Shown here in pieces: positions 1-64,000 of a DNA stretch of 64,000 nt. The translations under genes were made by a program, and so were the position numbers. Below the pieces are notes generated by a model. The model did no database searches and was not told the origin of the DNA. It worked only from the letters and a program-made list of their open reading frames with translations. Origin of the DNA: an uncultured Treponema sp. Lineage in GTDB: Bacteria; Spirochaetota; Spirochaetia; Treponematales; Treponemataceae. The stretch lies in the NCBI GenBank assembly GCA_946410085.1, contig CAMJZA010000008.1, forward strand, positions 1 through 64,000, given 5' to 3'. How positions within the stretch are numbered: the first letter of the stretch is position 1; every line of letters begins with the position of its first letter.

Positions 1-54
1 GCTCGCGCCACTAGCACCTCAAGCTAGCGTGTCTACCAATTCCACCACCCCCGC
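1..54 (-). tRNA. tRNA-Leu (anticodon GAG), 3' part outside window
   Basis: Read on the minus strand, the sequence from 54 down begins with a leucine-type acceptor strand (GCGGGGGTGG) and has a D-arm with GGTAGACAC. The anticodon stem CTAGC/GCTAG encloses a 7-base loop whose anticodon is GAG (complement of 18-20), reading CUC/CUU leucine codons. The start of the long class II variable arm follows and the window ends inside it. The TpsiC arm and 3' end are not visible, so processing and a CCA end cannot be judged. Confidence 0.9.
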
Positions 55-249
55 ATTGTATGCGAACAGCACAAGGTTACTCTGGAAAGCTGCCCCTGCA
101 CTGAAATGTAGCGTAATAATAGAAGATTGCAGCAATTTAGTCAAGTGGCAGGCACGCTTTTTGTGCAGGACATGCCTTTTCCCTTCAAAATGCAAATTTT
201 GTGCTTTCACAGTGGCAAATTCCATACTTCTGTGATACTATATAGAGCT

Positions 250-891
250 ATGGCGTACTTTCCACTTTTTGTAAACTTGAAAAACAAAGAGGTCCTTGTT
301 ATCGGAGGGGGTACTGTTGCCTTTCAGGAGATGGCAACATTCCTGACCTTCGAGCCCAAGATAACGCTTGTCGCCGCAGAAGTCGGCCAGAACCTTGAAG
401 TCCTCATCGGCGCATACTCAAGCCAGGTCAGCTACATACAGAAAGAGCCGACGCTGGAACTCCTCCAGTCGCTCGACTGCAACCCCACGCTGGTCATCGT
501 CACGACCGAAAACACCGCGCTCAACGCCGAAATCTACGAATACTACCGGAATAAAAATGTCCTTGTCGAAGACATCTCCAGCCGTTCCCGATGTGACTTC
601 ATCTTCCCGGCAATCCTCAAGCGGGGCGACGTCGTGTGCGGCATATCGTCAAGCGGGAAGAGCCCGCACGTCTCCCAGTTCATCAAGACCCTGATCGAAG
701 GGGCAATCCCCCAGAACATCAGCGAAATCAACGAACACATGGAAGAAATCCGCCGGGCCGTCCGCCAGTCCATCACCGACCCGGCCAAGCGGTCGCGGAC
801 GCTCCAGACCATCTTCATGCGCCTCATCGAAGACGACAACCAGACTTCCGATGCGGAAATAGACGGAATCATTGCCGATGCGGAACTTTAA
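250..891 (+). CDS. precorrin-2 dehydrogenase / siroheme synthase N-terminal domain protein (CysG-N/SirC/Met8 type)
   Basis: 213 aa from the ATG at 250; the frame is open further upstream, but homology begins at MAYFPLFVNL. Residues 15-25 form a Rossmann dinucleotide loop (VLVIGGGTVAF), and a family block SRCDFIFPA followed by ILKRGD and SSSGKSPHV is present. Family members oxidise precorrin-2 to sirohydrochlorin with NAD+, and some insert iron to give siroheme. The C-terminal uroporphyrinogen methyltransferase half of full CysG is absent, so this is the stand-alone form. It overlaps the kinase gene downstream by 14 bases, suggesting co-transcription. A weak -10 (TACTAT, 236-241) lies 8 bases before the ATG and no clear ribosome binding site is seen. 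Confidence 0.88.
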   Translation: MAYFPLFVNLKNKEVLVIGGGTVAFQEMATFLTFEPKITLVAAEVGQNLEVLIGAYSSQVSYIQKEPTLELLQSLDCNPTLVIVTTENTALNAEIYEYYRNKNVLVEDISSRSRCDFIFPAILKRGDVVCGISSSGKSPHVSQFIKTLIEGAIPQNISEINEHMEEIRRAVRQSITDPAKRSRTLQTIFMRLIEDDNQTSDAEIDGIIADAEL

Positions 892-3800
892 GCTGCAGCA
901 GTTCAGGTTCATATTCGTTGCCCTCCTGACGCTTGCCTTCTCCCTCGCCGTAAGCCGTGCCGTCATGAAGGGAATGGAAAGCCGGAAGCGGGAACAGGTC
1001 TCCTACGTTGCGGACAACATTGTCGGCAGGCTCCAGAACGTATTTGCCCAGTACTACATCACGGCAAAGAGCATATCAGGCTACGTGACAAGCAGGAGGG
1101 GCAACTATACAGGGCTGGACGCCGTCACCATCAACTACACGAACAACATCGACGGCATTGCCAGCGTCCAGCTTTCCCACGAAGACAGGACGGTCATGTG
1201 CCTGCCGGCAGGCTCCGGAGACATAGCGGCTGACGGCTTTTTGAGCGGCCTTTTGGCGGCTGACGATGCAAAGGCGCGGGATTTCAAGATTCCCATCATG
1301 AGCGGCCCCTACGACCAGCAGGACAGCAGCTGCCTCATCCTGCGTAGCCCCGTCTTCCTGAACGGAAACAGTGGCAATGCGGAATTCTGGGGATTCTGCA
1401 GCATCGTCATCGACATGAAGCAGTTCTTCGCCCGGTCCGGCATCAAGCGCATCAACGACATGGGCTACTCCTACCAGCTGTGGATGCAGGGCAAGTCAGA
1501 CGTCATCGTGTACGACGGCATCCTCGGGGACTTCGAGACCCCCTACCGGGCGGACTTTTCGATGGGAAACAAGGACTGGATCCTCTACGTGGAGCCGATT
1601 GAAGGCTGGGTCAGCAGGGAAGTCATGACCGTCTGCGTTGCGGGCAGCTTCCTTGCCGCCATCATCCTGACCCTGCTGGAATTCCTGACCGGCAACATCA
1701 TCAGGAACAATGCGATCCTGCGGAACCAGACCCGGCAGCTGCGCCTGTCCGAGGAAAAGGAGCGCAGGCTCAAGAATGTCTATGAAGTTTCCATCGAGAG
1801 CGTCGAACTCTTCCTCTGGGAACTTTCGCTCAAGGACGGCAGCGCCCGGCTCCTTGACAACCCCTATACCCAGAAAATCAGCCGGGAATACAATATCCCC
1901 CGGGAAATCCCCAACCTGATGAAGTTTATCAGTGCATACTGTATTAAGGAAGACAGCAGGGCGCTTGACAACATCTTTTCCAAGGTCCGCCAGGGGGACA
2001 GCAACATAGACGAAATCATTCACTTTGATCCGGGGAACGGCAGTCAGCTGCATACCATACGCATTTCCTATACGGTCATCTGTGATGAATACGGAAAGCC
2101 GGTCAAATGCTACGGCGTTGCGCAGGACATTACCGCAGACAACGCGAAGCGGGACGGCTACAACCAGGAACGGGTCTTCTTCGTCTCCTTCCGGGGCAAG
2201 GAGATGACGAACCGCCTCCGCGCCGACCTGACGACCGATGAAATACTGGACTGCCCGTCCGCCGTGCCGGAACTCACGGACCTCTCCTACACCCGGCATC
2301 TGGACGGCAACCCGGAAAGGGACGTCATCATCGAAGACGGCAAGACCGCCGGGGAACTGATGGGCAGGAACCAGCTGCTCCAGCAGTATTCCATGGGCAT
2401 CCGCTCCTTCGTCTATGAATACCAGACGGGAAAGATCGGTACCACCCGTTCCTGGATACGGACTGTCATCAAGCTCTTTGAGTCTCCCGACAACAAGCAC
2501 GTCGAGATGTTCCGCTATGACTACGATATTTCGGAACAGAAAAACGAGCAGCTCCTCATCGGCCGCATCATCAATTCAATCTACGAGAAAATCGGCGTCA
2601 TTGACCTGCCCGACGGTACCTTCAGGAACTTCATGGTGAACAAGGAAATCGTGTCCGACAGCGGCATGCCCTACGACGAGTACATGCAGGTAACCGTGGC
2701 GGGACGCTACATTCCCGAAACCGAACAGGCGCTCTTCCGCGAGGCAATGCGGCTCGATACCGTCAAGAAGGAACTGGCCGCCCACGACCTGTACACCTTC
2801 ACGACCCCCTACCTTGAAACCGGGGCAGATGACGGGGCAACCCTCAAGCACTACAAGATGATCCGCTTCTGCTACCTTGATGAACGGCGAGCCATCATCA
2901 TCGTCTGCATATCCGACGTTACGCGGCAGAACGAGAAGGAGATGGAGCAGAAGGAGGAACTGCGCAATGCCCTCATCAAGGCGGAAAGTGCCAACCGGGC
3001 AAAGAGCGAGTTCGTCTCCCGCATCAGCCACGACATCCGTACGCCCATCGGGGCAATCCAGAACCTGACGCAGTTTGCAAAGAGAGACGTGGACGACAAG
3101 GAAAAGCTGCTCCACGACCTTACCCAGATTGAAACGAGCAACAAGTTCCTCCTCTCGCTCATCAACGACGTGCTTGACATCTCCAAGGTGGACAAGGGGC
3201 AGATAAAGCTTACCCCGGAAATTTATCCCTACCGGGAATACATCGACAGTCTCAGGAACATCATCGAACCGATGTGCCAGACCAAGGGCCTGCACTGGCA
3301 GATAGTCGAGGCAAAGGACGGCTACGGCGGTGCCGCCATCATAGACCGCATCCGCCTGAACCAGATAGCGCTGAACATCCTGTCCAATGCGGTCAAGTAC
3401 ACGCCCGAATGCGGGGAAGTTACCTATACGTCAAAGAGTTACCGGGCGGACGACGGGCGCTTCATCCTCGCCTTCGATGTCAAGGATACGGGAATCGGCA
3501 TGAGCGAGGAATTCCAGAAGCACATGTTCGAGGAATTCTCCCAGGAATACAACAATTCCCAGCGGCCCAAGGGCATCACCGGCACCGGTCTGGGACTGGC
3601 AATCGTCAAGCGCATGGTCGACCTGATGGGCGGCCGCCTGTCGGTCCAGAGTGCAATCGGCGTCGGAACCACCGTCAGCGTTGAAATTCCCTGCGAGTTC
3701 ATGACGGAAAGCGAAATAAACGAGTCGACGAAAAAGAACCTTGAACTGGAGCAGCAGAATGAGAACGCACAGGTCATGCTCCCGGGCAAGGTGCTGCTTG

Positions 3801-4156
3801 CAGAGGACAACCCCATCAATACCGACATTGCGATGACGATCCTTGACATCTTTGGCTGCAAGGTTGACCATGCCGAAAACGGCAAGGAAGCGGTGGAACT
3901 GTTCGCCTATTCCAAGCCCAGCGAATACGCCGTCATCCTGATGGACATACAGATGCCCTTCATGGACGGCTATGAGGCAACCAGGCGGATCCGCGCCCTC
4001 AAGCGGGATGACGCCAAGACGGTCCCGATCATCGCCATGACGGCGGATGCCTTCGAGGATGCCCGGCAGCGGGCTTATGATGCCGGCGTTGACGACTACC
4101 TGACCAAGCCGCTGAACCCGAAGGAGCTCAAGCGCCGCCTGCTCGACATAAGCTAG
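878..4156 (+). CDS. membrane-bound hybrid sensor histidine kinase / response regulator
   Basis: 1092 aa from the ATG at 878 (a TTG lies two codons earlier). A membrane helix at residues 8-28 and another near 250-272 flank an extracytoplasmic sensing region of about 220 residues. After this come PAS-like segments (one ends in GVAQDIT), then HisKA with SRISHDIRTP (phospho-accepting His about residue 718) and HATPase_c with DTGIGM and GTGLGLAI. A receiver domain at the C-terminus has acidic pocket LAEDNP, phospho-acceptor Asp about residue 1023 in LMDIQMP, and conserved Lys in YLTKPL. No HPt domain follows, so phosphate must go to a separate HPt protein if a relay operates. The ligand is unknown. 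It overlaps the upstream siroheme-pathway gene by 14 bases. Confidence 0.92.
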   Translation: MRNFKLQQFRFIFVALLTLAFSLAVSRAVMKGMESRKREQVSYVADNIVGRLQNVFAQYYITAKSISGYVTSRRGNYTGLDAVTINYTNNIDGIASVQLSHEDRTVMCLPAGSGDIAADGFLSGLLAADDAKARDFKIPIMSGPYDQQDSSCLILRSPVFLNGNSGNAEFWGFCSIVIDMKQFFARSGIKRINDMGYSYQLWMQGKSDVIVYDGILGDFETPYRADFSMGNKDWILYVEPIEGWVSREVMTVCVAGSFLAAIILTLLEFLTGNIIRNNAILRNQTRQLRLSEEKERRLKNVYEVSIESVELFLWELSLKDGSARLLDNPYTQKISREYNIPREIPNLMKFISAYCIKEDSRALDNIFSKVRQGDSNIDEIIHFDPGNGSQLHTIRISYTVICDEYGKPVKCYGVAQDITADNAKRDGYNQERVFFVSFRGKEMTNRLRADLTTDEILDCPSAVPELTDLSYTRHLDGNPERDVIIEDGKTAGELMGRNQLLQQYSMGIRSFVYEYQTGKIGTTRSWIRTVIKLFESPDNKHVEMFRYDYDISEQKNEQLLIGRIINSIYEKIGVIDLPDGTFRNFMVNKEIVSDSGMPYDEYMQVTVAGRYIPETEQALFREAMRLDTVKKELAAHDLYTFTTPYLETGADDGATLKHYKMIRFCYLDERRAIIIVCISDVTRQNEKEMEQKEELRNALIKAESANRAKSEFVSRISHDIRTPIGAIQNLTQFAKRDVDDKEKLLHDLTQIETSNKFLLSLINDVLDISKVDKGQIKLTPEIYPYREYIDSLRNIIEPMCQTKGLHWQIVEAKDGYGGAAIIDRIRLNQIALNILSNAVKYTPECGEVTYTSKSYRADDGRFILAFDVKDTGIGMSEEFQKHMFEEFSQEYNNSQRPKGITGTGLGLAIVKRMVDLMGGRLSVQSAIGVGTTVSVEIPCEFMTESEINESTKKNLELEQQNENAQVMLPGKVLLAEDNPINTDIAMTILDIFGCKVDHAENGKEAVELFAYSKPSEYAVILMDIQMPFMDGYEATRRIRALKRDDAKTVPIIAMTADAFEDARQRAYDAGVDDYLTKPLNPKELKRRLLDIS

Positions 4157-4198
4157 CGGGACGGTTGCCGGATACGGCCCGGCAGGCCGTTCCTGCGG

Positions 4199-4996
4199 CT
4201 ACAGCTTTCCCATCGCTGCGAGGATCAGGCTTGCCGAGACCGTTGCGGCGGTCTCCGTGCGGAGTACCCGCTTTCCCATGCTGAGCAGGCTGAATCCGTC
4301 CTGAACCAGCAGGTCCCGCTCCCGATCCGTCCATCCCCGTTCGCTCCCGATTGCCGAAACCGCCCCGCAGCCTGGTCCCAGCAGGACGCTCCGCTCCCGC
4401 CCCAGACGGGAAGCAAGGCTTTCCTCAGGGCGAACATTATCCATCGCATACTTCATTACTGCCTGAAAGTCCCGGGCTTCCTGCCGGACTTCCGAAAGCG
4501 CTTCCGGCACATCCGGACAGATTTTGACCCGAGGCACGTGGGTGCCTGCCGCCTGGACCGTCCCCTCGAGCAGCATCGCATGACAGGCTTCCTCGCTGCA
4601 GAGCGTCGACTTGAGGTAGGACTTTTCTCCCAGTTCCGTCCCGCACAGGTACACCGAACAGACCCCCAGGCCCGCCATGTCGCGGAGCAGGCGCTTGAGC
4701 TGAATGGGGCGGGGAAATCCGATCAGCATGATGAGCGGGTACAGGGGCTTCCCGTCCCCTTCGGGAACGAAGGAGAAGGTCATGCTTCCCCCCCGGTAGC
4801 TTTTTCCGTTGGGAGCGGTCATCTGCTGCGCTTCAATGCGTTCAATCCGTGCCGTACCGGACTCCCCGCCGATAATCCCGGCGGCAAAACAGTCGCCTTC
4901 CCCCTTATGGAGGACGGTCAGGATGTGCTTCGCCCGCTCGTCGCGCAGGTCGAGCGGTACGCCCAGTTCTTCCGGTTTGAAAAGGCAGATGTTCAT
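4199..4996 (-). CDS. rsmE: RsmE-type 16S rRNA m3U1498 methyltransferase
   Basis: 265 aa from the ATG at 4996; a GTG 18 bases upstream (5014) is a possible alternative. RsmE enzymes use S-adenosylmethionine to methylate N3 of U1498 in 16S rRNA. An N-terminal PUA-like part has DERAKHILTVLH, and the C-terminal SPOUT knot ends in SMGKRVLRTETAATVS, matching the family's LG-RILRTETA signature. The family's GPEGG loop reads GPGCG here, so the usual glutamate is missing, which may affect cofactor binding or be a lineage variant. The gene is convergent with the histidine kinase and stands alone. Confidence 0.85.
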   Translation of the reverse strand: MNICLFKPEELGVPLDLRDERAKHILTVLHKGEGDCFAAGIIGGESGTARIERIEAQQMTAPNGKSYRGGSMTFSFVPEGDGKPLYPLIMLIGFPRPIQLKRLLRDMAGLGVCSVYLCGTELGEKSYLKSTLCSEEACHAMLLEGTVQAAGTHVPRVKICPDVPEALSEVRQEARDFQAVMKYAMDNVRPEESLASRLGRERSVLLGPGCGAVSAIGSERGWTDRERDLLVQDGFSLLSMGKRVLRTETAATVSASLILAAMGKL

Positions 4997-5063
4997 ATCC
5001 CGGAAGCATAGCACAGGCCGGACGAAAAATCCAGCGGCAGGGGCTGTGCCCTGTGCAGGCTAC

Positions 5064-5092
5064 TTGACTTTTACCTGCTTTTATGGCAGAAT
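5064..5092 (+). promoter_or_regulatory. sigma70-like promoter of rpsU
   Basis: TTGACT (5064-5069), a 17-base spacer and CAGAAT (5087-5092), about 45 bases before the rpsU start. This is inferred from consensus match and spacing. Confidence 0.55.
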
Positions 5093-5136
5093 TCAGCTTC
5101 CTGCGGAACTGCCGCAGGTGAGGATGGTGAAACAAG

Positions 5137-5355
5137 TTGGCAAGCATTTTGGTCGAAGACGGTGAAAACCTCGAGAAGGCAATCAAGCGCTTCAAGAGGA
5201 TGGTCGAAAAAGAGGGCATTATCCGCGAGTACAAGCGGCGTGAATACTATGAAAAGCCTTCAACGATCCTCAACCGCAAGAACAAAGCCATTCAGCGCAA
5301 GCTGATGAAGAAGACTCGTCCTTCTTCACGGCCGCATGATACGAAATCGTTCTAA
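5137..5355 (+). CDS. rpsU: 30S ribosomal protein S21
   Basis: 72 aa, highly basic, with the S21 hallmark [12 protein letters not shown] followed by [19 protein letters not shown]21 is a small-subunit protein near the platform that helps initiation. The start is TTG at 5137: the ATG at 5124 is out of frame, and GGTGAGGATGG just upstream supplies ribosome-binding purines. The gene is monocistronic, with its own promoter and a terminator directly downstream. The C-terminal extension ([15 protein letters not shown]) is longer than in the shortest S21 proteins. Confidence 0.95.
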
Positions 5356-5360
5356 AGGCG

Positions 5361-5388
5361 AAAGGCTCCCGTACAGGGAGCTTTTTTT
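5361..5388 (+). terminator. intrinsic terminator after rpsU
   Basis: GGCTCCC and GGGAGCT pair around a 5-base loop, followed by a run of seven T (5382-5388). It starts 6 bases after the rpsU stop. Confidence 0.85.
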
Positions 5389-5420
5389 ATGGCAGCTCTC
5401 TAGTAATTTATATGGAGAAA

Positions 5421-5435
5421 TGATACACTGACCCT
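5421..5435 (+). promoter_or_regulatory. extended -10 promoter, six bases before the start codon
   Basis: TGATACACT (5421-5429) is an extended -10 (TGn-TACACT). The hexamer ends six bases before the ATG at 5436. With the usual distance to +1, the transcript would begin at the ATG, so it is probably leaderless. Confidence 0.5.
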
Positions 5436-6029
5436 ATGAAAAGACCCCTCATCGGACTGAAAATTCTGAAAGCGCTTGCTCCGGCCCTTGTGCTGCTGGC
5501 AGTTTCCCCCTGTGATGCAATCGGGCTCAAATCAAAGGAGATTCCCCCGGACGCCTCTGACAAGGAAATCATTCAGATGGCACAGAAGGCGTTCAACAAC
5601 AATAACTTCAAGCTTGCAACGAAGTATTACAACGAACTCCTGCTGCGTTACGGGGACAACCCGGCGGACTACGTCATCGGCACCTATGAGATAGCCCATA
5701 TCGCCGTCAGGAAAAAGGACTACAAGACTGCGGTTCCCATGCTCAACGAAATACTCAATATATACGATGATACGCCGGCCGGTGCCATTCCCCCCGCATA
5801 CCGGGTGCTTGCCCAGAATGACCTCAAGCGGGTCCCGGATAATACGCGGCGTACCATTACCGCTAGGGACAACAACAACGACTATTACGAAAACGGCGAC
5901 TACGGCGACACGGACTTCTTCGGCACTCCCGATTACGGGGCCTCTGATGACGCAGACGACGGATACGGCGCGTCGGACAATGGCGGCTACGGCTCGGACG
6001 GAGATTACAGCGGGTTCCGCTGGTACTAG
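5436..6029 (+). CDS. exported TPR-like protein with Asp/Gly/Tyr-rich tail, function unknown
   Basis: 197 aa. A Sec signal peptide spans residues 1-28 (MKRP start, hydrophobic core ALAPALVLLAV). Residues 40-125 form helical pairs of TPR type (MAQKAFNNNNFKLATKYYNELLLRYG). From about residue 140 the sequence is low-complexity, dominated by D, G, Y and N, and ends in GFRWY. The protein is probably periplasmic or surface-attached and TPR parts normally mediate protein contacts; no catalytic motif is seen. It is monocistronic between two strong terminators, with a probable leaderless start. Confidence 0.7.
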   Translation: MKRPLIGLKILKALAPALVLLAVSPCDAIGLKSKEIPPDASDKEIIQMAQKAFNNNNFKLATKYYNELLLRYGDNPADYVIGTYEIAHIAVRKKDYKTAVPMLNEILNIYDDTPAGAIPPAYRVLAQNDLKRVPDNTRRTITARDNNNDYYENGDYGDTDFFGTPDYGASDDADDGYGASDNGGYGSDGDYSGFRWY

Positions 6030-6061
6030 AAGCTCTCGGATTCCGAGGTCAGTTCAGGACA

Positions 6062-6097
6062 AAAAAAGGCGGAAGCTGTCATGCTTCCGCCTTTTCT
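6062..6097. terminator. bidirectional intrinsic terminator
   Basis: A perfect stem AAAAAGGCGGAAGC / GCTTCCGCCTTTT around a 6-base loop, with A-tract and T-tract on the two sides. It can serve both the TPR gene ending at 6029 (plus) and the vWA gene ending at 6203 (minus). Confidence 0.9.
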
Positions 6098-6202
6098 TTT
6101 TTGCTGCCTGGTCTATGCACCGGTACTCTTGATGCACCGGTGACGGTATCGTATTCCGTCGTTCCTGACGTTCAGCTGCCCGTCTCTCCGGCGGGCAGGC
6201 TG

Positions 6203-8095
6203 CTATTTCCAGGACTTTGTCTTGCTGTTGTCATCGGGAACCAGAATACTCTGGATTGTTATGCCCTTTTCTGCCGTCAGGTTCATGACCATATCCTTCG
6301 AAATTTTCTTTGTACCGCGCGGCTTGCTGTGCGGCGGAGCATCACCGATCAGGACAATCCTCCGTTCCGCATTCTTGCGCCAGTTGTAGAACTCAAGGCT
6401 GCTGTAGAGTGCCTCGTAGACCGGTTCCGGTATGTCGCCGCCCTCACTGCCCTGAATGCGGATGCTGTTCAGGTTCTTTACGAACTTGTCAAAGTCGTCC
6501 GTAAAGTTGAACATCTTGATCGGCATCTGCTTGTAGCGCCAGTCATCACCATAGTCACGGTAGAACAGGAGGCCGAGCCGGATGTCGCCGAACTCGTTCA
6601 GCTGTTCCTTCAGGCGGGGCAGCCAGTTCTGCCGCAGGGACTGAAGGTCATCCTTCATGCTTCCCGTCGCGTCAATGGCGAAGACGATGTCGACTACATC
6701 CTTCGGATGAATTCCCGCAAGGATATTGTACAGGTCATCCGGCAGGGTGTCTGCACCCCGTGAATAGGTCGTCATGCCGCCGCCGCCGGACGAAATTTCG
6801 TTGAAGGAGTTTCCTGCATCTTCGTTGTAGTCGTCCGTCAGCGTAATCGTCGGCTCTTCGTCCTCTTCCTCATCGTCATAATCATACGTAGAGGGCTCGG
6901 GTTCTTCAGGTTCCTCCGGCTCTTCAGGCTCCTCGGGTTCCTCTGGTTCTTCCGGCTCCTCAGGCTCTTCGGGTTCCTCCGGTTCTTCCGGTTCCTCAGG
7001 CTCTTCGGGTTCCTCCGGTTCTTCCGGCTCCTCAGGTTCTTCGGGTTCCTCCGGTTCTTCAGGTTCCTCGGGTTCCTCATAGACGTAGGGATCCGGCTCG
7101 CCGAACAGCTCGTAGAAGGGGACGACCGGCTCCGGCTCGGGTGACGCCTCGCGCGGATATTCCGTAATCTCCGTCGTTACCGTGGTTTCGGTCGTCGTGG
7201 TCGTCTCGGTATCCTTCTTTTGGGAGTCGGGATCTTCCCAGGGCTCCTCGTCTTCATCGCCGGAAACAGGTTCGGGTTCGGGGCCGCGGGGCTTTTCTAC
7301 TTCCTTGACGACCTCTTTTTCCACAACCTTCTCGACGACCTTTTCAACTTCCTTTACGATGACCTCAGGTTCAGCCTTCGCAGGCTCTTCGTCCCTGTCC
7401 GTATTGACGGGTTCGGGCTCCGGTCCCCGCTTCTGAGGCTTTGTTTCTTCTTCCGGTTCTTCCGGCTCCGGCTCGCTGACCGGTTCCGGCTGCGGTTCGA
7501 CCTTCTTTTTCTTCTCTTTCTGCTTCTTGGAGACCTTTACGAGCGTTTCATAGTCGAACATGAAGGGGTTGTCCGCATAGCGGCCCTCATAGTCGGCGTA
7601 CTTCTTTTCAAAGCTCCGGATGTTTATGAACAGTCCCCGCTCAATCTCCGCCGTTCCGTGGCGCTCCCAGGGATATCCCCAGACCAGCTTGCGGGGAATA
7701 TAGATGTGAAAGCACTCGCCGAGCTTGGGATGCCTGACGACGGTAGAAGAAATGAGGCTGTACCTGGAATACTGCGATTTCAGGACCTCTCCGTTCAGCA
7801 TGCGGATTTCGTCACCATTGACGCTGTTATATTCTTCGGCACGGTAGGCAAAGCTGTCCTTCTTTCCCTCCGGGTCCCTCGTCGTCTCGCAAAGCAGGAC
7901 GCTGTTTATACCGGGTTTCTTGCGGATATACAGGTCGACGCCGTTCGTCTTCCAGTCTCCGTCCCGCTCTTCTACGACTAAATCTTCCTTATACAGATAC
8001 AGGTCGGTTTTATCCTGTGCATGGACGAAACCGGGGGCAATACCGGAAAGATATATAATCGAAAATACTAAAAACAGCTTCACGTATTTCTTCAT
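6203..8095 (-). CDS. exported von Willebrand factor A protein with long (EEP)n repeat
   Basis: 630 aa. Residues 1-26 are a Sec signal peptide ending VHA. A unique N-terminal domain runs to about residue 190, followed by a proline/glutamate-rich stalk with PEPEPV motifs and VEKVVEK repeats. About 20 uninterrupted Glu-Glu-Pro units follow, encoded at about 6894-7080. The C-terminal 170 residues are a vWA domain with MIDAS-type DATGSM and the later GGDIPEPV segment. vWA domains bind metal and protein ligands; the repeat resembles an extended periplasmic spacer, as in TonB-like proteins. Transcribed alone and convergent with its left neighbour. The partner is unknown. Confidence 0.75.
   Translation of the reverse strand: MKKYVKLFLVFSIIYLSGIAPGFVHAQDKTDLYLYKEDLVVEERDGDWKTNGVDLYIRKKPGINSVLLCETTRDPEGKKDSFAYRAEEYNSVNGDEIRMLNGEVLKSQYSRYSLISSTVVRHPKLGECFHIYIPRKLVWGYPWERHGTAEIERGLFINIRSFEKKYADYEGRYADNPFMFDYETLVKVSKKQKEKKKKVEPQPEPVSEPEPEEPEEETKPQKRGPEPEPVNTDRDEEPAKAEPEVIVKEVEKVVEKVVEKEVVKEVEKPRGPEPEPVSGDEDEEPWEDPDSQKKDTETTTTTETTVTTEITEYPREASPEPEPVVPFYELFGEPDPYVYEEPEEPEEPEEPEEPEEPEEPEEPEEPEEPEEPEEPEEPEEPEEPEEPEEPEEPEEPEEPEPSTYDYDDEEEDEEPTITLTDDYNEDAGNSFNEISSGGGGMTTYSRGADTLPDDLYNILAGIHPKDVVDIVFAIDATGSMKDDLQSLRQNWLPRLKEQLNEFGDIRLGLLFYRDYGDDWRYKQMPIKMFNFTDDFDKFVKNLNSIRIQGSEGGDIPEPVYEALYSSLEFYNWRKNAERRIVLIGDAPPHSKPRGTKKISKDMVMNLTAEKGITIQSILVPDDNSKTKSWK
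6892..7080 (-). repeat. 9-bp-based coding repeat, about 20 Glu-Glu-Pro units
   Basis: Tandem repeats of GA(A/G)GA(A/G)CC(N) units inside the vWA gene. Synonymous codons vary in a higher-order pattern, which suggests that blocks of several units were duplicated. Unit loss or gain keeps the reading frame. Confidence 0.85.
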
Positions 8096-8138
8096 ACTCT
8101 TATCATCGGCCTTTTTACATAAGCTTTTACTGGAAAGC

Positions 8139-8166
8139 TTGAAAAAAGGCGGAAATATGGTATACT
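8139..8166 (+). promoter_or_regulatory. sigma70-like promoter with extended -10
   Basis: TTGAAA (8139-8144), a 16-base spacer and TATACT (8161-8166) preceded by TGG, giving an extended -10. It fits the two-gene unit starting at 8248. Confidence 0.6.
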
Positions 8167-8247
8167 GGAAGGCGATTGACGGTAAGACCAGTAAAAGGGA
8201 GTCCCGGAACAGCCGAGACTTTAGAAAGAATTTTGAAAGAAACAGAA

Positions 8248-9351
8248 ATGAAAGAAGAAAACGCAGCGCTTGAGTTTACCCCGGTCAGCATAGACAGCTT
8301 CTTTGACAAGAGCGAACTTCAGGCAGATTCAATCGGCATAGGCATTACCATCCTCACGAAGCATCAGGAGATGCTGGTCAAGAAGCTCCTTGACGTCCTG
8401 CACAGGGATGCGCCGGATCGGGTGGAACACCTGGAAACGCGCCTGCGCAATGTCGAAAAGCTCGCAAAGGACATTGCCCTCTTTCCCTCCCTTCTGGAGC
8501 GGACGGAAACGAATACGAGCGTGCGGACGCCCCAGGAACTGGTGGAAAGCCTGATTTCCTACCATGAGGAGGGCGACACCCTCCTGCAGCTGCCTTCCAA
8601 GGCAACGCTGGGCAAGAGCTTCCTCGTTACGAAAGTCCATACCTTCTATTCCATGTACAAGCTTGCCCGCGACTTCACTTCTATGGAAGAAAAAGAAGTC
8701 AAGGAATACATCGACGAGACGATTTCCATGATGCTCACCCTCATGGCGGAAGACGTCTATCTGGACATCATCCGCGACGAGGCGATTGCCAAGGATCTCC
8801 GGCGGGAAATGGCGGTTTCCCTCATAATCCTCTGGGAACACCGGTCCGACCAGACGATTGACGACATTGCGCCCGTCCTCCAGTCCGTCTGGCAGGCACG
8901 GCGCAGGATAGCGCCGATTTTCGGCACGATGATGGGTACGAGCGAGCTCATGCAGGTGTCCATGCAGATGGACGGGCAGTGGGTGCAGTTCATGAAAGCC
9001 CGCCTTTCCGACCCGGACGTTGCACAGGCAATGGAAGAGTTCCTCTTCGGCATTTCCTATGAGCAGATTCTGCGGCTCAAGGAAATCCTCAAGAATCAGG
9101 GCGTCAAGAACATCGGCCGCGACGAGGTCAGCTCCTATCTGGGCGAGCGCGTCAAGACGGACATTGCGGCGGACTACCGGGACTTCTACCTCCTGTTCAC
9201 GGTCCGGCGCGACAATGCCCGTGTCCGCTCCCGCCTGCACTTTGACGGTCCCAAGCATACGCTGGAAGACCACTTCATCCGCTTCGTCATCGAGCAGAAT
9301 GCAGCCCGGCAGCTGATGGATTCTGTCGCAGCACAAGAGAACCGCCCATGA
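8248..9351 (+). CDS. conserved cytoplasmic protein of unknown function
   Basis: 367 aa from the ATG at 8248. The frame is open from a TTG at 8176, but that start would lie only nine bases after the promoter -10. No signal peptide or membrane helix is seen; the sequence is mostly alpha-helical and charged, with segments such as TKHQEMLVKKLLDVLHRD and MSVSLI-like hydrophobic helices. I recognise no catalytic motif or named family. Its stop overlaps the start of the XRE-cupin gene by four bases (ATGA), so the two are translationally coupled and may act together. Strand, composition and length all support a real gene. Confidence 0.75.
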   Translation: MKEENAALEFTPVSIDSFFDKSELQADSIGIGITILTKHQEMLVKKLLDVLHRDAPDRVEHLETRLRNVEKLAKDIALFPSLLERTETNTSVRTPQELVESLISYHEEGDTLLQLPSKATLGKSFLVTKVHTFYSMYKLARDFTSMEEKEVKEYIDETISMMLTLMAEDVYLDIIRDEAIAKDLRREMAVSLIILWEHRSDQTIDDIAPVLQSVWQARRRIAPIFGTMMGTSELMQVSMQMDGQWVQFMKARLSDPDVAQAMEEFLFGISYEQILRLKEILKNQGVKNIGRDEVSSYLGERVKTDIAADYRDFYLLFTVRRDNARVRSRLHFDGPKHTLEDHFIRFVIEQNAARQLMDSVAAQENRP

Positions 9352-9953
9352 TGAAGGAAACGAAGGAAGCATCGGAATCAAACCTGAAGAAAAGCTATCA
9401 TTTCGGTGAGAAAATCCGGGCAGTACGGGAAAAGAAGCAGCTCACGCTCAAGACCGTTGCCCAGCAGGCGGGCGTCAGTGAAAGTCTTGTCTCCCAGATA
9501 GAACGCAACCGGGTTTCCCCTGCCATAGACACCCTCCTCTCCCTTGCACAGGTACTGGACATCCGCCTGGAATACCTTTTTGAAGAATACAACCGGCACG
9601 GGGCGGTCAAGGTAATCCGCTCGGACGAACGGCGGACCATGTACGAAGACAGCGTTGTGTACGAGGAAGTTGCCCGCCCGAGCGAGCAGGACGGCCAGCA
9701 TTCCATAGAAAGCTACCTCATAACGATTCCCGCCGGGGATGCAACCCACCGGGGACACTACGGGCACCTTGGCAAGGAAATGGGCTATATAATAGAAGGA
9801 ACTGCGCGCCTTAAATACGAGGACAAGGAATACGAGCTGGAAGCAGGCGACAGCGTGAACTTTTCTGCCGGTGCTCCCCATACGATCGAAAACACGGGTG
9901 ACAGGCCGCTCAAGGCCCTCTGGGTCGTCAGCCCCGCCCAGAGGTTTATTTAA
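9348..9953 (+). CDS. XRE-family transcriptional regulator with C-terminal cupin domain
   Basis: 201 aa. Residues about 20-75 are an HTH_3 domain (IRAVREKKQLTLKTVAQQAG, then VSESLVSQIERN). Residues about 125-198 are a cupin barrel (GHYGHLGKEMGYIIEGTARL, then GDSVNFSAGAPH). Such HTH-cupin proteins bind DNA as dimers and sense a small molecule through the cupin; PuuR and SutR are examples. The ATG at 9348 overlaps the preceding stop. The ligand and targets are not evident, but co-transcription with the 367-aa unknown protein suggests a shared role or autoregulation. Confidence 0.88.
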   Translation: MMKETKEASESNLKKSYHFGEKIRAVREKKQLTLKTVAQQAGVSESLVSQIERNRVSPAIDTLLSLAQVLDIRLEYLFEEYNRHGAVKVIRSDERRTMYEDSVVYEEVARPSEQDGQHSIESYLITIPAGDATHRGHYGHLGKEMGYIIEGTARLKYEDKEYELEAGDSVNFSAGAPHTIENTGDRPLKALWVVSPAQRFI

Positions 9954-9982
9954 GGAAGCAGCACCGGAGCGGGTGCGTAAAG

Positions 9983-11110
9983 CTAGTTTTCGTCGTTGGA
10001 GATGGTGCCCGACCCGATAACGCTGCCGGTATAATCCTTTATTACGTAATTCATGCTCAGCACCCAGTCAGCAGGGATCGGAAACGACAGCGTTGAAGTT
10101 GCTGCCAGTTCACCGTCAACTGGAGTGGCAGGATATATTTGTGGCGTTACAGGTTCAGTTATACTACAGGGTGCCGCCGCTTCCACAGTGATAGCGGGAA
10201 AAGAGTCTGTCATAACCCGATCAAGCATGGAAAAAACAGACACATTTGTAGTGCCGATAGTGGCGGTACCGCCTTCATCGCGGCTTGCGAGCTTGACGCA
10301 GCCGGGGAAATTCAGGGCAGGGTTCATCGTGAGGGCAACACTTTCCACATCCCCCACCGTTATGGTCTGGAGCGGGATCTCGTATATCACGCCGTCTTTC
10401 ACCGCCAGTCCCCCAATCTGAACGGATTTGCCTTCGTCTTCGAGTGAAAAGGAATAGTCTGTATAGTCTCCCGGGATAGAACTGCTCCAGCCGAACATGG
10501 GATCACTGGGATCCTCGTTGACCATCCAGCACCAGGCGGCTACGCCGGCGGGCGGGGTGACGGTAATTCTAAAGGTACTTGCAAGCGTCAGCTCAAGGGT
10601 GTCGGTTGCCCCTTGAACGGTCTTGCTCGCCCTGCCGGTGCACATAAGGTCCCCGTAAGAATCAATCACATCCATCCGCACGGACACGAAAGAGCCGGTC
10701 ACCACGGCAGGGATGTCAAAATGGAAGTTTCCGTTCACGGCCGTTGAAGTATAGACGGTCGTAACCCCGTTTACGGTCATCGTAATCTTTATTGTCGCAT
10801 CTTCCGGCAGCCACAAATCTTCTGCAGGAAAGTCCATCGGTACCGTTGAAGCAGTCCCCGTTCCCCCGATGCCGTCCGTGAAGAGTTCCACGAGCTTGTT
10901 TATGCTGCCCGTATTGATATTGTGCATCGCCTGGCTTGCGGGCGACTCGGACGAGCCTGCCGTGCCGCCGGTATACACCGGTCCTCCCCCCTGGTGCGAA
11001 CTGCCGGTCCCGGGGCAGCCTGTCAGGAACAGCAGGCATGCCAGACCGGCAAAAAGAGAAACTGCAACTGTCCGCACCGCATTGTTTCCGAACCGCATCT
11101 CAGTTTTCAT
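9983..11110 (-). CDS. putative lipoprotein, function unknown
   Basis: 375 aa from the ATG at 11110, preceded by GGGCGGAAA; the frame is open further upstream without homology. A lipoprotein signal peptide ends in LFLTGC, so Cys is the likely lipidated residue (about residue 29), followed by a Gly/Ser-rich linker. The remainder has beta-rich segments with repeated TxTVNGVTT-like strands, resembling Ig-like or carboxypeptidase-regulatory folds of surface proteins. The protein is probably anchored in the outer or inner membrane facing the periplasm or surface. It stands alone, divergent from the ZIP transporter gene. Confidence 0.72.
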   Translation of the reverse strand: MKTEMRFGNNAVRTVAVSLFAGLACLLFLTGCPGTGSSHQGGGPVYTGGTAGSSESPASQAMHNINTGSINKLVELFTDGIGGTGTASTVPMDFPAEDLWLPEDATIKITMTVNGVTTVYTSTAVNGNFHFDIPAVVTGSFVSVRMDVIDSYGDLMCTGRASKTVQGATDTLELTLASTFRITVTPPAGVAAWCWMVNEDPSDPMFGWSSSIPGDYTDYSFSLEDEGKSVQIGGLAVKDGVIYEIPLQTITVGDVESVALTMNPALNFPGCVKLASRDEGGTATIGTTNVSVFSMLDRVMTDSFPAITVEAAAPCSITEPVTPQIYPATPVDGELAATSTLSFPIPADWVLSMNYVIKDYTGSVIGSGTISNDEN

Positions 11111-11206
11111 TTTCCGCCCTTTCCGCCGGTTTGTCAAGAAGAACACCGGGGCCTTATCTGCCGGCAGACCGCCCCTGAGAACCGGGGCTGCGCCGGGGAT
11201 AAGGCT

Positions 11207-11240
11207 TGTTTTTAGCCGCATTGTTCTATATAATAAAACC
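11207..11240 (+). promoter_or_regulatory. promoter of ZIP transporter, -10 six bases before ATG
   Basis: TTGTTT (11207-11212), a 16-base spacer and TATAAT (11229-11234), then exactly six bases to the ATG at 11241. No Shine-Dalgarno sequence is seen in between. Confidence 0.6.
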
Positions 11241-12020
11241 ATGTCGGGAGTTATTATTACCTTACTGCTGCCCTTCCTTGGAACGGCGCTGGGAGCTGCC
11301 TGCGTCTTTTTCATGAACCGGGCGATGAATGACGGTCTGGAGCGCGCCCTCGCGGGATTCGCCGCCGGTGTGATGACTGCGGCCTCCGTCTGGTCGCTGC
11401 TGATTCCGAGCATGGACCAGAGCGCCGCAATGGGACGGCTCGCATTCATTCCTGCGCTGACGGGCTTCGCCGCGGGAATCGTGTTCCTGTTCCTGCTCGA
11501 CAAGATAACCCCCCATCTTCATGCGCTCGCAAAATCTCCGGAAGGCCCTCGGAGCCGGATTTCCCGGACGGCGATGCTCATTTTTGCCGTGACCCTGCAC
11601 AACATCCCCGAAGGCATGGCCGTCGGCGTCGTCGTTGCCGCAATGCTGAACGGGAGCGGCGGCATCAGCTTTGAGGCTGCCCTCGCGCTTGCCCTCGGCA
11701 TTGCCATCCAGAACTTCCCGGAAGGAGCCATCATCTCCATGCCCCTCCGGGCCGAAGGCAACAGCAAGCCCAAATCCTTCATCTTCGGAACCCTTTCCGG
11801 CATCGTGGAACCGATTGCCGCCCTGCTGACAATCCTGCTGACCGGCTTCATTACGGGCATGCTCCCCTATCTGCTTGCCTTTGCAGCGGGCGCAATGATT
11901 TACGTTGTCGTCGAAGAGCTGCTGCCGGAAGCGAGCCGGGATGAAAAGACCGACATCTGTACCATCGGTTTTGCCATCGGTTTTGCCCTGATGATGGTGC
12001 TCGATGTCGCCCTTGCCTGA
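11241..12020 (+). CDS. ZIP-family divalent metal transporter (GufA/ZupT-like)
   Basis: 259 aa with about eight membrane helices. The two ZIP metal-site signatures are present: HNIPEGMAVG in helix 4 and QNFPEGAIIS in helix 5, where the second has Gln in place of the more common His. A cytoplasmic loop near residue 90-105 carries a short HLHALAK metal-binding segment. ZIP proteins bring zinc, iron or manganese into the cytoplasm. The gene has its own promoter and a probable leaderless start, and a hairpin follows the stop. Metal specificity cannot be read from sequence. Confidence 0.92.
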   Translation: MSGVIITLLLPFLGTALGAACVFFMNRAMNDGLERALAGFAAGVMTAASVWSLLIPSMDQSAAMGRLAFIPALTGFAAGIVFLFLLDKITPHLHALAKSPEGPRSRISRTAMLIFAVTLHNIPEGMAVGVVVAAMLNGSGGISFEAALALALGIAIQNFPEGAIISMPLRAEGNSKPKSFIFGTLSGIVEPIAALLTILLTGFITGMLPYLLAFAAGAMIYVVVEELLPEASRDEKTDICTIGFAIGFALMMVLDVALA

Positions 12021-12058
12021 CGGCGGGTTACCTGGGCGCAGTTCCGGTGTTTTCAAGG

Positions 12059-12090
12059 CGGGAGCCGTAGGCCTCCCCCTTCATTTTTTC
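12059..12090 (+). terminator. intrinsic terminator after ZIP transporter
   Basis: GGGAGCC and GGCCTCCC pair around a 3-base loop with one bulge, followed by CCTTCATTTTTT. Confidence 0.6.
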
Positions 12091-12115
12091 AGAGAACTAG
12101 AGAGGTTATACACAG

Positions 12116-13345
12116 ATGAAACATTTGAGCAGAATGCTCGCCCTTGCCCTGTGCCTGACGGCGGCGATGGATGCCGGTTTTGCAGCCGGAACGCGGAAGA
12201 CGTCCGCAAAAGAAGGAATCATGATGGCAGAAGCCGAATCGGCCCTGTTCAGCGACGGCTATAAAGTGACGGCGGTGACCCTGCTGTACCGCAAGAAGAT
12301 AGAACCCTCCTCGGTATCTGCCGATGACTTTGAGATTGCGGGGCAGACCGTCAAGTCCGTGTCCGTCGAGGGCAGGAAGGTAAAGCTTTCGCTCAACTGC
12401 GACAACCGCTGGTATCCTGAACGCCGGGATGCTCCAGAGCAGGATGCGGACAGTTCCTTCAGCAGGTATGTGACGGTTACCCAGAGCGGAGACGTGACCG
12501 TTTCCGGCGGCAAGGAAATCTATGCCGGTCCTGCGACGGTGACGAGCAAGAAGATTATCGATCCCAAAGTCATCAGGGAATTCAACGAAAAAGTCTTTAA
12601 GGACGATGAAACCGGCATGGAGCTGCGCTACTGCGTCTACCTTCCCCTCTACTACACCGAAGGCTGGAACTACCCGGTCATCGTCTTTATTCCCGACTCA
12701 CGGGCGAATACGAACGTCAGCAAGTCAACCCTCCTGCAGGGAGAGGGGGCAACCGTCTGGGCGACCGAGGCCGAGCAGGAAAAGATGCGGTCCATCATCA
12801 TTGCCGTGCAGTATCCGAAATATGTCCAGGACCAGTACGGCCCCCTCGTCAAGGAGGACGGCAGCTGGACGGTCGGCCTGCAGACCGTGTACGACCTGAT
12901 CAGAAGCGAACTTGCGAATACGAGGGTCGACAGGAACCGGATTTACGGCATCGGGCAGGGAGACGGTGCTGCGGCGAACCTGCAGATCGGGCAGAAGTAT
13001 CCTTCGTTCTATGCAGCCCAGCTGGCGATTTCCCCGATATATGACATAAAAGACACGCAGGCGCTGGAGCGTGGGCGCCTGTGGCTCATGGTGTCTTCCA
13101 ATGACAGGCAGTCCCGCGAAGCTGCCGAACGTGCGGCAACCAGCTGGAAGAATGACGGCGTCCGGGTCAACAGTGCCATCTGGAAGGTTGACCTGAGTGA
13201 GAAGGAGTTCGAAAAGGCTGCAAAAGAGCAGGCGGACAAGAAGGGAACCGTCAAGTATACGATGATAGACGGCGGCTGCCGCGAATACACCTGGTGCATT
13301 GCCCACCGCATCAACGCAATCCGCGAGTGGCTGTCGGCCCAGTAA
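12116..13345 (+). CDS. exported esterase-fold protein (COG4099-like), nucleophile serine missing
   Basis: 409 aa preceded by a good ribosome binding site (AGAGAGG). A signal peptide spans residues 1-24. An Ig-like N-terminal domain runs to about residue 140, followed by an alpha/beta-hydrolase domain with LRYCVYLPLYY and YPVIVFIPDS. In related predicted peptidases/esterases the nucleophile elbow reads G-Q-S-M-G; here it is GIGQGDGA, with Gly where the serine should be. The C-terminal histidine region (YTWCIAHRINAIREWL) remains. The protein is probably periplasmic. It may be a binding or pseudo-enzyme rather than an active esterase, unless another serine substitutes. Confidence 0.75.
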   Translation: MKHLSRMLALALCLTAAMDAGFAAGTRKTSAKEGIMMAEAESALFSDGYKVTAVTLLYRKKIEPSSVSADDFEIAGQTVKSVSVEGRKVKLSLNCDNRWYPERRDAPEQDADSSFSRYVTVTQSGDVTVSGGKEIYAGPATVTSKKIIDPKVIREFNEKVFKDDETGMELRYCVYLPLYYTEGWNYPVIVFIPDSRANTNVSKSTLLQGEGATVWATEAEQEKMRSIIIAVQYPKYVQDQYGPLVKEDGSWTVGLQTVYDLIRSELANTRVDRNRIYGIGQGDGAAANLQIGQKYPSFYAAQLAISPIYDIKDTQALERGRLWLMVSSNDRQSREAAERAATSWKNDGVRVNSAIWKVDLSEKEFEKAAKEQADKKGTVKYTMIDGGCREYTWCIAHRINAIREWLSAQ

Positions 13346-13395
13346 GGGTGCGGCAGTCTTGAGGGCGTCCGGTTCCTGAAACTGCTTGCGGGTGC

Positions 13396-14208
13396 CTATA
13401 CCCGGGGACTTCCGGACTCCCTGCAGTATTCATCGTACAGCTTTCGCGGGTCGGGTATGCGGCGCAGGCAGTTGTACTCATACGAATACTGGCAGAGTGT
13501 CCTTTTGAGATTATCGTCATACAGATAGTTCAGGAGGACACCCCGCTTTGCAATCGCATCGACCTGTTCAAGCCCGAGGAAGAATGTCTGCAGCTGCGGT
13601 CCGTAGCAGCGTACATAGACTTCATTATCGCCGTGCCGGTAGTCACCGTCAATGCAGGTCATAAAGTCTTCGAATGTTCTGCTCAAGTCCGTATACCGGC
13701 CTTTTTCGTTCCGTATGCGCTTCAGTTTTTCCCTGTAGACCGTGTCATAATCGTCCCAGTCTAATCTGCTGACCTGACAGCCTTCCGCATGGCATTCGCA
13801 CATGTCGCGGACCACATCTTTCCCTTCGGCAATCAGAGCATACTCGATGAAATCACAGTCAAGCTTTTCGTGCTGCAGCATGCTGTCTGCCAGTTCCCCG
13901 CCGAACCGCTTGCTCAGCTTTTTATGCAGGTAATAGATGATATCCGTATATGCCAGTTCATGCGGATATGCCGACCATTTTGCATACAGGCCCAGCAGGT
14001 TCACGGTTATGACGAGGCAGCAGGAAGTATCCGATTTTTTTACATACAGCTGCGAGATGAAGCAGCTTGTCGGTGCTGTATCCGCATCGAGCTGTCCGGC
14101 AAGCTGTTCCGAGAGCTGTGCCGGTATTTCTATGGCAAGACGGAAGCTGAGGACTTTCGGCAGTGAAAGACCTTCCATGATGTAGTCATAGCGGTATAAA
14201 ATGCCCAT
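13396..14208 (-). CDS. protein of unknown function, last gene of the FHA-CHAT-RtcB operon
   Basis: 270 aa, start supported by GGAGGCACC before the ATG at 14208. No signal peptide or membrane helix is seen. The protein is unusually rich in Cys (10 or more, including CECHAEGC) and Tyr, with the central acidic stretch SRLDWDDYDTVYREKL. I recognise no family. It lies 69 bases after rtcB in the same direction, so it is probably the fourth gene of the operon that starts with the TPR-FHA gene. Codon use matches the neighbours. Confidence 0.65.
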   Translation of the reverse strand: MGILYRYDYIMEGLSLPKVLSFRLAIEIPAQLSEQLAGQLDADTAPTSCFISQLYVKKSDTSCCLVITVNLLGLYAKWSAYPHELAYTDIIYYLHKKLSKRFGGELADSMLQHEKLDCDFIEYALIAEGKDVVRDMCECHAEGCQVSRLDWDDYDTVYREKLKRIRNEKGRYTDLSRTFEDFMTCIDGDYRHGDNEVYVRCYGPQLQTFFLGLEQVDAIAKRGVLLNYLYDDNLKRTLCQYSYEYNCLRRIPDPRKLYDEYCRESGSPRV

Positions 14209-14277
14209 GCAGGTGCCTCCTTGCCGCTGCCGTACTGAATGGCGTTGTCCGGCAGCCGGCGATTGTCTGACAGACCG

Positions 14278-15378
14278 TTACTGCCCGCCAGCCTTGAAAT
14301 TATAGACCGGCTGTATGATCTGTTCTACCGTAACCGTCGCTTCTATTGCCGCAAGAATCTGCGCCATCGGCTTGTATGCCATCGGCGATTCGTCAAGGGT
14401 TGCCTGTCCGATGCTTGTCGAATAGATGCCTTTCATGGCGTCCTGATATTCCTGGACCGTAAAGCGCTCTTTTGACTCGCTGCGCCGGTACAGCCGGCCC
14501 GCCCCGTGCGGTGCAGAGCAGTTCCAGTCAGGGTTGCCCTTGCCGGTGCAGAGTAAAGAGCCGTCCCGCATGTTCATCGGGATGATGAGCCGCTCGCCTT
14601 TCTGCGCCGAAACTGCCCCTTTGCGCAGGATTTTCTGTTTTGTGTCGATGTAATTGTGGACGGTCGAAAAGGCTTCTATTATATCGGTCTTTTTGATGCC
14701 GAGTCCGGTCCGTATGACGTCAAGCATGGCGCGCCGGTTCAGGGCCGCATATTCCCGGGCACATTCCATATCGTGCAGGTAATGCGCCAGATCATCGCCT
14801 TCAATATACGAAAGTTCCGTGCTGCAGGGTGCATAGTAGTCGCAGATTTCCTTGCCGAGATGGCGTGAACCGGAATGAACGACAAAATAAAAATGTCCCT
14901 TGCCGTCCCGGTCAACTTCTATGAAGTGATTGCCGCCGCCGAGTGTGCCGAGCTGGAGTTTTGCACGCTGAAAGTCTACCGGGGCAAGGAAAGGCATCCC
15001 GTCAAGTGCTTTCGCAAAAGCGTGCGCTTTTGTCCGTTCAGCCGCTCCGGACGGAATCTGCTCGTGCACAAGCTCGTCAAGCTGCTGCAGGTCCAGTCCG
15101 CCGGAATTTCCGTTACCGCAGAAATCCTTCCGTACCACAAGCACGTCGACGCCGCAGCCGATGTCAACGCCGACAAGGTTCGGCACAATCCGTCCTGCAA
15201 TCGTCATGGTCGTGCCGACCGTGCAGCCTTTCCCGGCATGAACATCCGGCATAATGCGGACGGACATGCCATGGCTCCAGATTTGATTCATCATCTGGAG
15301 GATCTGAGCGTATGCATCGGAATCTATGCTGTCGGCAAAGACCTGTGCCGTATTGCAGCGTCCCTGAATTTCTATCAT
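14278..15378 (-). CDS. rtcB: RtcB-family RNA ligase
   Basis: 366 aa from the ATG at 15378. That start matches the family N-terminus (MIEIQG), and AGGAG lies 12 bases upstream; an ATG 24 bases earlier is less likely. RtcB joins RNA 2',3'-cyclic phosphate or 3'-phosphate ends to 5'-OH ends using GTP and Mn2+. Visible motifs: MPDVHAGKGCTVGTT, VGVDIGCGVD (metal Asp and Cys), LGGGNHFIEV, VVHSGSRHLG and SAPHGAGR (guanylated His region). The gene sits 51 bases downstream of the TPR/half-CHAT gene in the same operon, which suggests that RNA repair is tied to this stress or conflict locus. Confidence 0.95.
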   Translation of the reverse strand: MIEIQGRCNTAQVFADSIDSDAYAQILQMMNQIWSHGMSVRIMPDVHAGKGCTVGTTMTIAGRIVPNLVGVDIGCGVDVLVVRKDFCGNGNSGGLDLQQLDELVHEQIPSGAAERTKAHAFAKALDGMPFLAPVDFQRAKLQLGTLGGGNHFIEVDRDGKGHFYFVVHSGSRHLGKEICDYYAPCSTELSYIEGDDLAHYLHDMECAREYAALNRRAMLDVIRTGLGIKKTDIIEAFSTVHNYIDTKQKILRKGAVSAQKGERLIIPMNMRDGSLLCTGKGNPDWNCSAPHGAGRLYRRSESKERFTVQEYQDAMKGIYSTSIGQATLDESPMAYKPMAQILAAIEATVTVEQIIQPVYNFKAGGQ

Positions 15379-15429
15379 ACCCTTCGCCTGCTCCTGCACC
15401 ATGCATCGTACTGGTCATGTTGGTTCCTT

Positions 15430-16710
15430 TCAGTCATCAGGAGCATCCTGTGCGGCCTGTTCCTTACGGATGGCAGCAGAGACAGACGGAACCGTGCTCA
15501 GAATATATGTGTGTCCTAAAAGTCCGTCTTCGTCATCACCGAGGTTTTCAAACGAAAGTTTTGCTATCTGCCTGTCGGGAATAATCAGAAGATTTTTTGT
15601 CCCTTCCGGGATATATTTGAGGACAGGTTTTATCAGCTTCCCGTACAGATCGGGAATATAACTGCTGAACGATTCGTCCGGCCCCCGCGAAAAAGTCTGA
15701 TGCTTGGAAGCCTCGACCGCATAATCATATTCGGGGTCGAGCGCTATGGCCTGTAAGCCGCCGCCCGTAACGACGAAGCAATACGCCGCGGTATTCAGCT
15801 CCCTGCAGTCTGCGGGGGGAATGGCGTATGCAAGGATTGCCGTACTGCTTCCGCACCATTGCCTGACAGCCTCAGGCTCAAGCGGCTGCAGGTCCTGGAA
15901 CAGTTCAGAGGACGGAAGGCCGTATACTGCATTCTTAAAGCGCTCTGTCTGCATCGTTTCCAGGTATCCGAAAGCCTTCTGCGGATTATCATGTTCGCAC
16001 TCGAATTTGATTGCATGGTAATACAGCGGGAAAACCTGCAGCATCTCATCGTAGCTGATAGTTGGCGCACGCTGCCGTATGCATTCCGCAGCATGCATGG
16101 CTGCACTCAGAATGTTTCTGCCTAACTCGCTGTCTTCAATATGCGCTGCCCCGCACATCCTGACGGCCTGCTTGTAATAGACAAGGGACTTCTCATATTC
16201 CCCCTTATCGCAGAGGACCAGTCCGACATTGTTGTATGAAACTGCTACATGGGGGTGCGGTTTCGTGTACAGGCTTTTGCGCAGTTCCAGGGATTTTTCA
16301 AACCAGCTGAGCGCCTCATCTTTGTCCCCGTTAAAAAGCAGGGCATCCCCGATGTTGTTGTACAGGGTTGCCGCAGATGCATCTGTATCCCCGTATACCA
16401 TCGTATACAGTTTTATTGCTTCCCTCTGGTACTGGACGGCACGCGCATAGTCCTTCTTGACCTTGAGCAGTATGCCCCCGATATTGTTGCACAGGGCGAC
16501 CGCTTCAATGCAGTTTTCTTTATGGACGGCACCGGACAGCTCCAGCGCCTGCTTATACTGTGCAAGCGCCTGTTCCGTGTCGCCCTGTTTGAGCAGCTCA
16601 TCTCCTTTCGCACAGCATGAAGCGGACTTGTCATAGTCGCTTTCTCCGGGCTTCATTTTGTCCGGGTCCGGCACGGCAGCATTGTCATTGTTCATATTGT
16701 CGTTTTCCAT
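15430..16710 (-). CDS. TPR protein with truncated CHAT (caspase-like) domain
   Basis: 426 aa from the ATG at 16710, preceded by AGGAG at suitable spacing. Residues about 20-230 are TPR repeats of the 42-residue, NNIG-containing type. From about residue 285 the sequence follows the opening of a CHAT peptidase domain: AILAYAIPP, CFVVTGGGLQAIALD, LYGKLIKPVL and LLIIPDRQIAKLSFENL, then YILSTVPSVSAA. The frame stops there, before the catalytic His and Cys found in complete CHAT proteases. No CHAT remainder is seen downstream, where rtcB starts 51 bases later. It may be a deletion product or a non-catalytic adaptor. Member of an operon with TPR-FHA and RtcB. Confidence 0.75.
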   Translation of the reverse strand: MENDNMNNDNAAVPDPDKMKPGESDYDKSASCCAKGDELLKQGDTEQALAQYKQALELSGAVHKENCIEAVALCNNIGGILLKVKKDYARAVQYQREAIKLYTMVYGDTDASAATLYNNIGDALLFNGDKDEALSWFEKSLELRKSLYTKPHPHVAVSYNNVGLVLCDKGEYEKSLVYYKQAVRMCGAAHIEDSELGRNILSAAMHAAECIRQRAPTISYDEMLQVFPLYYHAIKFECEHDNPQKAFGYLETMQTERFKNAVYGLPSSELFQDLQPLEPEAVRQWCGSSTAILAYAIPPADCRELNTAAYCFVVTGGGLQAIALDPEYDYAVEASKHQTFSRGPDESFSSYIPDLYGKLIKPVLKYIPEGTKNLLIIPDRQIAKLSFENLGDDEDGLLGHTYILSTVPSVSAAIRKEQAAQDAPDD

Positions 16711-16741
16711 AGCGCTTTCTCCTGTCGGGTATGGAGTGTCC

Positions 16742-17602
16742 CTACCGTATTTCAAGGGTCGTGCAGGGGCCTAAGCGAATTGTGTCGCCATGATTAAGCC
16801 TTACATATTTATCCTGCGGAATGCATCCGCCGTTCAGGAACGTCCCGTTCGTAGAATCGGTATCCTTCAGGAAGTATGCATACTTTATTTTCTGTATGAT
16901 GCAGTGATGGCGGCTTACAAACTTGTCGTCTATAATCACATCGTTGTCGCTGTCTCGTCCGATGGTTGTTTTCTCAGTCAGCTTAATCTTGCAGTTGTTG
17001 TATATCAGATGCGAAACAGCAGGTTCCTTTGTCTCTTGCAGCAGGGCAAACCGTTCCCGCTCTTCCTGCATCTGCTGCATCATCCGTTCCATCACTTCAT
17101 CAGGAACATCTAAGCCGCGCCGAATCATTTCCAGCTTATGCGCCCGTTCATGATGGGCACGGGCATTTTCCTCATCACCCTTAGCTGTTAAGATTTTTTC
17201 TATTTTCTCATGCAGGGCAATCAGGCTAGGATGGTATTTCCCGTATGCTCTCTCGCTGGCATCAATCGAGTTTTCATAATAAGCCAGGGCCTCGTCATAC
17301 GCACCTTTACCGCCCAGTATGCTGCCGATGGTTTCGCATACTGCAGCCGTTTGCGGGTAATATGCCTTGTAGACTGCCCGGCGGATCTCCAGCGCCTTCT
17401 CATAGTAGGAGACAGCCATATCATAGCTGCCCTGATCATTCAGGACGCGTCCTGTGGTTGCATACAGGGCTGCCACATCGGGATGTTTTTCTCCCAGTGC
17501 GGCCTTTCGTTCTTCGAGGGCCTTCATATAATAGACTAACGCCTGCTCGTGGTCTCCATTTTTATCGAACTCTGCAGCCGCCTCAAGATTTGACTCTTCC
17601 AA
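16742..17602 (-). CDS. TPR-FHA protein
   Basis: 286 aa from a TTG at 17602, chosen because AAAGGAGG lies 9 bases upstream. Residues 5-160 hold three to four TPR units (ALVYYMKALEERKAALGEKHPDVA). A coiled linker follows (MERMMQQMQEERERFALL). The C-terminal 95 residues are an FHA domain with IGRDSDNDV, SRHHC and STNGTFLNG, the residues that grip phosphothreonine. It is first in the operon and its TPR type is the same as in the next gene. The likely role is a phosphorylation-dependent scaffold or sensor for the operon. No kinase is encoded in the operon itself. Confidence 0.88.
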   Translation of the reverse strand: MEESNLEAAAEFDKNGDHEQALVYYMKALEERKAALGEKHPDVAALYATTGRVLNDQGSYDMAVSYYEKALEIRRAVYKAYYPQTAAVCETIGSILGGKGAYDEALAYYENSIDASERAYGKYHPSLIALHEKIEKILTAKGDEENARAHHERAHKLEMIRRGLDVPDEVMERMMQQMQEERERFALLQETKEPAVSHLIYNNCKIKLTEKTTIGRDSDNDVIIDDKFVSRHHCIIQKIKYAYFLKDTDSTNGTFLNGGCIPQDKYVRLNHGDTIRLGPCTTLEIR

Positions 17603-17675
17603 AGCCGGATCCTCCTTTTGCCCGTATCAGGTCGCAGAATGCCGTTTTTACTGCCATTCAGCCCATTATACTCAA

Positions 17676-17704
17676 ATTATAGGGCCTGCATGTGTATACG
17701 TCAA
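17676..17704 (-). promoter_or_regulatory. sigma70 promoter of the FHA-CHAT-rtcB operon
   Basis: On the minus strand TTGACG (17704-17699), a 17-base spacer and TATAAT (17681-17676), about 74 bases before the TTG start. Near-consensus. Confidence 0.75.
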
Positions 17705-17839
17705 GGAAAATATACAGTGCGCCATTTCCGCCCGGCGGGTATGAAAGTTACGGCAGCTGGCACGGACTATAAAAATGAGGACGGAGGAATCTTCTGCCGG
17801 AAACCGCAAACGGTACTTCGGCTGTGCGAAGGGGGAGAA

Positions 17840-17891
17840 TACGGTACAGGCATTCCTGCAGAATTGAGCAGATGCTTGTGTAAACAGTTTT
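17840..17891 (+). pseudogene. C-terminal remnant of an AAA-ATPase_like (DUF1703) gene
   Basis: The plus-strand frame ending at TAA 17881-17883 reads HSCRIEQMLV, the typical end of these ATPase/nuclease-like proteins. Bases 17855-17891 match, in inverted orientation, 19846-19882 with two mismatches in 37. Upstream sequence has no further resemblance. The rest of 17705-18094 shows no supported gene. Confidence 0.5.
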
Positions 17892-18048
17892 CATGCCCTC
17901 AAAACAAGCCTATTACTGGCTTCATTCCGGCGGTCCTGTCGAACACGCTGCACTAAGAAAACGTAATGCAAGGAGTCAGATATGAAAAAGGGTCGATCCC
18001 CGGGGAAAAGGTTCCCGATAAAACCACCCCTTCCCGCATCCAGAGAGA

Positions 18049-18080
18049 CACCGGATAATCCGGAAGTGAATTATCCGGTG
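18049..18080. other. perfect 10-bp hairpin after the DUF4469 gene
   Basis: CACCGGATAA and TTATCCGGTG enclose a 12-base loop just downstream of the stop at 18095. No T-tract follows on either strand, so it may be an RNA-stabilising hairpin rather than an intrinsic terminator. Confidence 0.45.
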
Positions 18081-18094
18081 CGGGCCTGTGCCTC

Positions 18095-18808
18095 CTAGCT
18101 TACGCTAACCGGCGAGTCAATGACCGCCGTAAAGTAGCTGGTTCCGGGTTTGGTCACGATGCTCACGTCGTAGCTTCCCGGACTCAGGTCCTGCGGAATT
18201 ACGACATCCACGATGTTCGACCCCCGCCGGTTGTAGCTGGAAAGGCGGACGCGGCCCTCCGCATTCTCAAGGAACACGCCCTGCTCGGCATCGTCAATGT
18301 CAAAGCTGAGGTTCCGTCCGTGCAGGCGGAGCGTCTTTCCGGCACTGGCGGAAAGCACCGTGCTTTCGCTCGCATCGCTCTGCAGCACCGTCACCCGGTA
18401 GAGTTTTGCCTCACCCCTGATGTCCGGCGGCATCTGGCGGTATTCCAGCGTCGTCCGCACCCTGCCGGTCGTATCGCTGTTCGCATTGAACAGGAAGCCC
18501 AGCTGATTGTTGCCGCTGCCGAGTACGAAACCGTCCTGGATGGTCCGGCAGGTCCCCGTGGCGTTTGCCCGCAGGCTTCCGAAGGGAAGCTCTACATTGT
18601 AGCCCTTGGCGAGGTACTTCACCACGACGGTGTTCAGCACGCTCAGCATGCCCATGTTGTCCGCCTCGGTGAACGAGGAGTTGTAGCCTGTCATCTCCTC
18701 TGCCAGCTTCTTGACGGACAGGTTCTGTGAGCAGCTGCTCCTGAAGCAGTAGCCGTCTTTCTCTGAATCCTTCGCAAGAGGATTCTTCATTGTTGTAATG
18801 GTAAGCAT
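18095..18808 (-). CDS. HU-like DNA-binding / DUF4469-type protein
   Basis: 237 aa with a strong ribosome binding site (AGGAGGG, 9 bases before the ATG). The N-terminal 120 residues resemble HU/IHF-like domains of the DUF4469 group: LSVKKLAEEMTGYNSSFTEAD, then VVKYLAKGYNVELPFGSLR. The C-terminal half is a beta-rich Ig-like domain with LHGRNLSFDIDDAEQGVFL and LSPGSYDVSIVT. Such proteins occur in Bacteroidetes and spirochaetes, but their cellular role is not known to me. The gene stands alone in the junction zone between two inverted ATPase remnants. Confidence 0.65.
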   Translation of the reverse strand: MLTITTMKNPLAKDSEKDGYCFRSSCSQNLSVKKLAEEMTGYNSSFTEADNMGMLSVLNTVVVKYLAKGYNVELPFGSLRANATGTCRTIQDGFVLGSGNNQLGFLFNANSDTTGRVRTTLEYRQMPPDIRGEAKLYRVTVLQSDASESTVLSASAGKTLRLHGRNLSFDIDDAEQGVFLENAEGRVRLSSYNRRGSNIVDVVIPQDLSPGSYDVSIVTKPGTSYFTAVIDSPVSVS

Positions 18809-19019
18809 ATTCTATGCCCTCCTAAAGTGTTTTTTACGGGAACATACGCTCCCGCTTGATGGCCATAATATACGCCAAAAAAAGGGGGGCGGTTTGTAGT
18901 ATTTTGTTGCAAACCTGCTGCGGGGAAAGTGCTTGTCCTGCCTGCATTTACACGGTTTTTTCAAGTCCGTTTGTCATTTTTTGTTGCAAAACACACAAAA
19001 AATGCCGGACGGCCAGGTC

Positions 19020-19217
19020 GAATGTTTCGGATAATTTTGTGGAATCTTTCGGACAGGCTTGCAGAATGTTTCGGAAAGCCTTGCCGAATGTTTCGGAAAG
19101 CTTTGCCAAATGTTTCGGAAAGCTTTGCCAAATGTTTCGGAAAGCCTTGCCGAATGTTTCAGAAAGCCTTGTCGAATGTTTCAGAAAGCCTTGCCGAATG
19201 TTTCGGAAAGCCTTGTT
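19020..19217. repeat. 22-bp tandem repeat, nine copies
   Basis: Unit consensus GAATGTTTCGGAAAGCCTTG plus CC. The first two units are the most diverged and the last seven are near-identical. Copies abut with no spacers, so this is not a CRISPR array. All three plus frames stay open because 22 is not a multiple of three. 18809-19019 upstream contains no supported gene, only two TTTTGTTGCAAA motifs (18901 and 18979). Confidence 0.93.
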
Positions 19218-19230
19218 GCTAAAATATCCA

Positions 19231-19330
19231 TAAAACTTGTATTTTGCGCATAAAAAAACATTCGTAAAACTTGTATTTGAAGCTTGAAAAACACCCGTAA
19301 AACTTGTATCCTATGCATAAAAAAATTCAC
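19231..19330. repeat. degenerate 33-34-bp direct repeat, three copies
   Basis: TAAAACTTGTAT recurs at 19231, 19265 and 19298, each followed by a variable core and an A-rich end (GCATAAAAAAA or TTGAAAAACA). It lies directly after the 22-bp array and runs into the 3' end of the YbjN-like gene. Confidence 0.75.
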
Positions 19331-19794
19331 CTATCAAGGACTTTTGCATCCTGTAAGTATTCGCGGAATAATTCGGCCATTTCAAAGATCACATCCAGAG
19401 TCCCGTTAAAGTTCTCTGTGTTTATGCCTCCGTCATAGCACATATGATATTCAAGAGCCACATATTCCTCATAGCTGTAGGCAGTCGTAAAGAATTTATT
19501 GAAATTCCATTTGTTCAGCAGGAGGGCAAGACGGGCTTCGGGTATCTGCTTTTTGATGCGCCAAACAGTATTAAAGCTCAGCAGTGTCCTTTCTGCACCG
19601 ACTGCAATCGAGACGCAGATGCCCGATTTTTCGATATCCAAATCCCTGTTTTGATAAATGCTTGCATACGGAGCATACTCGTCATTCAGCAGATTTTTTA
19701 GACTTGCAACCCTTATGGCATCCGACTGCAGCGTTTCAGCAAAGGAACACACCGATACTAAAGCAAGCAGTACAGCCAGTACCATCTTTTTCAT
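19327..19794 (-). CDS. exported YbjN-like protein (paralogue 1)
   Basis: 155 aa from the ATG at 19794 (GGAGGAGATT before it). A signal peptide spans residues 1-19 (VLAVLLALVSVCSFA). The body follows the YbjN/DUF1790-like pattern: LKNLLNDEYAPYAS, LLSFNTVW, ARLALLLNKWNFNKFFTTAY, YHMCYDGGINTENFNGTLDVIFEMAELF. Cytoplasmic YbjN and its type III chaperone-like relatives bind proteins; these exported versions are unstudied as far as I know. Three relatives lie in this window: 32781-33242, 33857-35173 and the stub at 26539-26694. Confidence 0.75.
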   Translation of the reverse strand: MKKMVLAVLLALVSVCSFAETLQSDAIRVASLKNLLNDEYAPYASIYQNRDLDIEKSGICVSIAVGAERTLLSFNTVWRIKKQIPEARLALLLNKWNFNKFFTTAYSYEEYVALEYHMCYDGGINTENFNGTLDVIFEMAELFREYLQDAKVLDR

Positions 19795-19853
19795 AATCTC
19801 CTCCCTGAATTTTCTCTCTGCATATATATTCAAATTTTCAGTATAAAACCTGT

Positions 19854-20091
19854 TTACACAAGCATCTGCTCAATTTTGCAGGTATGAATCTTTGCTTTTT
19901 CATCATAGTTCACGCCGATAAGCGGCATAGACTTTTAAAATACAGCGGCACGGACGGGAAACGCACAGGTACTTGTTGTCTGTTGCCATAAACTCGTTGA
20001 TTACAGCAATCATCATCGTTTTGTCAACATAGATTTTCCGTGTAAGAGTCGCCTTAAAATTCTCGTTGTCCGGGTTCAGATAAATTCCCAT
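19854..20091 (-). pseudogene. AAA-ATPase_like (DUF1703) gene with internal deletion
   Basis: The start at 20091 gives MGIYLNPDNENFKATL and TRKIYVDKTMMIAVINEFM, then CVSRP, where the intact family continues RRFGKT (Walker A). Here the frame breaks and shifts. In another frame the sequence resumes as PLIGVNYDEKAKIHTCKIEQ and ends MLV, the family C-terminus. About 400-500 codons (Walker A through the PD-(D/E)XK nuclease-like part) are missing. The end is an inverted near-copy of 17854-17891. These genes are multi-copy and prone to decay. Confidence 0.7.
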
Positions 20092-20230
20092 GCTTAATAA
20101 TCTCCACACCATAGTATAGCATATAGAGGCTTTATAGACTACCTTTTCGTCATGAAAAAGTGCTCGAAAAAAGGATCATGATAATTGCATAGTCCAGATT
20201 CAGTGAAAATTGACAGGAAGGGGGACAATC

Positions 20231-20338
20231 TTAATCACCATAGAACTCATCATATATAACCTCGCCTCCCAGTTCGTCCTCACCGAAGTTTTCGTCAAGG
20301 CTGCCGGTGTGGACCTGCATATACATGCTCTTTTTCAT
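20231..20338 (-). CDS. possible 35-aa acidic peptide
   Basis: The ATG at 20338 opens MKKSMYMQVHTGSLDENF, followed by a Gly/Asp/Glu-rich end (FYGD). No ribosome binding site is visible. It precedes nothing on its strand but the ATPase remnant and lies just upstream of the caspase gene's 3' end. It could be the tail of a lost gene. The other bases of 20092-20356 show no feature. Confidence 0.3.
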   Translation of the reverse strand: MKKSMYMQVHTGSLDENFGEDELGGEVIYDEFYGD

Positions 20339-20356
20339 GTGTGAAGTTTGAGTTAT

Positions 20357-23300
20357 TTATTTTTCCGAAGAGCTGTCGTAAACGGCGTAATGACGATTTA
20401 CGACTTCCGCAAAAGGATTGATTTCCACATCATTCGATTTTCCCGGAGGCGTATCCCCACAAAGAATGATAGTATAATCTTCCCTCTGACAGGAAACCCA
20501 GGGTGTTTGCATACGTCCAAAAGAAATTAATGCAATGACAGGAACGGTTTCTTCAATATAATTTGCAAGCTCTCTAACCGAAACACCATCTCCGTCTGCA
20601 TCTGCTATCCCTGACAATGCCTGCAGAAGGCAGTAAGTGAAAACGCCATGTTCTCCAACCCCCTCGAAAGCAGACTGTGTATCAGCTGCTGCAGTAATCA
20701 CGGTTTGACCGCTTGTATGGGCAAACCGTTCAAAAGCTGTTCTTTCGCTAATTCTCTCTAAATCTCTGGCAAGATTTTTTTTCTGTATGAAAGCCCCAGC
20801 GTTACAGGTATCAAGCATTATTACCGTCTTTTTTGCCTGTAGTTTTGATAAGTTCTCTATCAGAAAGTTCTTTGAAATACAGCCGGAAAATCCGTCTTGT
20901 GGTGAAAAATCATACGGAAGAAAATAATACTCTCCATTGCTTGCAGTTCCATGACCAGATATGAACAGAATAAAAACGTCATCAGGTTTTATGAGTGTCG
21001 AAAGTGTATCGAAAGCTTTCGTAATGTTTGTACCGGTTGCTTTTTCATTCGAAACTTTCATGATGTTGATTTTGGAATACAGACCTTCCGGTGATTTTCT
21101 GAAACATTCAGAGAGGTCGTTCATATCATTGACCGAATACCGTAAATCTTGCAAACCTTCATGTTTATAATCATTCACGCCAATTGCAAGAATAAACAAA
21201 TCTGGAGAGTCTGTTATACCGTTCCATGTGGTTGATGCGAGTGCATGCAGACTTTCAATTTTTCCAGATGAATTCAGAGCATAAGCCTGAAATACATTTT
21301 CTCCATCATCTAAAACACATTTGCAGGAAAAAATAAGTCTGCCCCCCTTTTTGCTTTTCACTCCTTTCGAAAGCTGGGTAACTCTACCGTTGTGTGAGAA
21401 ATACACATTACCAATTCCTCCGCCGGTATCAGAAATCACAACAGAAATTTCTATTTCCCGGTTCGCTGAATTCAGGGGAATAGAACCGAAAGAGACTTCG
21501 GGAGCATTTCCTGCCGTAAAAAGTAAAGGCAATGGATTTTCAGCGATTCCAAGGCCGCTCAGTTTTTGTGCAACAAGATCAGGTCTGTACAGTATCTCAT
21601 AGAACTGTCCAAGATAAAACACATTCAGACCATCGACCAGATGCATGAATTTTTCAATACCTTCGTCATTACCAGTAAAATATCCTTCAGGTGTGTATGT
21701 AATGAAATTTCCGTTTTCGTCAGCATTGATTACCGCAATGAGTTTTCCCGATGAAACATCATAGCAATCGAGCTTTCCCCCATAAGACTGACAGAACAGT
21801 TTCCTCCCGTCAGCACTGAAAAATGCCGAGAGCGGAGATTTTGCTGGAAATTTTCTAATAAATCTCCGATCCCTGAGATTGAATATGGCACATTCGTCTC
21901 TAGTAAAGGCAGCGATAGTATTGCTGTCACTTGCAAAACAAGCGTAAAGAGTATCTTTCAGAAGTAATTCTATTTCGAATGAATCCGTCGCATAGATTTG
22001 AACTCCCCATTTTCCGATTTCATGATTCATATACCACTTTCCATCAGGACTGAACGCACCGGAATCCATAAAACCTACATCTCCGTTTCTGAAAATGGAT
22101 CCAGTTTCTCTGTTTATCACGACAGATGTACCTTTGATTGATAATGCCAGAAAGCGGCCATCTTCACTCATAATAAGATTGTTACAATAACCTCCTGCAT
22201 TCCACTCAAAGATGCTTTTCTGTGAGTCAACATCAAGTACATCCAGTTTATATTCGGCGGAATCAATGTAGGCAACAGTTTTTCCATTTGCACTTACGGC
22301 AAGTTCAGAATACCATCCTGTTTTAAGCGGAAAAAGATACCGGAGTTTCTGTGTTTCAGTCTCATAGCTTACAAGGGAAAATTTCCTCTCTGCTTGTATG
22401 TATTCCAAGAAATAAAGGCCCCTGTCAAAAAAAGAAGGACTCGAGAAATTATAGCGAATAATTTCCTTTGAGACAGGCTGCAACTCCATATTTGAATTGA
22501 AGAGAAGACTCGGTTGCCAGGGAAAGCCTATTGACGAATGCAGCCAGATCAGATCTTTTCCCGGAACACGGTTTGCCCGCACTTCAGATGAGAAATTCTG
22601 TATTTCTCGTATAAGCTCTCCATCCAGACTCCGCCTGATTTCCAAGCTTGAGCCATAGTTGATTGCAACATGCTTCCCGTCTGGAGAAAAAGACATGGTT
22701 GTGATACTTGCGGAATGCCTTTTTGAGAGTTTCGCAAGCGTTTTTTTTGCGGTTATATCAAAGAGTTCTATGGAATCAGAATCCGAAGAAAAAAGAATGC
22801 TCTTTCCGTCCGGCGAGAATTGGATGTGTTCTGAATATCCTTCAACCGGTAAACTCAATTCGATTTTCCCAGAAAGAACAGACAGGATGAGGAGTTCCTG
22901 ATCCTTTTCCCAGAAAATAACCGCAATATGCAGCCCGTCAGGACTTACTGAAAACTCTTTGATTTTCTTTCCAAAAGAGAAGGTCTTTTCTTTTTTCCTT
23001 TCCCTGACGTTTATGACGGTAACATCTTTTGTTTCGGAATCAGCATCTTGATAGAAAAAATAGTGTGAGTCGGTACTGAATTGCTCATTATTTGTCTGAC
23101 AGTCAATCGGAACAGAAAGACGTTTTTTTAATGTTGCCTGATCATAAAATACAACTTCTTCATGAAACAGAACAGATGCCAAATAGTTCCCGTCGCTGGA
23201 GACAGCAACTGCATGAGATTCTATGTCTTTGAAAACAGTTTCGTCTCCATCTTCAATGCCTTTTGAGTGCAGCAAATGGCACAGAGGGTCTCCGTTCTCC

Positions 23301-23584
23301 TTGTAATAATCGTACCTGTAAAAAAAATGTCTTCCATCAGGGGAAACTGCAATTCCATAATGTATATCATCAAAAGTTCTGATAAGAAGTCCTGTGTTGA
23401 CATCCCATAGCTTTACCTCTGTACCCGAACTTGTCAGAATGTGTTTTCCATCTGAAGTATAGTATACATGCTGTACAAAACCATCGTGCCATTCCTGAGC
23501 TGTAAAAACCGGGACGTGTATATCCTCGGCGATGCAGAAAAAGGATAACGCGAGCAGTATTTGTAAAAGAACAGCTTTTTTCAT
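20357..23584 (-). CDS. exported WD40-repeat protein with C-terminal caspase (peptidase C14) domain
   Basis: 1075 aa from the ATG at 23584 (GAGGG seven bases before). A signal peptide spans residues 1-20. Residues about 35-640 contain many WD40-type blades with SPDGKH/SPDGLH turns, probably two propellers. An Ig-like linker follows (about 690-790). From about 800 comes a caspase-fold domain: LFILAIGVNDYKHEGLQDLR, catalytic His in ISGHGT (about residue 877) and catalytic Cys in LDTCNAGAF (about 928), then ITAAADTQSAFE. Both catalytic residues are present, so it could be active in the periplasm or outside the cell. It is last in the operon after the MotA-like and ankyrin/zinc-tail genes. Confidence 0.9.
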   Translation of the reverse strand: MKKAVLLQILLALSFFCIAEDIHVPVFTAQEWHDGFVQHVYYTSDGKHILTSSGTEVKLWDVNTGLLIRTFDDIHYGIAVSPDGRHFFYRYDYYKENGDPLCHLLHSKGIEDGDETVFKDIESHAVAVSSDGNYLASVLFHEEVVFYDQATLKKRLSVPIDCQTNNEQFSTDSHYFFYQDADSETKDVTVINVRERKKEKTFSFGKKIKEFSVSPDGLHIAVIFWEKDQELLILSVLSGKIELSLPVEGYSEHIQFSPDGKSILFSSDSDSIELFDITAKKTLAKLSKRHSASITTMSFSPDGKHVAINYGSSLEIRRSLDGELIREIQNFSSEVRANRVPGKDLIWLHSSIGFPWQPSLLFNSNMELQPVSKEIIRYNFSSPSFFDRGLYFLEYIQAERKFSLVSYETETQKLRYLFPLKTGWYSELAVSANGKTVAYIDSAEYKLDVLDVDSQKSIFEWNAGGYCNNLIMSEDGRFLALSIKGTSVVINRETGSIFRNGDVGFMDSGAFSPDGKWYMNHEIGKWGVQIYATDSFEIELLLKDTLYACFASDSNTIAAFTRDECAIFNLRDRRFIRKFPAKSPLSAFFSADGRKLFCQSYGGKLDCYDVSSGKLIAVINADENGNFITYTPEGYFTGNDEGIEKFMHLVDGLNVFYLGQFYEILYRPDLVAQKLSGLGIAENPLPLLFTAGNAPEVSFGSIPLNSANREIEISVVISDTGGGIGNVYFSHNGRVTQLSKGVKSKKGGRLIFSCKCVLDDGENVFQAYALNSSGKIESLHALASTTWNGITDSPDLFILAIGVNDYKHEGLQDLRYSVNDMNDLSECFRKSPEGLYSKINIMKVSNEKATGTNITKAFDTLSTLIKPDDVFILFISGHGTASNGEYYFLPYDFSPQDGFSGCISKNFLIENLSKLQAKKTVIMLDTCNAGAFIQKKNLARDLERISERTAFERFAHTSGQTVITAAADTQSAFEGVGEHGVFTYCLLQALSGIADADGDGVSVRELANYIEETVPVIALISFGRMQTPWVSCQREDYTIILCGDTPPGKSNDVEINPFAEVVNRHYAVYDSSSEK

Positions 23585-23614
23585 TTTTATCCCTCTTCGT
23601 ACTATCATAGTAAA

Positions 23615-24817
23615 TCAATCAGATTTCACTTCCGTCTGCTCTATATATCCTTTTCCATGACATCTCGTGCAAGACAAATGCCTATGTATGGAACGATCGG
23701 AACAATACGGACATCGAGTATCGCTTTCGTATACTTTACCGTTATAAGCAGGAGGTGTATACTTTTCTCCCAGACCTGTTCCGTTACAGATTCGACATGT
23801 AACTTTTGTTCTTACTATGGTACGGCTGGGTGAGCCATTGCTTGCCCCGGTACTGCTATTGGAAGTGGATTTGCTGGAATCCGAGCCATTCGTATACGTA
23901 GGTTTTTCCGAGGGGGATGACTCTCCTTGGCGAAGGATGCTTGCAACATCAGTGGTAATGGATTTAAAGATTTCAACCAATTGTTCTGCTGTGGATGTCT
24001 GTGCCAGACGGAGGATTCTTGCAGCATCAGTGGCACGGCGTTCCTCCGCAATATCAAGTGCCGTCCGTCCAATGTTATCCCTTAAATTTGTATCTGCACC
24101 TAAGGAAATAAGCGTTTGAACGGATTCAACATCATTTGCGCTTGACGCAAACATAAGTACGGTCTGCCCATACTCATTTTTCTCATTTATATTTGCACCA
24201 GCTTCTACAAGAATTTTTATCATAGCAGGGGACTTATTACCACCCGTAACAGCATAAAGAAGTGCTGTATGGCCATAATTATTCTTTGCATGTATGTCGA
24301 CACCTGATTTTACAAGCCACTTTGCAACCCTTTGTGAATTATTCATCGCAGCTGCCATTAAAAGAGTATTACCAAGACCATTTCTTTCGTGTATGTCTGC
24401 ACCTGCTTTTACAAGCAACTGCATGGCTTCAAAAGAATCGTTGTTGCCTGCTGCATAGAACAAAGCTTTTTCGCCATAGTAAGGAATGTTATTAACAATA
24501 CCATCATTGCTTTTTATATTGATATCCGCTCCCGATTTAAGAAGTAATTGCACAGCTTCTGAATGGTTATACCATGCCGCTATCATCAGCGGTGTCAGGC
24601 CGGCCCTCGGCTCTTTCTCATTGATGCTGACTCCTCTGGCAATAAGTCGTTGCATTTCCGTTATATTATTTTTCTCTGCTGCTTCATGAAGGCTTATCAG
24701 AGACTGTGCTCCAGCATGAGAAAAAAATGCCATGCTGATAAGGCAGAATATCGAAATTAATCTATAGTTCCGCAAGATTTTTAGACTTACATTTCTATGA
24801 ATCAACTTCTTTTTCAT
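23615..24817 (-). CDS. exported ankyrin-repeat protein with C-terminal CxxCxGxG zinc-finger tail
   Basis: 400 aa. The start ATG overlaps the stop of the membrane-protein gene by four bases and has GGAGGTAATGT before it. A hydrophobic signal segment spans residues 15-38. About six to seven ankyrin repeats follow (LTPLMIAAWYNHSEAVQLLL type) to about residue 270, then a Ser/Thr-rich linker. The last 60 residues carry CRICNGTG, CPYCSD and CTRCHGKG, a DnaJ-like zinc-finger pattern, ending GYIEQTEVKSD. Almost the same tail ends the 676-aa ankyrin protein at 27259-29289. The protein is probably periplasmic or surface-located. Middle gene of the MotA-like/ankyrin/caspase operon. Confidence 0.88.
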   Translation of the reverse strand: MKKKLIHRNVSLKILRNYRLISIFCLISMAFFSHAGAQSLISLHEAAEKNNITEMQRLIARGVSINEKEPRAGLTPLMIAAWYNHSEAVQLLLKSGADINIKSNDGIVNNIPYYGEKALFYAAGNNDSFEAMQLLVKAGADIHERNGLGNTLLMAAAMNNSQRVAKWLVKSGVDIHAKNNYGHTALLYAVTGGNKSPAMIKILVEAGANINEKNEYGQTVLMFASSANDVESVQTLISLGADTNLRDNIGRTALDIAEERRATDAARILRLAQTSTAEQLVEIFKSITTDVASILRQGESSPSEKPTYTNGSDSSKSTSNSSTGASNGSPSRTIVRTKVTCRICNGTGLGEKYTPPAYNGKVYESDTRCPYCSDRSIHRHLSCTRCHGKGYIEQTEVKSD

Positions 24818-25779
24818 ACATTACCTCCATAGCGTCTGAAATCAATCAGCTTGCAGAGCCTGCAGCGAAGGGGAAGCAGAAGTAGGATGGAAAGGAATGA
24901 CAGACCGATCAGAACAATAGGTATTGAAAACAAGAAAGAAATATCGTCCGCATTCTCAAGAGTTCCCATCGTTATGAGTGAAATAAGAACTGCAGCACAG
25001 AATCCCAAAGCAAGCCGTACGGCTATTGCAAAGTCAATGGCTTGAATGTAATCCTCAATCTGTTTTCTCTCATCACTGCATGAAGTCCTGCATCCCAAAG
25101 CAAGGGCTTTGAAATAGGTCTGGAACAACTTTCCGGCAAACAGGAGTATGTACGATGCACAGCACAGGAAAAGCAGCATGAAAGGAACAAGCTTTATAAG
25201 TTTGGCAGGATAATCACTCAGCAAAAAAATGCCGCCAATGGACAAAGCACCAAAAAGAAGGGGGATACCCGCAATAAAGACAAGGTAAGGCTTTCCCGGC
25301 AGTTTAGGCAGTGTAACAGCAGCTTCGGACGGTGATTCTCCGAAAGCAGACAGTTTCTTTCGCAGCACAGATTTCGCAGAAAGGAGAATTATGAGCAATT
25401 CACCTGTATAGAGCATAGATACGAGCCCGAGGGCAAGAATTGGACCCATTCTATATTTTTCCTCCCATAGGGAAAGTATCATCGCAATGCAGAAGAATAC
25501 CATCATGAAACAGGCAGAGAGGGCAGACTGAATGACGAGGGAAACCGCACTTATTGAACGGGCAATCTGTAGGGGAGGAAAAGATCTCTTTGCTACAGCC
25601 ATTTTTGTTCCATTCAAAAAATCCATTATGGAGTTTGATCCGACAAGAACGGTAAGAGCCATTATGAGCATGACAAAGAAACTCGGAATGTCAATCGTCC
25701 AGAGAAAATGCCTGCCCTTTATACCAAGCGCAATCATACTCGACGCGAAGAGAAAGCCTATGGAGATGATATATGTCAT
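24814..25779 (-). CDS. multi-spanning membrane protein, MotA/TolQ/ExbB-like (paralogue A)
   Basis: 321 aa with about eight to nine hydrophobic helices. The N-terminal half follows the MotA layout: IDIPSFFVMLIMALTVLVGS resembles MotA's ID-PS-L-VLGGT segment, and YRMGPILALGLVSMLYTGEL resembles GPAMAVALLTTLYG of MotA helices 3-4. MotA/ExbB proteins form proton channels that drive a periplasm-spanning partner; no MotB/ExbD gene is adjacent. The C-terminal half adds three further helices. The paralogue at 30067-31032 is closely similar over its full length. First gene after a near-consensus promoter. The MotA resemblance is my reading, not a search result. Confidence 0.6.
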   Translation of the reverse strand: MTYIISIGFLFASSMIALGIKGRHFLWTIDIPSFFVMLIMALTVLVGSNSIMDFLNGTKMAVAKRSFPPLQIARSISAVSLVIQSALSACFMMVFFCIAMILSLWEEKYRMGPILALGLVSMLYTGELLIILLSAKSVLRKKLSAFGESPSEAAVTLPKLPGKPYLVFIAGIPLLFGALSIGGIFLLSDYPAKLIKLVPFMLLFLCCASYILLFAGKLFQTYFKALALGCRTSCSDERKQIEDYIQAIDFAIAVRLALGFCAAVLISLITMGTLENADDISFLFSIPIVLIGLSFLSILLLLPLRCRLCKLIDFRRYGGNV

Positions 25780-25819
25780 TCAATTCCCCCTATGAGAAAC
25801 ATTTAGACCATAATTTAGT

Positions 25820-25848
25820 ATTATAAGGGCTAAAAGGCCGCAAATCAA
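25820..25848 (-). promoter_or_regulatory. sigma70 promoter of the MotA-like A / ankyrin / caspase operon
   Basis: Minus strand TTGATT (25848-25843), 17-base spacer, TATAAT (25825-25820). The spacer contains GGCCTTTTAGCC, a dyad also present in the promoter at 33280-33308. Confidence 0.75.
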
Positions 25849-25966
25849 GCGAAAAATGAATCGGCTGTGTATGCTGTCGTCCAAACTGGATTCCCTGGTC
25901 GTATTCGGCTCCAGGGACGGCAGGAACTTCGCCACCCCGCAGGAGCTTCTGCATGGAGCAGGGGGA

Positions 25967-26533
25967 TTACAGCCCCAAATCTTTGAGCACAGCCTGTGCA
26001 TCGGTATCACCGCCTTCGGCTACCTTGAAGAAGTAGCGGAGTGCCGCTTCAGTATCTTCCGGCACCTCCTCTCCTGTATAATACAATCTTCCCAGCTGAT
26101 AATCTGCGGCGGGACAGCCTCTTTCAGAAGCTTTTTCATAATTTTTAATTCCCTGCTTTATATCTTTCTTAACTCCCAGCGCATTTGCATAGCAATAACC
26201 CATCATATAAAAAGCATTTGCATTTTCCAGTTTCGCGGCCTGTTTGAAATACTTTTTTGCTGTCTTCCAGTCATCTTCAAATGTGACATAGTAAATTCCC
26301 AAATCAACCATAGCATCGGACACACCGAAAGCTGCGGCTCTTTTTGCCCATGTAACTGCCTGTTCATTATCAGGCACAACATCAAGATAGCCGTACTGAT
26401 AGCACAGACTTACATTATAGCAGGCCGTCGGATTGCCGGATTCAGCGGCCTGTACCATCCTGTCAAACTCCTCGTTTGCGAACGCAATGCCGGTAACAAA
26501 CAGGATTGTAAGCATTAGCAACAGGTTTTTCAT
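25967..26533 (-). CDS. exported Sel1-like repeat protein
   Basis: 188 aa from the ATG at 26533 (AGGGAGTGACTG before it). A signal peptide spans residues 1-19. About four Sel1-like/TPR helical pairs follow: ACYNVSLCYQYGYLDVVPDN, WAKRAAAFGVSDAMVDLGIYY, AFYMMGYCYANALGV, YQLGRLYYTGEEVPED. Sel1 repeats mediate protein contacts, often in envelope stress or host interaction. The start codon lies five bases after the stop of the truncated YbjN stub, so the two are probably translated from one message. The 120-base gap to the next promoter is ordinary. Confidence 0.85.
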   Translation of the reverse strand: MKNLLLMLTILFVTGIAFANEEFDRMVQAAESGNPTACYNVSLCYQYGYLDVVPDNEQAVTWAKRAAAFGVSDAMVDLGIYYVTFEDDWKTAKKYFKQAAKLENANAFYMMGYCYANALGVKKDIKQGIKNYEKASERGCPAADYQLGRLYYTGEEVPEDTEAALRYFFKVAEGGDTDAQAVLKDLGL

Positions 26534-26538
26534 ATCAG

Positions 26539-26694
26539 TCACTCCCTGTTTTCATACATGCTTGCATACGGAGTATACTCGTCATTCAGCAGTTTTTTGA
26601 GAGCTGCAACCTTCATGGCAGACGGCTGCAGCGTTTCAACAAAGGAACCCACCGGAACCAAGGCAAACAGCACAGCCAGCGCCATCTTTTTCAT
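26539..26694 (-). pseudogene. truncated YbjN-like gene (51-codon 5' stub)
   Basis: The ATG at 26694, with GAGGTATGT before it, encodes a signal peptide and MKVAALKKLLNDEYTPYASM, nearly identical to the YbjN-like protein at 19327-19794. It then stops at TGA 26539-26541 after an unrelated end. The missing two thirds seem replaced by the Sel1-like gene, which starts five bases on. Its own promoter is kept. Confidence 0.8.
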
Positions 26695-26735
26695 ACATAC
26701 CTCGAATTTTCATCTTTCGGTCCGAATAAAAAAAA

Positions 26736-26764
26736 AGTATAAGGAGCAAAAGAGCATAAAGCAA
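26736..26764 (-). promoter_or_regulatory. sigma70 promoter upstream of the YbjN stub and Sel1 gene
   Basis: Minus strand TTGCTT (26764-26759), 17-base spacer, TATACT (26741-26736). The layout resembles the promoters at 25820 and 33280. Confidence 0.65.
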
Positions 26765-26781
26765 GTAAAACGCATAGCTTT

Positions 26782-27159
26782 TCACTCTGGTTCCGGTTCC
26801 TGGTGCACCTGTGCCCCGAATCCGACTTTCTTGCGTGCAATCAAGAATGTAAGAGCTGTCTTTATGGCTGCAATCAATGCAATAATGAAACTCCCTTGAA
26901 ACAGCATTCTTATGATGCTGATGCCGGCAATTGCCAGAATAATGATTAATGCCAGTTTTTTTCTTCCGATAAGAATCCAGAGGTACAATAAGGTTCCAAC
27001 CAAGCCGATGATACCATATATCACTGCGGCCTTTTGATATGCAGTGTTATATTGCGTGGCAGGTTTTGTTGCATATTCAATGCACATAAGCCATTCCGCA
27101 GCAATCATCAGGCAAAACCAGATTATTGCCCCAATACCCCATTTGTTGCTTTTTCTCAT
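26782..27159 (-). CDS. small integral membrane protein, function unknown
   Basis: 125 aa from the ATG at 27159 (GGAGGCAACT before it). Four predicted membrane helices are visible: WGIGAIIWFCLMIAAEWLM, AAVIYGIIGLVGTLLYLWIL, LALIIILAIAGISI, and IIALIAAIKTALTFLIA. The short basic/acidic tail ends HQEPEPE. I recognise no family. It is 100 bases downstream of the 676-aa ankyrin gene in the same direction, so it is probably the end of that operon. Confidence 0.7.
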   Translation of the reverse strand: MRKSNKWGIGAIIWFCLMIAAEWLMCIEYATKPATQYNTAYQKAAVIYGIIGLVGTLLYLWILIGRKKLALIIILAIAGISIIRMLFQGSFIIALIAAIKTALTFLIARKKVGFGAQVHQEPEPE

Positions 27160-27258
27160 AGTTGCCTCCAAATATTTGATGCTTTTTCATTCAAAGTTTC
27201 AAATGAGAACGATATATCATTTAGGACTGTTTTATATAACATCACTAATAAAATACGC

Positions 27259-29289
27259 TTACTGCTCTATATATCCTTTTCCGTGACATCTCATGCAGGA
27301 TAAATGCGTATGTATGGAACGGTCGGAACAATACGGGCATCGAGTATCGCTTTCGTGTATTTTACCATTATAAGCAGGTGGTGTATATTTTTGCCCCAGA
27401 CCTGTTCCGTTACAGAGCCGACATGTAACTTTTGTTTTTATTTTGGTATGACTGGGTGAATTATTGTTTACCTCGGTGCTGCTGTTGGAAGAGGAAGGTG
27501 ATGTATAATTTTGCGTATATGAGGGATTAGACAGTGCTGCTGTCGTATCAGGTGTTGTAAACACCTGTAAAAGGTTTGATAAAAGATCAAGACTTGATAT
27601 AAAAACATCTGCTAAACTGTTATCAGATGAAGTCTGAACTGTTTTATTGGATGCTAAAGCGGAAGAATGTGTCTTTTCTTCCGGTGAAACGGATAAGTTT
27701 CTGAGCAACTGAACGGTTTGGGAATTCTTGTTGCCAGATGCAAAATCAAGTGCTGTATGACCATATCGGTCTTTCGCATTTATATCTGCACCGGATTCAA
27801 TAAGTAACTTCGTAATTTCTATACTGCTTCGCTCTGCAGCTATCATCAACGCTGTACGACCTTCTCGGTCTTTTGCATTTACGTCTGCCCCAGCCTGTAT
27901 AAGCAACCTCGTGATTTCTATACGGCGATAACCTGTATAGAACTCTACAGCTTTCATCAAAGCCGTTCTGTCCAAATGATTCTTCATGTTTACATCTGCA
28001 CCAGCTTGTATGAGTAGATTGGCAACTTCTACATGATTTAAAAATGCAGCATGCATTAATGCGGTACCATATTCATCTTTTGCATTTACGTCAGCTCCCG
28101 CAAGTATAAGCAGTTTTGCAGCCTCCAAACGGTTTGGCAAAGCTGCAGCAATAATTAACGGAGTTTCGCCCTTGTCATTACGGCAATTTACATCGGCTCC
28201 TGAAACAATAAATCTGCTTAAATCAATGAGGTTGTTAGCATTCACCAGTTCATGTAGTGGATTTCTTAAAAAGGCAGCTGTCTTGGAAGAACCTTTCCTT
28301 TCTGCGATTCTAAGAGCGGTCAAACCATTTTTTTCTTTTGCATTTACATCAGCACCCATCTGCATAAGTCGCAGTGCAACTTCAGCAGAGTCATGTTCAG
28401 CTGCATACATTAGCGCCGTGTATCCTGGGTGAGTAGCATTATTTATCACTGCATTTACATCAGCTCCTGCTTCGATGAGCACCTGTGCGGCATCAGCAGA
28501 ATTATACTCAGAAGCATATATTAGTGCTGTATAACCAGTATTATTAGCAATATGTATGTCAGCATCTGCATTTATCAGCACTTGCATGGCATTGACAGAG
28601 TTGCGACTGGAAGCATCCATTAATGCTGTTATTCCATATTTATTAGTTTCATTAACTTTAGCGCCGGCATCTATGAGGATTTGAGCAACCTCAGCAGCAT
28701 TATCCCTGCACGCATTCATGAGTATAGTATTCCCATATTCATCAGTTTCCTCAATATTGGCGCCAGCATCTATGAGTACCTGTGCGACCCCTGGAGCATT
28801 AAGAATTACAGTTTCCCATAATGCTGTATAATTATATTTGTCTTTTGTGTTTATATCTGCTCCTGCATCTATAAGGAGTTTTGCAATTTTCTTATTATCT
28901 TTGGATACAGTTTTTTCAAGGGGTGTATAACCATTGTTGTTCTTTATGTTTATGTTGGCTCCTGCTTTTATAAGGATTTGAGCAATTTCAGTGCGGTCCT
29001 TATATTCATTTGCAGCAAAATGAAGTGCTGTTTCTCCATTTTTGTTCCTAGCATTCACATCTGCCCCAGCATCTATCAAAATTTGAGCTGCTTCCGTATA
29101 ACCGAATAACGCTGCGTCAATAAGCGCAGTGTTTCCGTTGCTGTCTTTTTTGTTCAGATTTGTACCGGTTGCTATGAGCCTGCGCAACTCGGAAGTATCT
29201 TTCAGTGCTTCATGTAGCTTTGGCTTTGCCTCAACAAAGCAAAGCGTGATGATAGCAATACAGAAAGTTGAAATTATTTTTTTTAACAT
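27259..29289 (-). CDS. exported long ankyrin-repeat protein with C-terminal CxxCxGxG zinc-finger tail
   Basis: 676 aa; AAGGAAAACTGCT precedes the ATG. A signal peptide spans residues 1-21. About 15 ankyrin repeats (consensus GYTALIYASEYNSADAAQVL, then IDAGADVN) run from residue 25 to about 545, in two blocks separated near residue 340 by a fresh start (NPLHELVNANNLIDLSRFI). A Ser/Thr/Asn-rich linker follows. The last 55 residues carry CRLCNGTG, CPYCSD and CMRCHGKG and end GYIEQ; this tail is nearly identical to that of the protein at 23615-24817. The repeats are close to each other, suggesting recent internal duplication. It lies in the operon behind the MotA-like paralogue B. Confidence 0.9.
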   Translation of the reverse strand: MLKKIISTFCIAIITLCFVEAKPKLHEALKDTSELRRLIATGTNLNKKDSNGNTALIDAALFGYTEAAQILIDAGADVNARNKNGETALHFAANEYKDRTEIAQILIKAGANINIKNNNGYTPLEKTVSKDNKKIAKLLIDAGADINTKDKYNYTALWETVILNAPGVAQVLIDAGANIEETDEYGNTILMNACRDNAAEVAQILIDAGAKVNETNKYGITALMDASSRNSVNAMQVLINADADIHIANNTGYTALIYASEYNSADAAQVLIEAGADVNAVINNATHPGYTALMYAAEHDSAEVALRLMQMGADVNAKEKNGLTALRIAERKGSSKTAAFLRNPLHELVNANNLIDLSRFIVSGADVNCRNDKGETPLIIAAALPNRLEAAKLLILAGADVNAKDEYGTALMHAAFLNHVEVANLLIQAGADVNMKNHLDRTALMKAVEFYTGYRRIEITRLLIQAGADVNAKDREGRTALMIAAERSSIEITKLLIESGADINAKDRYGHTALDFASGNKNSQTVQLLRNLSVSPEEKTHSSALASNKTVQTSSDNSLADVFISSLDLLSNLLQVFTTPDTTAALSNPSYTQNYTSPSSSNSSTEVNNNSPSHTKIKTKVTCRLCNGTGLGQKYTPPAYNGKIHESDTRCPYCSDRSIHTHLSCMRCHGKGYIEQ

Positions 29290-29305
29290 AGCAGTTTTCC
29301 TTCGT

Positions 29306-30070
29306 TTAATAGTCTATATATCCCGAACCATTACAGATATAACATCGCTTGTGGGTGTGAGAGTTTACAATGCTTTTGCAAATGTCACAATATGACTTTG
29401 ATGCTATTCCATCATATGCAGGAGCTTCTATATAATCATATCGAAGATATCCAGTTCCATTACAGGAGGAACAGATTTTATGTTCCTTGATGCGGGAAGG
29501 AGAGCTGGCAGAATTGCCATACGTTGAATATCCATACGGGTTTCCCAATACATCGTCATATAAATAATGATCCAACAATGTGTCGTCATAACTGTATGGG
29601 TTTCCATAAGGGTTTTTATACATATCAGTTGGTCTGGAATTGTTAGAATTGCCACTGGTAGATGCAGGTTCAATCCAGTAAAAACCACCATACTGGTCAC
29701 AAGTTTTTCCTGGTTTTTTTACGACCGCAGCGACGTTTAGAATTCTATTTTCTCCTTCTATTTTTATAGAAACAGAATAAACCTCCTTTGCTGCGCATTT
29801 ATACTCATTCAGCGCAGCCCAAAAAAGAAAATCCTCCTGTTTTGATAGCTTGGTGCAGTATCCAACAATATTATATCCTTTTTCACGCAAGAATCTTTCA
29901 TAGCCGACTAAATAATCAGAAGGATTTATATCTTTAGTTGTTCCAACGTAGAATGCCATAGCACTACCACTGTAACCATTCTTGGTGTCCGAATAGTATT
30001 TGTAACCTTCCGCTTGCAATAAGACGGTTACGGACATTATTACCGAGAAAACAAGAAGCCTTTTTTTCAT
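29306..30070 (-). CDS. exported protein with Tyr/Asn-rich linker and C-terminal CxxCxGxG zinc-finger tail
   Basis: 254 aa from the ATG at 30070 (GGAGGTACCCT before it), overlapping the upstream stop by four bases. A signal peptide spans residues 1-20. Residues 21-135 form a compact domain of unknown family (DYLVGYERFLREKGYNIVGY). A Tyr/Asn/Gly-rich stretch (NPYGNPYSYDD, LGNPYGYS) follows. The last 60 residues carry CSSCNGTG, CDICKS and CYICNGSG and end in GYIDY, a diverged version of the ankyrin proteins' tail. It sits between the MotA-like paralogue and the ankyrin gene, the same position the ankyrin gene has in the other operon. Confidence 0.8.
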   Translation of the reverse strand: MKKRLLVFSVIMSVTVLLQAEGYKYYSDTKNGYSGSAMAFYVGTTKDINPSDYLVGYERFLREKGYNIVGYCTKLSKQEDFLFWAALNEYKCAAKEVYSVSIKIEGENRILNVAAVVKKPGKTCDQYGGFYWIEPASTSGNSNNSRPTDMYKNPYGNPYSYDDTLLDHYLYDDVLGNPYGYSTYGNSASSPSRIKEHKICSSCNGTGYLRYDYIEAPAYDGIASKSYCDICKSIVNSHTHKRCYICNGSGYIDY

Positions 30071-31032
30071 AGGGTACCTCCATAGCACCTGAAATCAATC
30101 AGTTTTTTGATCCTGCAGCGCAGGGGAAACAGGAACAGGACAGAAAGGAATGTCAATCCGATTAAAACAACAGGAATTGAAAGTAAGAAAGGAAGTTCTT
30201 CCCCTCTTTCAAGGGTTCCCAGTGTTATGAGCGAAATTAGAACTGCAGCGCAAAAGCTTAAAGCAAGCCGTGTGGCTATTACAAAATTCACGGCATGTGC
30301 ATAGTCCTCAAGCTGTTTGCGCGTATCATTGCATGAAGTTCCACATCCAATACTAAGAGCTTTGAAATAGGTTTTAAGCAATTTTCCTGCAAGCAGAAGA
30401 ATATATGATGCTCCATACAGGAAAAGCAACATAAAAGGAATAAGCTTTACAAGGGTAGCAGGATAATCGCTCAGCAGAAAGATATCGTCAATGGATAAGG
30501 CAAGGAAAAGCAATGGAATTCCTATAGCAAAAACAAGGTAAGGCTTTCCCGGCAACTTAGACATCGTAACGTTCTCATCGGACGGCGATCCCCCGAAAGC
30601 AGACAGCTTTTTTCGCAGCACAGATTTCGCTGAAAGTAGAATTATAAGCATCTCCCCTGCATATAAAATGGACACAAGTCCAAGTGCAAGTATAGGTCCC
30701 ATCCTGTATTTCCCTTCCCATAGCAAAAGTATCAGCGCAATGCAGAGGAATACCATCATGAAACAGGCACAGAGAACAGACTGAATGACGAGGGAAATCG
30801 CACTTATTGACCTGGCAAGCTGCAGGGGGAGGAAAGATTTCTTTGACACAGCCATTCTTATTCCCTTCAAAAAATCCATTGCAGAATCAGAACCAATAAG
30901 GACAGTGAAAGTCGTTATGAGCATAACGAAGAAACTGGGAATATCAATAGTCCAGAGTATATTACCGCCTTTGACTAATGGTGCAATACAATGAGCAATG
31001 AGAATAAAACCTATGGAAATGATAAATGTCAT
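30067..31032 (-). CDS. multi-spanning membrane protein, MotA/TolQ/ExbB-like (paralogue B)
   Basis: 321 aa, same length as and collinear with the protein at 24814-25779. Conserved segments include TIDIPSFFVMLI, RSISAISLVIQS and YRMGPILALGLVSILYAGEM. The C-terminal GCGTSC / GCRTSC loop differs only slightly. The start has GGAGAGG before it and overlaps the upstream TPR gene stop by four bases; its own stop overlaps the zinc-tail gene by four bases. Tight coupling suggests the three products are made in a fixed ratio and work together at the inner membrane. The same caution on the MotA assignment applies. Confidence 0.6.
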   Translation of the reverse strand: MTFIISIGFILIAHCIAPLVKGGNILWTIDIPSFFVMLITTFTVLIGSDSAMDFLKGIRMAVSKKSFLPLQLARSISAISLVIQSVLCACFMMVFLCIALILLLWEGKYRMGPILALGLVSILYAGEMLIILLSAKSVLRKKLSAFGGSPSDENVTMSKLPGKPYLVFAIGIPLLFLALSIDDIFLLSDYPATLVKLIPFMLLFLYGASYILLLAGKLLKTYFKALSIGCGTSCNDTRKQLEDYAHAVNFVIATRLALSFCAAVLISLITLGTLERGEELPFLLSIPVVLIGLTFLSVLFLFPLRCRIKKLIDFRCYGGTL

Positions 31033-31937
31033 ACTTGTTCCTCTCCTGAAGATAATGAGTTGAGTAGCTTCGCTGCTTTTTCATGATATTCTGATGCTTT
31101 CCGTTGATTCCACATAGCTTCGTAGACATCTGCAATTCTATCGTACAATTCTGCTGTTCTTCTAAGGTCGTATGCAGCCTTAAATATTTCAAGGGCTTTT
31201 TCATAGCAGACTATTGTTTTCCTGCGGGTACCTTTGGCAAACAAGGCGGTTCCAACATTAATGTACGATTCGGCAACAGCAGGATGCTGCTCTCCGAAAA
31301 CTTTAAGCCGTATCTCGAGCGCCTTTTCATAATTTACAAGCGCCTTTTTATATTCATCCATGTGCATTAAAATACTTCCGATATTGCTATACGAAGTAGC
31401 AACGTCTGGATGGTCATCTCCATTTAATGCTTTTTTTATCGCTAGTACCTTCTCATTGCAGGAAATGGCTGGCTTATAATCACACTCGTTGAAATATAGA
31501 TATCCCATTTGGCTGTATAAACTTGCCACATCAGGATGATTCTCTCCATGTTCTGACTTACATTCTTCAATATCTTTTTCCAACTTCATCAGTGCTTTGT
31601 CATAGCTTTCGGAATCACGAGAAGACGCTTTTCTTATTCGCCGTTCCTTGTAAGCCATCTTCTTTCCCCAAAAATGATTGAAGCAAAAACTGATCGCGAA
31701 GCCGAAAAAGAGAAATACCAACAGGCCGATAACCATCAGTACAGAACCAATGATTGAAAAAATATGTGGTCCACCATCAAACTCTCCATAGCGATAAATA
31801 GATCCACCGGAAAAAATCAATACAAAACTGGGTAAAACCCCAATCAAAAAAGAAATGCTTGGTCTATTTAAAATTTTACTAACCTTTGTTGTTTTGGGAG
31901 CATCCTGATATGATTTGTATGTGTAAAAGACCTTCAT
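31029..31937 (-). CDS. membrane-anchored TPR protein
   Basis: 302 aa. Two membrane helices lie near residues 28-46 and 58-82. After a basic stop-transfer segment (KKMAYKERRIRK) come about four TPRs of the kinesin-light-chain type (HPDVASLYSQMGYLYFNECD, HPAVAESYINVGTALFA). Without a signal peptidase site, both helices probably stay in the inner membrane with the TPRs in the cytoplasm. It is coupled by ATGA overlap to the MotA-like gene, so a role as its cytoplasmic partner is plausible. Confidence 0.82.
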   Translation of the reverse strand: MKVFYTYKSYQDAPKTTKVSKILNRPSISFLIGVLPSFVLIFSGGSIYRYGEFDGGPHIFSIIGSVLMVIGLLVFLFFGFAISFCFNHFWGKKMAYKERRIRKASSRDSESYDKALMKLEKDIEECKSEHGENHPDVASLYSQMGYLYFNECDYKPAISCNEKVLAIKKALNGDDHPDVATSYSNIGSILMHMDEYKKALVNYEKALEIRLKVFGEQHPAVAESYINVGTALFAKGTRRKTIVCYEKALEIFKAAYDLRRTAELYDRIADVYEAMWNQRKASEYHEKAAKLLNSLSSGEEQV

Positions 31938-31963
31938 AAATCTGCCGGAACCTCTCTTTTTGA

Positions 31964-32035
31964 CTATTGTTTAGCTGATGTAATTACCGTCACGATCGTA
32001 ATAAAGAGAAAGATTGCAGTGCTGATATGTATCAT
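31964..32035 (-). CDS. 23-aa hydrophobic peptide with strong ribosome binding site
   Basis: The ATG at 32035 follows AGGAGGAATTGC, a perfect Shine-Dalgarno at ideal spacing. The peptide MIHISTAIFLFITIVTVIT ends SAKQ: a single membrane helix with a polar C-terminus. It lies in the operon between the exported repeat protein and the TPR membrane protein. Its size and form resemble membrane-complex accessory peptides or type I toxins. No antisense RNA promoter is evident. Confidence 0.6.
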   Translation of the reverse strand: MIHISTAIFLFITIVTVITSAKQ

Positions 32036-32074
32036 GCAATTCCTCCTATGGAATGCTTTGGAAACTCAGAATCA

Positions 32075-32764
32075 TTACCTTGAATGCAGATAATTATCGT
32101 ATTGATTCGCCGCTTTTTCTGCATCAGCCTTATGCTGGCGTGCCCATCTGTAGCTGTCCATATTACCGCTCGCATATGCCTGTTCTGCCTGACTTTCCCA
32201 ATATGCGGCATCATTTTTCGCATCCCTCTTTTTCTGCATCCAGAGTTCCTGATAGCCGCTGGAACTGGATGAATTGGAATAGCTGCCAGTACCATAGCCA
32301 TAGCTTGGGACAGAGCTATAGCTGGGGCTACTGTAATATGAAGATCCCGAATACTTTCCTTTATAAGCATCATCGAGAATCTTGTCTATGTCATAGCTGG
32401 GAGTGCTGTGATATGAAGATCCCGAATACTTCCCTTTATCAGCATCATCAAGAATCTTGTTTAAGTCATTGATTATCGTCTCAGTTTTTTTTCTGGAATC
32501 TTCAAGAATCTTTGATGATTGTTTATCAAATTCCTTGTAAACCCGTAAAAGATCCGGATCTGTAGGAATTGCATCATAGTTTCCGTTGATATAGTTATTC
32601 TCTATCTTGGATACCTCGTCCAGGGCTTTTGCCATACTGTCAAACCAGACCCAATCATCATCGTACATCCCGTAATAGTTTGAGCCATACGATTGAGCTC
32701 CTGCAAATGACATGGCAGCGAAAACAATGCATGCAATGACCGGGATTTTCTTTATGCAATTCAT
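32075..32764 (-). CDS. exported Ser/Tyr-rich repeat protein, function unknown
   Basis: 229 aa from the ATG at 32764 (GCAGGAGATCGT before it). A signal peptide ends SFAGA near residue 22. Residues 95-145 contain a 25-residue duplication (KILDDADKGKYSGSSYHS and KILDDAYKGKYSGSSYYS) encoded by a 75-bp tandem repeat, followed by a Ser/Tyr/Gly-rich stretch. The C-terminal 60 residues are helical and charged (MQKKRDAKNDAAYWESQAEQ). No family recognised. Second gene of the operon that starts at 33242. Confidence 0.72.
   Translation of the reverse strand: MNCIKKIPVIACIVFAAMSFAGAQSYGSNYYGMYDDDWVWFDSMAKALDEVSKIENNYINGNYDAIPTDPDLLRVYKEFDKQSSKILEDSRKKTETIINDLNKILDDADKGKYSGSSYHSTPSYDIDKILDDAYKGKYSGSSYYSSPSYSSVPSYGYGTGSYSNSSSSSGYQELWMQKKRDAKNDAAYWESQAEQAYASGNMDSYRWARQHKADAEKAANQYDNYLHSR
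32333..32470. repeat. 75-bp coding tandem duplication
   Basis: AAGATCCCGAATACTT recurs at 32341 and 32416 with matching flanks (TTTATNAGCATCATC and AGAATCTTGT), a period of 75 bp or 25 codons. Confidence 0.85.
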
Positions 32765-32780
32765 ACGATCTCCTGCTCTT

Positions 32781-33242
32781 CTAGAGAACATCTTCTTCCA
32801 GCAGATAATCATTAAATGACTTGGCAATTCCAAAAATCAACTCTAAAGTTCTATTGAAGTTCTCTGAATCTACGCCCCCGTCAAAACAGAGGTAATAGTC
32901 AAGATAAATGAGTTTATCCCGTTTATAGGCAATCAAAAAGATTTTATCGGCGTTCCACTTATTCAGCAGACGGGCCATACGGTTCTCCGAGACTTGTTTT
33001 TCAACTGTCCATGTCGTAAAAAAATTCAACAGCTTCCGATTTTCATCGATTGTGATGTAGACATATATACCTTCGTTTTGTATACATAGATCTCCATCTT
33101 TATCTACAACCGCAAGGGAGGCATAATTGTTATTCAACATATTTTTCAAGGCTTGGGCCGTAACTGATGATGATTTTAAATTCTCGGCAAAGGAATACAC
33201 TGATACTAAGGCAAGCAAGCAGATCAGTAGTTTATTTTTCAT
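32781..33242 (-). CDS. exported YbjN-like protein (paralogue 2)
   Basis: 153 aa from the ATG at 33242 (GGAGGTTTGT before it). A signal peptide spans residues 1-19 (LLICLLALVSVYSFA). The body parallels the protein at 19327-19794: LKNMLNNNYASLAV, RLLNKWNADKIFLIAY, YYLCFDGGVDSENFNRTLEL, then IFGIAKSF. First gene of the operon with MotA-like paralogue B, behind a near-consensus promoter. As the first product it may be a soluble periplasmic partner of the later membrane and zinc-tail proteins. Confidence 0.78.
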   Translation of the reverse strand: MKNKLLICLLALVSVYSFAENLKSSSVTAQALKNMLNNNYASLAVVDKDGDLCIQNEGIYVYITIDENRKLLNFFTTWTVEKQVSENRMARLLNKWNADKIFLIAYKRDKLIYLDYYLCFDGGVDSENFNRTLELIFGIAKSFNDYLLEEDVL

Positions 33243-33279
33243 ACAAACCTCCGAATAGTCTTTAAGACCATCTTTCGAA

Positions 33280-33308
33280 ATTATAAGGGCTGAAAAGCCA
33301 TAAGTCAA
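33280..33308 (-). promoter_or_regulatory. sigma70 promoter of the YbjN / MotA-like B / ankyrin operon
   Basis: Minus strand TTGACT (33308-33303), 17-base spacer, TATAAT (33285-33280). The spacer has the dyad GGCTTTTCAGCC. Confidence 0.8.
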
Positions 33309-33523
33309 GTAAAAATAACCAAGAAGTTCACTTTTGAAGCACAATAAGGTTTTTTCCACATTAGGAGGGACTGAATCCTGTAAACCTGAAACTGCTTATT
33401 ACAGTCTGTTGGCCCATTATAACAAAGGTGTACGTTCTATAAGGGCATAAAAAACAGAGAATATAGGCTATACTCCTATCTGCATAATAATGAAGCAATT
33501 TTGGGATGCGTTGAACAAAAATT

Positions 33524-33832
33524 ATGGACGAATGTTTTTTTTCTGACAGACTGCGAGCTTTACGAAACGAAAGGAATATTTCGGCCAGAGAAATGAGCCT
33601 TGCACTTGGTCAAAATGATACCTACATTAACAAGATTGAAACGGGGCAAAGGTCTGTTTCATTGTCGGGATTCTTCAGAATCTGTGATTATCTGAAAATA
33701 TCACCGGCTGATTTTTTTAATCTGGAAGTTCAAAATACAACTTATGATGCTAAGCTCATGGAGCAGTTTAAGAAGCTGTCCCCGACGCAGGCAAAGCACA
33801 TCCTGTTTGTGATTAATGAAATGATCCGATAA
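33524..33832 (+). CDS. small XRE-family DNA-binding protein
   Basis: 102 aa. Residues 6-65 are an HTH_3 domain (LRALRNERNISAREMSLALG, then NDTYINKIETGQ), followed by a short helical C-terminus (LSPTQAKHILFVINEMI). No ribosome binding site is seen before the ATG. TATACT at 33469-33474 is a possible -10, but its -35 is poor. It is the only plus-strand gene in the 20-35 kb island and is divergent from the YbjN/MotA-like operon, so it is a candidate regulator of it. Confidence 0.82.
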   Translation: MDECFFSDRLRALRNERNISAREMSLALGQNDTYINKIETGQRSVSLSGFFRICDYLKISPADFFNLEVQNTTYDAKLMEQFKKLSPTQAKHILFVINEMIR

Positions 33833-33856
33833 CGACAGCTGCATTCGGCATAGCGG

Positions 33857-35173
33857 TCATTGCTCTTCCGGTTCGGTTCCACTGTATACCTGTTCAATTA
33901 TGCTTCCGTCTTCCAAAAACTGTACGGAACGGATTTTTTTCTCATTCTCCCAAAACTCCTCTGAACGGATCTTCCCGGACGCTGTACGGATAATGCGGTG
34001 TATTACAAATCCTCCCGCATAGAATTCCTCCGTAATATCACCTTCTGAGGGATAAGATATGGAATGGACCATTTGCTCATTCTCATAGGCTGTCACCGAC
34101 ATATTTCCCATACCGTCAGATAAACACGCAAGAGTCATCTGCTCATCCCTATAAAAGGCTTCCCAGTGGCGGCCGCCGAAATACGTGTATTCCTCATGCA
34201 CCAGTTTTCCGTCATCATACAGAAGCTCTCCCTTCTTCCAGTCCCAGTCATCATAGTAGCGGAGTTCCCGGATCTTTGTTTCTGCTTCAAACTCACTGCA
34301 ATTCTCATTTATAACCGTACCGTTCCAGTCATACCAGATTTCGTAAACAGGATCATCACCGGAAAAGAAAAGCTCTACTTTACTCGGGTAAGAATCTTCC
34401 AGAGTCTGTTCAAAATGCCGGAGTCTGCCCTCCCAGGTCCAATCCCCCTCCTTTGTGCCGTCCGAGGCATACCAGATTTTTCGAACAAGTTCCCCGCCCT
34501 GATACCAGCCTTCTGTCCTGCGGCCACAGGAATAAAATACATGTACGTCATGTACGAGCACATCTCCGTCATACTCCAGGATCTGCTCTTGTGTTTTCAT
34601 TCCTTCGTCACTGTACCAGACATGATGAACTCCTGCGGAATCCATGAAAACGGCATCGGACGGCTTCTGCCTGTTTTTTGCGCCTGATACGGCATCATTC
34701 GGATCAGCAACGGTGAGCAGCTTTTCTTCATGCAGATACTTCTCGAATTCAGTTGCAACTGCAAAAATCCAGTCCAAGGTCCTGTTAAAGTTCCCGTCCT
34801 GTATGCCTGCATCAAAACAAAGGTAATACGCAAGTCTGACAGAGTTACCGCTGCTGTATGCCGTCATGAATATTTTATCCCCGTTCCAGTCATTCAGGAG
34901 CCGGTGCAGATGCTCCTTGGGGATTCCATCTGCGATATCCCATGCAGTCTGGAATTCAAGCATATTCCGCTCTTCTTCAACAAGAACATACACTTTGAGT
35001 CCTGATTTTAGAATGCACAGATTCCCGTTCTCATCGATAGCCGCCGAAAAGGTGTACTCATCGCTCAGCATGGGGCGCAGGGAATAAACCGACACGGAAG
35101 CAGCTGACAGTTCGAGGGCACACAGATGCACTGAGACAAGGATAAGGAAGCAGACAAGCAGCAACTTTTTCAC
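33857..35173 (-). CDS. exported YbjN-like domain fused to MORN-like repeats
   Basis: 438 aa from a GTG at 35173; the frame is open upstream, but GTG AAA AAG begins a clear signal peptide (residues 1-20). Residues 25-155 are a YbjN-like domain (RLLNDWNGDKIFMTAY, YYLCFDAGIQDGNFNRTLDW) like the proteins at 19327 and 32781. From about 185 on come YwqK/MORN-like beta repeats: HHVWYSDEGMK, VRKIWYASDGTKEGDW, YEIWYDWNGTVINE, RSEEFWENEKKIRS. The protein is probably surface or periplasmic. It is transcribed alone, and the GTG lies six bases after TATAAT, so the mRNA is probably leaderless. Confidence 0.78.
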   Translation of the reverse strand: MKKLLLVCFLILVSVHLCALELSAASVSVYSLRPMLSDEYTFSAAIDENGNLCILKSGLKVYVLVEEERNMLEFQTAWDIADGIPKEHLHRLLNDWNGDKIFMTAYSSGNSVRLAYYLCFDAGIQDGNFNRTLDWIFAVATEFEKYLHEEKLLTVADPNDAVSGAKNRQKPSDAVFMDSAGVHHVWYSDEGMKTQEQILEYDGDVLVHDVHVFYSCGRRTEGWYQGGELVRKIWYASDGTKEGDWTWEGRLRHFEQTLEDSYPSKVELFFSGDDPVYEIWYDWNGTVINENCSEFEAETKIRELRYYDDWDWKKGELLYDDGKLVHEEYTYFGGRHWEAFYRDEQMTLACLSDGMGNMSVTAYENEQMVHSISYPSEGDITEEFYAGGFVIHRIIRTASGKIRSEEFWENEKKIRSVQFLEDGSIIEQVYSGTEPEEQ

Positions 35174-35179
35174 AATACG

Positions 35180-35209
35180 ATTATAAGTTCCCTCAGGTCC
35201 ATCCGTCAA
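35180..35209 (-). promoter_or_regulatory. sigma70 promoter, -10 six bases before a GTG start
   Basis: Minus strand TTGACG (35209-35204), 18-base spacer, TATAAT (35185-35180), then six bases CGTATT and the GTG at 35173. No ribosome binding site fits. Confidence 0.75.
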
Positions 35210-35237
35210 GGAAAAACGAACGGCGGCCGGTCCGGCC

Positions 35238-35289
35238 GGTGCACAGGCACGGTGCACAGGCACGGTGCACAGGCACGGTGTACAGGCGC
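35238..35289. repeat. 13-bp tandem repeat, four copies
   Basis: GGTGCACAGGCAC in three perfect copies plus a fourth with two changes. GTGCAC inside each unit is palindromic. It is intergenic, between the YbjN-MORN promoter and the paaK terminator. Confidence 0.9.
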
Positions 35290-35312
35290 GGCGCTTCTGC
35301 CTGCGGAGCATG

Positions 35313-35351
35313 AAAAAGGGCTGCCCGAAGCTCAAAAGCCCGGACAGCCCC
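35313..35351 (-). terminator. intrinsic terminator of the eda-kdgK-paaK operon
   Basis: Minus strand GGGCTGTCCG pairs with CGGGCAGCCC (one G-U pair), followed by TTTTT. It lies 50 bases after the paaK stop. Confidence 0.8.
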
Positions 35352-35400
35352 TTACGGACACGTACTGCGGTCTGAACGGCAGGCGCCGTCCCTGCGGGGA

Positions 35401-36630
35401 CTAGAAGCGCTTGTCGTAAATGCGCTTGGTTTTCTTTTCGCTCCGGGGCAGCTCGCCTTCGCCGACGACCTTAACCTCGGGGGTCATGTTGAGCCGTTCC
35501 TTAAAGCGGAATTTCAGGGTCAGCGAAGCTTCCGTCCGGTCAACACCGCCTTCCACCTCGACAAAGAGGGTCAGCTGGTCGCGGCCGTCTACGTGCTCAA
35601 TTTCCGCCCGGTATTCGCTCGACGTTCCCGGTACCTGCTTGATGACCTCTTCGATGGTAGACGGGAAGAGGATGCAGCCCTTTACCTTTACCATATCGTC
35701 GCTCCGTCCCATGATGGGGCTGATGCGGGGATAGGGGCTGCCGCAGGCGCAGCTGCCGGGAATAAAGGACGCAAGATCGTGGGTGCGGAAGCGGAAGAGC
35801 GGAGCACCTTCCTTGACGAGCGTCGTCAGCGTAATTTCGCCCATCTGACCGTCGGGAACAGGCCTGCCTGTCTCGGGGTCAAGGATTTCCAGATACACGT
35901 AGTCGTCCCAGATGTGGATGCCGCTTTCGCCCGGGCAGCTGATGCCGATTCCCGGCCCGTATATTTCGGTCAGGCCGTAGATGTCGTACAGCTCTATGCC
36001 GAGCAGATCCTTGATGCGCGTCCGCATCTTGTCGCCCCAGCGTTCCGAACCGATAATGCCTTTCTTAAGCTGGATTTTCCCCTTGAGGTTCCGCTTCTCG
36101 ATTTCTTCGGCAAGGAGCAGGGCATAGGAAGACGTCGCACACAGGACCGTCGCCTTGAGGTCCTGCATCATCTGCAGCTGCTTTTCGGTATTGCCCGGTC
36201 CCATCGGAATTGCCATTGCGCCGAGCCGCTCGCAGCCGAGCTGGAATCCGATACCCGCCGTCCACAGGCCGTAGCCGGGCGTAATCTGCAGGCGGTCTTT
36301 CCTGGTAATGCCCGCCATCTGGTAGCAGCGGGCAAACTGAATGGCCCAGTCGTCGACATCCTTCTGCGTATAGGGAACAATGACGGGCGTTCCCGTCGTT
36401 CCCGACGAAGAGTGGATGCGGACAATCTGCTCTTCCGGGACGGCGGCAAGCCCCAGCGGATAGGCAGAGCGGAGCTCCTGCTTGGACGAGAAGGGCAGTT
36501 TTTCAAAGTCCGCCTGCGTCCGGATATCCTCCGGGTTGATGTCCTTAAACTTTTCGGCGTAAAAGCCGCCCGGCATCTTTTTGACGCGGGCAATCTGAGT
36601 CCGCAGCTGTTCCAGCTGCGTTTCGTTCAT
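35401..36630 (-). CDS. paaK: phenylacetate-CoA ligase family enzyme
   Basis: 409 aa from the ATG at 36630; a GTG two codons earlier (36636) is better spaced from AGGGGGT and may be the true start. The AMP-binding motif SSSGTTGTP is followed by the family blocks GYGLWTAGIGFQLG, YGLTEIYGPG and GRSDDMVKVKG, and the C-terminal lid has EKKTKRIYDKRF. Enzymes of this family make acyl-CoA from arylacetates through an acyl-adenylate; in anaerobes some act on indole- or phenyl-acetate from amino-acid oxidation. It is in one operon with the KDPG genes, about 10 bases after kdgK, a link with no obvious pathway reason. Confidence 0.92.
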   Translation of the reverse strand: MNETQLEQLRTQIARVKKMPGGFYAEKFKDINPEDIRTQADFEKLPFSSKQELRSAYPLGLAAVPEEQIVRIHSSSGTTGTPVIVPYTQKDVDDWAIQFARCYQMAGITRKDRLQITPGYGLWTAGIGFQLGCERLGAMAIPMGPGNTEKQLQMMQDLKATVLCATSSYALLLAEEIEKRNLKGKIQLKKGIIGSERWGDKMRTRIKDLLGIELYDIYGLTEIYGPGIGISCPGESGIHIWDDYVYLEILDPETGRPVPDGQMGEITLTTLVKEGAPLFRFRTHDLASFIPGSCACGSPYPRISPIMGRSDDMVKVKGCILFPSTIEEVIKQVPGTSSEYRAEIEHVDGRDQLTLFVEVEGGVDRTEASLTLKFRFKERLNMTPEVKVVGEGELPRSEKKTKRIYDKRF

Positions 36631-36646
36631 CTGCACGGGACACCCC

Positions 36647-37669
36647 CTAGCGCTGGACCCGACCGGAAGCATCGCCGCCGGCAAGCTTCTGGACTTCCTG
36701 CACCGTTACCCGGTTGAAGTCCCCTTCAATGGAATGCTTGAGTGCCGATGCGGCAACGGCAAACTCGATTGCCTGCTGGGTCTTCATGCCGTGGCGCAGG
36801 GCGTAGATGAGTCCGCCGCCAAAGCTGTCGCCGCCGCCGACGCGGTCCACGATGCGCAGGTGGTATTCCTTTGAGAAGCAGTAGTCCTTGCCGTCGTACA
36901 GCATGCCCGCCCAGTCGTTGTCGCTTGCCGAAATGGAGGTGCGTAGGGTAATCGCGACCTTTTCAAAACCGAACCTGTCGGCCAGCTGCTTTGCAACGGA
37001 CTTGTAGCCGTCCTTGTTCAGCTTGCCGCCGGTAATGTCGCTGCCTTCCGCTTCAATGCCGAATACGTCCTTCGCATCTTCCTCGTTGGAAATGCAGACG
37101 TCAACGTACTTGCACAGTTCGCTCATCGCTGCCCGTGCCTGATCGCGGGTCCAGAGCTTGCCGCGGTAGTTGAGGTCGCAGGAAATCTTGACGCCCAGCT
37201 TCTTTGCTGCCGCACAGGCCTGCTTACAGATTTCAACAAGGTTCGGCCCGAGCGCCGGCGTAATGCCGGTAAAATGGAACCATTCTGCACCCGCAAAAAT
37301 CGCATCCCAGTCAAAGTCTTCCGGCTTTGCTTCCTGAATGGCAGAGTGGGCGCGGTCATAGATACAGACGCTGCCGCGCTGGGAAGCACCCTTTTCCAGA
37401 TAGTAAATGCCGAGCCGGTCACCGCCCCGTACGATTTTGGACGTGTCGACGCCGAGCGCGCGCAGGGCATTCACTGCTCCCTGACCGATTGCATGGGCGG
37501 GCACTTTGGTCACGAAGGCCGCATCCTCACCGTAGTTGGCAAGGGACACGGCGACATTTGCTTCTCCGCCGCCGAAGGTTGCCTGCAGCTGGTCATTCTG
37601 AAAAAAACGGTAATAGCCGTTCGGGGCCAGGCGGAGCATGATTTCTCCGAATGTTATGATCTTACTCAT
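36647..37669 (-). CDS. kdgK: 2-dehydro-3-deoxygluconokinase (PfkB family)
   Basis: 340 aa from the ATG at 37669 (GAGGAGGTCC before it); its ATG overlaps the eda stop by four bases. It phosphorylates 2-keto-3-deoxygluconate to KDPG with ATP. PfkB signature 1 is seen as FGGGEANVAVSLANYG and signature 2 as DRVGGGDSFGGGLIYAL, with the catalytic Asp in GGGDSF. Together with eda it takes hexuronate or KDG breakdown into pyruvate and glyceraldehyde-3-phosphate. Other PfkB sugar kinases are possible, but the eda partner supports KdgK. Confidence 0.92.
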   Translation of the reverse strand: MSKIITFGEIMLRLAPNGYYRFFQNDQLQATFGGGEANVAVSLANYGEDAAFVTKVPAHAIGQGAVNALRALGVDTSKIVRGGDRLGIYYLEKGASQRGSVCIYDRAHSAIQEAKPEDFDWDAIFAGAEWFHFTGITPALGPNLVEICKQACAAAKKLGVKISCDLNYRGKLWTRDQARAAMSELCKYVDVCISNEEDAKDVFGIEAEGSDITGGKLNKDGYKSVAKQLADRFGFEKVAITLRTSISASDNDWAGMLYDGKDYCFSKEYHLRIVDRVGGGDSFGGGLIYALRHGMKTQQAIEFAVAASALKHSIEGDFNRVTVQEVQKLAGGDASGRVQR

Positions 37670-38310
37670 TTTGCGCGGACCTCCTCGATGATTTTCCGTG
37701 CTTCCCTGCACAGGCGGGTAACTTCTGTCCAGTTCTGCTTATCGAGCAGGTCGGCGGTAACCATGAAGGAGCCGCCGCAGGCCGCAATGACCGGACAGCT
37801 GATGTAGTCGGCAAGGTTCTTGAGCGAAATGCCTCCCGTCGGCATGATCCTGAACATCGGGAAGGGGGCGGAGAGCGCCTTTATCTTGGCAAGACCGCCT
37901 TCCTGCTCCGCCGGGAAGAACTTGATTATTTCCAGGCCGAACTTGAGGGCGGCATGGTAGTCCGTCGCCGAGGTGCAGCCGGGGAACACGGGCAGTCCCT
38001 GCTTCTGGGCATAGGCAACCAGCTCTGCGTCAAAACCGGGCGTTACGATAAACTGGCCGCCGGCTTCCTTGACGCGGTCAATCTGTTCGGTCCTCGTTAC
38101 CGTTCCCGCACCGACAATCATCTCGGGCTGCTCCTGCCGCATGATGCGGATAGCCTTGTCTGCGCCTTCGGCCCGGAAGGTCACCTCGGCGACGGGAACG
38201 CCGCCGTCACACAGGGCCTTCGCGAGTGCACCTGCATCGCGTTCGGGATTGTTCAGCTTGATCACCGGCACAATGCCGATTCCAGCGATTTTCGCATTGA
38301 ACTCGTTCAT
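37666..38310 (-). CDS. eda: KDPG/KHG aldolase
   Basis: 214 aa. It splits 2-keto-3-deoxy-6-phosphogluconate into pyruvate and glyceraldehyde-3-phosphate by a Schiff base. Seen: GIVPVIKLNN at the N-terminus, VGAGTVTRTEQID, FIVTPGFDAELV, the Schiff-base Lys in IKFFPAEQEGG (about residue 130), and MPTGGISLKNLADY in the phosphate site. The start has AGAGGT upstream. First gene of the operon with kdgK and paaK. Confidence 0.95.
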   Translation of the reverse strand: MNEFNAKIAGIGIVPVIKLNNPERDAGALAKALCDGGVPVAEVTFRAEGADKAIRIMRQEQPEMIVGAGTVTRTEQIDRVKEAGGQFIVTPGFDAELVAYAQKQGLPVFPGCTSATDYHAALKFGLEIIKFFPAEQEGGLAKIKALSAPFPMFRIMPTGGISLKNLADYISCPVIAACGGSFMVTADLLDKQNWTEVTRLCREARKIIEEVRAK

Positions 38311-38347
38311 CCTTTACACACCTCTTGTTTCTGTATATGTATATGCT

Positions 38348-38376
38348 ATTCTAGTACAAATATTCCCGTTACACAA
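38348..38376 (-). promoter_or_regulatory. sigma70-like promoter of eda-kdgK-paaK
   Basis: Minus strand TTGTGT (38376-38371), 17-base spacer, TAGAAT (38353-38348), about 38 bases before the eda start. Confidence 0.5.
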
Positions 38377-38462
38377 GGACAGGACGGCCGCAGGCACTGC
38401 CCGGGGATCCTGCGCTGTTTCCGGGGCAGCGCGCAGGCCCGCTCCCGTACGCTGCCCCTTTC

Positions 38463-39524
38463 TCACTGCATTTCCCGTATGATTGCGTATATCCGTGCGG
38501 CGGTCTTGGCAAGATCGTATTTTTCCAGCAGGGGCGCGGGATCGGATACCGGCTCGGCCAGCAGCTGCTCAAGGTCTGCATCCGGCCTGTCCGGGTCTAT
38601 GTAGTGGGCTGCCGTTCCGTAGATTTCGGGGAGGCTTGTCCGGTTTGAGACGATGATCTGCGTGCCGCAGGACAGGGCTTCGAGTGGGGGCAGGCCGAAG
38701 CCTTCAAAGTAGGAGGGCAGGACAAAGGCCCGGCAGCGGGAGAGCAGGGCCTTGACCTCGCCGTCATTCAGGTAGCCGGTCATGATGACATTGGGAAGCC
38801 CTTTCAGTTTTTCAAGTTCGGGGGCGACGACGCTGGGCAGGGGCTTCCCCGACACCGCGAACAGTTCATCGGGATACAGGGCGGCATGGTCTGCAATCCA
38901 CTTGAGGTTCTTCCGCTGGGACAGGCTGCCGAGCGTAAAGTAGAAGGGCCTGCCGTTCAGGCGGGGCAGGCGGTCAAAGACGGAAAAATCCGCCGCTATG
39001 TCCCTATAGCCCGTAACGCCCGAGTAGACGACATGGATCCGGTCGGCGGGGGTATGGTAGCGGTCAATGATGGTCTGCTTCGTGTATTCGGAAACCGTCA
39101 GGATGACCCTGGCCCGCCGCGCGATTGTCCGGTACATGATCCTGCTGTACAGGCATATCAGCTTGTCCCGCCGGGAGGTAAAATCCTGCGGGTAGAGGGC
39201 GCAGTAGATGTCATGGATGAACTCGATGCCGGGGGCAAAAAAGGGGCAGGTGTTGGAAAAGTCAAGGCTGAGCCTGCGGCGGGTCAGGACATAGCGCTGA
39301 AAGTCAATCTGCGTCCAGCGGGGAAAGAAGTGTGCCTCCTGCCTGAGCCGGACCGTCCGTATGTTTGTCAGCGGCGGGACGTCCCGTGCATTGGCGGGAA
39401 CGACCAGTTCCATCATGCCCGGGGCAACGAGTCTGTCCAGATGCTGCACGACTTCGACGGCGAGCCGTTCAATGCCGGTCAGGGTATGGCACCATGCTTC
39501 GCCGTTTATCGCGATGACCTTCAT
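38463..39524 (-). CDS. group 1 (GT4-type) glycosyltransferase
   Basis: 353 aa from the ATG at 39524, which overlaps the upstream stop by four bases. The GT-B fold is indicated by the N-terminal TLTGIERLAVEVV, and by LTVSEYTKQTIIDRY, FTLGSLSQRKNLKWI and the donor-site block PSYFEGFGLPPLEALSCGTQ with its E-x7-E motif. These enzymes transfer a sugar from a nucleotide donor to a lipid-linked or polymer acceptor on the cytoplasmic side. It is last in the envelope polymer operon starting at 45050. Sugar and acceptor are unknown. Confidence 0.9.
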   Translation of the reverse strand: MKVIAINGEAWCHTLTGIERLAVEVVQHLDRLVAPGMMELVVPANARDVPPLTNIRTVRLRQEAHFFPRWTQIDFQRYVLTRRRLSLDFSNTCPFFAPGIEFIHDIYCALYPQDFTSRRDKLICLYSRIMYRTIARRARVILTVSEYTKQTIIDRYHTPADRIHVVYSGVTGYRDIAADFSVFDRLPRLNGRPFYFTLGSLSQRKNLKWIADHAALYPDELFAVSGKPLPSVVAPELEKLKGLPNVIMTGYLNDGEVKALLSRCRAFVLPSYFEGFGLPPLEALSCGTQIIVSNRTSLPEIYGTAAHYIDPDRPDADLEQLLAEPVSDPAPLLEKYDLAKTAARIYAIIREMQ

Positions 39525-41065
39525 GCTTCCGGCTCCGCTGCTTCCGGTTCCGGGTTCAGGCATGCTGTCAGGGCGGCGAGCAGGCGGTCGTTGCTCTCCC
39601 GGTCACGGACAAAGATGCTGAGCTGTCCCCTGCCGCTTTCGTCCCGGGTAACGCTGACGAGAAGCTGCCGTTCGTCCAGAAGCCGGGCGGCAAGATTCCG
39701 TGCGGCTTCTTCGGTCGGGGCGGCATCAAGGTTCAGCAGGAAGCGGTTGAACGAAGGCCGCTTGAGCCTGACCTGCGGTACGCCTGCAAGTGCATCCTGC
39801 ATCCTGACGCACTCTTCCTGAAAGACTGCCGTCGATGCGGCATAATCCTTCTTGTACTTGCCGACGGCCTGCATGAAGTATTCCCCGAGCGAGGAGACGC
39901 GGCCTTTTCCCTTGAACGGTCGGAGCAGGGCCGGGTCGTCCGAAAAAAGGAGCCGCATGCTCAGTCCCGGCACTCCGAAGCGCTTTCCCAGGTCAATCAC
40001 ATGCAGGCGGTTCAGGAGCTGTCCGCTCAGGCTGGAAAAGTCCTCGTAGCTTGCATCGTGGGCGTCGTCGGGAAGCGGGGAGCTTTCGGAAAGGACGCAG
40101 ACCCTGCTTTCATCTGTACTGAGGAGTTTTGCGGCAAGTACGTCCAGTTCCCCGGACGATGAGGGGCGGCAGGCTATGCAGGAAGCGAGCGCATAGCGCA
40201 GCTCGGAGAAAAGCCGTTCTGAGGGGAAGAAGGGGTTTGCGTCAACGGTGAAGTCCGCCATGCCGGGGAAGCGCCAGCTGCCGCCCCCCTCCTGCATGAG
40301 CAGGGTGTAGCGGTCCTCCCGGGGAGAAAAGCGCTTTTCTGCAACGGACAGGTCCCCTATGTCGTCAACCTCGTACCAGCGGTTTTCCGCGACGACAAGC
40401 GAGCCCAGGATAGTGGGGATGTTGCCTGCGATTATCTTGAGGACGGTCTCGTAATACTCGTTCCTGCCGTACGTGGAGATGTAGTAGGACAGGAAGGGAA
40501 GGTACATGCTGGTGATGAAGTTTTTGGAGAACTTCCAGATGTTGACGGTCTTGTAGTAGCCTGAGGCATCCTCGTAGCGGAACTCTTTTTTGCCGACCAT
40601 CCCGGTGATGAATCCGTCCTTGTCCAGCAGGCAGCAGGACCCGTCCATCCAGCTTTCAAAGGGGGAAAGGACGGCTGCATTTTCCGCAGGCAGGGCAAGC
40701 AGTTCCCTGATGATGGCCTTGTCGTAGATGAGGTCGCTTTCGAGCAGGAGGGTGTCGTCCCGGGCGAAGATGTCCTTCATGAGGAAAAGCGAGTAGATGT
40801 TGTTCGTTTCTGCATAGACGGGGTTTTCCACGTATTCAAAGCTGAGATCCCCGTCACTGCCGAATGTCCGTGCAATGAAGTCCCTGATGACGTGCGCCTT
40901 GTAGCCCAGTCCGATTGCAATCTGCCTGACACCGGCCTCCCTGAGCGCATTGACGGTGTGTTCCAGCATGGGCTTCCCGTTTATCTGTATCATGCACTTG
41001 GGCATGTCCTGCGTATACTGGGGAATTCTCGTTCCCATCCCTGCGGCGAGAATGATTGCCTGCAT
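39521..41065 (-). CDS. nucleotidyltransferase (LicC/PntC-type) fused to shortened aminotransferase-like domain
   Basis: 514 aa. Residues 1-235 are a nucleotidyltransferase: ILAAGMGTRIPQYTQDMPKC, ETNNIYSLFLMKD and LLESDLIYD with the metal Asp, and YEVDDIGDL at the end. Such domains activate phosphocholine or phosphonates with CTP. From about 255 the sequence follows a class I/II PLP aminotransferase: DFTVDANPF, LGKRFGVPGLSMRLLFSDDP (the K being the probable PLP lysine) and FNRFLLNLDA. It is about 280 residues against roughly 370 for a complete enzyme, with most of the large-domain middle missing. The architecture resembles Treponema PntC, which makes CMP-aminoethylphosphonate. The PLP half may be inactive. 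Confidence 0.78.
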   Translation of the reverse strand: MQAIILAAGMGTRIPQYTQDMPKCMIQINGKPMLEHTVNALREAGVRQIAIGLGYKAHVIRDFIARTFGSDGDLSFEYVENPVYAETNNIYSLFLMKDIFARDDTLLLESDLIYDKAIIRELLALPAENAAVLSPFESWMDGSCCLLDKDGFITGMVGKKEFRYEDASGYYKTVNIWKFSKNFITSMYLPFLSYYISTYGRNEYYETVLKIIAGNIPTILGSLVVAENRWYEVDDIGDLSVAEKRFSPREDRYTLLMQEGGGSWRFPGMADFTVDANPFFPSERLFSELRYALASCIACRPSSSGELDVLAAKLLSTDESRVCVLSESSPLPDDAHDASYEDFSSLSGQLLNRLHVIDLGKRFGVPGLSMRLLFSDDPALLRPFKGKGRVSSLGEYFMQAVGKYKKDYAASTAVFQEECVRMQDALAGVPQVRLKRPSFNRFLLNLDAAPTEEAARNLAARLLDERQLLVSVTRDESGRGQLSIFVRDRESNDRLLAALTACLNPEPEAAEPEA

Positions 41066-42315
41066 TATGCACCTTCCTTTTGTTCTTTTGAGATCATGAA
41101 ATCTGCCACCCGTTCTCCGGCTTCACCCCGGAACATCCATGCCTGGGATTTTGCCCATGCCCTGTTTTCGGCAAGCAGCTGAGAGTCGCTTGCACCCCGC
41201 AGCACGTCGGCGATGCGGGGGAAGTCTTCGCGCTTGAGTTCTATGCCGCATTTTTCGAGCGTTACGAACTGCCAGAGCCGCTTGTCAAGGTCGCCTGCAT
41301 CGCACATCCTCGTGTCCATGTCTGCGTTGACGTACACGACCGGCCGGTCGCAGAGGAACATGTAGTCGAATATAATGGAAGAGAAGTCGGAAATCATGAT
41401 GTCCGAGCGGATCAGGCAGGCGAGGTTGTCGCGGTCGTAGTTCCACTCGACGTTTGCCGCTTCCCGGTACTTTGCTTCCAGCCGCTCAAGCAGGGGAGCT
41501 TCAGACTTCTTTGACTGGGGATGCGGCCGGATGATGATGTGGATGCCGCTTGCGACGAGCGGATCGAGCAGCGCCTCCCCGTAGCGGGAGAGTATGCCGT
41601 TCGGTCCCCATGACGGAGAGAGGAGGACGGTATAGGCATGATCTTCTGCGCTATCCATTGCCCGCATCCGTTCAGCAAGGACATCGAGGTAGGTACAGCC
41701 GACCGTGACCAGCTCCTTTTCCGGGATGCCCCGCTGCTGTTCCAGCGTCCGTATGTCTTCCTTCTGGTAGTCGCCGGTCAGCAGTACGGAGTCAAAGTAG
41801 TCCAGGCCGAAGAGCCGGTAGAGCGTCGCGTCCCCGGTTCCGTGCCTGATGTGGGCGTAGTGGCCCACGTTCTTGCTCCGCTTCCACTGGTATACGTCCA
41901 GTCCCGGCGTCGTCGCGAGTACGACGTCCGCCGTCAGCAGGTTCAGCCGTGCAAAGGCGGCATTCCCGCTGCCGATGTATTCGGGGCGGACAAAGCGGAA
42001 GGGGTTTTCCTTTGTGAGCGGGTCGTCCGGGTCACTGGTCAGGTAGTCCACCGTGACCTGCCGCCGCTCAAAGGCCTGCAGGACCGGGAGGAAGATGTTG
42101 TAGTACTGCCTGCCTTCGTTGTAGATGACGAACTTCTTGCGGTCCTGGGTCAGCGTCCGTGCCTTCCGGCCGGAAAAGAGGAGCTCGAGCTTGAGGAATG
42201 CCGCCCGGAGCAGGAAGAAGAAGGTCGCGACGACGCCGATGAAGACTGAGAAGAGCATGCTGCCCGTGCCGGGGTCAATGTAGAGCAGCGGCGGGTAAAG
42301 GGAGAAGGAGGTCAC
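41065..42315 (-). CDS. CDP-glycerol glycerophosphotransferase-like protein
   Basis: 416 aa from a GTG at 42315 that overlaps the upstream stop by four bases. One N-terminal membrane helix (SMLFSVFIGVVATFFFLLRA) is followed by the TagF-like GT-B domain: VLATTPGLDVYQWKRS, HIRHGTGDATLY, LLSPSWGPNG, HIIIRPHPQSKKSE and SDIMISDFSSIIFDYM. These enzymes transfer glycerol-phosphate or ribitol-phosphate units from CDP-alcohols to a growing polymer. The stop and the next start overlap by one base (TAATG). Together with the neighbouring nucleotidyltransferase it points to a phosphodiester-linked surface polymer in a diderm spirochaete. Confidence 0.88.
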   Translation of the reverse strand: MTSFSLYPPLLYIDPGTGSMLFSVFIGVVATFFFLLRAAFLKLELLFSGRKARTLTQDRKKFVIYNEGRQYYNIFLPVLQAFERRQVTVDYLTSDPDDPLTKENPFRFVRPEYIGSGNAAFARLNLLTADVVLATTPGLDVYQWKRSKNVGHYAHIRHGTGDATLYRLFGLDYFDSVLLTGDYQKEDIRTLEQQRGIPEKELVTVGCTYLDVLAERMRAMDSAEDHAYTVLLSPSWGPNGILSRYGEALLDPLVASGIHIIIRPHPQSKKSEAPLLERLEAKYREAANVEWNYDRDNLACLIRSDIMISDFSSIIFDYMFLCDRPVVYVNADMDTRMCDAGDLDKRLWQFVTLEKCGIELKREDFPRIADVLRGASDSQLLAENRAWAKSQAWMFRGEAGERVADFMISKEQKEGA

Positions 42316-45050
42316 TTTGATGCCTCCTGTATTTCCTGCGTCCAGTTTTCCGGCTTAAAGATGTTGTCTTTCACCCGCCACCAGCTGCCGGGGTCGGCGG
42401 TAAAGACGTAGCTGCTGTCGTTCTGGAAGGGCATGAAGATGTGGTCAGTACACACGAGCGCCCCCCGCTCCTTGTCGGCATTGTCCACGGGCTTTCCGGT
42501 AAAGGGGTTCACCGGATGTTCCACAATGCCTGCAAGTGCAAGCGCGGGAACGTCCGCGTTCGTCATGAAGTCCTCGTTTACCGCAAGCTTCCCGTCCGCA
42601 CCGAAGTCCTTCATCATCAGGAGGGGGTGAAAGTGGCCGGGCTGGATTTTTTCAAACTTGTCGCTCCATTCGTAGCCGGCTTCTGCCCCTGCGGAACTGT
42701 GGTCGGCAACGATGATGATCCTCGTGTTGTCGTAGGCCCCGTTCTCCTTGAGGTAGTCGAAGAACTCGCCCAGCCGGTGCAGGGATGCGGCATTGCTGTG
42801 GTATTCGTAATCCCAGCTGTACGGCGACGGACTCTGTACCGTCACTTCATTGACGGGCCGGTAGTCCGGGTACTGCAGGAAGGCACCGTCATGCGTCGTA
42901 TTGTTGACGAAGTAGGTAAAGCTGTTCGCGCTTTCAGCGTCAAATGCGGTGAGCCGCGGCAGGAAATCGAGGACAGAGTAGCCTTCCAGGAAGGCGTTGA
43001 TGTCCTCGTCGGATGAGTTCGGATCCCAGTAGCCGCCTCCATTGTAGACTGCGGGGCGGAGGGCGAGCGGGACAATGCGGAAGAGGGAGTACCAGAGCAG
43101 GCTGCGCTTGAGCATTTTGCTGGTCGTGTCTATTCCTGCAACGGTCTTGTTTTCCTTATACCACTGGTCAAGATAGACGCCGTCCGTCGAATAGCTTTTG
43201 ACGGCGGGGTAGTCCTTAAAGATGCCCAGGTCTGCAATCCAGCTGTAGTTTGCCCAGGAGGGGTCGGTGATTGTTGCCGACCAGCCGTCTGTCTGCTCGG
43301 TAAAGATGCGGGGCAAAAGGAGGATGGACTCGTTCTGCTTTTCCACGAGGGGCACGTCGTTCCGCCGGTTCTTTGCTTCGGGCGTGTACTCATAGCCGCC
43401 GTAGCAGGGGGAGGCCCCGAGCAGGGTCCATCCGTTGAAAGACACCGTATTGCGGTAGAGCGTAAAGCCCGAAAACTGCTCATACAAAGCCGGGTATTCG
43501 TCAAAGACCGGCACGAGGTAGCGGTTCTGCGCCTTGTCCAGATAGATGACAAGGACGTTCCTGCCGCTGCGGGACAGGTGGAAAATCGGTTTTATTTCCT
43601 TTATGTCTGCGTTGTTATGCCTTGAAACTTCGACATACTGCCGGTAGCCCTGCCGTATCGTGCGGACGTTGACGAGCGAAAGGCAGAGCAGGGCGCCGGT
43701 CAGGAAGCAGCCTGCATAGAGCACGATGCCGGATTTCTTTCGTGCAACGAGGATGCAGACGGCCAGGGCGAGCAGGAGGAGGACCACAAGGTTTGCGAGC
43801 ATCGGCAGGAGGGGAGAGTCCACGTTGGCAACGGTCTTGAAGGTCAGCAGTTTTGACATGATGCCGTAGTTCCCGTGAAAAAGGAAGGCATCTGCCAGCG
43901 CACCCGCGAATCCTGCACAAAAGAGCAGGGCCATCAGGCTCTGGATTTTTTCTTTATACAGGAAGTAGATTAAGAAGGGCCAGACAACGAAAGTGCCGAA
44001 CGCCTGCATGAACGTATTCCTGAGAAAGAAGAAGGGACTCGCATAGCTGTCAATGCCGCTGAATTCCATCGGGGACGATGCAATGAGGAGGGCGGGGATG
44101 AGAAGCCCCGTAAGCAGCCAGAGACCTGCCGATGCGACGGCAAAGAGGGACAGCCGCTTCCTGAACGAGGCTGTGAGGGCCGGACAGACTTCCCGCAAAA
44201 GCCATTCTGCAGCGCGGAGCAGGAGCGGGACAATATAGACGAGCGCCGCAATGCAGCTGGTAAGGACCGCCCGCTTGACGGAGACCGTCCTGCTGATGAA
44301 GAGGTAGGGGATGAAGGCGGTTACTGCGAGGCAGGCGATGGCGTACAGGGTCGCTGCGGGGTGCTTGAGCTTGTAGAAGACGTTCTTTACGAGCGAGAAG
44401 ACGTTGTTGCAGGTCCAGTAGAGGACGAGACCGCAGGGGCTGTTGTACAGGATGGCCACGAAGACGAGGGCAAGCCCGTAGACCTGGAGCTTTTCGCGGA
44501 GCTTGAGTCCCTGCGTATATATCGTGCCCGAGATGAGGTTCACCGCAGTCATGATGAGGGGAAAGAGGTTCAGCGTGAGGCTGCCGATATGCAGGAGGGC
44601 ATCGGGAGAACCCATGTCGCGGATGAAATTGCCGTGGTCGTGCAGGAGGTACATGGGCATGCCTTTCAGCAGTTCCATGGACGACAGGCAGCTGTAGGCG
44701 GCGGTGAAGAAGGGAATCTGTATCAGCAGCCCGAAAGACGAGCGGAGCGCCATAATCGGGTGGTAGCGGCTCTGCCGGTAGTAGGTCGAAAGGATCATGT
44801 ACTGCTCGCTGCCTTTGAACATCTCCTTTATCCGCTTGACCTTCGGTTCGAGCCTGCGCTGGGTGTCGCGTTCCACCTGCTGCCAGTGCTCGGCGACGAT
44901 GTAGAGGGGAAGCGTAAGCAGGCTGACGGCCAGGCTCACCCCGATGATCGAAATGGTCAGGTTGTCGAAAATCCGGTAGCAGAAGCCGAATACGAATTCG
45001 ATTACCTGAACGAGCGGATATATCAGTACTGTGTAAAAAATGCTTCCCAT
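42312..45050 (-). CDS. YidC/Oxa1-like insertase fused to sulfatase/phosphoethanolamine-transferase-like domain
   Basis: 912 aa. Residues 1-230 match YidC/Oxa1: IYPLVQVIEFVFGFCYRIFD, SLLTLPLYIVAEHWQ, RYHPIMALRSSFGLLIQIPF, NSPCGLVLYWTCNNVFSLVK. About seven further membrane helices run to about residue 465. The periplasmic C-terminus is an alkaline-phosphatase-superfamily domain: VLVIYLDKAQNRYLVPVFD, probable nucleophile Thr in NGWTLLGASPCYGGYEYTP, and metal-site ADHSS near residue 790. LtaS and sulfatases share this fold. It is first in the polymer operon, so it may transfer a phospho-group to a lipid-linked glycan rather than insert proteins. No clear ribosome binding site precedes the ATG. 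Confidence 0.85.
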   Translation of the reverse strand: MGSIFYTVLIYPLVQVIEFVFGFCYRIFDNLTISIIGVSLAVSLLTLPLYIVAEHWQQVERDTQRRLEPKVKRIKEMFKGSEQYMILSTYYRQSRYHPIMALRSSFGLLIQIPFFTAAYSCLSSMELLKGMPMYLLHDHGNFIRDMGSPDALLHIGSLTLNLFPLIMTAVNLISGTIYTQGLKLREKLQVYGLALVFVAILYNSPCGLVLYWTCNNVFSLVKNVFYKLKHPAATLYAIACLAVTAFIPYLFISRTVSVKRAVLTSCIAALVYIVPLLLRAAEWLLREVCPALTASFRKRLSLFAVASAGLWLLTGLLIPALLIASSPMEFSGIDSYASPFFFLRNTFMQAFGTFVVWPFLIYFLYKEKIQSLMALLFCAGFAGALADAFLFHGNYGIMSKLLTFKTVANVDSPLLPMLANLVVLLLLALAVCILVARKKSGIVLYAGCFLTGALLCLSLVNVRTIRQGYRQYVEVSRHNNADIKEIKPIFHLSRSGRNVLVIYLDKAQNRYLVPVFDEYPALYEQFSGFTLYRNTVSFNGWTLLGASPCYGGYEYTPEAKNRRNDVPLVEKQNESILLLPRIFTEQTDGWSATITDPSWANYSWIADLGIFKDYPAVKSYSTDGVYLDQWYKENKTVAGIDTTSKMLKRSLLWYSLFRIVPLALRPAVYNGGGYWDPNSSDEDINAFLEGYSVLDFLPRLTAFDAESANSFTYFVNNTTHDGAFLQYPDYRPVNEVTVQSPSPYSWDYEYHSNAASLHRLGEFFDYLKENGAYDNTRIIIVADHSSAGAEAGYEWSDKFEKIQPGHFHPLLMMKDFGADGKLAVNEDFMTNADVPALALAGIVEHPVNPFTGKPVDNADKERGALVCTDHIFMPFQNDSSYVFTADPGSWWRVKDNIFKPENWTQEIQEASK

Positions 45051-45159
45051 ACGTCAAACAAATGCCCGCAGCGTCATGCTGCTGACGGCGTGTACTCTGC
45101 AGTATCGCCGCACGGCTCCATGCGTTTGCCCCAATATAGCACAAAACGTGCTTTTAGTA

Positions 45160-45171
45160 TACAATTATCGA
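45160..45171 (+). promoter_or_regulatory. -10 element six bases before the GHMP kinase ATG
   Basis: TACAAT (45160-45165) is followed by six bases and the ATG at 45172. The -35 is poor and no ribosome binding site is seen. Confidence 0.45.
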
Positions 45172-46164
45172 ATGATTATCACGCAGACGCCATTCAGGAT
45201 GTCCTTCTTCGGCGGAGGGACGGATTTTCCTGCCTTTTACCGGGAGCACGGCGGAGCCGTCCTTTCGACGACCTTTGACAAGTACTGCTATGTAACGGTC
45301 CGTCATCTGCCGCCCTTCTTCGAGTATGAAACGCACCTAACCTATTCAAAGGAAGAGAAGGTACATGCCACGGCAGACATACAGCATCCTGCAATCCGCA
45401 ATGCGATGGAATGGCTCGGCATGCGCGGCATCCGCCTGACCTACGAGAGCGACCTGCCTGCCCGCAGCGGTCTGGGGACCAGTTCTTCGTTCGCCGTCGG
45501 CATGCTGGAAGCCTTCTATGCGCTCAAGGGGCAGTATGCGGACAAGCGGCGACTGGCGGACGATGCGATTTACCTTGAGCGGACCCTCTGTGCCGAATCC
45601 GGCGGCGTGCAGGACCAGATTGCGGCGGCATTCGGCGGTCTGAACCGCATTGATTTCTCCCGCGACGGATATTCCGTCAATCCCGTCATCATTTCCCCCG
45701 AACGCAAGCGCCTGCTCAACAAGTCCCTCATGCTCTTTTTTACCGGTTTTTCCCGCTTTTCCTCCGACATCCAGAAGGGAACGGAACAGTCCATGAAGGA
45801 TAAGACGGACCAGCTCCTTGAAATGTACCGGCTGGTCGATGAGGCGGAGCAGGTTCTGGTCAATAAGGAGCGGGATTTGGACGACTTCGGCCGCCTGCTC
45901 GACTATACCTGGAAGCTCAAGCGGGGCATTGCGGGCGGCATTTCCACCGGCTCCATCGATGCCCAGTACCAGCGGGGGCTTGACGCGGGGGCGCTCGGCG
46001 GCAAGCTGCTGGGGGCAGGCGGCGGCGGCTTCCTGCTCTTCTACGTACCCGAGTCCTGGCAGGCCGCCGTCAGGGAGGCGATGAAAGACCTCCTCTATGT
46101 GCCCTTTTCGTTTGAAAACGACGGTACGAAGGTCATCCACTATACGCCCGAAGAGGACGCATGA
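45172..46164 (+). CDS. GHMP kinase, D-glycero-D-manno-heptose 7-phosphate kinase type (HddA-like)
   Basis: 330 aa from the ATG at 45172. GHMP motifs: TPFRMSFFGGGTDFPAFY at the N-terminus, the phosphate-binding LPARSGLGTSSSFAVG, the catalytic-region ESGGVQDQIAAAFGG, and the C-terminal GKLLGAGGGGFLLFY. Close relatives phosphorylate heptose-7-phosphate (HddA) or fucose for GDP-sugar synthesis. It is divergent from the polymer operon, so supply of an activated sugar for that polymer is a fair guess. Its stop overlaps the recG start by four bases. Confidence 0.88.
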   Translation: MIITQTPFRMSFFGGGTDFPAFYREHGGAVLSTTFDKYCYVTVRHLPPFFEYETHLTYSKEEKVHATADIQHPAIRNAMEWLGMRGIRLTYESDLPARSGLGTSSSFAVGMLEAFYALKGQYADKRRLADDAIYLERTLCAESGGVQDQIAAAFGGLNRIDFSRDGYSVNPVIISPERKRLLNKSLMLFFTGFSRFSSDIQKGTEQSMKDKTDQLLEMYRLVDEAEQVLVNKERDLDDFGRLLDYTWKLKRGIAGGISTGSIDAQYQRGLDAGALGGKLLGAGGGGFLLFYVPESWQAAVREAMKDLLYVPFSFENDGTKVIHYTPEEDA

Positions 46165-48584
46165 AGCTTGCCGAAATAGGCAGTCCGGTCGAAAAGCTTT
46201 CCGGCGTGGGAGCAAAGACTGCGGCCCTCTTTGCCCGGCAGGGGATTTTCACGGTTGCTGACCTGCTTGCTCATTATCCCCGCGATTACGAGGACCGGAC
46301 CCGGCGGATTCCCCTTGCGGACTGGGCCAAATACCCGAAGGTCCACACGGTCTGCAAGGTGCTGGCGCACAACTTCTTCGGCTACGGCAGGATGAAGACG
46401 CTCAAGCTGCTCGTTACGGACGGAACTGCGACGCTTTCCCTTGTGGCATTCAACCGTCCCTTTCTGGAAAAGTCCCTTCCTGAAGGCTGCATCATCTCGC
46501 TGGTTGCCCAGTGCCAGTACAAGTACGGGGAATTGCAGTCGACCGCATTCGAGGCGAACCGCCTGGCATACGGGGGCGAGCTTTCCGAGTGGGCAGCCGT
46601 TCCGATGGCTGACAGCGAGGTCATTCCGATTTATTCCCTCACCGAAGGGCTTTCGAACAGGCTGGTCCGCAAGGCTGTTGCGGTCGCCCTGAACCAGTAC
46701 GGCAAGGCGGTTGACGACGAACTGCCTGCTTCCGTCATCGAAGGACGGGGCCTGCTGCATACGGCAGAGGCGATAGAGAAAATCCACCGGCCCCGGACGC
46801 TTGCGGATGCAGAAGCCGCCCGGCGGACGATAATCTACGGGGAACTGTATTCCTTTGAGTACAAGATGGGGAAGCGGGCGCTGGAACATCGGGGATACCT
46901 GCCGGGCCGGGGCGAACTACCGTCAGCAGGCGTAGCGCCAGCGGGGGGCTCCCTGCCGGACCGGACCGGAGCGGACGCAGGTATGCCTGCCGGTGCGGTC
47001 CCGGCTGGTCCTGACGGCATGCCCAGTGCGGCTTCCTCCTTTGCGACGGTCGACACAATCCGTGCGGACTTTGAGAAAAGCCTGTCTCCCCGCCAGAAGG
47101 ACCTGCTTTCCCGCCTGCCTTTCGAACTGACTGCCGACCAGATGGCGGTCATACAGGAGATGGGGCGGGACATTGACCGGAGCGAGACCGAGCTGAACAC
47201 GATGCTGAATGCGCCCGAAAAGCTTTCGCGGACGCCTTTTTCAATGCGGCGGCTCCTGCAGGGGGATGTGGGAAGCGGCAAGACGCTGGTTTCCTTTTTC
47301 CTCTGCCTGCGGACGGTCGATTACGGCGGTCAGTGCGCGCTGATGGCCCCGACGGAACTGCTTGCAAGCCAGCATGCCGAAAATGCTGCCCGCCTGCTTG
47401 AACCGGTCGGTGTCCGCGTTGCATTCCTGACGGGCAACGTGAAGAGTGCGGGCCGCAAGCTCCTGCTCAAGAGCCTTGCCGCCGGAGACATAGACATCGT
47501 GATCGGTACGCATGCCCTTTTTGCCCGTGATGTCGTGTACAAAAGCCTGCGGCTTGCCGTCATAGACGAACAGCACCGCTTCGGGGTTGCGCAGCGGGAA
47601 TCCATCATTGCAAAGGGGCGGGTCAGCAGGGGGGAGGGGGAGTCTGCGCTGACCCATGCGCCCGACCTTTTGAGCATGAGTGCAACCCCGATACCGCAGA
47701 CCCTTGCGCTGACCGTCTTCGGCGATCTGGACGTGAGCGTTATCCGGTCACGTCCTGCGGGCCGTAAGGAAGTACGGACCTATTTGACCGTCATGGGGCA
47801 TGAGTCCAATGTCTACGAGGCGGTCAGGAAGGAGCTTGAGGCGGGACATCAGGCGTATTTCGTCTATCCCCGGATAAGCGAGGGAGCGGACGCCGCAGAC
47901 GATGATCCGGCGGATGGAGCGGGCGGCGTGACGGGAACAGCGGGCGGTACAGGCACTGCGGACAGCGGCGACTCCGGCCTCAAGAGCGCACGGCAGATGT
48001 TCGAGTTCCTCTCGCAGCAGGTGTATCCCCGCTGCCGCTGTGCAATGATACACGGCAAGGTTGACGAGGAGGAGCAGCACCAGATTCTGGCGGACTTCTG
48101 CGACGGGAAAATACAGATTCTCGTTGCGACGACGGTCGTTGAAGTCGGCGTGGACGTTCCCAACGCAACCTGCATCGTCATTGAGCATGCCGACCGCTTC
48201 GGCCTGTCGGAACTGCATCAGCTGCGCGGCCGCGTGGGCCGGGGCGATGCGCAGTCCTACTGTTTCCTCATATACGGCAGGGACATCACGGAAGACGGCA
48301 AGCAGCGGATGAAAGCCCTGCATGAGAGTACGGACGGCTTTAAGATTGCGGAAGCGGACCTCAAGTTACGGGGGCCGGGGGAAATCCTCGGTACGGCACA
48401 ATCGGGCTACCTGTCCCTCGGCCTTGCGGACCTGGTACGCGACAAAGAGCTGCTTGCCCTCGCCCGCTCCGATGCCTTTACGGAACTGGAAAAGGAGCTG
48501 GCAGGGCGTCCGGTTCAGTCTGGTTCAGTTCGCCCGGTTCAGTCCGACCGCGCGGCACCGGGAAGTCCGATGTCCTTGCGGTAG
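46161..48584 (+). CDS. recG: ATP-dependent DNA helicase RecG
   Basis: 807 aa, longer than the usual 680-700. The N-terminal wedge domain has LSGVGAKTAALFARQGIFTV and HYPRDYEDRT. The helicase core has Walker A GDVGSGKT, the DEQHRFG box (motif II), SATPIPQTLALT, and VVEVGVDVPNA with LRGRVGRG (motif VI). RecG remodels stalled forks and Holliday junctions. The extra length is two low-complexity inserts rich in Gly, Ala, Pro and Asp, near residues 250-290 and 575-600, absent from typical RecG. The 3' end overlaps the convergent purD gene by 46 bases. Confidence 0.95.
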   Translation: MKLAEIGSPVEKLSGVGAKTAALFARQGIFTVADLLAHYPRDYEDRTRRIPLADWAKYPKVHTVCKVLAHNFFGYGRMKTLKLLVTDGTATLSLVAFNRPFLEKSLPEGCIISLVAQCQYKYGELQSTAFEANRLAYGGELSEWAAVPMADSEVIPIYSLTEGLSNRLVRKAVAVALNQYGKAVDDELPASVIEGRGLLHTAEAIEKIHRPRTLADAEAARRTIIYGELYSFEYKMGKRALEHRGYLPGRGELPSAGVAPAGGSLPDRTGADAGMPAGAVPAGPDGMPSAASSFATVDTIRADFEKSLSPRQKDLLSRLPFELTADQMAVIQEMGRDIDRSETELNTMLNAPEKLSRTPFSMRRLLQGDVGSGKTLVSFFLCLRTVDYGGQCALMAPTELLASQHAENAARLLEPVGVRVAFLTGNVKSAGRKLLLKSLAAGDIDIVIGTHALFARDVVYKSLRLAVIDEQHRFGVAQRESIIAKGRVSRGEGESALTHAPDLLSMSATPIPQTLALTVFGDLDVSVIRSRPAGRKEVRTYLTVMGHESNVYEAVRKELEAGHQAYFVYPRISEGADAADDDPADGAGGVTGTAGGTGTADSGDSGLKSARQMFEFLSQQVYPRCRCAMIHGKVDEEEQHQILADFCDGKIQILVATTVVEVGVDVPNATCIVIEHADRFGLSELHQLRGRVGRGDAQSYCFLIYGRDITEDGKQRMKALHESTDGFKIAEADLKLRGPGEILGTAQSGYLSLGLADLVRDKELLALARSDAFTELEKELAGRPVQSGSVRPVQSDRAAPGSPMSLR

Positions 48585-49870
48585 AACATGCCGTCAAAGT
48601 GAATGGTCTGCAGGGCTTCATACGCCTTGCGCCACGCTTCGGCGAAGTTTGCACCGTATGCTGAACACGCCAGGACACGGCCGCCGCTCGTGATGAGCCC
48701 CATTGCATTGTCGGTCTGAACGCGGTCTCCCCGCCGGTCGGGGTTTGCACCCGCGATGAAGAGCTTTGCCCCGCTTTTCATGAATGTGTCCCTGCTGCAT
48801 TCAATCGGAATGCCCTTCTTGTATTCTCCCGGATAGCCTCCGCTGACGGCAACGGGCGCAACGACGCAGCCGGGCCGCCAGTCAAAGGTAAAGTCCTTCA
48901 GGGTGCCGTCCACGATGGCACGGCACATTGCGGCAAAGTCAAAGTCCATCAGGGGGAGGACGGCCTGCGTTTCCGGGTCGCCGAGGCGGACGTTGTATTC
49001 CAGGCACTTGGGACCGTCTTCCGTGAGCATGAGGCCGAAGAATATGAAGCCCCGGTAGTCTGCCTGCATGTCAATCAGGCCCTTGAGCGTGGGCTGCAGG
49101 ATGTTCTTTTCGAACTGTGATTGAATGAGCGGCGTCAGGTCTTCGACGGGGGCGACGGCTCCCATGCCGCCCGTGTTGGGGCCTTCTGCTCCGTCGCGGA
49201 GCCGCTTGTGATCCCTCGCGCTCAGGAAGGGGATGATGCATGCTTTTCCGGTTGCTGCAAGTTCCGGCGTCACGCTGACGGCTGCCAGAATAGAAACCTC
49301 GTTGCCGGTCAGGTAGTCTTCTATAACGAGCGTGCTGCCCGATTCTCCGAATTTCTTGTCTTCCATCATGTCGCGGACGGCAGCTTCCGCTTCCCCGACG
49401 GTCTTTGCGACAACGACGCCTTTTCCCGCAGCAAGCCCGTCTGCCTTGACGACAATCGGTGCCCCCTTCTGTCGTATGTATTCCAGCGCCTTTGCTTCAT
49501 CGGTAAAGGTTTCGCTTGCGGCGGCGGCAACGGAATATTTTTTCATGAAGTCCTTGGCGAAGCCTTTGCTTGCCTCAAGCTGTGCCGCCGCTTTCTTCGG
49601 GCCGACGGCGGGAATGCCTGCCGCCCAGAACTCGTCTGCAAGGCCTTCCGCGAGCGGGTTTTCCGGACCGATGACGGCGAGGGAACAGCCCTCCCGCCTT
49701 GCTATCTCAACGTAGTTTCCGCCCTCGGGGGCGATGTTGACGCACTTGTCCTCATAGGCGGTTCCGCCGTTTCCCGGAACGCAGACAACTTCCTTGACAT
49801 CCTTGCTTTCTGCAAGTTTCCATGCAATGGCGTGCTCTCGGCCACCGTTTCCAACAACAAGAACTTTCAT
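48539..49870 (-). CDS. purD: phosphoribosylamine-glycine ligase
   Basis: 443 aa. It joins 5-phosphoribosylamine and glycine with ATP in purine synthesis. ATP-grasp architecture: KVLVVGNGGREHAIAWKL at the N-terminus, GPENPLAEGL, the ATP loop KADGLAAGKGVVV, IEDYLTGNEVSI, and the metal/substrate block LEYNVRLGDPETQ. The length is typical. Its 3' end overlaps recG by 46 bases in convergent orientation. The start has only weak GAAAG purines; the promoter -10 TAGAAT ends six bases before the ATG, suggesting a leaderless mRNA. Confidence 0.96.
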   Translation of the reverse strand: MKVLVVGNGGREHAIAWKLAESKDVKEVVCVPGNGGTAYEDKCVNIAPEGGNYVEIARREGCSLAVIGPENPLAEGLADEFWAAGIPAVGPKKAAAQLEASKGFAKDFMKKYSVAAAASETFTDEAKALEYIRQKGAPIVVKADGLAAGKGVVVAKTVGEAEAAVRDMMEDKKFGESGSTLVIEDYLTGNEVSILAAVSVTPELAATGKACIIPFLSARDHKRLRDGAEGPNTGGMGAVAPVEDLTPLIQSQFEKNILQPTLKGLIDMQADYRGFIFFGLMLTEDGPKCLEYNVRLGDPETQAVLPLMDFDFAAMCRAIVDGTLKDFTFDWRPGCVVAPVAVSGGYPGEYKKGIPIECSRDTFMKSGAKLFIAGANPDRRGDRVQTDNAMGLITSGGRVLACSAYGANFAEAWRKAYEALQTIHFDGMFYRKDIGLPGAARSD

Positions 49871-49876
49871 GCTTTC

Positions 49877-49905
49877 ATTCTATGCGAAATACTGCCGAAT
49901 TGCAA
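49877..49905 (-). promoter_or_regulatory. promoter of purD, -10 six bases before ATG
   Basis: Minus strand TTGCAA (49905-49900), 17-base spacer, TAGAAT (49882-49877), six bases, ATG at 49870. Confidence 0.6.
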
Positions 49906-49963
49906 GGCTGGACCCCGCGGGGACTGCGGAACCTGCCCCGGCGGGGAATGACGGAGCCGGAGG

Positions 49964-51391
49964 CTAGGAGAAAAGCTGGTCGAGCGTGACCTCAGCCTGG
50001 ACCCGGCCGCTGTACATGTTCTGCCTGACCCCGAAGCTCGTTATGAATGTCAGAAGAAGGGTGTTCTTGGTCCCCGTCGCCTCCCGGAACGAGTCTATCT
50101 TGTTCTGGAGCCTGTGGCTGTAGTCCTTGTCAATCTCGAACTCCTTCCGGGAGAATTTCATCTCGCAGAGGTTCGTGACTCGATCCCGCCGGTCTATGAG
50201 CATGTCTATCTGGCAGCCGTCCTGCCCGTCCCCGCCCCGCAGGAACCAGGAGGACTCCTCCGTCAGCACCCCCGATATGCCCAGCGCTTCCTTTACCTGC
50301 CGTATATGGTCTTTGCACAGTTGCTCGAAGGTGAAGCCCGCCCACGCCGTCCGTGCGGGGTTGTCCATGGAATGGGTCCAGAAGGCCTCGTCCCTGCCGT
50401 AATTGTCCTTGATGAACTTGTAGTAGAACATCGTGTAGTAGTCGGCGAGCTGGTACAAGGTCTGCTGCTTCTTGTTCCCGTAATAGGGATATGCCCTGAC
50501 AAATCCTGTGCTGACGAGGTTGTCAAGGATCCTGGTCAGGCCGCCGTTGGCGGGAAGCCCGGTCTTCTCCGTTATCTCCTTGCGTGACAGGCCGATCCGC
50601 TTGGAGCTGAGGGCCTCCACGACCTTCACGTACAGGTCCCCGTTGCTGAACAGGCTGGCGTACAGGTGGGGGAACTCGTCCCAGAGCAGAGCACGCTTCT
50701 TGAAGAAGATGTTGTCTATGTTCTGCGTGTAGGAAAGATTTTTATCCAGCTGACTCAGGTAGAAGGGAATGCCGCCCATCGTCATGTAACATTCGGCTAT
50801 GTCGTAGCGTTCCCAGCGGATCTGCCGGGCCAAAAGGTATTCCTCGGTCTCCCTGAGCGTGAACGGCTCCAGGTACAGCCTGCATGTCTGCCTGTTGAAG
50901 AGACCTCCCTTGTTATTGTCGATGTTGTCCATCATCCACGATGTCGCCGAGCCGCATACCAGCAGGACGAGATTGTCCTGCGCCGCACCCCAGCCGTTCC
51001 AGAACCATTCGAATGCGGGCAGGAATCCGGACTTGGGGGTGTCCATCCAGGGCATCTCGTCAAAGAACACCACGTGCTTCTCGTCCCGGGACAGGCCCGA
51101 CAGGTAGTTCCTGAGCTGGATGAAGGCATCAAGCCAGTCCTTGGGGAACTCATGCTCCTCCTTTGACTGCATGGAAAGCTCGTCCATGAATGCCTTGAGC
51201 TGGATTTCCCGGGGCTGCCTGTACAGGCCCGTCATCTTGAAGTCGAACCGTCCGCCGAAGAACTGGTCTATGAGGAAGGTCTTGCCTACCCGTCTCCGTC
51301 CGTAGACAACGATCAGCTGCGCGGAAGAGGATTCCATGCATGCGCGCAGCCTGTCACGTTCCTTCTGCCTTCCGATAAATTCACCCGCCAT
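49964..51391 (-). CDS. AAA+ ATPase with C-terminal PD-(D/E)XK nuclease-like domain (archaeal-ATPase/DUF234 type)
   Basis: 475 aa from the ATG at 51391 (FIGRQKERDRL follows). Walker A is YGRRRVGKT, Walker B is VVFFDEMPWMD, sensor region LLVCGSATSWM. A winged-helix segment (ITEKTGLPANGGLTRILDNL) follows, then a DUF234-like domain with QIDMLIDRRDRVTNLCEMKF, the D-x-n-E-x-K pattern of a restriction-type nuclease. Such STAND-like ATPases are widespread, multi-copy and of unclear role, possibly defence or mobile. Its upstream region carries two 45-bp hairpin repeats. It stands alone, between purD and a broken relative. Confidence 0.9.
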   Translation of the reverse strand: MAGEFIGRQKERDRLRACMESSSAQLIVVYGRRRVGKTFLIDQFFGGRFDFKMTGLYRQPREIQLKAFMDELSMQSKEEHEFPKDWLDAFIQLRNYLSGLSRDEKHVVFFDEMPWMDTPKSGFLPAFEWFWNGWGAAQDNLVLLVCGSATSWMMDNIDNNKGGLFNRQTCRLYLEPFTLRETEEYLLARQIRWERYDIAECYMTMGGIPFYLSQLDKNLSYTQNIDNIFFKKRALLWDEFPHLYASLFSNGDLYVKVVEALSSKRIGLSRKEITEKTGLPANGGLTRILDNLVSTGFVRAYPYYGNKKQQTLYQLADYYTMFYYKFIKDNYGRDEAFWTHSMDNPARTAWAGFTFEQLCKDHIRQVKEALGISGVLTEESSWFLRGGDGQDGCQIDMLIDRRDRVTNLCEMKFSRKEFEIDKDYSHRLQNKIDSFREATGTKNTLLLTFITSFGVRQNMYSGRVQAEVTLDQLFS

Positions 51392-51434
51392 GTCACCGAT
51401 TATAGTCCGTTTCAGCGGGGAAATCAATCATACC

Positions 51435-51531
51435 TTGTCTTTTTCTGTCTTTTTTACCGAGAAAAAGACAGATAATCGGTGATAATTTGTCTTTTTTTGC
51501 CTTTTTTACCGAGAAAAAGACAGCTTATCGG
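51435..51531. repeat. two 45-bp direct repeats with internal dyad, 52-bp period
   Basis: Copies at 51435-51479 and 51487-51531 differ at about four positions. Each contains GTCTTTTT and AAAAAGAC facing each other across a CTTTTTTACCGAG core, so each can form a hairpin. A partial copy (TTTGTCTTTTTCT) is at 52262. They lie directly upstream of the AAA+ gene. Confidence 0.85.
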
Positions 51532-51582
51532 AGAAGCGGAGGAACGTATGGAGCTGCGCGGAACTGCCGCGGAAAGGCCGGC

Positions 51583-52187
51583 CTATACTCCCAGCAGGAA
51601 GTCGAACAGGTCGATAGTCTCCACGCCTTTCTCGTCCCTGCTCGCAAGCAGACCGTTCTTCGTGATGACGATCTTGCGGAAGGAATCATCGATATAATAG
51701 AGGGATTTCTTTTCCTGCCGTTCCTTTTCAGGGCTGTCCATAGAGAGGGCGGACTGGACGTAGAGTTTCTCGCTGCCCCTGCTGGCGATGAAATCGACCT
51801 CCAGCGACTTCTGGGCGTAAACGGGGCTTCCGTCCGCACCGAGTCTGTCCGTTTTCTCGCTGACGTTTATCTCGCCTACGTCCACGATGAAGTCACGGTA
51901 GCGCAGCTCGTTGTACAGGATGTTCTCCATGAGGTGGGTCTCCTCAATCTGGCGGAAGTTCAGCCGTGCGTTGCGGACCCCGACATCCTCAAAGTACAGC
52001 TTGAAGGGTGAGGAGATGTACTTCCTGCCCTTTATATTGTACTTTTCCGCCTTGGAGACAAGGAAGGCGTCGGCAAAGTATCCGATGAAATTGGAGATCG
52101 TGTCGTCCGTCAGCTCCTTTTTGGTGACGGTCCTGAACGTGTTTGCCAGCCTGAGGACGTTGACCGGGCTTCCGCTTGAATTCCATC
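51583..52187 (-). pseudogene. 5'-truncated AAA ATPase of the DUF4143 type
   Basis: The minus-strand frame is open from about 52187 to 51583 without a proper start. It reads SGSPVNVLRLANTF, ISNFIGYFADAFLVSKAEKY, NIKGRKYISSPFKLYFEDVG, METH-like LMENILYNELRYRDFIVDVG, KSLEVDFIASRGSEKLYVQS and ends VETIDLFDFLLGV. This is the complete C-terminal DUF4143 part; the roughly 200-residue N-terminal ATPase with Walker A is missing. A 51930 ATG could express the last 115 residues. Remnant of a deletion. Confidence 0.8.
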
Positions 52188-52271
52188 GTCAGTCTCCCTC
52201 CTGGTCGAAATTTTCCAAAGTCTTTGCTTTTTTTCGACTAGGATAACAAGTCGGGCGGAATTTGTCTTTTT

Positions 52272-52595
52272 CTACTGCCTGATTTTCAGCTTGATCTGCG
52301 TGACGGCGCCGGAGAGGGCCTGAAAGATTTCCTGCGACACGATGCTGTCCACCTTGTCCAGAAAGGCGGAAGTTCCGCTGTTTTCTTCCATTGAATAGAA
52401 GAGCGAGGAAGGGGAGACTTCAAGAACTGTGGAAAGCCGTTCGAGCAGTTCTGCGGAAACAAAGCTGCTTCCGTTTTCTATGGAACTGAGGTGTTTGGGC
52501 GTTATGTCCAGCAGTTCCGCAAGCCGTTCCTGCGACAGCTTCCGTTCCTTCCGGTACAGGTGAACATTCTTCCCGAACACACGCTTTATATCCAT
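52272..52595 (-). CDS. XRE-family DNA-binding protein
   Basis: 107 aa from the ATG at 52595; the frame is open upstream, but MDIKRVFGKNVHLYRKERKL is the normal beginning. HTH at residues 5-62 (SQERLAELLDITPKHLSSIE), then a helical C-terminus. TATACT (52607-52602) lies six bases before this ATG and no ribosome binding site is present, so the message is probably leaderless. It is divergent from the MBOAT operon and could regulate it or the broken ATPase gene downstream. Confidence 0.85.
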   Translation of the reverse strand: MDIKRVFGKNVHLYRKERKLSQERLAELLDITPKHLSSIENGSSFVSAELLERLSTVLEVSPSSLFYSMEENSGTSAFLDKVDSIVSQEIFQALSGAVTQIKLKIRQ

Positions 52596-52601
52596 AGGGT
52601 A

Positions 52602-52607
52602 AGTATA
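52602..52607 (-). promoter_or_regulatory. -10 element six bases before the XRE gene
   Basis: Minus strand TATACT, then six bases TACCCT, then the ATG at 52595. The -35 (TTCTTT, 17 bases further) is weak. Confidence 0.45.
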
Positions 52608-52685
52608 AGGTGTGGTTGACATAAAAAGAATAACGTTATGCGTGGCTATACGGTGCAAAATATAACTTTACAGGTTTAAATTTTG

Positions 52686-52714
52686 TTGACAATATGAATT
52701 ATAAATTCTATTAT
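52686..52714 (+). promoter_or_regulatory. near-consensus sigma70 promoter of the MBOAT operon
   Basis: TTGACA (52686-52691), 17-base spacer, TATTAT (52709-52714), 36 bases before the ATG. Confidence 0.75.
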
Positions 52715-52750
52715 CTCGCTTATAATAACTTTTAAGGTTGCGTAATTGCC

Positions 52751-54184
52751 ATGTCCCTGACCAGCCTCCGATTCCTGTACTTCCTTGCCGCCGTCATAGC
52801 GGCATGTTTCATTCTGCCCCGCAAGCTGCGGAACCCAATCCTGCTCGCGGCGAGCCTGTACTTTTACTGGGCCTGGAAGCCTTGGGCTCTGGCGGTGCTG
52901 GCCTTCTCGGTGACAAGCTCCTATATCCTTGCCCTGCTCATCGGAAAGGCACGGGAGAATCCGCCAAAGGGGGCAGGCCCGCGGCGGGGCAAGGCCCTGT
53001 TCGTCTTTTCGGTCGTCCTGCAGGCCGCCCTGCTCTGCCTGTTCAAGTACCTGACCCCGCGAGAGCTTGGGAAGCTCTCGCTCGTCATGCCCCTGGGCCT
53101 TTCCTTTTACAGCTTCCAGATCATCGCCGCCCTGTCCGACGTGTACACGGGCAAGGCAAAAGCCGAGCGGAACTTCATTGACTGGGCTCTGTTCGTCTCG
53201 TTCTTCCCCAAAATCATCGAGGGGCCGATCGAGCGGACGGGCTTCCTCCCGCAGCTCAAGGAGCCGCCCGCCTTCCAGTGGGAGACATTCAGGCTGGGGG
53301 CGGTACGCTTCCTCTGGGGCATCTTCGTCAAGCTCGTCATAACGGAGCGGCTTGCCCTGGTTTCCGCGCATATTGACAGCTACTATATCTATATGGAAGG
53401 CTACCTGCTTGCGGTGGGGATTGTCGCCTACTCCCTGCAGCTCTACACGGACTTCGCCGCCTACACGAGCATGGCGCGGGGAGCCGCCGGGATGCTCGGC
53501 TACGGGCTGTCGGAAAACTTCGCCCGGCCCTATTTCGCGACCGGCATCAAGGACTTCTGGAGGCGCTGGCACATCTCCCTGTCCTCATGGCTCCGCGACT
53601 ACATCTACATACCGCTCGGGGGCAGCCGCTGCCCCCGAGGCCGCAAGTACCTGAACGTCCTCGTGACCTTCCTCGTGTCGGGAATCTGGCACGGGGCGAG
53701 CTGGAAGTTCGCTGTCTGGGGGCTGCTGCACGGAATCCTGCAGGTCGCGGAAGACCTGCTCCGCCCCGCCCGCGACAGGCTCTGCACCACCCTGAAAGTG
53801 GACAGGACATCCTTCTCGCACCGCCTGCTCGCCAGCCTGTGGACATTCGCCCTGGTCAGCGCCCTCTGGCTCTTTTTCTGGCGGGAGTCCCCCAAGTCCG
53901 TGCTGGACTACCTGACATGGACATGCCGCTTCAAGAACTACCCGGAAATCTTCGAGGGCGGGCTTATGCGGCTGGGGCTGACGCATTTTGATTTTGCAGT
54001 GCTGGCCGTCTCCCTGGGGATGTTCACCTGCCGGTCAGTCATGGCCGAGCGGGGGTGCGACTGCAAGACCTGGCTTTTCCGTCAGGGCCTCTGGGCACGG
54101 ATGGCCTTTTACTGGACCCAGCTGCTGCTCATCGCATTCTCGGTCAGCTCAAGCGCAAAGGAGTTCGTCTATGCCGCGTTCTAA
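52751..54184 (+). CDS. MBOAT-family O-acyltransferase (AlgI/DltB-like)
   Basis: 477 aa with about eleven membrane helices. The MBOAT core is clear: MPLGLSFYSFQIIAALSDVY, FPKIIEGPIERTGF, FARPYFATGIKDFWRRWHIS and the catalytic His in VSGIWHGASWKF (about residue 315). These enzymes pass acyl groups across the inner membrane to a periplasmic partner that O-acetylates or D-alanylates a surface polymer. Its stop overlaps the start of the SGNH-type partner gene. AAGG lies upstream of the ATG. Acyl donor and polymer are not known. Confidence 0.93.
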   Translation: MSLTSLRFLYFLAAVIAACFILPRKLRNPILLAASLYFYWAWKPWALAVLAFSVTSSYILALLIGKARENPPKGAGPRRGKALFVFSVVLQAALLCLFKYLTPRELGKLSLVMPLGLSFYSFQIIAALSDVYTGKAKAERNFIDWALFVSFFPKIIEGPIERTGFLPQLKEPPAFQWETFRLGAVRFLWGIFVKLVITERLALVSAHIDSYYIYMEGYLLAVGIVAYSLQLYTDFAAYTSMARGAAGMLGYGLSENFARPYFATGIKDFWRRWHISLSSWLRDYIYIPLGGSRCPRGRKYLNVLVTFLVSGIWHGASWKFAVWGLLHGILQVAEDLLRPARDRLCTTLKVDRTSFSHRLLASLWTFALVSALWLFFWRESPKSVLDYLTWTCRFKNYPEIFEGGLMRLGLTHFDFAVLAVSLGMFTCRSVMAERGCDCKTWLFRQGLWARMAFYWTQLLLIAFSVSSSAKEFVYAAF

Positions 54185-55772
54185 TCGGATACTCAAGATC
54201 CTGCTGATTGTCTTTCTCTTTTTCCTTCCGGTACTCGCACTCAAAGTGTATATATGGAAGTATCCGATGAGGTGGTGTAATGAGACCGGAGTCAAATTCG
54301 TCTGGGCAAGGAACTTCGTCAGGGAAAAACATGAAGACTATTACCGGATCATCACTATCGGAGACTCTGACACGAACGCGGCATTTGCCCCGGAACTGCT
54401 CGGCGAGGATGTACTGGATTTAGCCGTTTATGCATCGAATCCCAGTGACGCATATTATGTCTTTAAGGAATATCTGTCTCATAACCAGATTCCCGAAACA
54501 GTTTATATTGCTTTTTATCCCTGGCATTTCCGGTATATTTCCCCGAATGCCATAATTACCGGCACTGCTGTTATGACAAATATGCTTAACCTGACAGATG
54601 AACTTGAATATCTTTCATATACAAGAAAATATGGAAAGATACAGCGAAAGGATGTTAAGGCGTATCTGGGTTATCGTTTTTTCTCTATAAAAGAGTACTG
54701 GGCATATTTAAGGAATTCCGGTTATGAAAAACGTTTCATTGCAAATAAGACGGCACTCTCAAAGCAGAATTTTCATAGGGGAACCGCTACAACGAGGTGT
54801 GTAGCGGTATGGAATCCACAAATAGAATCAATTCTCAATTATCTATATGGAACAGAGACAGAGGAAAATTCTGCTCCTAAGAATTGGCGGCATTTCACGG
54901 TTTCCGATTTACAGGATTTTTACTACAGGAAACTTCTTGAACTTTGTCGTGATCGGGGCATTTGCATCCGGATTCTGGCATTACCCCAGATGTATGCAAA
55001 TTACGGGGAAACGTACTGGGATGAGTTTACGTCCTACCACGAAGAAATACTTTCCGACTATGAAAATTGGACGCTTGCTCCCTCCCAAGACCTTGTTGCA
55101 GGCACAAGCGGTTTTACTGCCGGTGACTTCGCGGATTCCCACCACATGAACAACCACGGCTCGCTCAAGTTCTCCCGCATGATCCGCGAGCGTTACCCGG
55201 AGGACTTCGCCGAGGGGGCGGTCATGCCGGTCAGCGATAACACGCTCGCGGGGCTTGAGGACTACCTCTGTATGGAAAACCAGGCGGACAAAATCCTCCG
55301 GTGGATTCAGGGGACGGGCAGGGCGGAAGGCGGCGTCCCCCTGTCCGCCCTCCTCGTCACGCGGAACGGCCACACGTTGGAAGAGGACTGGAGACTTGCC
55401 GCCGTGCTGGGGGAAGAATACCCTGCCTATGCGGAGGGCCTTGTTGCATGGGGAAGCGGTGATGCTGCCTGCTACTTCTCCGGGGAGACCCCAGTCTCCA
55501 TCTCTGGAGACAACCGCACGGCCACGCTTTCCTGTGACGGCGGGGCGGCATCGCTCAGCTTCTCGGACGGGGCCGTCAGCCTTTCCGCCTTTGACGACGG
55601 CAGGAAGTTCCGCGCCCGCCTCCATACGACGGAGGACGGACATCCCCGCACGCAGGAGCTTTCCGCCCCCGACGGCGCGGACCTTTACGCCATCGTCCTC
55701 AACACCCGCAGCGGCAGGCTCGTCACCTGCAAGTCCTTCCGCTTCACCGGCTGGAGCTACCGCCTGCTGTAG
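54171..55772 (+). CDS. SGNH-hydrolase-like (DltD/AlgJ-type) acylation partner of the MBOAT protein
   Basis: 533 aa from the ATG at 54171, which overlaps the MBOAT stop by 14 bases. One N-terminal membrane helix (ILKILLIVFLFFLPVLALKV) anchors a periplasmic domain. The nucleophile block is TIGDSDTNAAF (Ser about residue 66), and the distal DFADSHHMNNHG near 320 supplies the D-x-x-H pair. A C-terminal region of about 190 residues is beta-rich. Bases about 54430-55080 are much AT-richer than both ends of the same gene, so the central part may be recombinant. Probable function: final transfer of acyl groups onto a surface polymer. Confidence 0.85.
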   Translation: MPRSNRILKILLIVFLFFLPVLALKVYIWKYPMRWCNETGVKFVWARNFVREKHEDYYRIITIGDSDTNAAFAPELLGEDVLDLAVYASNPSDAYYVFKEYLSHNQIPETVYIAFYPWHFRYISPNAIITGTAVMTNMLNLTDELEYLSYTRKYGKIQRKDVKAYLGYRFFSIKEYWAYLRNSGYEKRFIANKTALSKQNFHRGTATTRCVAVWNPQIESILNYLYGTETEENSAPKNWRHFTVSDLQDFYYRKLLELCRDRGICIRILALPQMYANYGETYWDEFTSYHEEILSDYENWTLAPSQDLVAGTSGFTAGDFADSHHMNNHGSLKFSRMIRERYPEDFAEGAVMPVSDNTLAGLEDYLCMENQADKILRWIQGTGRAEGGVPLSALLVTRNGHTLEEDWRLAAVLGEEYPAYAEGLVAWGSGDAACYFSGETPVSISGDNRTATLSCDGGAASLSFSDGAVSLSAFDDGRKFRARLHTTEDGHPRTQELSAPDGADLYAIVLNTRSGRLVTCKSFRFTGWSYRLL

Positions 55773-55914
55773 CAGGCAACTTCTGTAAGAAGCTGTTGCT
55801 CCAGCAATCCGGGGCCGGAACAAGAGTCCGGCGTTGACTTTTGCCTGCCCGGGCTAGGGGAAAACAAAAACAAAGGCCTGATTCAGGGTTCTATCTATTT
55901 TTCATGATATGCTG

Positions 55915-55926
55915 TATACTATATGT
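55915..55926 (+). promoter_or_regulatory. -10 element six bases before the DUF4160 gene
   Basis: TATACT (55915-55920), then ATATGT and the ATG at 55927. No ribosome binding site is present. 55773-55914 has no gene. Confidence 0.5.
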
Positions 55927-56169
55927 ATGCCGGCTGTTTTCTGTGAAAAAGGCTTTACGTTTTTCTTCTTTTCTAACGAAGGTAATCCTCTTGAACCATG
56001 CCATATTCATGTCAGAAAAGATGGAAATCTTGCGAAGTTTTGGGTAACAGATAAGGTCAGCCTGGCTGATTCGTATGGGTTTTCTGCGGAAGAACTGCAT
56101 TCTGCGGAGAAAATTGCTTCACAAAATATCACGAAGATAAAGAGGGCTTGGAATGAGTTTTTCTGTTGA
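55927..56169 (+). CDS. DUF4160 family protein
   Basis: 80 aa starting MPAVFCEKGFTFFFFSNEGN, followed by CHIHVRKDGNLAKFWV, the HxHV signature of DUF4160. Its 3' end overlaps the DUF2442 gene by 17 bases. DUF4160/DUF2442 pairs are common, small and mobile; a toxin-antitoxin-like role has been suggested from context but is not established to my knowledge. Starts at 55909 in the same frame are unlikely, because the -10 element overlaps them. Confidence 0.85.
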   Translation: MPAVFCEKGFTFFFFSNEGNPLEPCHIHVRKDGNLAKFWVTDKVSLADSYGFSAEELHSAEKIASQNITKIKRAWNEFFC

Positions 56170-56419
56170 AAATGCACGGGCTCAGAAAGTCTGGTTTGAT
56201 GAGCATAACCTGTGGCTCCTGCTCAAAGATGGCCGTCAGCTTTCAGTTCCCAAAGTGTATTTCCCGCTGCTGAACGACGCTCCGCCGTCGGCTCTTGAAA
56301 AATACAGCCTCTCTGGTGACGGGGCCGGAATTCACTGGGATATGATAGATGAAGATTTGTTTGTTCCCAACCTTTTGTTGGGAATATACAGCAGGGAAAA
56401 ATCCCCTGCCAGTGCATGA
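56153..56419 (+). CDS. DUF2442 family protein
   Basis: 88 aa: AQKVWFDEHNLWLLLKDGRQ, SVPKVYFPLL, and the typical end GAGIHWDMIDEDLFVPNLLLG. It is translationally linked to the DUF4160 gene by overlap and ends 20 bases before the ABC ATPase. This is the standard partner order. Confidence 0.88.
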   Translation: MSFSVENARAQKVWFDEHNLWLLLKDGRQLSVPKVYFPLLNDAPPSALEKYSLSGDGAGIHWDMIDEDLFVPNLLLGIYSREKSPASA

Positions 56420-56439
56420 GAGTAAGGTAGCCTAAAGCG

Positions 56440-57588
56440 ATGCAAGACGCCATTTCACCGGACACCCGCGACACGCCGCTCCTGCAGGTCAGCCACCTCA
56501 AGACCTACTTCAATAAGGGAAGCTTTCATGCCGTGGATGACATCAGCTTTGACATCTACAGGGGCGAAGTGTTCGGTCTGGTCGGAGAGTCGGGCTGCGG
56601 CAAGACGACGACGGGCCGTTCCATCATCGGCCTCTATGAGATAAGCGGGGGGAGCGTCTCTTTTGGCGGCAGGCTTTTGCGGGCAGGAACGCTGGAATAC
56701 CGCAAGGCAATCAATGCCGCAAAAGTGGAGTACAAACATGGCGCCATATCCCGGCAGGAACTGGCGAAAACTGTCCGCAGCAACAGGGAGAAAATACGCG
56801 AGGCCGAATCCCTGCGGCGCAAAAACAGCTTTGAAACCAAGATACAGATGATCTATCAGGATCCTGTTTCCTCGCTTGACCCCCGCATGACCGTCCGCGA
56901 GATCATCGCCGAAGGACTGCGCATCCGCGGGGTGCGGGACGAACGGCAGATCGGCATGGCAGTTGCCAAGGCGCTTGCCCGCGTGGGCCTGTTGAGCGAA
57001 TATGCCGACCGCTATCCCCATGAGTTTTCGGGCGGTCAGCGGCAGCGGATTGGAATTGCCCGTGCCATCATCATGGATCCTTCCCTCATAATCGCCGACG
57101 AACCCATTTCTGCACTCGATGTGTCCATCAAGGCGCAGGTGATAAACCTCCTGAACGAACTGCGCCGGGACCTGGGCCTGACCGTCCTCTTCATAGCCCA
57201 CGACCTTTCCGTGGTGAAATACTTCTGCGACCGCATTGCCGTCATGTACGCAGGCAGAATCGTGGAACTCGCCCCGTCCGAAGAACTGTTTGCCCACCCC
57301 CTGCATCCCTATACGAAGTCCCTGCTTTCCGCCGTTCCATTGCCCGATCCGCAGTATGAGCACCGGCGGCAGCGCCTCTTTTACGATGCGGAGCGAGCGC
57401 ACGACTATTCCAAGGAACAGGCCGTCATGCGCAAGCTGTCGCCGACCCATTCCGTCTACTGTAACAGTGCCGAGGCTGCCTGCTATGTCCGGGAACTGGA
57501 AAGCGGCACGTCGGGCACGGTAGCCGATGACTTGCCGGACAGCGAGCCGGGCGTAAAGCCGGGCAATAAGCCGAGGACTCCTGCATGA
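56440..57588 (+). CDS. oligopeptide/dipeptide ABC transporter ATP-binding protein (OppF/DppF type)
   Basis: 382 aa; AAGGTAGCC precedes the ATG. Walker A is GESGCGKTTTGRS, Q-loop MIYQDPVSSLDPRM, signature FSGGQRQRIGIARA, Walker B LIIADEPISALD, H-loop FIAHDLS, and the Opp C-terminal LFAHPLHPYTKSLLSAVPLPDP. An insert of about 45 charged helical residues sits between Walker A and the Q-loop (ISRQELAKTVRSNREKIREA), longer than in the usual OppF. No permease or binding-protein genes lie here; they are presumably elsewhere or before the window's DUF pair in other strains. Confidence 0.93.
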   Translation: MQDAISPDTRDTPLLQVSHLKTYFNKGSFHAVDDISFDIYRGEVFGLVGESGCGKTTTGRSIIGLYEISGGSVSFGGRLLRAGTLEYRKAINAAKVEYKHGAISRQELAKTVRSNREKIREAESLRRKNSFETKIQMIYQDPVSSLDPRMTVREIIAEGLRIRGVRDERQIGMAVAKALARVGLLSEYADRYPHEFSGGQRQRIGIARAIIMDPSLIIADEPISALDVSIKAQVINLLNELRRDLGLTVLFIAHDLSVVKYFCDRIAVMYAGRIVELAPSEELFAHPLHPYTKSLLSAVPLPDPQYEHRRQRLFYDAERAHDYSKEQAVMRKLSPTHSVYCNSAEAACYVRELESGTSGTVADDLPDSEPGVKPGNKPRTPA

Positions 57589-58052
57589 AAGGGGGTGCCG
57601 TAAAGAAATTCCTGCTCCTGCTTGCCGCCTTTCTGGTCGCCCTTGCCGTCATGCACTGGGAAAGTTCCACCCGTGCGGCTGCCGGGGAAGAGCTGCCGCT
57701 GTCCCGTATCTGGAGCGACGGTTTTTTTGTTTCCGCAGCCCTCTTTGTGTCCGCCGGCATCCTTTCCCTCGTTGCAGGCTGGGGTGGCTTTGACACGCTG
57801 GCCTACGGTGCAGGCTTTCTTGCTGCCCGCTTTACCCGCCGGGACAGCGCATACAAGTCCTACTTTGACTACGTGCAGGCAAAATCCGCAGAACGGAAGG
57901 CGCGGGCCGACCGGGGCGTCGACGGTAGCGAAGGCGCCAGCGGCCGGTTGAACGCCGGCGGTAACCGGAGCGCCCGCCTGCATCCTGTGGATTTCATCAT
58001 CACGGGTCTCATCATGCTTGCCCTTTCCGCCCTGGCAATGCTTGCCCAATAG
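57585..58052 (+). CDS. DUF3899-like small membrane protein
   Basis: 155 aa; its ATG overlaps the ABC ATPase stop by four bases. Three membrane helices: FLLLLAAFLVALAVMHW, GFFVSAALFVSAGILSLVAG, and FIITGLIMLALSALAML at the C-terminus, with a charged cytoplasmic loop from 95 to 130. DUF3899 proteins are uncharacterised. It is coupled to the OppF-type gene. Confidence 0.75.
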   Translation: MKGGAVKKFLLLLAAFLVALAVMHWESSTRAAAGEELPLSRIWSDGFFVSAALFVSAGILSLVAGWGGFDTLAYGAGFLAARFTRRDSAYKSYFDYVQAKSAERKARADRGVDGSEGASGRLNAGGNRSARLHPVDFIITGLIMLALSALAMLAQ

Positions 58053-58070
58053 GGGGCATTGCGGTATACT
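58042..58070 (+). promoter_or_regulatory. sigma70-like promoter of pyrB
   Basis: TTGCCC (58042-58047), 17-base spacer, TATACT (58065-58070). It is flanked by GCAATGC (58034) and GCATTGC (58056), a 7-base inverted repeat overlapping the -35, a possible operator. Confidence 0.55.
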
Positions 58071-58127
58071 GGGGCATATAATTCATATAATTATAGAAGA
58101 AACTTCAGATTGTAAGGAAGGTGTAAA

Positions 58128-59057
58128 GTGGGGGTTCTGAAAGGAAGGCACGTCATAGAGCCGAGCGACCTGAGCGTCGGCGAGATTGAGGAGATTTGCT
58201 CGCTCGCAGAGAAAATCATAGTTGACCCTGTCTCTTTTCAAGATGTGTGCCGCGGGAAAATCCTCGCGACACTTTTTTATGAGCCGAGCACCAGGACCCG
58301 CCTGTCATTCGAGGCGGCCATGCTGCACCTGGGCGGCACGGTGGAAGGCTTTGCCGATGCGAGCTACACCTCCGTGTCCAAGGGCGAGACGCTTGCCGAC
58401 ACGATCCGCGTCGTCAGCTCCTACGTCGACATCATTGCGATGCGGAGTCCCCAGGAGGGGGCGGCCCTGCTCGCCTCCAAGTACAGCGCGGTCCCCGTCA
58501 TCAACGCGGGCGACGGCGGCCACTACCACCCCACGCAGACCCTGACCGACCTGATGACAATCAGGATGCTGCGAGGAGGCTTTGAAAACCATACCGTCTG
58601 CTTCTGCGGCGACCTGAAATTCGGCCGCACCGTCCACTCGCTCGCACAGGCGATGAGCCGCTACAAGGGCAACAGCTTCATCTTCGTCAGCCCCAAGGAG
58701 CTGAAGGTACCGGAGTACATTACTAAGGACATTCTGGAACCGGCGGGCATCAAGTACATCGAGGTGGAACGGCTGGAAGATGCAATCGGTGAGGCCGACA
58801 TCCTGTACATGACCCGCGTGCAGAAGGAACGCTTCTTCAACGAACAGGACTACATCCGCCTCAAGGACAGCTACATACTGGACACCGAGAAGATGAAGCT
58901 GGCCCGCAAGGACATGATCGTCCTGCACCCCCTCCCCCGCGTCAACGAGATTGCCCCGGAGGTGGACGACGATCCCCGCGCCGCATACTTCAAGCAGGTG
59001 AAGTTCGGCATGTATGCCCGCATGGCCCTCATGTCCAAGCTGACCGGCAGCCTGTGA
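58128..59057 (+). CDS. pyrB: aspartate carbamoyltransferase catalytic chain
   Basis: 309 aa from a GTG at 58128 (AAGGAAGGTG upstream). It condenses carbamoyl phosphate and aspartate in pyrimidine synthesis. Seen: carbamoyl-phosphate loop [55 protein letters not shown], and HPLPRVNEI. Length is typical for the catalytic chain; no pyrI regulatory chain is adjacent. Confidence 0.96.
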
Positions 59058-59091
59058 TGGTGCCGTCACCGGAAGGTAATGGCATGCCCTC

Positions 59092-59183
59092 GTATCACTG
59101 TTGATGCACCACTTGTTTTAACAGTGATACAGGACTTGTATCAGTACTGATACAACACTTGTATCAACAGTGATACAATATCG
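59092..59183. repeat. 23-bp tandem repeat, four copies, each with a GTATCA-n4-TGATAC dyad
   Basis: Units begin at 59092, 59115, 59138 and 59161; units 3 and 4 have the full dyad and units 1 and 2 half-degenerate ones. Most units end in ACTT. It is intergenic, between convergent pyrB and the kinase gene. Confidence 0.9.
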
Positions 59184-59214
59184 GTTTCCCGCTCACATTC
59201 CCCTAAAATAAGTC

Positions 59215-61995
59215 TTACAGTGCTTCCGTAAGGGCGAGGATCAGGGCCTTGTAGTCCTCCATCAGGACGGGGGTCTTTGACTGGATTTCCGCCCGGGCTT
59301 CTTCGTAATGGGGATTCCCCGGCTGACTGTCCTGAATGATGTGCCCCTGCGCTTCAAGCCGTGCCGCCGCTTCCGAAAGTGTGTCCAGCCCGGCAAGGCG
59401 TGAGGAAGACTTGAGGGCATGGACCTTGACCGTATAGTTCTTCCAGTCCTCTTTCTTCATGCAGTACAGAATTGTATCCAGGGTATCCGGGCCGCTTTCG
59501 GCATACTGCTTGAGGACGTCCTTGCACACGTCGGGGCTGCCGCAGGCTTCGAGCGAGCGCGTGATGTCCAGTCCCGGAACAAGCGACAGGCGCTGCAGGA
59601 CCGGGTCGGTCAGCCGCGTGGACATCCGGGCGGACTCTGCCGCATCGTGCCCGGCTCCGGGACTCTGCGGGTCCGGGACTGCCTTAAGCTTTTCGGGCGG
59701 CAGGTAGTGGGCAATCATCTTTTCCAGCTTGACGCTGTTGACCGGTTTGGTCAGGTAATCGGTAAATCCTTCCTTTATATACATCTCCCGCGCACCGGAG
59801 ATCGCATTGGCGGTCAGGGCAACCGCAGGGACGCCCCTGCAGGGGTTCGGCTCCAGCTGCTCCAGGGCATGCAGGGTTTCTATGCCGTCCATCGTCGGCA
59901 TCATGTGGTCAATGAAGAGCATGTCGTAGTGCTTTGCGGAACAGAGCTTGAGGGCTTCCAGTCCGCTCGCAGCCGTATCTATCTGCACTTTCGTTTCCTT
60001 GAGCAGGCCCTTGAAGACCGTCAGGTTCATCGCGGTGTCGTCCACACAGAGGATCTGTGCGTCCGGGGCGGTGAAGCTTGCCCGGTAGTTTGAAGCTGCC
60101 TCCGCGCTCTTGCGGTAGATTTCCGCAAAGTCGCCGACGCCCTCGTCCGAGATGACCCGCTGAATGACCCTGAAGGAAAAGTCAGACCCCTTGCCGTAGG
60201 TGCTCTTGACCTCCAGGTAGGTGCCCATCATGGCAAGGAGGTTCTGCACGATGTTCATGCCGAGGCCCGTGCCTTCAATCGACCGGTTCCGCTTCTCTTC
60301 GATTCTCTGGAAGGCCGTGAAGAGCTTGGAGATGTCTTCCGTCTTTATGCCGATTCCCGTGTCCACGACCCGCGCCCTGAGCATGATGAAGCGGTCGCTG
60401 CCGGTCTTGTCTCCTCCCAGGGCGGCAAATCCTTCTCCCTGCAGGTCCGTCTCTGCCGGTTCCTCCCAGCCTATTTCGAGCGTGACGCTGCCTTCGCGCG
60501 TATACTTGACCGCATTGGTCAGGATGTTCAGGATGCACTGCTTGATGCGGATTTCATCTCCGTAGAGGATGCGGGGGGTGTCGGGGCTGACGATGACGTT
60601 GAGCTTGAGCCGCTTGTCCTCGGCGCGGGATGCAATCATGTTGACGAGGTCGTTTATCATGGAACCGAGGTCGTACTCGGCGTTAATCAGTTCCAGCTTG
60701 CCGGACTCTATCTTGGAGAAGTCGAGGATGTCGTTTATCAGGCTCAGGAGCGAACGGCCCGCACTCTTGATGTCCGCTGCATAGCGGATGATGTGGTCTT
60801 CGTCGCTCTCGCGCAGGATCATCTCGTCCAGACCCAGGACGGCGTTGATCGGGGTGCGGATTTCGTGGCTCATCGACGACAGGAATGACGTCTTTGCCTG
60901 GTTTGCCGCCTTTTCAACCCGAACCACCTCCCGCAGTTCCTGCTCCCGTTCAAGGCTTGCGATGTAGTCGGACAGCTGGGCGGCCGTCGACTTGAGTTCT
61001 TCGTACAGTTCCTGTATCTCGTCGCCCGTCTGGATGTTCAGCGAGGAAAGGTCCGCTGCGTCGCCCACGTTCCGGTCGCCCCTGATGGTACTGCGGGTAT
61101 AGCACTTGAGCCCGGTGGACATGAGGCGGATGGGAATCGCAATCTGCGTAACCGCAAAATGGCGCGTGATGAGGATGATCGGTACCGAGAAGTTCAGCAG
61201 GCTCAGGAGCATGGCGAAGTTCGTCTGGATGAGCGACTCCGTGATGAACATCTGCGAGAGGGGCGCACCTGCGGTGAGCCTGTCTGCGCTCTTGTTGAAC
61301 TGAATGTAGGCGAATACCATGGCGGCAAAGCACAGGAGTATGGCTTCTGCAACGATGAAGAGGGTGACCTTGTCCTTGATGCCGGGACTGAGTTTCCGCT
61401 TGCCCTGCATGCGGCAGATTTTGCCCGACAGGAACCTGCTGTTTCCGTAGAAGAGCGAGCGGAACTTCACGGGTGCATAATTGAAAAAGATGTAGCAGAC
61501 GACGACAACGACAGCGACGTAGTAGGTCGAAGTGAACTTCAGGTTGAGGTTATAGGTCAGGTCATTTTCCGTCCTCTCGCTCAGCCCGTAGGCAACGCCC
61601 ACGAGGGTGAATGCCATGTCAATCAATAGGGAGAAAAAGGGAATCGTCAGCAGGGTTTTCCAGCGGCTCCTGTACCAGCCCCACTTGATGGGAAGCACGG
61701 CGACGAGCGCACTTGTAAGGATGACGAAAAGGCCGAATGTTGCGTTGATGTCCCAGTTGACGAACGCCATGTGCATGAACAGGATGAGTTCCATGAGCGA
61801 GGCCGAAAGCGGGCCGCAGAGGGAAGACAGGAGCATCGTGATGACGATGGCCCAGCTCCGCTTGACGGTACTGAAGTCATCGAGATTGCCGATTCCCTGC
61901 AGCAGGGTGAATACGCCGATGAAAGCGAGGATGAAGCATATCACGTTTACCAGGAGCCGCCTGTTCCTGCTCCAGTCTAAAAGCTTGGTCTTCAT
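59215..61995 (-). CDS. polytopic hybrid histidine kinase with receiver and HPt domains
   Basis: 926 aa. About seven membrane helices lie in residues 13-290, then a short HAMP-like link with a coiled coil (TGDEIQELYEELKSTAAQLS). HisKA has SSMSHEIRTP (His about residue 377), HATPase_c has DTGIGI and GTGLGMNIV, the receiver has DHMMPTMDG (Asp about 696), and the C-terminal HPt has KVHALKSSSRL (His about 859). A full His-Asp-His relay is therefore possible. TATAAT (62010-62005) lies nine bases before the ATG with no ribosome binding site. The next gene is a close paralogue in tandem. Confidence 0.93.
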   Translation of the reverse strand: MKTKLLDWSRNRRLLVNVICFILAFIGVFTLLQGIGNLDDFSTVKRSWAIVITMLLSSLCGPLSASLMELILFMHMAFVNWDINATFGLFVILTSALVAVLPIKWGWYRSRWKTLLTIPFFSLLIDMAFTLVGVAYGLSERTENDLTYNLNLKFTSTYYVAVVVVVCYIFFNYAPVKFRSLFYGNSRFLSGKICRMQGKRKLSPGIKDKVTLFIVAEAILLCFAAMVFAYIQFNKSADRLTAGAPLSQMFITESLIQTNFAMLLSLLNFSVPIILITRHFAVTQIAIPIRLMSTGLKCYTRSTIRGDRNVGDAADLSSLNIQTGDEIQELYEELKSTAAQLSDYIASLEREQELREVVRVEKAANQAKTSFLSSMSHEIRTPINAVLGLDEMILRESDEDHIIRYAADIKSAGRSLLSLINDILDFSKIESGKLELINAEYDLGSMINDLVNMIASRAEDKRLKLNVIVSPDTPRILYGDEIRIKQCILNILTNAVKYTREGSVTLEIGWEEPAETDLQGEGFAALGGDKTGSDRFIMLRARVVDTGIGIKTEDISKLFTAFQRIEEKRNRSIEGTGLGMNIVQNLLAMMGTYLEVKSTYGKGSDFSFRVIQRVISDEGVGDFAEIYRKSAEAASNYRASFTAPDAQILCVDDTAMNLTVFKGLLKETKVQIDTAASGLEALKLCSAKHYDMLFIDHMMPTMDGIETLHALEQLEPNPCRGVPAVALTANAISGAREMYIKEGFTDYLTKPVNSVKLEKMIAHYLPPEKLKAVPDPQSPGAGHDAAESARMSTRLTDPVLQRLSLVPGLDITRSLEACGSPDVCKDVLKQYAESGPDTLDTILYCMKKEDWKNYTVKVHALKSSSRLAGLDTLSEAAARLEAQGHIIQDSQPGNPHYEEARAEIQSKTPVLMEDYKALILALTEAL

Positions 61996-62029
61996 ATAGA
62001 AGCAATTATACCATAATATATGAAAAAAA

Positions 62030-64000
62030 TTATAGTGCCTCTGTCAGCGCGAGGATCAGGGCCTGGCAGGCATCCAGCAGGCCGGGCGTCCCGGTCTGGA
62101 TTTCCGCCAGTGCTTCACCGTAGCGGGGGCTGCCCGGCTGGCTGTCCAGGAGCTTGTTCCCGCTCTTTTCGAGCCGGGCCGCCGCTTCCGAAAGCGTGTC
62201 CAGTCCGGCAAGGCGGGAGGAAGACTTGAGTGCGTGGACCTTGACCGTATAGTTCTTCCAGTCCTCCTTCTTCATGCAGTGCGCTATCGTGTCCAGCGTG
62301 TCCGGCCCGCTCTCGGCGTACTGCCTGAGGACGTCCTTGCACACGTCGGGGCTGCCGCAGGCTTCGAGCGAGCGCATGATGTCCAGCCCCGGCACGTGCG
62401 ACAGGCGCTGCAGGACCGGATCGGTCAGCCGGGCTGCTTCCGCAGCCTGCCGGGGCTGCCCTGCCGCCTTTGCTGCCGGTGCCCGGTTGACTTTTTCCGG
62501 CGGCAGGTAGCGGGCAATCATCTTTTCCAGCTTGCCGCTGTTCACCGGCTTGGTCAGGTAGTCGCTGAAACCTTCCCGTATATACTGCTCCCGTGCGCCG
62601 GAAATTGCATTTGCCGTCAGTGCGATGACCGGTACGCCCCGGCTGCGGTTTGCTTCCTGCTGTTCCAGCGCGTGCAGGGTTTCTATGCCGTCCATCACCG
62701 GCATCATGTGATCGATGAAGAGCATGTCGTAGTGCTTTCCGGCACAGAGCCTGAGGGCTTCCGCGCCGCTTGCGGCCGTGTCTATCTGCACCTGCGTTTC
62801 CTTTAAGAGTCCCCGGAAGACCGTGAGGTTCATCTCGGTGTCGTCCACGCAGAGAATCTGCGCATCCGGGGCGGTGAAGCTTGCCCGGTAGCCTGCTGCT
62901 CCTGCCTCGTTTGCTTCGTTTGCGCGGTAGAGTTCCGCAAAGTCACCGATCCCTTCATCGGAAACGACCCGCTGGATGACCCTGAACGCAAAAACGGACC
63001 CCTTGCCGTAGACGCTCTGCACGTCCAGCTGCGTTCCCATCATGGCAAGGAGGTTCTGCACGATGTTCATGCCGAGTCCCGTTCCTTCAATGGTCCGGTT
63101 GCGCTTTTCTTCGATTCGCTGGAAGGCCGTGAAAAGCTTGGGCAGGTCTGCTTCCTTTATGCCGATTCCCGTATCGCTGACCCGGACGGTAAGCATGATG
63201 AAGCGGTCGCTTGCCGACTGAGCCCCTCCCAGTGCGGTAAAGCCGTCGCCGTGCAGGTCTGCGGCGGACGCTTCCTCCCAGCCTATTTCGAGCGTGACGC
63301 TGCCTTCGCGCGTGTACTTGACCGCATTGGTCAGGAGGTTCAGGACGCACTGCTTGAAGCGTACTTCATCGCCGTAGAGGACGCGGGGGGTGGAAGGAGT
63401 GACCTTGACGGAAAAAGCCAGACCCTTTTCTTCGGCACGGGATCTGATCATGTTGACGAGGTCGTTTATGGCGGCCCCCAGGTCGTAGCCGGTGTTTATG
63501 AGTTCCAGCTTGCCCGACTCAATCTTTGAAAAGTCGAGGATGTCGTTTATCAGGCTCAGGAGCGAACGGCCCGCACTCTTGATGTCCGCCGCATAGCGGA
63601 TGATGTGGTCTTCGTCGCTCTCGCGCAGGATCATCTCGTCCAGGCCGAGCACGGCGTTGATCGGGGTGCGGATTTCGTGGCTCATCGACGACAGGAATGC
63701 TGTCTTTGCCTGATTTGCCGCCACTTCCGTCTGAATCGCTTCCTGCAGCTGCTTTTCCCGTTCCTGGCTGGCGATATAGGCTTCCATCTGGGCGGTCGCA
63801 AAGGTCAGCTCGCCGTACAGGTCCTCTATTTCGTCCCCGGTCTTTATGTCCAGCGTGTCTATGTCCACGCTTTTCCCCGGCCGGCTGCCGTTTTCCCGCT
63901 TTCCGGTCAGGCCTCTGCTGAAGCTGTTCATGCCTTCCGCCATCAGGCGGATGGGGGTGGCGATGCGGTTGATGGCGAAGGTATTGGCAAAGAGGATGAG
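62030..64000 (-). CDS. hybrid histidine kinase with receiver and HPt domains, 5' end outside window
   Basis: At least 656 aa; the frame is open to the window edge, where it reads LILFANTFAINRIATPIRLM, the end of a membrane region. HisKA (SSMSHEIRTP), HATPase_c (DTGIGI, GTGLGMNIV), receiver (DHMMPVMDG) and HPt (KVHALKSSSRL) have the same order as in the gene at 59215-61995, with long nearly identical stretches. It is the upstream member of a tandem pair; the stop is 35 bases before the next start, so both may share a transcript. The upstream sensor part is probably different. Confidence 0.92.
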   Translation of the reverse strand, partial: LILFANTFAINRIATPIRLMAEGMNSFSRGLTGKRENGSRPGKSVDIDTLDIKTGDEIEDLYGELTFATAQMEAYIASQEREKQLQEAIQTEVAANQAKTAFLSSMSHEIRTPINAVLGLDEMILRESDEDHIIRYAADIKSAGRSLLSLINDILDFSKIESGKLELINTGYDLGAAINDLVNMIRSRAEEKGLAFSVKVTPSTPRVLYGDEVRFKQCVLNLLTNAVKYTREGSVTLEIGWEEASAADLHGDGFTALGGAQSASDRFIMLTVRVSDTGIGIKEADLPKLFTAFQRIEEKRNRTIEGTGLGMNIVQNLLAMMGTQLDVQSVYGKGSVFAFRVIQRVVSDEGIGDFAELYRANEANEAGAAGYRASFTAPDAQILCVDDTEMNLTVFRGLLKETQVQIDTAASGAEALRLCAGKHYDMLFIDHMMPVMDGIETLHALEQQEANRSRGVPVIALTANAISGAREQYIREGFSDYLTKPVNSGKLEKMIARYLPPEKVNRAPAAKAAGQPRQAAEAARLTDPVLQRLSHVPGLDIMRSLEACGSPDVCKDVLRQYAESGPDTLDTIAHCMKKEDWKNYTVKVHALKSSSRLAGLDTLSEAAARLEKSGNKLLDSQPGSPRYGEALAEIQTGTPGLLDACQALILALTEAL

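Follow-up and report, generated by a model that had tools for sequence, protein, structure and literature searches.

Bacterial relatives of caspases are mostly discussed as cytoplasmic enzymes of cell death or defence. A WD40-bearing member of this group with an apparent signal peptide, encoded by an uncultured Treponema sp., raises the question of where such a protease acts and with which partner. The window (the whole stretch of DNA analysed, 64,000 nucleotides, positions 1 to 64,000 of contig CAMJZA010000008.1) contains the gene on its minus strand together with the features collected in Table 1. The open frame (20357-23608) was intact, and ATG 23584 (MKKAVLL), the start assumed in the earlier sequence-only reading, was favoured by its ribosome-binding context, with GAGGG 6 nt upstream; no such site preceded ATG 23608. 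Residue numbers (H886, C935, D828 and D933) are counted from the first ATG (23608). No second C14 protein was found in the window genome. Codon-position identity to its closest relative, L043, was 0.61/0.74/0.37, and the strongest divergence at third positions points to selection on the protein.

Table 1. Coordinates of the caspase gene, its parts and its surroundings in the window
Feature	Position	Strand	Remark
Putatively exported WD40-caspase	20357..23584	-	1075 aa from ATG 23584; 1083 aa from upstream ATG 23608
Predicted signal peptide, MKKAVLLQILLALSFFCIA/ED	23528..23584	-	rule-based prediction
WD40/propeller region, ~residues 30-650	21655..23520	-	WD40/propeller family matches
YTPEGY...YRPDLV module after the propellers	21560..21700	-	invariant alignment columns
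Ig-like beta domain, ~residues 700-796	21220..21510	-	alignment and low-confidence model
Peptidase_C14 (caspase) domain	20489..21190	-	profile match
Catalytic His886 codon	20951..20953	-	motif ISGHGT, homologue alignment
Catalytic Cys935 codon	20804..20806	-	motif LDTC, homologue alignment
EF-hand-like loop, DADGDG-VSVRE	20570..20602	-	lacks one residue of the relatives' canonical loop
Exported ankyrin-repeat protein with DnaJ-type CXXCXGXG tail	23615..24817	-	operon member
Multi-spanning membrane protein ('MotA-like' in the earlier reading)	24814..25779	-	operon member, no Pfam match
Second ankyrin/zinc-tail gene	27259..29289	-	duplicate of the partner, no caspase after it
Second membrane-gene copy	30067..31032	-	73% identical
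Low-GC island	18800..34900		contains the operon and locally duplicated copies of its genes

The Peptidase_C14 profile was matched over residues 807-1040 at 78.7 bits (78.7-82.9 bits across searches, cut-off 21.4), and the curated C14 threshold was passed. The His/Cys pair, earlier described as intact, was borne out by an alignment with ten homologues, in which H886 (ISGHGT) and C935 (LDTC) were invariant. The S1 pocket of TbMC2 contains two aspartates, Asp95 and Asp211 (PMC6426788), whose equivalents here, D828 and D933, were also invariant; because they were matched by motif position and not by structure, we infer rather than assign a basic P1 specificity, with which cleavage would follow Arg or Lys. 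The product is a member of the already known prokaryotic caspase homologues with WD40 repeats, WD40 being the commonest extra domain of such homologues (73 of 671; PMC3501461, PMC5756287), and is best read as a putative orthocaspase, a type set apart from type I metacaspases by the lack of a p10 domain.

WD40/propeller family matches confirmed the beta-propellers noted earlier. With its signal peptide (by rule), N-terminal WD40 region and TPEGY/Ig-like linker, the protein matched the layout of Spirochaetota WD40-caspases. Two AlphaFold2 runs, each from two aligned sequences only, gave mean pLDDT values of 47 and 45, so that the fold rests on sequence profiles; the arrangement of strands in the models would fit two propellers, an Ig-like domain and an alpha/beta order like that of caspases, but is not relied on here. 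When the first model served as a Foldseek query, MALT1 paracaspase and Arabidopsis metacaspase 9 appeared amid poor or unrelated matches, and the search was accordingly given little weight. A TPEGY-type module also closes a solute-binding/WD40 protein in L056, and at 7683-11249 of L055 an exported WD40/TPEGY-type protein has a transglutaminase-like domain where the caspase would otherwise stand.

By hydropathy and a simple rule, the N-terminus had a KK n-region, a single hydrophobic core and an AxA-like end without a lipobox; the predicted signal peptide was type-I-like. This agrees with the signal peptide proposed in the sequence-only reading, and relatives keep theirs. C14 proteins were carried by 35 of 146 genomes of the genus, and among the 56 frames extracted from them the dyad was kept in 52 and a signal-peptide-like start was found in 48, under a rule that is lenient because the best of several possible starts was chosen. 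Plasmid-encoded relatives in Pseudomonadota and Bacteroidota had such starts as well. In Treponema sp. JC4, of the same genus (L032), the WD40-caspase runs on into a Peripla_BP_4 domain (E 3e-54), and in L055 the related platform with the transglutaminase-like domain is exported; this fusion and this platform support a periplasmic location. The window protein would likewise be exported, and the protease probably acts outside the cytoplasm, in the periplasm, as had been proposed. The accompanying view that export sets this protein apart from cytoplasmic caspases does not hold in this genus, since signal-peptide-like starts are the rule there and export is not unusual in the lineage. Signal peptides were already suspected in many N-terminal helices of prokaryotic caspase homologues in a 2012 survey (PMC3501461).

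The predicted site of action also bears on the reading of the gene as an abortive-infection caspase acting against phage or in cell death, which would be a cytoplasmic effector beside defence genes; this combination was not found here. A weak match to a PADLOC caspase model (40 bits) and the TIR and TPR-CHAT genes at some sister loci with the membrane gene are consistent with such a role, but the signal peptide and the periplasmic fusions point outside the cytoplasm, no recognisable defence genes were present in the operon, and no matches were obtained in 50,697 phage records or in viral contigs. We regard this role as very improbable. An origin of the gene from phage was rejected on the same searches.

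As to partners, the caspase gene had been described as closing an operon with the membrane and ankyrin/zinc-tail genes, and the arrangement was confirmed, the first two genes overlapping by 4 bases and 30 bases separating the stop of the second from the caspase start. A promoter-like consensus site was present upstream of the membrane gene, although such sites were no commoner than in shuffled sequence. The 'MotA-like' label found no confirmation: none of seven members of the membrane-gene family matched any Pfam family at E<0.1, and the protein had about eight hydrophobic segments. In L066 (4843-14306) and L067 (7464-11514) a related membrane gene has as neighbours genes for a radical SAM/SPASM protein and for two exported proteins, a transglutaminase and a small one; L066 has a TIR/WD40 gene too, and both membrane-gene loci also have TPR-CHAT or TIR genes.

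Whether the operon is a functional unit, in which the ankyrin/zinc-tail protein would serve the caspase as its substrate, inhibitor or adaptor, with the membrane protein as sensor or anchor, was considered from its conservation. Its tight spacing favours such a unit, but phmmer searches of 64 related loci found neither a homologue of the membrane protein nor the zinc tail at any of them, L043 lacked all three neighbours, the second membrane and ankyrin/zinc copies in the window stand without a caspase, and in L066 and L067 the membrane gene adjoins the exported transglutaminase instead. Exported ankyrin proteins without the zinc tail were found at three of the 64 loci (L052, L124 and L126), a biased sample in that L124 and L126 had been fetched for their DUF4384 linkage. 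These ankyrins, at three distant loci, had signal-peptide-like or lipoprotein-like starts and lay on the same strand beside the WD40-caspase and DUF4384 genes, and no adjoining exported ankyrin was seen at the non-WD40 C14 loci examined. They make an ankyrin partner possible. As a whole, the functional unit is rather unlikely. On partners, the sequence-only reading, which offered the operon members as possible activator or substrates of the protease and would be refuted by homologues without the same neighbourhood, is mostly not supported: the neighbourhood was largely lacking across the 64 loci, and only the exported ankyrins speak for part of it.

The conserved partner of the family is instead a CsgG-like/DUF4384 protein. 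Clustering of neighbours recovered an exported protein of ~325 aa carrying DUF4384 at 10 of 16 homologue loci; within the genus, a same-strand DUF4384 gene lay within 8 kb of 41 of 57 C14 hits and in 29 of the 35 C14-bearing genomes. In other families of the phylum the partner also matched CsgG, FlgO or LpoB, and at the level of the phylum DUF4384 linkage was seen for 18 of 20 tabulated C14 hits, a table built around linked cases and not a rate. The partner is usual, not universal: an adjoining copy was missing at the window gene and near L043, L047 and L131. A family search positive in 55 sister genomes gave no DUF4384 hits in the window genome or in the closest relative genome (G013), which for the window genome, a 97% complete draft, is a non-detection. 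The companion profile, which had no positive control of its own, likewise found no match in the window genome, and an LPP20 search of it gave no matches, its controls being silent too. A tree built from 23 domains placed the window protein as sister to L043 (100/99) within a group that includes the DUF4384-linked L045b (97/96). The simplest reading is that the partner was lost or that the gene was acquired without it.

The same relatives usually carry an EF-hand loop. A canonical loop, D-x-[DN]-x-[DN]-G-x-[VI]-x-x-x-E, was located by motif script in the C-terminal portion of the caspase domain of ten WD40-caspases of the genus (10 of the 11 members, other than the window protein, whose sequence is complete in this region, L045b being without it), and the script found it in no other C14 protein of the genus. 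The canonical 12-residue form is missing in the window protein, where the loop is one residue short, and in L045b, where it is degenerate; this feature, too, is usual but not universal. When the family profile was searched against PDB sequences, the best matches were EF-hand calcium-binding proteins over the loop stretch. Some archaeal orthocaspases are also reported to contain EF-hand motifs (PMC6426788). The family may be under calcium control through this loop.

The operon lies in an island of ~15 kb with ~41% GC, compared with 54.6% and 57.6% on its two sides (range given, 55-58%). GC3 was 0.36 in the caspase gene and 0.55-0.79 in the flanking genes; in relatives the caspase gene mostly differed in GC from its own surroundings by no more than a few points. 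A low GC content need not mean transfer. Import of the island by transfer is likely rather than established, because the island yielded no integrase, tRNA or other mobility gene; scanning the window for tRNA genes and Rfam families gave no hits. Within the island, a YbjN-like exported gene (19643-19795) is accompanied by a truncated second copy (26543-26695, 86% identical), and downstream of the former, at the island edge, nine copies of a 22-base tandem repeat occupy 19019-19215. A TPR gene at 15430-16755 ends early in a CHAT domain and is taken as encoding a truncated CHAT protein, the match reaching no further than position 76 of the 289 in the profile.

A duplication-rich island of low GC, a missing partner gene and a shortened EF-hand loop could together mark a gene that is inactive or decaying. 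The full-length frame, the intact dyad and pocket, and the divergence from L043 mainly at third codon positions make this improbable.

Taken as a whole, the locus is best explained, with moderate confidence, by an orphan, probably imported, periplasmic WD40-orthocaspase. The protein would be a Sec-exported orthocaspase-type cysteine protease of the periplasm, possibly of the surface, whose N-terminal propellers would select or hold a protein target and whose C-terminal caspase domain, with its acidic S1 pocket, would cut after Arg or Lys. In the Spirochaetota family to which it belongs, the gene of the protease normally stands beside that of the exported CsgG-like/DUF4384 protein, and the protease usually has an EF-hand-type loop; periplasmic calcium and the DUF4384 envelope partner are thus possible requirements for its activity. 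The window copy would be an orphan from the AT-rich island, with no detectable DUF4384 and a shortened loop, sharing its operon with a duplicated ankyrin/zinc-tail gene and a membrane gene by a link that is not conserved. Among its relatives it stands out mainly by this low-GC, probably imported setting and the missing partner gene. This proposal is built on the observations described above: the domain matches, the active-site residues, the N-terminal signal kept in relatives, the counts of linked loci and the composition of the island; a function as a regulatory or stress protease acting in the envelope would be in keeping with them. A wider scheme, which we put forward tentatively and do not hold to be the probable one, is a Spirochaetota periplasmic caspase system in which an exported WD40-caspase, switched by calcium through the EF-hand loop, would cut envelope proteins together with the exported CsgG-like/DUF4384 protein and in part with exported ankyrins; the window would then hold a partner-free version spread by the island.

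Compared with the described WD40 metacaspases and orthocaspases (PMC3501461, PMC5756287), the present protein has in common the C14 domain with His and Cys, the WD40 repeats and a probable signal-peptide helix, but its propellers are N-terminal and a TPEGY/Ig-like linker is added; for the EF-hand loop and DUF4384 neighbour of its relatives no earlier description was found. Type I/III metacaspases and TbMC2 have the same catalytic dyad and the same pair of acidic aspartates in the S1 pocket (PMC6426788), whereas the putative calcium site here is an inserted EF-hand-like loop and not a p10 aspartate. A tie between a caspase domain and DUF4384 is also known from Alphaproteobacteria, in which trypsin-like/QC-dyad pseudo-enzymes carry DUF4384 as a C-terminal fusion (PMC6426788); in the spirochaetes it is part of an exported CsgG-like protein of its own, and the caspase has an intact dyad. 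The usual neighbour matches the profiles of the CsgG/FlgO/LpoB envelope proteins, to which it adds a C-terminal DUF4384 and a pairing with the protease, and it is absent beside the window gene. The link between an exported caspase and a CsgG-like/DUF4384 protein was not described in the open-access literature searched, and is a more interesting result than the window gene itself. That most caspases of the genus are predicted to be exported and tied to an envelope-type partner suggests a periplasmic role, and the orphan copy is a ready-made contrast for judging if activity requires the partner and the EF-hand loop. At three loci (L049, 3207-5999; L053, 4558-7281; L054, 3122-5800) a large gene for an ARMT1-like damage-control phosphatase separates the DUF4384 gene from that of the WD40-caspase.

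Follow-up and report, generated by a model that had tools for sequence, protein, structure and literature searches.

A YidC-like core fused to an alkaline-phosphatase-superfamily domain in an uncultured Treponema, and its pairing with a Glyphos_transf-like enzyme in a candidate head-group decoration module

The window, a stretch of 64,000 nucleotides from an uncultured Treponema sp. (contig CAMJZA010000008.1), contains a putative operon that opens with a fusion of a YidC-like core, membrane helices and an alkaline-phosphatase-superfamily (AP) domain and closes with a GT4 glycosyltransferase gene (Table 1). The start of the second gene, that of a Glyphos_transf-like protein here called GPT, overlaps the stop of the fusion gene by 4 nt, which agrees with the suggestion that the fusion stands first in an operon; the supposed CDP-glycerol transferase of that operon, however, matches Glyphos_transf (PF04464) in part only (profile positions 226-298 of 367, 39.3 bits), and a phmmer search of the PDB with GPT found nothing at E values of 1 or below. 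A GHMP-type kinase gene lies on the opposite strand, and its relatives accompany heptose genes in other clusters. A search of the whole window against Rfam gave no match at the gathering score.

Table 1. Features of the fusion locus, in positions of the window.
Feature	Positions	Strand	Basis or remark
Fusion ORF, 912 aa: YidC-like core, 7 membrane helices and AP-superfamily domain	42312..45050	-	
YidC/Oxa1-like core, residues 1-226 (Pfam 60KD_IMP 33-226)	44373..45050	-	sequence and fold
Ser43 codon, at the insertase groove Arg/Lys place (E. coli R366)	44922..44924	-	
Trp212 codon, corresponding to E. coli Y517 / S. mutans W234	44415..44417	-	
Middle membrane part, residues 227-480	43611..44372	-	model and loop charges
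Extracytoplasmic AP-superfamily domain, residues 485-912	42315..43598	-	
GPT, Glyphos_transf-like, 416 aa, N-terminal hydrophobic stretch, motif YIDPGTGSML	41065..42315	-	near-obligate fusion partner
Cytidylyltransferase-like domain and shortened class I/II aminotransferase/decarboxylase-like domain	39521..41065	-	
GT4 glycosyltransferase	38463..39563	-	last in putative operon
GHMP-type kinase, divergent	45172..46164	+	ORF 45040-46164; start 45172 set by eye

The original prediction of a single chain joining these parts was confirmed in its exact extent and in each part. Pfam recognised 60KD_IMP at 74.2 bits (cut-off 35) and, over residues 677-834, Sulfatase at 26.7 bits (cut-off 25). An AlphaFold2 model based on 109 aligned homologues (mean pLDDT 91.5, pTM 0.86) contained both halves and the intervening helices, and Foldseek matched its N-terminal part to E. 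coli YidC (6al2, rmsd 3.8 over 214 columns) and its C-terminal part to PbgA, MCR-1, LtaS and EptA; a second model was built on alignment A3, which comprised 81 of the 109 homologue rows. The fusion also occurs elsewhere, as had been asked of it: 109 unique full-length proteins contain the junction between the YidC and AP parts, and a misassembly or gene-prediction artefact is therefore ruled out. Three further fusions are encoded in this genome, making four in all, and some were also found in Clostridia among the matches listed. The alignment contained 36 invariant columns, 19 of them in the 226-residue YidC part, with a bias towards conservation in the two peptides used to fetch the homologues. 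For the homologue collection the best 80 of 574 relatives were kept, representing 78 distinct loci, and one step of the analysis omitted L083 and L001-L005, which are overlapping copies.

Because of the loop charges, the C-terminal domain is placed outside the cytoplasm. Its AP fold was recovered over residues 495-912 with Z-scores of about 18 to 20 to many chains of the superfamily, and an AP-type residue set (Asp505, Thr542, His720, Asp783 and His784) is invariant in 109 of 109 homologues; the metal-ligand roles, and that of the Thr nucleophile, are ones that we take from EptA and LtaS, assigning them by motif and not by superposition of the sites. Between the two halves lie the helices 231-253, 258-288, 296-325, 340-364, 367-389, 414-436 and 440-478. 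As a test for a five-helix membrane domain of the EptA/LtaS type, PbgA was aligned over residues 290-907 of the fusion model, with an rmsd of 13.7; modelled alone, the middle membrane part had no convincing structural match in the PDB, PbgA (6v8q) reaching a Z of 4.1 only.

The genes that accompany the fusions include cytidylyl-activation genes for 2-aminoethylphosphonate (AEP) or, as we infer, for ethanolamine-phosphate-like groups. Among 82 mapped sources we counted 21 proteins joining an NTP-transferase to a class I/II aminotransferase domain, 17 joining an NTP-transferase to an AEP transaminase and 16 joining CTP_transf_like to PEP mutase. PEP mutase and PntC occur together in many homologous clusters and in the C70 cluster of this genome, where the single PEP mutase match of the genome accompanies a full-length relative of Treponema denticola PntC (6pd1, 915 bits). 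They are absent from the window's own cluster, which contains neither PEP mutase nor other phosphonate genes. The window's cluster has the two-domain gene of Table 1, whose cytidylyltransferase-like domain has LicC (1jyk) and PntC (6pd1) as nearest solved structures. The nearest solved relative of the class I/II domain is a Thr-phosphate-decarboxylase-like enzyme (6oux, E 4.7e-51), and the window's copy of this domain is shorter by about 85 residues. No paper on a Ser-phosphate decarboxylase was found in the open-access PMC literature. A scan of this genome for CDP-alcohol phosphatidyltransferases gave two matches and no lead.

The association between the specialised YidC and GPT is nearly strict. 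In 389 genomes of the phylum, a specialised YidC, fused or free, was present in 122 and GPT in 120; both occurred in 120, GPT alone in none and neither in 267. In one of the two genomes with YidC and no GPT (G388) the fusion is cut by a contig end, and the other (G141) is an assembly of 250 contigs. In a draw of 120 genomes, fusion and GPT were found in the same 22, and PEP mutase was present in 8 of these 22 as compared with 12 of the 98 without the pair. When 28 loci were inspected with a 6 kb flank on each side, 24 contained GPT and 20 an activation gene, which was missing from the other eight. Fusion and GPT genes share short overlaps in many pairs. The ratio of fusions to GPT per locus was 2:1 in 16 cases, 3:1 in five and 5:1 in one, as opposed to 1:2 in two, which would be expected if the fusions select acceptors and draw on one donor made by GPT. 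GPT type tracks the activation module on the tree (9 changes versus 20.6 after shuffling), and fusion type does so less closely (19 versus 28.6). Rows lacking an activation gene within 8 kb, 42 of 108 fusions and 16 of 63 GPT, were left out of the trees; L075, which has PEP mutase in its cluster, carried an NTP-only label in the GPT tree and was set to AEP by hand in the fusion tree.

The two halves of the fusion also occur apart. YidC-like and AP-type proteins are encoded separately in three genomes. L091 and L095 contain genes for PEP mutase, a decarboxylase, a PntC-transaminase, a free YidC-like protein, GPT and a free AP-type membrane protein of a second subfamily, and in L096 a free YidC-like gene overlaps that of GPT, the AP protein being separate. 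The free YidC-like protein of L091 has 238 aa. A re-fused version was found in L099, which carries the usual fusion and, between GPT and PEP mutase, a YidC core joined to the second AP subfamily. Recognition of this subfamily is weak: the protein of L091 scored 34.8 bits for Sulfatase, did not align to the AP domain of the fusion in a profile comparison and had no useful PDB match in phmmer, and the free AP-type protein of L095 matched no Pfam family. In L021 the gene is likewise split (4766-6238 and 6238-7467), but the first piece ends in non-family residues; it looks like a frameshift and was therefore excluded from the natural splits. The upstream pieces in L040 are remnants of a decayed copy.

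From these analyses we consider it very probable that the fusion and its partners form a conserved module for head-group decoration in which the YidC-like part has a role other than housekeeping. We propose that it works in four steps. Cytosolic enzymes would make a small phosphate or phosphonate and then activate it with CTP, the product being CMP-2-aminoethylphosphonate where the cluster is a phosphonate cluster and, where the activation gene is the fusion with a decarboxylase-like domain, probably CDP-ethanolamine or something close to it. The reactions that we infer for the second to fourth steps, together with their lipid carrier and acceptor, would then be the transfer of the head group from nucleotide to lipid by GPT at the inner face of the membrane, the passage of this lipid across the membrane by way of the YidC-like core, which has lost its groove charge, and, on the outer side, the uptake of the head group by Thr542 of the AP domain and its delivery to a surface glycan or glycolipid. 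Alternatively, GPT could transfer the head group to a glycan without a lipid intermediate. To the whole chain, with the fusion as a membrane-bound head-group transferase, we assign a probability of about 0.5. The suggestion that a YidC scaffold serves a phospho- or sulfo-transferase instead of protein insertion is partly supported: its first form is the best reading, strengthened by the split versions, the second fusion type, the lost groove charge and the separate yidC, while its sulfo-transferase form found no support.

The role of the YidC-like core is the central question in this proposal. According to PMC8920935, the hydrophilic groove of the YidC/Oxa1/Alb3 insertases contains a positive residue that is strictly conserved. 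The core of the fusions has the 60KD_IMP homology and the Oxa1 fold of this family but not the conserved groove charge: the corresponding position is Ser in 57, Thr in 37 and Asn in 15 of the 109 fusions and Arg or Lys in none, while the housekeeping YidC of this genome has Lys409. That protein (C14, 197.8 bits) is separate from the fusion, as are its counterparts in six of seven other genomes, which rules out the fusion as the main insertase of the cell, the reading that had been left open in case no second yidC existed. The core might still serve the attached AP enzyme and GPT as their own insertase or chaperone, with the AP domain transferring from an ordinary phospholipid donor. The retained Oxa1 fold is consistent with this, and so are the free YidC-like genes that adjoin GPT and the Trp corresponding to E. 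coli Y517, found in 109 of 109 fusions. According to PMC8920935 (section 5), E. coli YidC with R366A or R366N still complements if residue 517 is Trp; loss of the charge is therefore no proof of lost insertase activity. However, S. mutans YidC2, which also has Trp here, requires its Arg, and an insertase with one client would not need to pair so strictly with a Glyphos_transf-like enzyme. In view of the uniform loss of the groove charge and of the separate housekeeping protein, we regard a dedicated insertase as unlikely, and the YidC part of the fusion has presumably ceased to insert proteins. For the passage of a lipid there is a precedent in E. coli YidC, which acts as a lipid scramblase in vitro (PMC10491306).

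Somewhat less likely still is that the core is a membrane platform on which GPT docks and hands its product to the AP domain, the lipid crossing spontaneously or by another flippase. The near-strict co-occurrence and the short gene overlaps fit this idea, and the invariant residues of the core could form the interface; yet a whole Oxa1 fold is not needed for simple docking, and co-occurrence cannot separate docking from transport. As for the outer domain, phosphonate monoester hydrolases and sulfatases are among the structures with the highest Z-scores, and a phosphonate monoester hydrolase was among the sequence matches. Both would suit a hydrolase, either phosphodiesterase or phosphatase, that serves to trim or recycle the head groups or their lipid carrier. 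Such a hydrolase appears improbable, since the best full-length Foldseek matches are the membrane proteins PbgA and MCR-1, followed by LtaS, and several paralogous fusions per GPT suit the choice of acceptors better than recycling. A teichoic-acid-like operon with GPT as CDP-glycerol transferase and the fusion as an LtaS-like glycerol-phosphate polymerase, in keeping with the Glyphos_transf match of GPT, the structural match to LtaS and the Clostridia fusions among the matches listed, is very improbable, because the family match of GPT is partial, the clusters activate an AEP or ethanolamine-phosphate-like group, and glycerol-3-phosphate cytidylyltransferase, the test on which we dropped the idea of a CDP-glycerol polymer, reached at best 112 bits in this genome against a cut-off of 165.4 and exceeded the cut-off in three genomes of the 120-genome draw, none of which has a fusion. 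Nothing in our results thus suggests the glycerol-phosphate polymer that the operon had been thought to make.

The module, whose set of genes is defined, is a concrete candidate for a missing step in the tailoring of the cell surface with phosphonates. Published work on the Pnt pathway covers the activation to CMP-AEP and mentions LicD-like phosphotransferases near the genes studied (PMC6697681), and its abstract calls the steps after C-P bond formation enigmatic. The terms YidC, sulfatase and alkaline phosphatase do not occur in it, and we found no description of a transfer step after CMP-AEP, or of a YidC-AP fusion, in the open-access PMC literature. The module is common, being present in 120 of the 389 surveyed genomes of the phylum and, among the matches listed, in some Clostridia. 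One carrier of the cluster is the rumen Treponema T. bryantii XBD1002 (L046). If the proposal is right, the Oxa1 fold would here act on lipids in nature, as insertases have been shown to do in vitro (PMC10491306). More tentatively, and at slightly less than even odds, we suggest that a branch of the YidC/Oxa1 family turned into a carrier of lipid-linked head groups, in a three-part machine with GPT and an AP transferase, and that this carrier has been fused at least twice, with different enzymes, the machine carrying out the last steps of phosphonate and ethanolamine-phosphate tailoring of the bacterial cell surface.

Among known systems, EptA/MCR-1, LtaS and PbgA (YejM) are the best full-length structural matches and likewise carry, after their membrane helices, an AP-fold domain outside the cytoplasm with the AP residue set; the fusion adds to these an entire YidC/Oxa1 core, two further helices and a near-obligate GPT. 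With the YidC/Oxa1/Alb3 insertases, such as E. coli YidC and S. mutans YidC2, it shares the sequence and fold of 60KD_IMP, but it has neither the groove Arg/Lys nor a large periplasmic domain before the core, and this specialised YidC occurs in addition to the housekeeping YidC, either fused with an AP-type enzyme or with the gene for one next to it. The activation genes of the Pnt pathway, as known from T. denticola PntC (PMC6697681), are the same as those in many of the clusters, one of them in this genome. GPT has PF04464 in part in common with the glycerophosphotransferases TagF/TarL, but its match is weaker and shorter, it has an extra N-terminal hydrophobic stretch with its own motif, and the genome encodes no CDP-glycerol synthase at the cut-off. 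In eukaryotes, the GPI ethanolamine-phosphate transferases PIG-N, PIG-O and PIG-G use a nucleotide-activated head group, a phospholipid donor and several AP-superfamily membrane transferases that serve different acceptor sites. These enzymes have no YidC part; what they would share with the proposed module is the working logic.

The fusion is encoded by a single open reading frame, with Pfam matches at residues 33–226 (60KD_IMP, 74.2 bits) and 677–834 (Sulfatase, 26.7 bits). An alignment of 109 full-length fusions was used as input for AlphaFold2, which gave a model with a pLDDT of 91.5 and a pTM of 0.86. The N-terminal part matched the structure of E. coli YidC and the C-terminal part those of PbgA, MCR-1, LtaS and EptA; many chains of the alkaline-phosphatase (AP) superfamily aligned to the C-terminal domain with Z-scores of about 18 to 20. 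Seven helices separate the two parts. The original prediction of a YidC core, intervening membrane helices and an AP-type domain in one chain is thus borne out by Pfam, model and structure matches, and no NCBIfam family spans the whole fusion among the 17 matches listed. Predicted inner loops are rich in Lys/Arg (2.5 per 9 residues at 224–232, 2.7 per 8 at 435–442), whereas most predicted outer loops are poor in them (0.3 per 17 at 325–341, 1.4 per 26 at 389–415; the least clear, 252–259, has 1.1 per 8), which places the AP domain outside. Asp505, Thr542, His720, Asp783 and His784 are invariant in all 109 fusions, and by motif we take them as counterparts of the metal ligands, nucleophile and substrate histidine of EptA/LtaS enzymes.

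The original prediction had called for a check for a separate housekeeping yidC, and one is present. In the 3.64-Mb assembly of the same genome, PF02096 matched at five places: one ordinary yidC (C14, 197.8 bits) and four fusions, namely one in the window, one at C56 and two in tandem at C70. A separate yidC with a stronger match than the fusion was also found in six of the seven other genomes reached via homologous loci. In the seventh (G125, the genome of locus L079), PF02096 matched the fusion only and no separate yidC was found, perhaps owing to an incomplete assembly.

Ser43 of the fusion aligns with the conserved groove Arg of E. coli YidC. This position is Ser in 57, Thr in 37 and Asn in 15 of the 109 fusions and charged in none, and the housekeeping YidC of the same genome has Lys there. 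PMC8920935 terms the groove charge strictly conserved, and shows that E. coli YidC copes without it if residue 517 is aromatic or hydrophilic, whereas S. mutans YidC2, with Trp at the equivalent place, requires it. Because one protein tolerates the loss and the other, which shares its Trp with 109 of 109 fusions, does not, the missing charge falls short of proof but points away from insertase work. The YidC-like part is not decaying: it holds 19 of the 36 columns invariant across the 109 fusions (two conserved peptides used for retrieval), with 2 in the middle part and 15 in the AP part.

The adjacent gene, GPT, which shares a 4-nt overlap with the fusion, has a partial Glyphos_transf match. 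Of 80 loci whose fusion is 400 aa or longer, 63 have GPT; where at least 6 kb was available on each side (28 loci), GPT was found in 24 and a gene for cytidylyl activation of the head group in 20. GPT lay within 300 bp of 54 of 120 fusions, always on the same strand (54/54), and directly downstream in 41 pairs, 17 of whose fusions end in ATGA. Genome-wide co-occurrence is a stronger test of this pairing than locus neighbourhood. In a first draw of 120 genomes, the fusion or its free form and GPT coincided in the same 22, including G072, which has the free form. Among 389 genomes (thresholds of E 1e-60 for the fusion profile and 1e-30 for GPT), 122 had the fusion or its free form, 120 GPT, 120 both, none GPT alone and 267 neither; matches to each of the two profiles span 33 of 150 genera, and as the genomes are related, the 120 co-occurrences are not independent events. 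Ordinary YidCs should fall short of 1e-60, because matches confined to the YidC part were no better than 4.4e-38 in the 120-genome draw, G072 excepted.

Two kinds of activation gene occur across the mapped clusters. The 2-aminoethylphosphonate (AEP) set comprises a PEP mutase that carries a CTP_transf_like domain, a thiamine-diphosphate decarboxylase and a nucleotidyltransferase–AEP transaminase fusion, which in the C70 cluster aligned end to end with the CMP-AEP-forming PntC of T. denticola (6pd1, 915 bits). The other joins a nucleotidyltransferase to a class I/II aminotransferase-fold domain, for which the closest solved structure is the threonine-phosphate-decarboxylase-like 6oux (4.7e-51). 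Since AEP corresponds to ethanolamine phosphate as its phosphonate analogue, the two modules may supply head groups of one kind, as we infer for the class I/II module. Campylobacter Cj1436 forms ethanolamine phosphate from Ser-phosphate by decarboxylation, according to PMC12409886. The nucleotidyltransferase of the window cluster is most like LicC (1jyk) and PntC. In its clade, the class I/II domain behind the cytidylyltransferase is short by about 85 residues; at the position that aligns with the presumed PLP Lys, the window retains the residue, whereas L011, L065 and L013 have it altered. The shortened domain may be decaying or re-purposed. Common cluster neighbours are heptose genes (GHMP kinase, SIS, nucleotidyltransferase-HAD), GT4 enzymes and Bac_transf, which point to surface glycans. 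PEP mutase was found in 8 of 22 genomes with the fusion–GPT pair versus 12 of 98 without (Fisher p 0.011, kinship ignored; 120-genome draw). G018, whose single-contig genome belongs to the same family, has a tandem pair of fusions plus GPT (L088) beside Bac_transf and other genes; within the stretch fetched, no activation gene was recognised adjoining them, and a genome-wide search at E 1e-35 found no PEP mutase.

GPT type tracks the activation module: module labels take 9 changes on the GPT tree (47 labelled; shuffled mean 20.6) and 19 on the fusion tree (66 labelled; shuffled mean 28.6), with 0 of 200 shuffles as low in either case, although close relatives swell these counts. Several fusions often share one GPT. 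Both patterns, inflated by near relatives, fit a scheme with GPT as the reader of the activated head group, while acceptors are read by the fusions. A clostridial contig (L078 and L083) carries a row of at least five fusions and a single GPT.

The YidC-like and AP parts are found fused, side by side, and re-fused with a different enzyme. In G072, one row (L091) holds PEP mutase, decarboxylase, PntC-transaminase, a free YidC-like protein (238 aa, sharing 40% identity with the core in the window), GPT and a free membrane AP-type protein (607 aa, Sulfatase match); a further YidC is encoded elsewhere in this genome. The gene set recurs at L095 (G149), where the phosphonate genes lie on the opposite strand; the AP-type protein of this locus, which matched no Pfam family, resembles the L091 counterpart (748.7 bits). 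In L096 (G243), a free 229-aa YidC-like gene overlaps GPT, and the separate 721-aa AP protein is of the fusion's type (187 bits). In G306 (L099), the usual fusion lies with GPT, and there is a second cluster in which an 850-aa protein between GPT and PEP mutase combines a YidC-like core with an L091-type AP domain. The groove charge is missing from the YidC-like cores of all four loci.

Several further forms and neighbourhoods were observed. Seven genomes of family f15 (G020, G053, G058, G078, G086, G098 and G106) each carry several copies of a form of about 1000 aa, with the profile match interrupted near position 255. At L040, an intact fusion gene has pieces of a decayed one immediately upstream. 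Ahead of the C56 fusion, on the same strand, lie genes for a 634-aa LptF/LptG-like and a 368-aa membrane protein, which suggests a connection with the export of lipids or glycolipids. An MBOAT acyltransferase adjoining a DUF1574 protein in the window looks like a surface acylation unit.

Coordinates of fusions, partner genes and neighbouring features
Feature	Sequence	Coordinates	Strand	Length
YidC-like/AP fusion	window	42312-45050	-	912 aa
GPT	window	41065-42315	-	416 aa
Nucleotidyltransferase with class I/II domain	window	39521-41065		
MBOAT and DUF1574 pair	window	52751-55772		
C56 fusion and its neighbourhood	L007	3052-6078		
Decayed fusion pieces	L040	10007-11132		
Two tandem fusions and GPT	L088	7036-13700		
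Example of f15 form	L089	4491-7481		

In the chain that we propose, GPT would load the activated head group on a lipid, which would pass through the YidC-like core before the AP domain hands the head group to a surface acceptor; passage and catalysis are both predicted. Passage through the core is proposed because of its fold, its near-invariant association with GPT, and the published finding that Oxa1 proteins, among them E. coli YidC, scramble lipids in liposomes (PMC10491306). PMC6697681 is concerned with activation to CMP-AEP, and the terms YidC, sulfatase and alkaline phosphatase are absent from it; likewise, neither sulfatase nor Treponema nor spirochaet- occurs in PMC8675477, a paper about SecY/YidC evolution. 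We found no description of a YidC fusion, or of the transfer step of phosphonate tailoring, in the open-access literature searched. There is a real chance that the fusion–GPT module answers an open question. The YidC/Oxa1 and AP folds from which the protein is built are already known; their combination, together with the partner gene and the genomic setting, appears to be undescribed in the literature searched.
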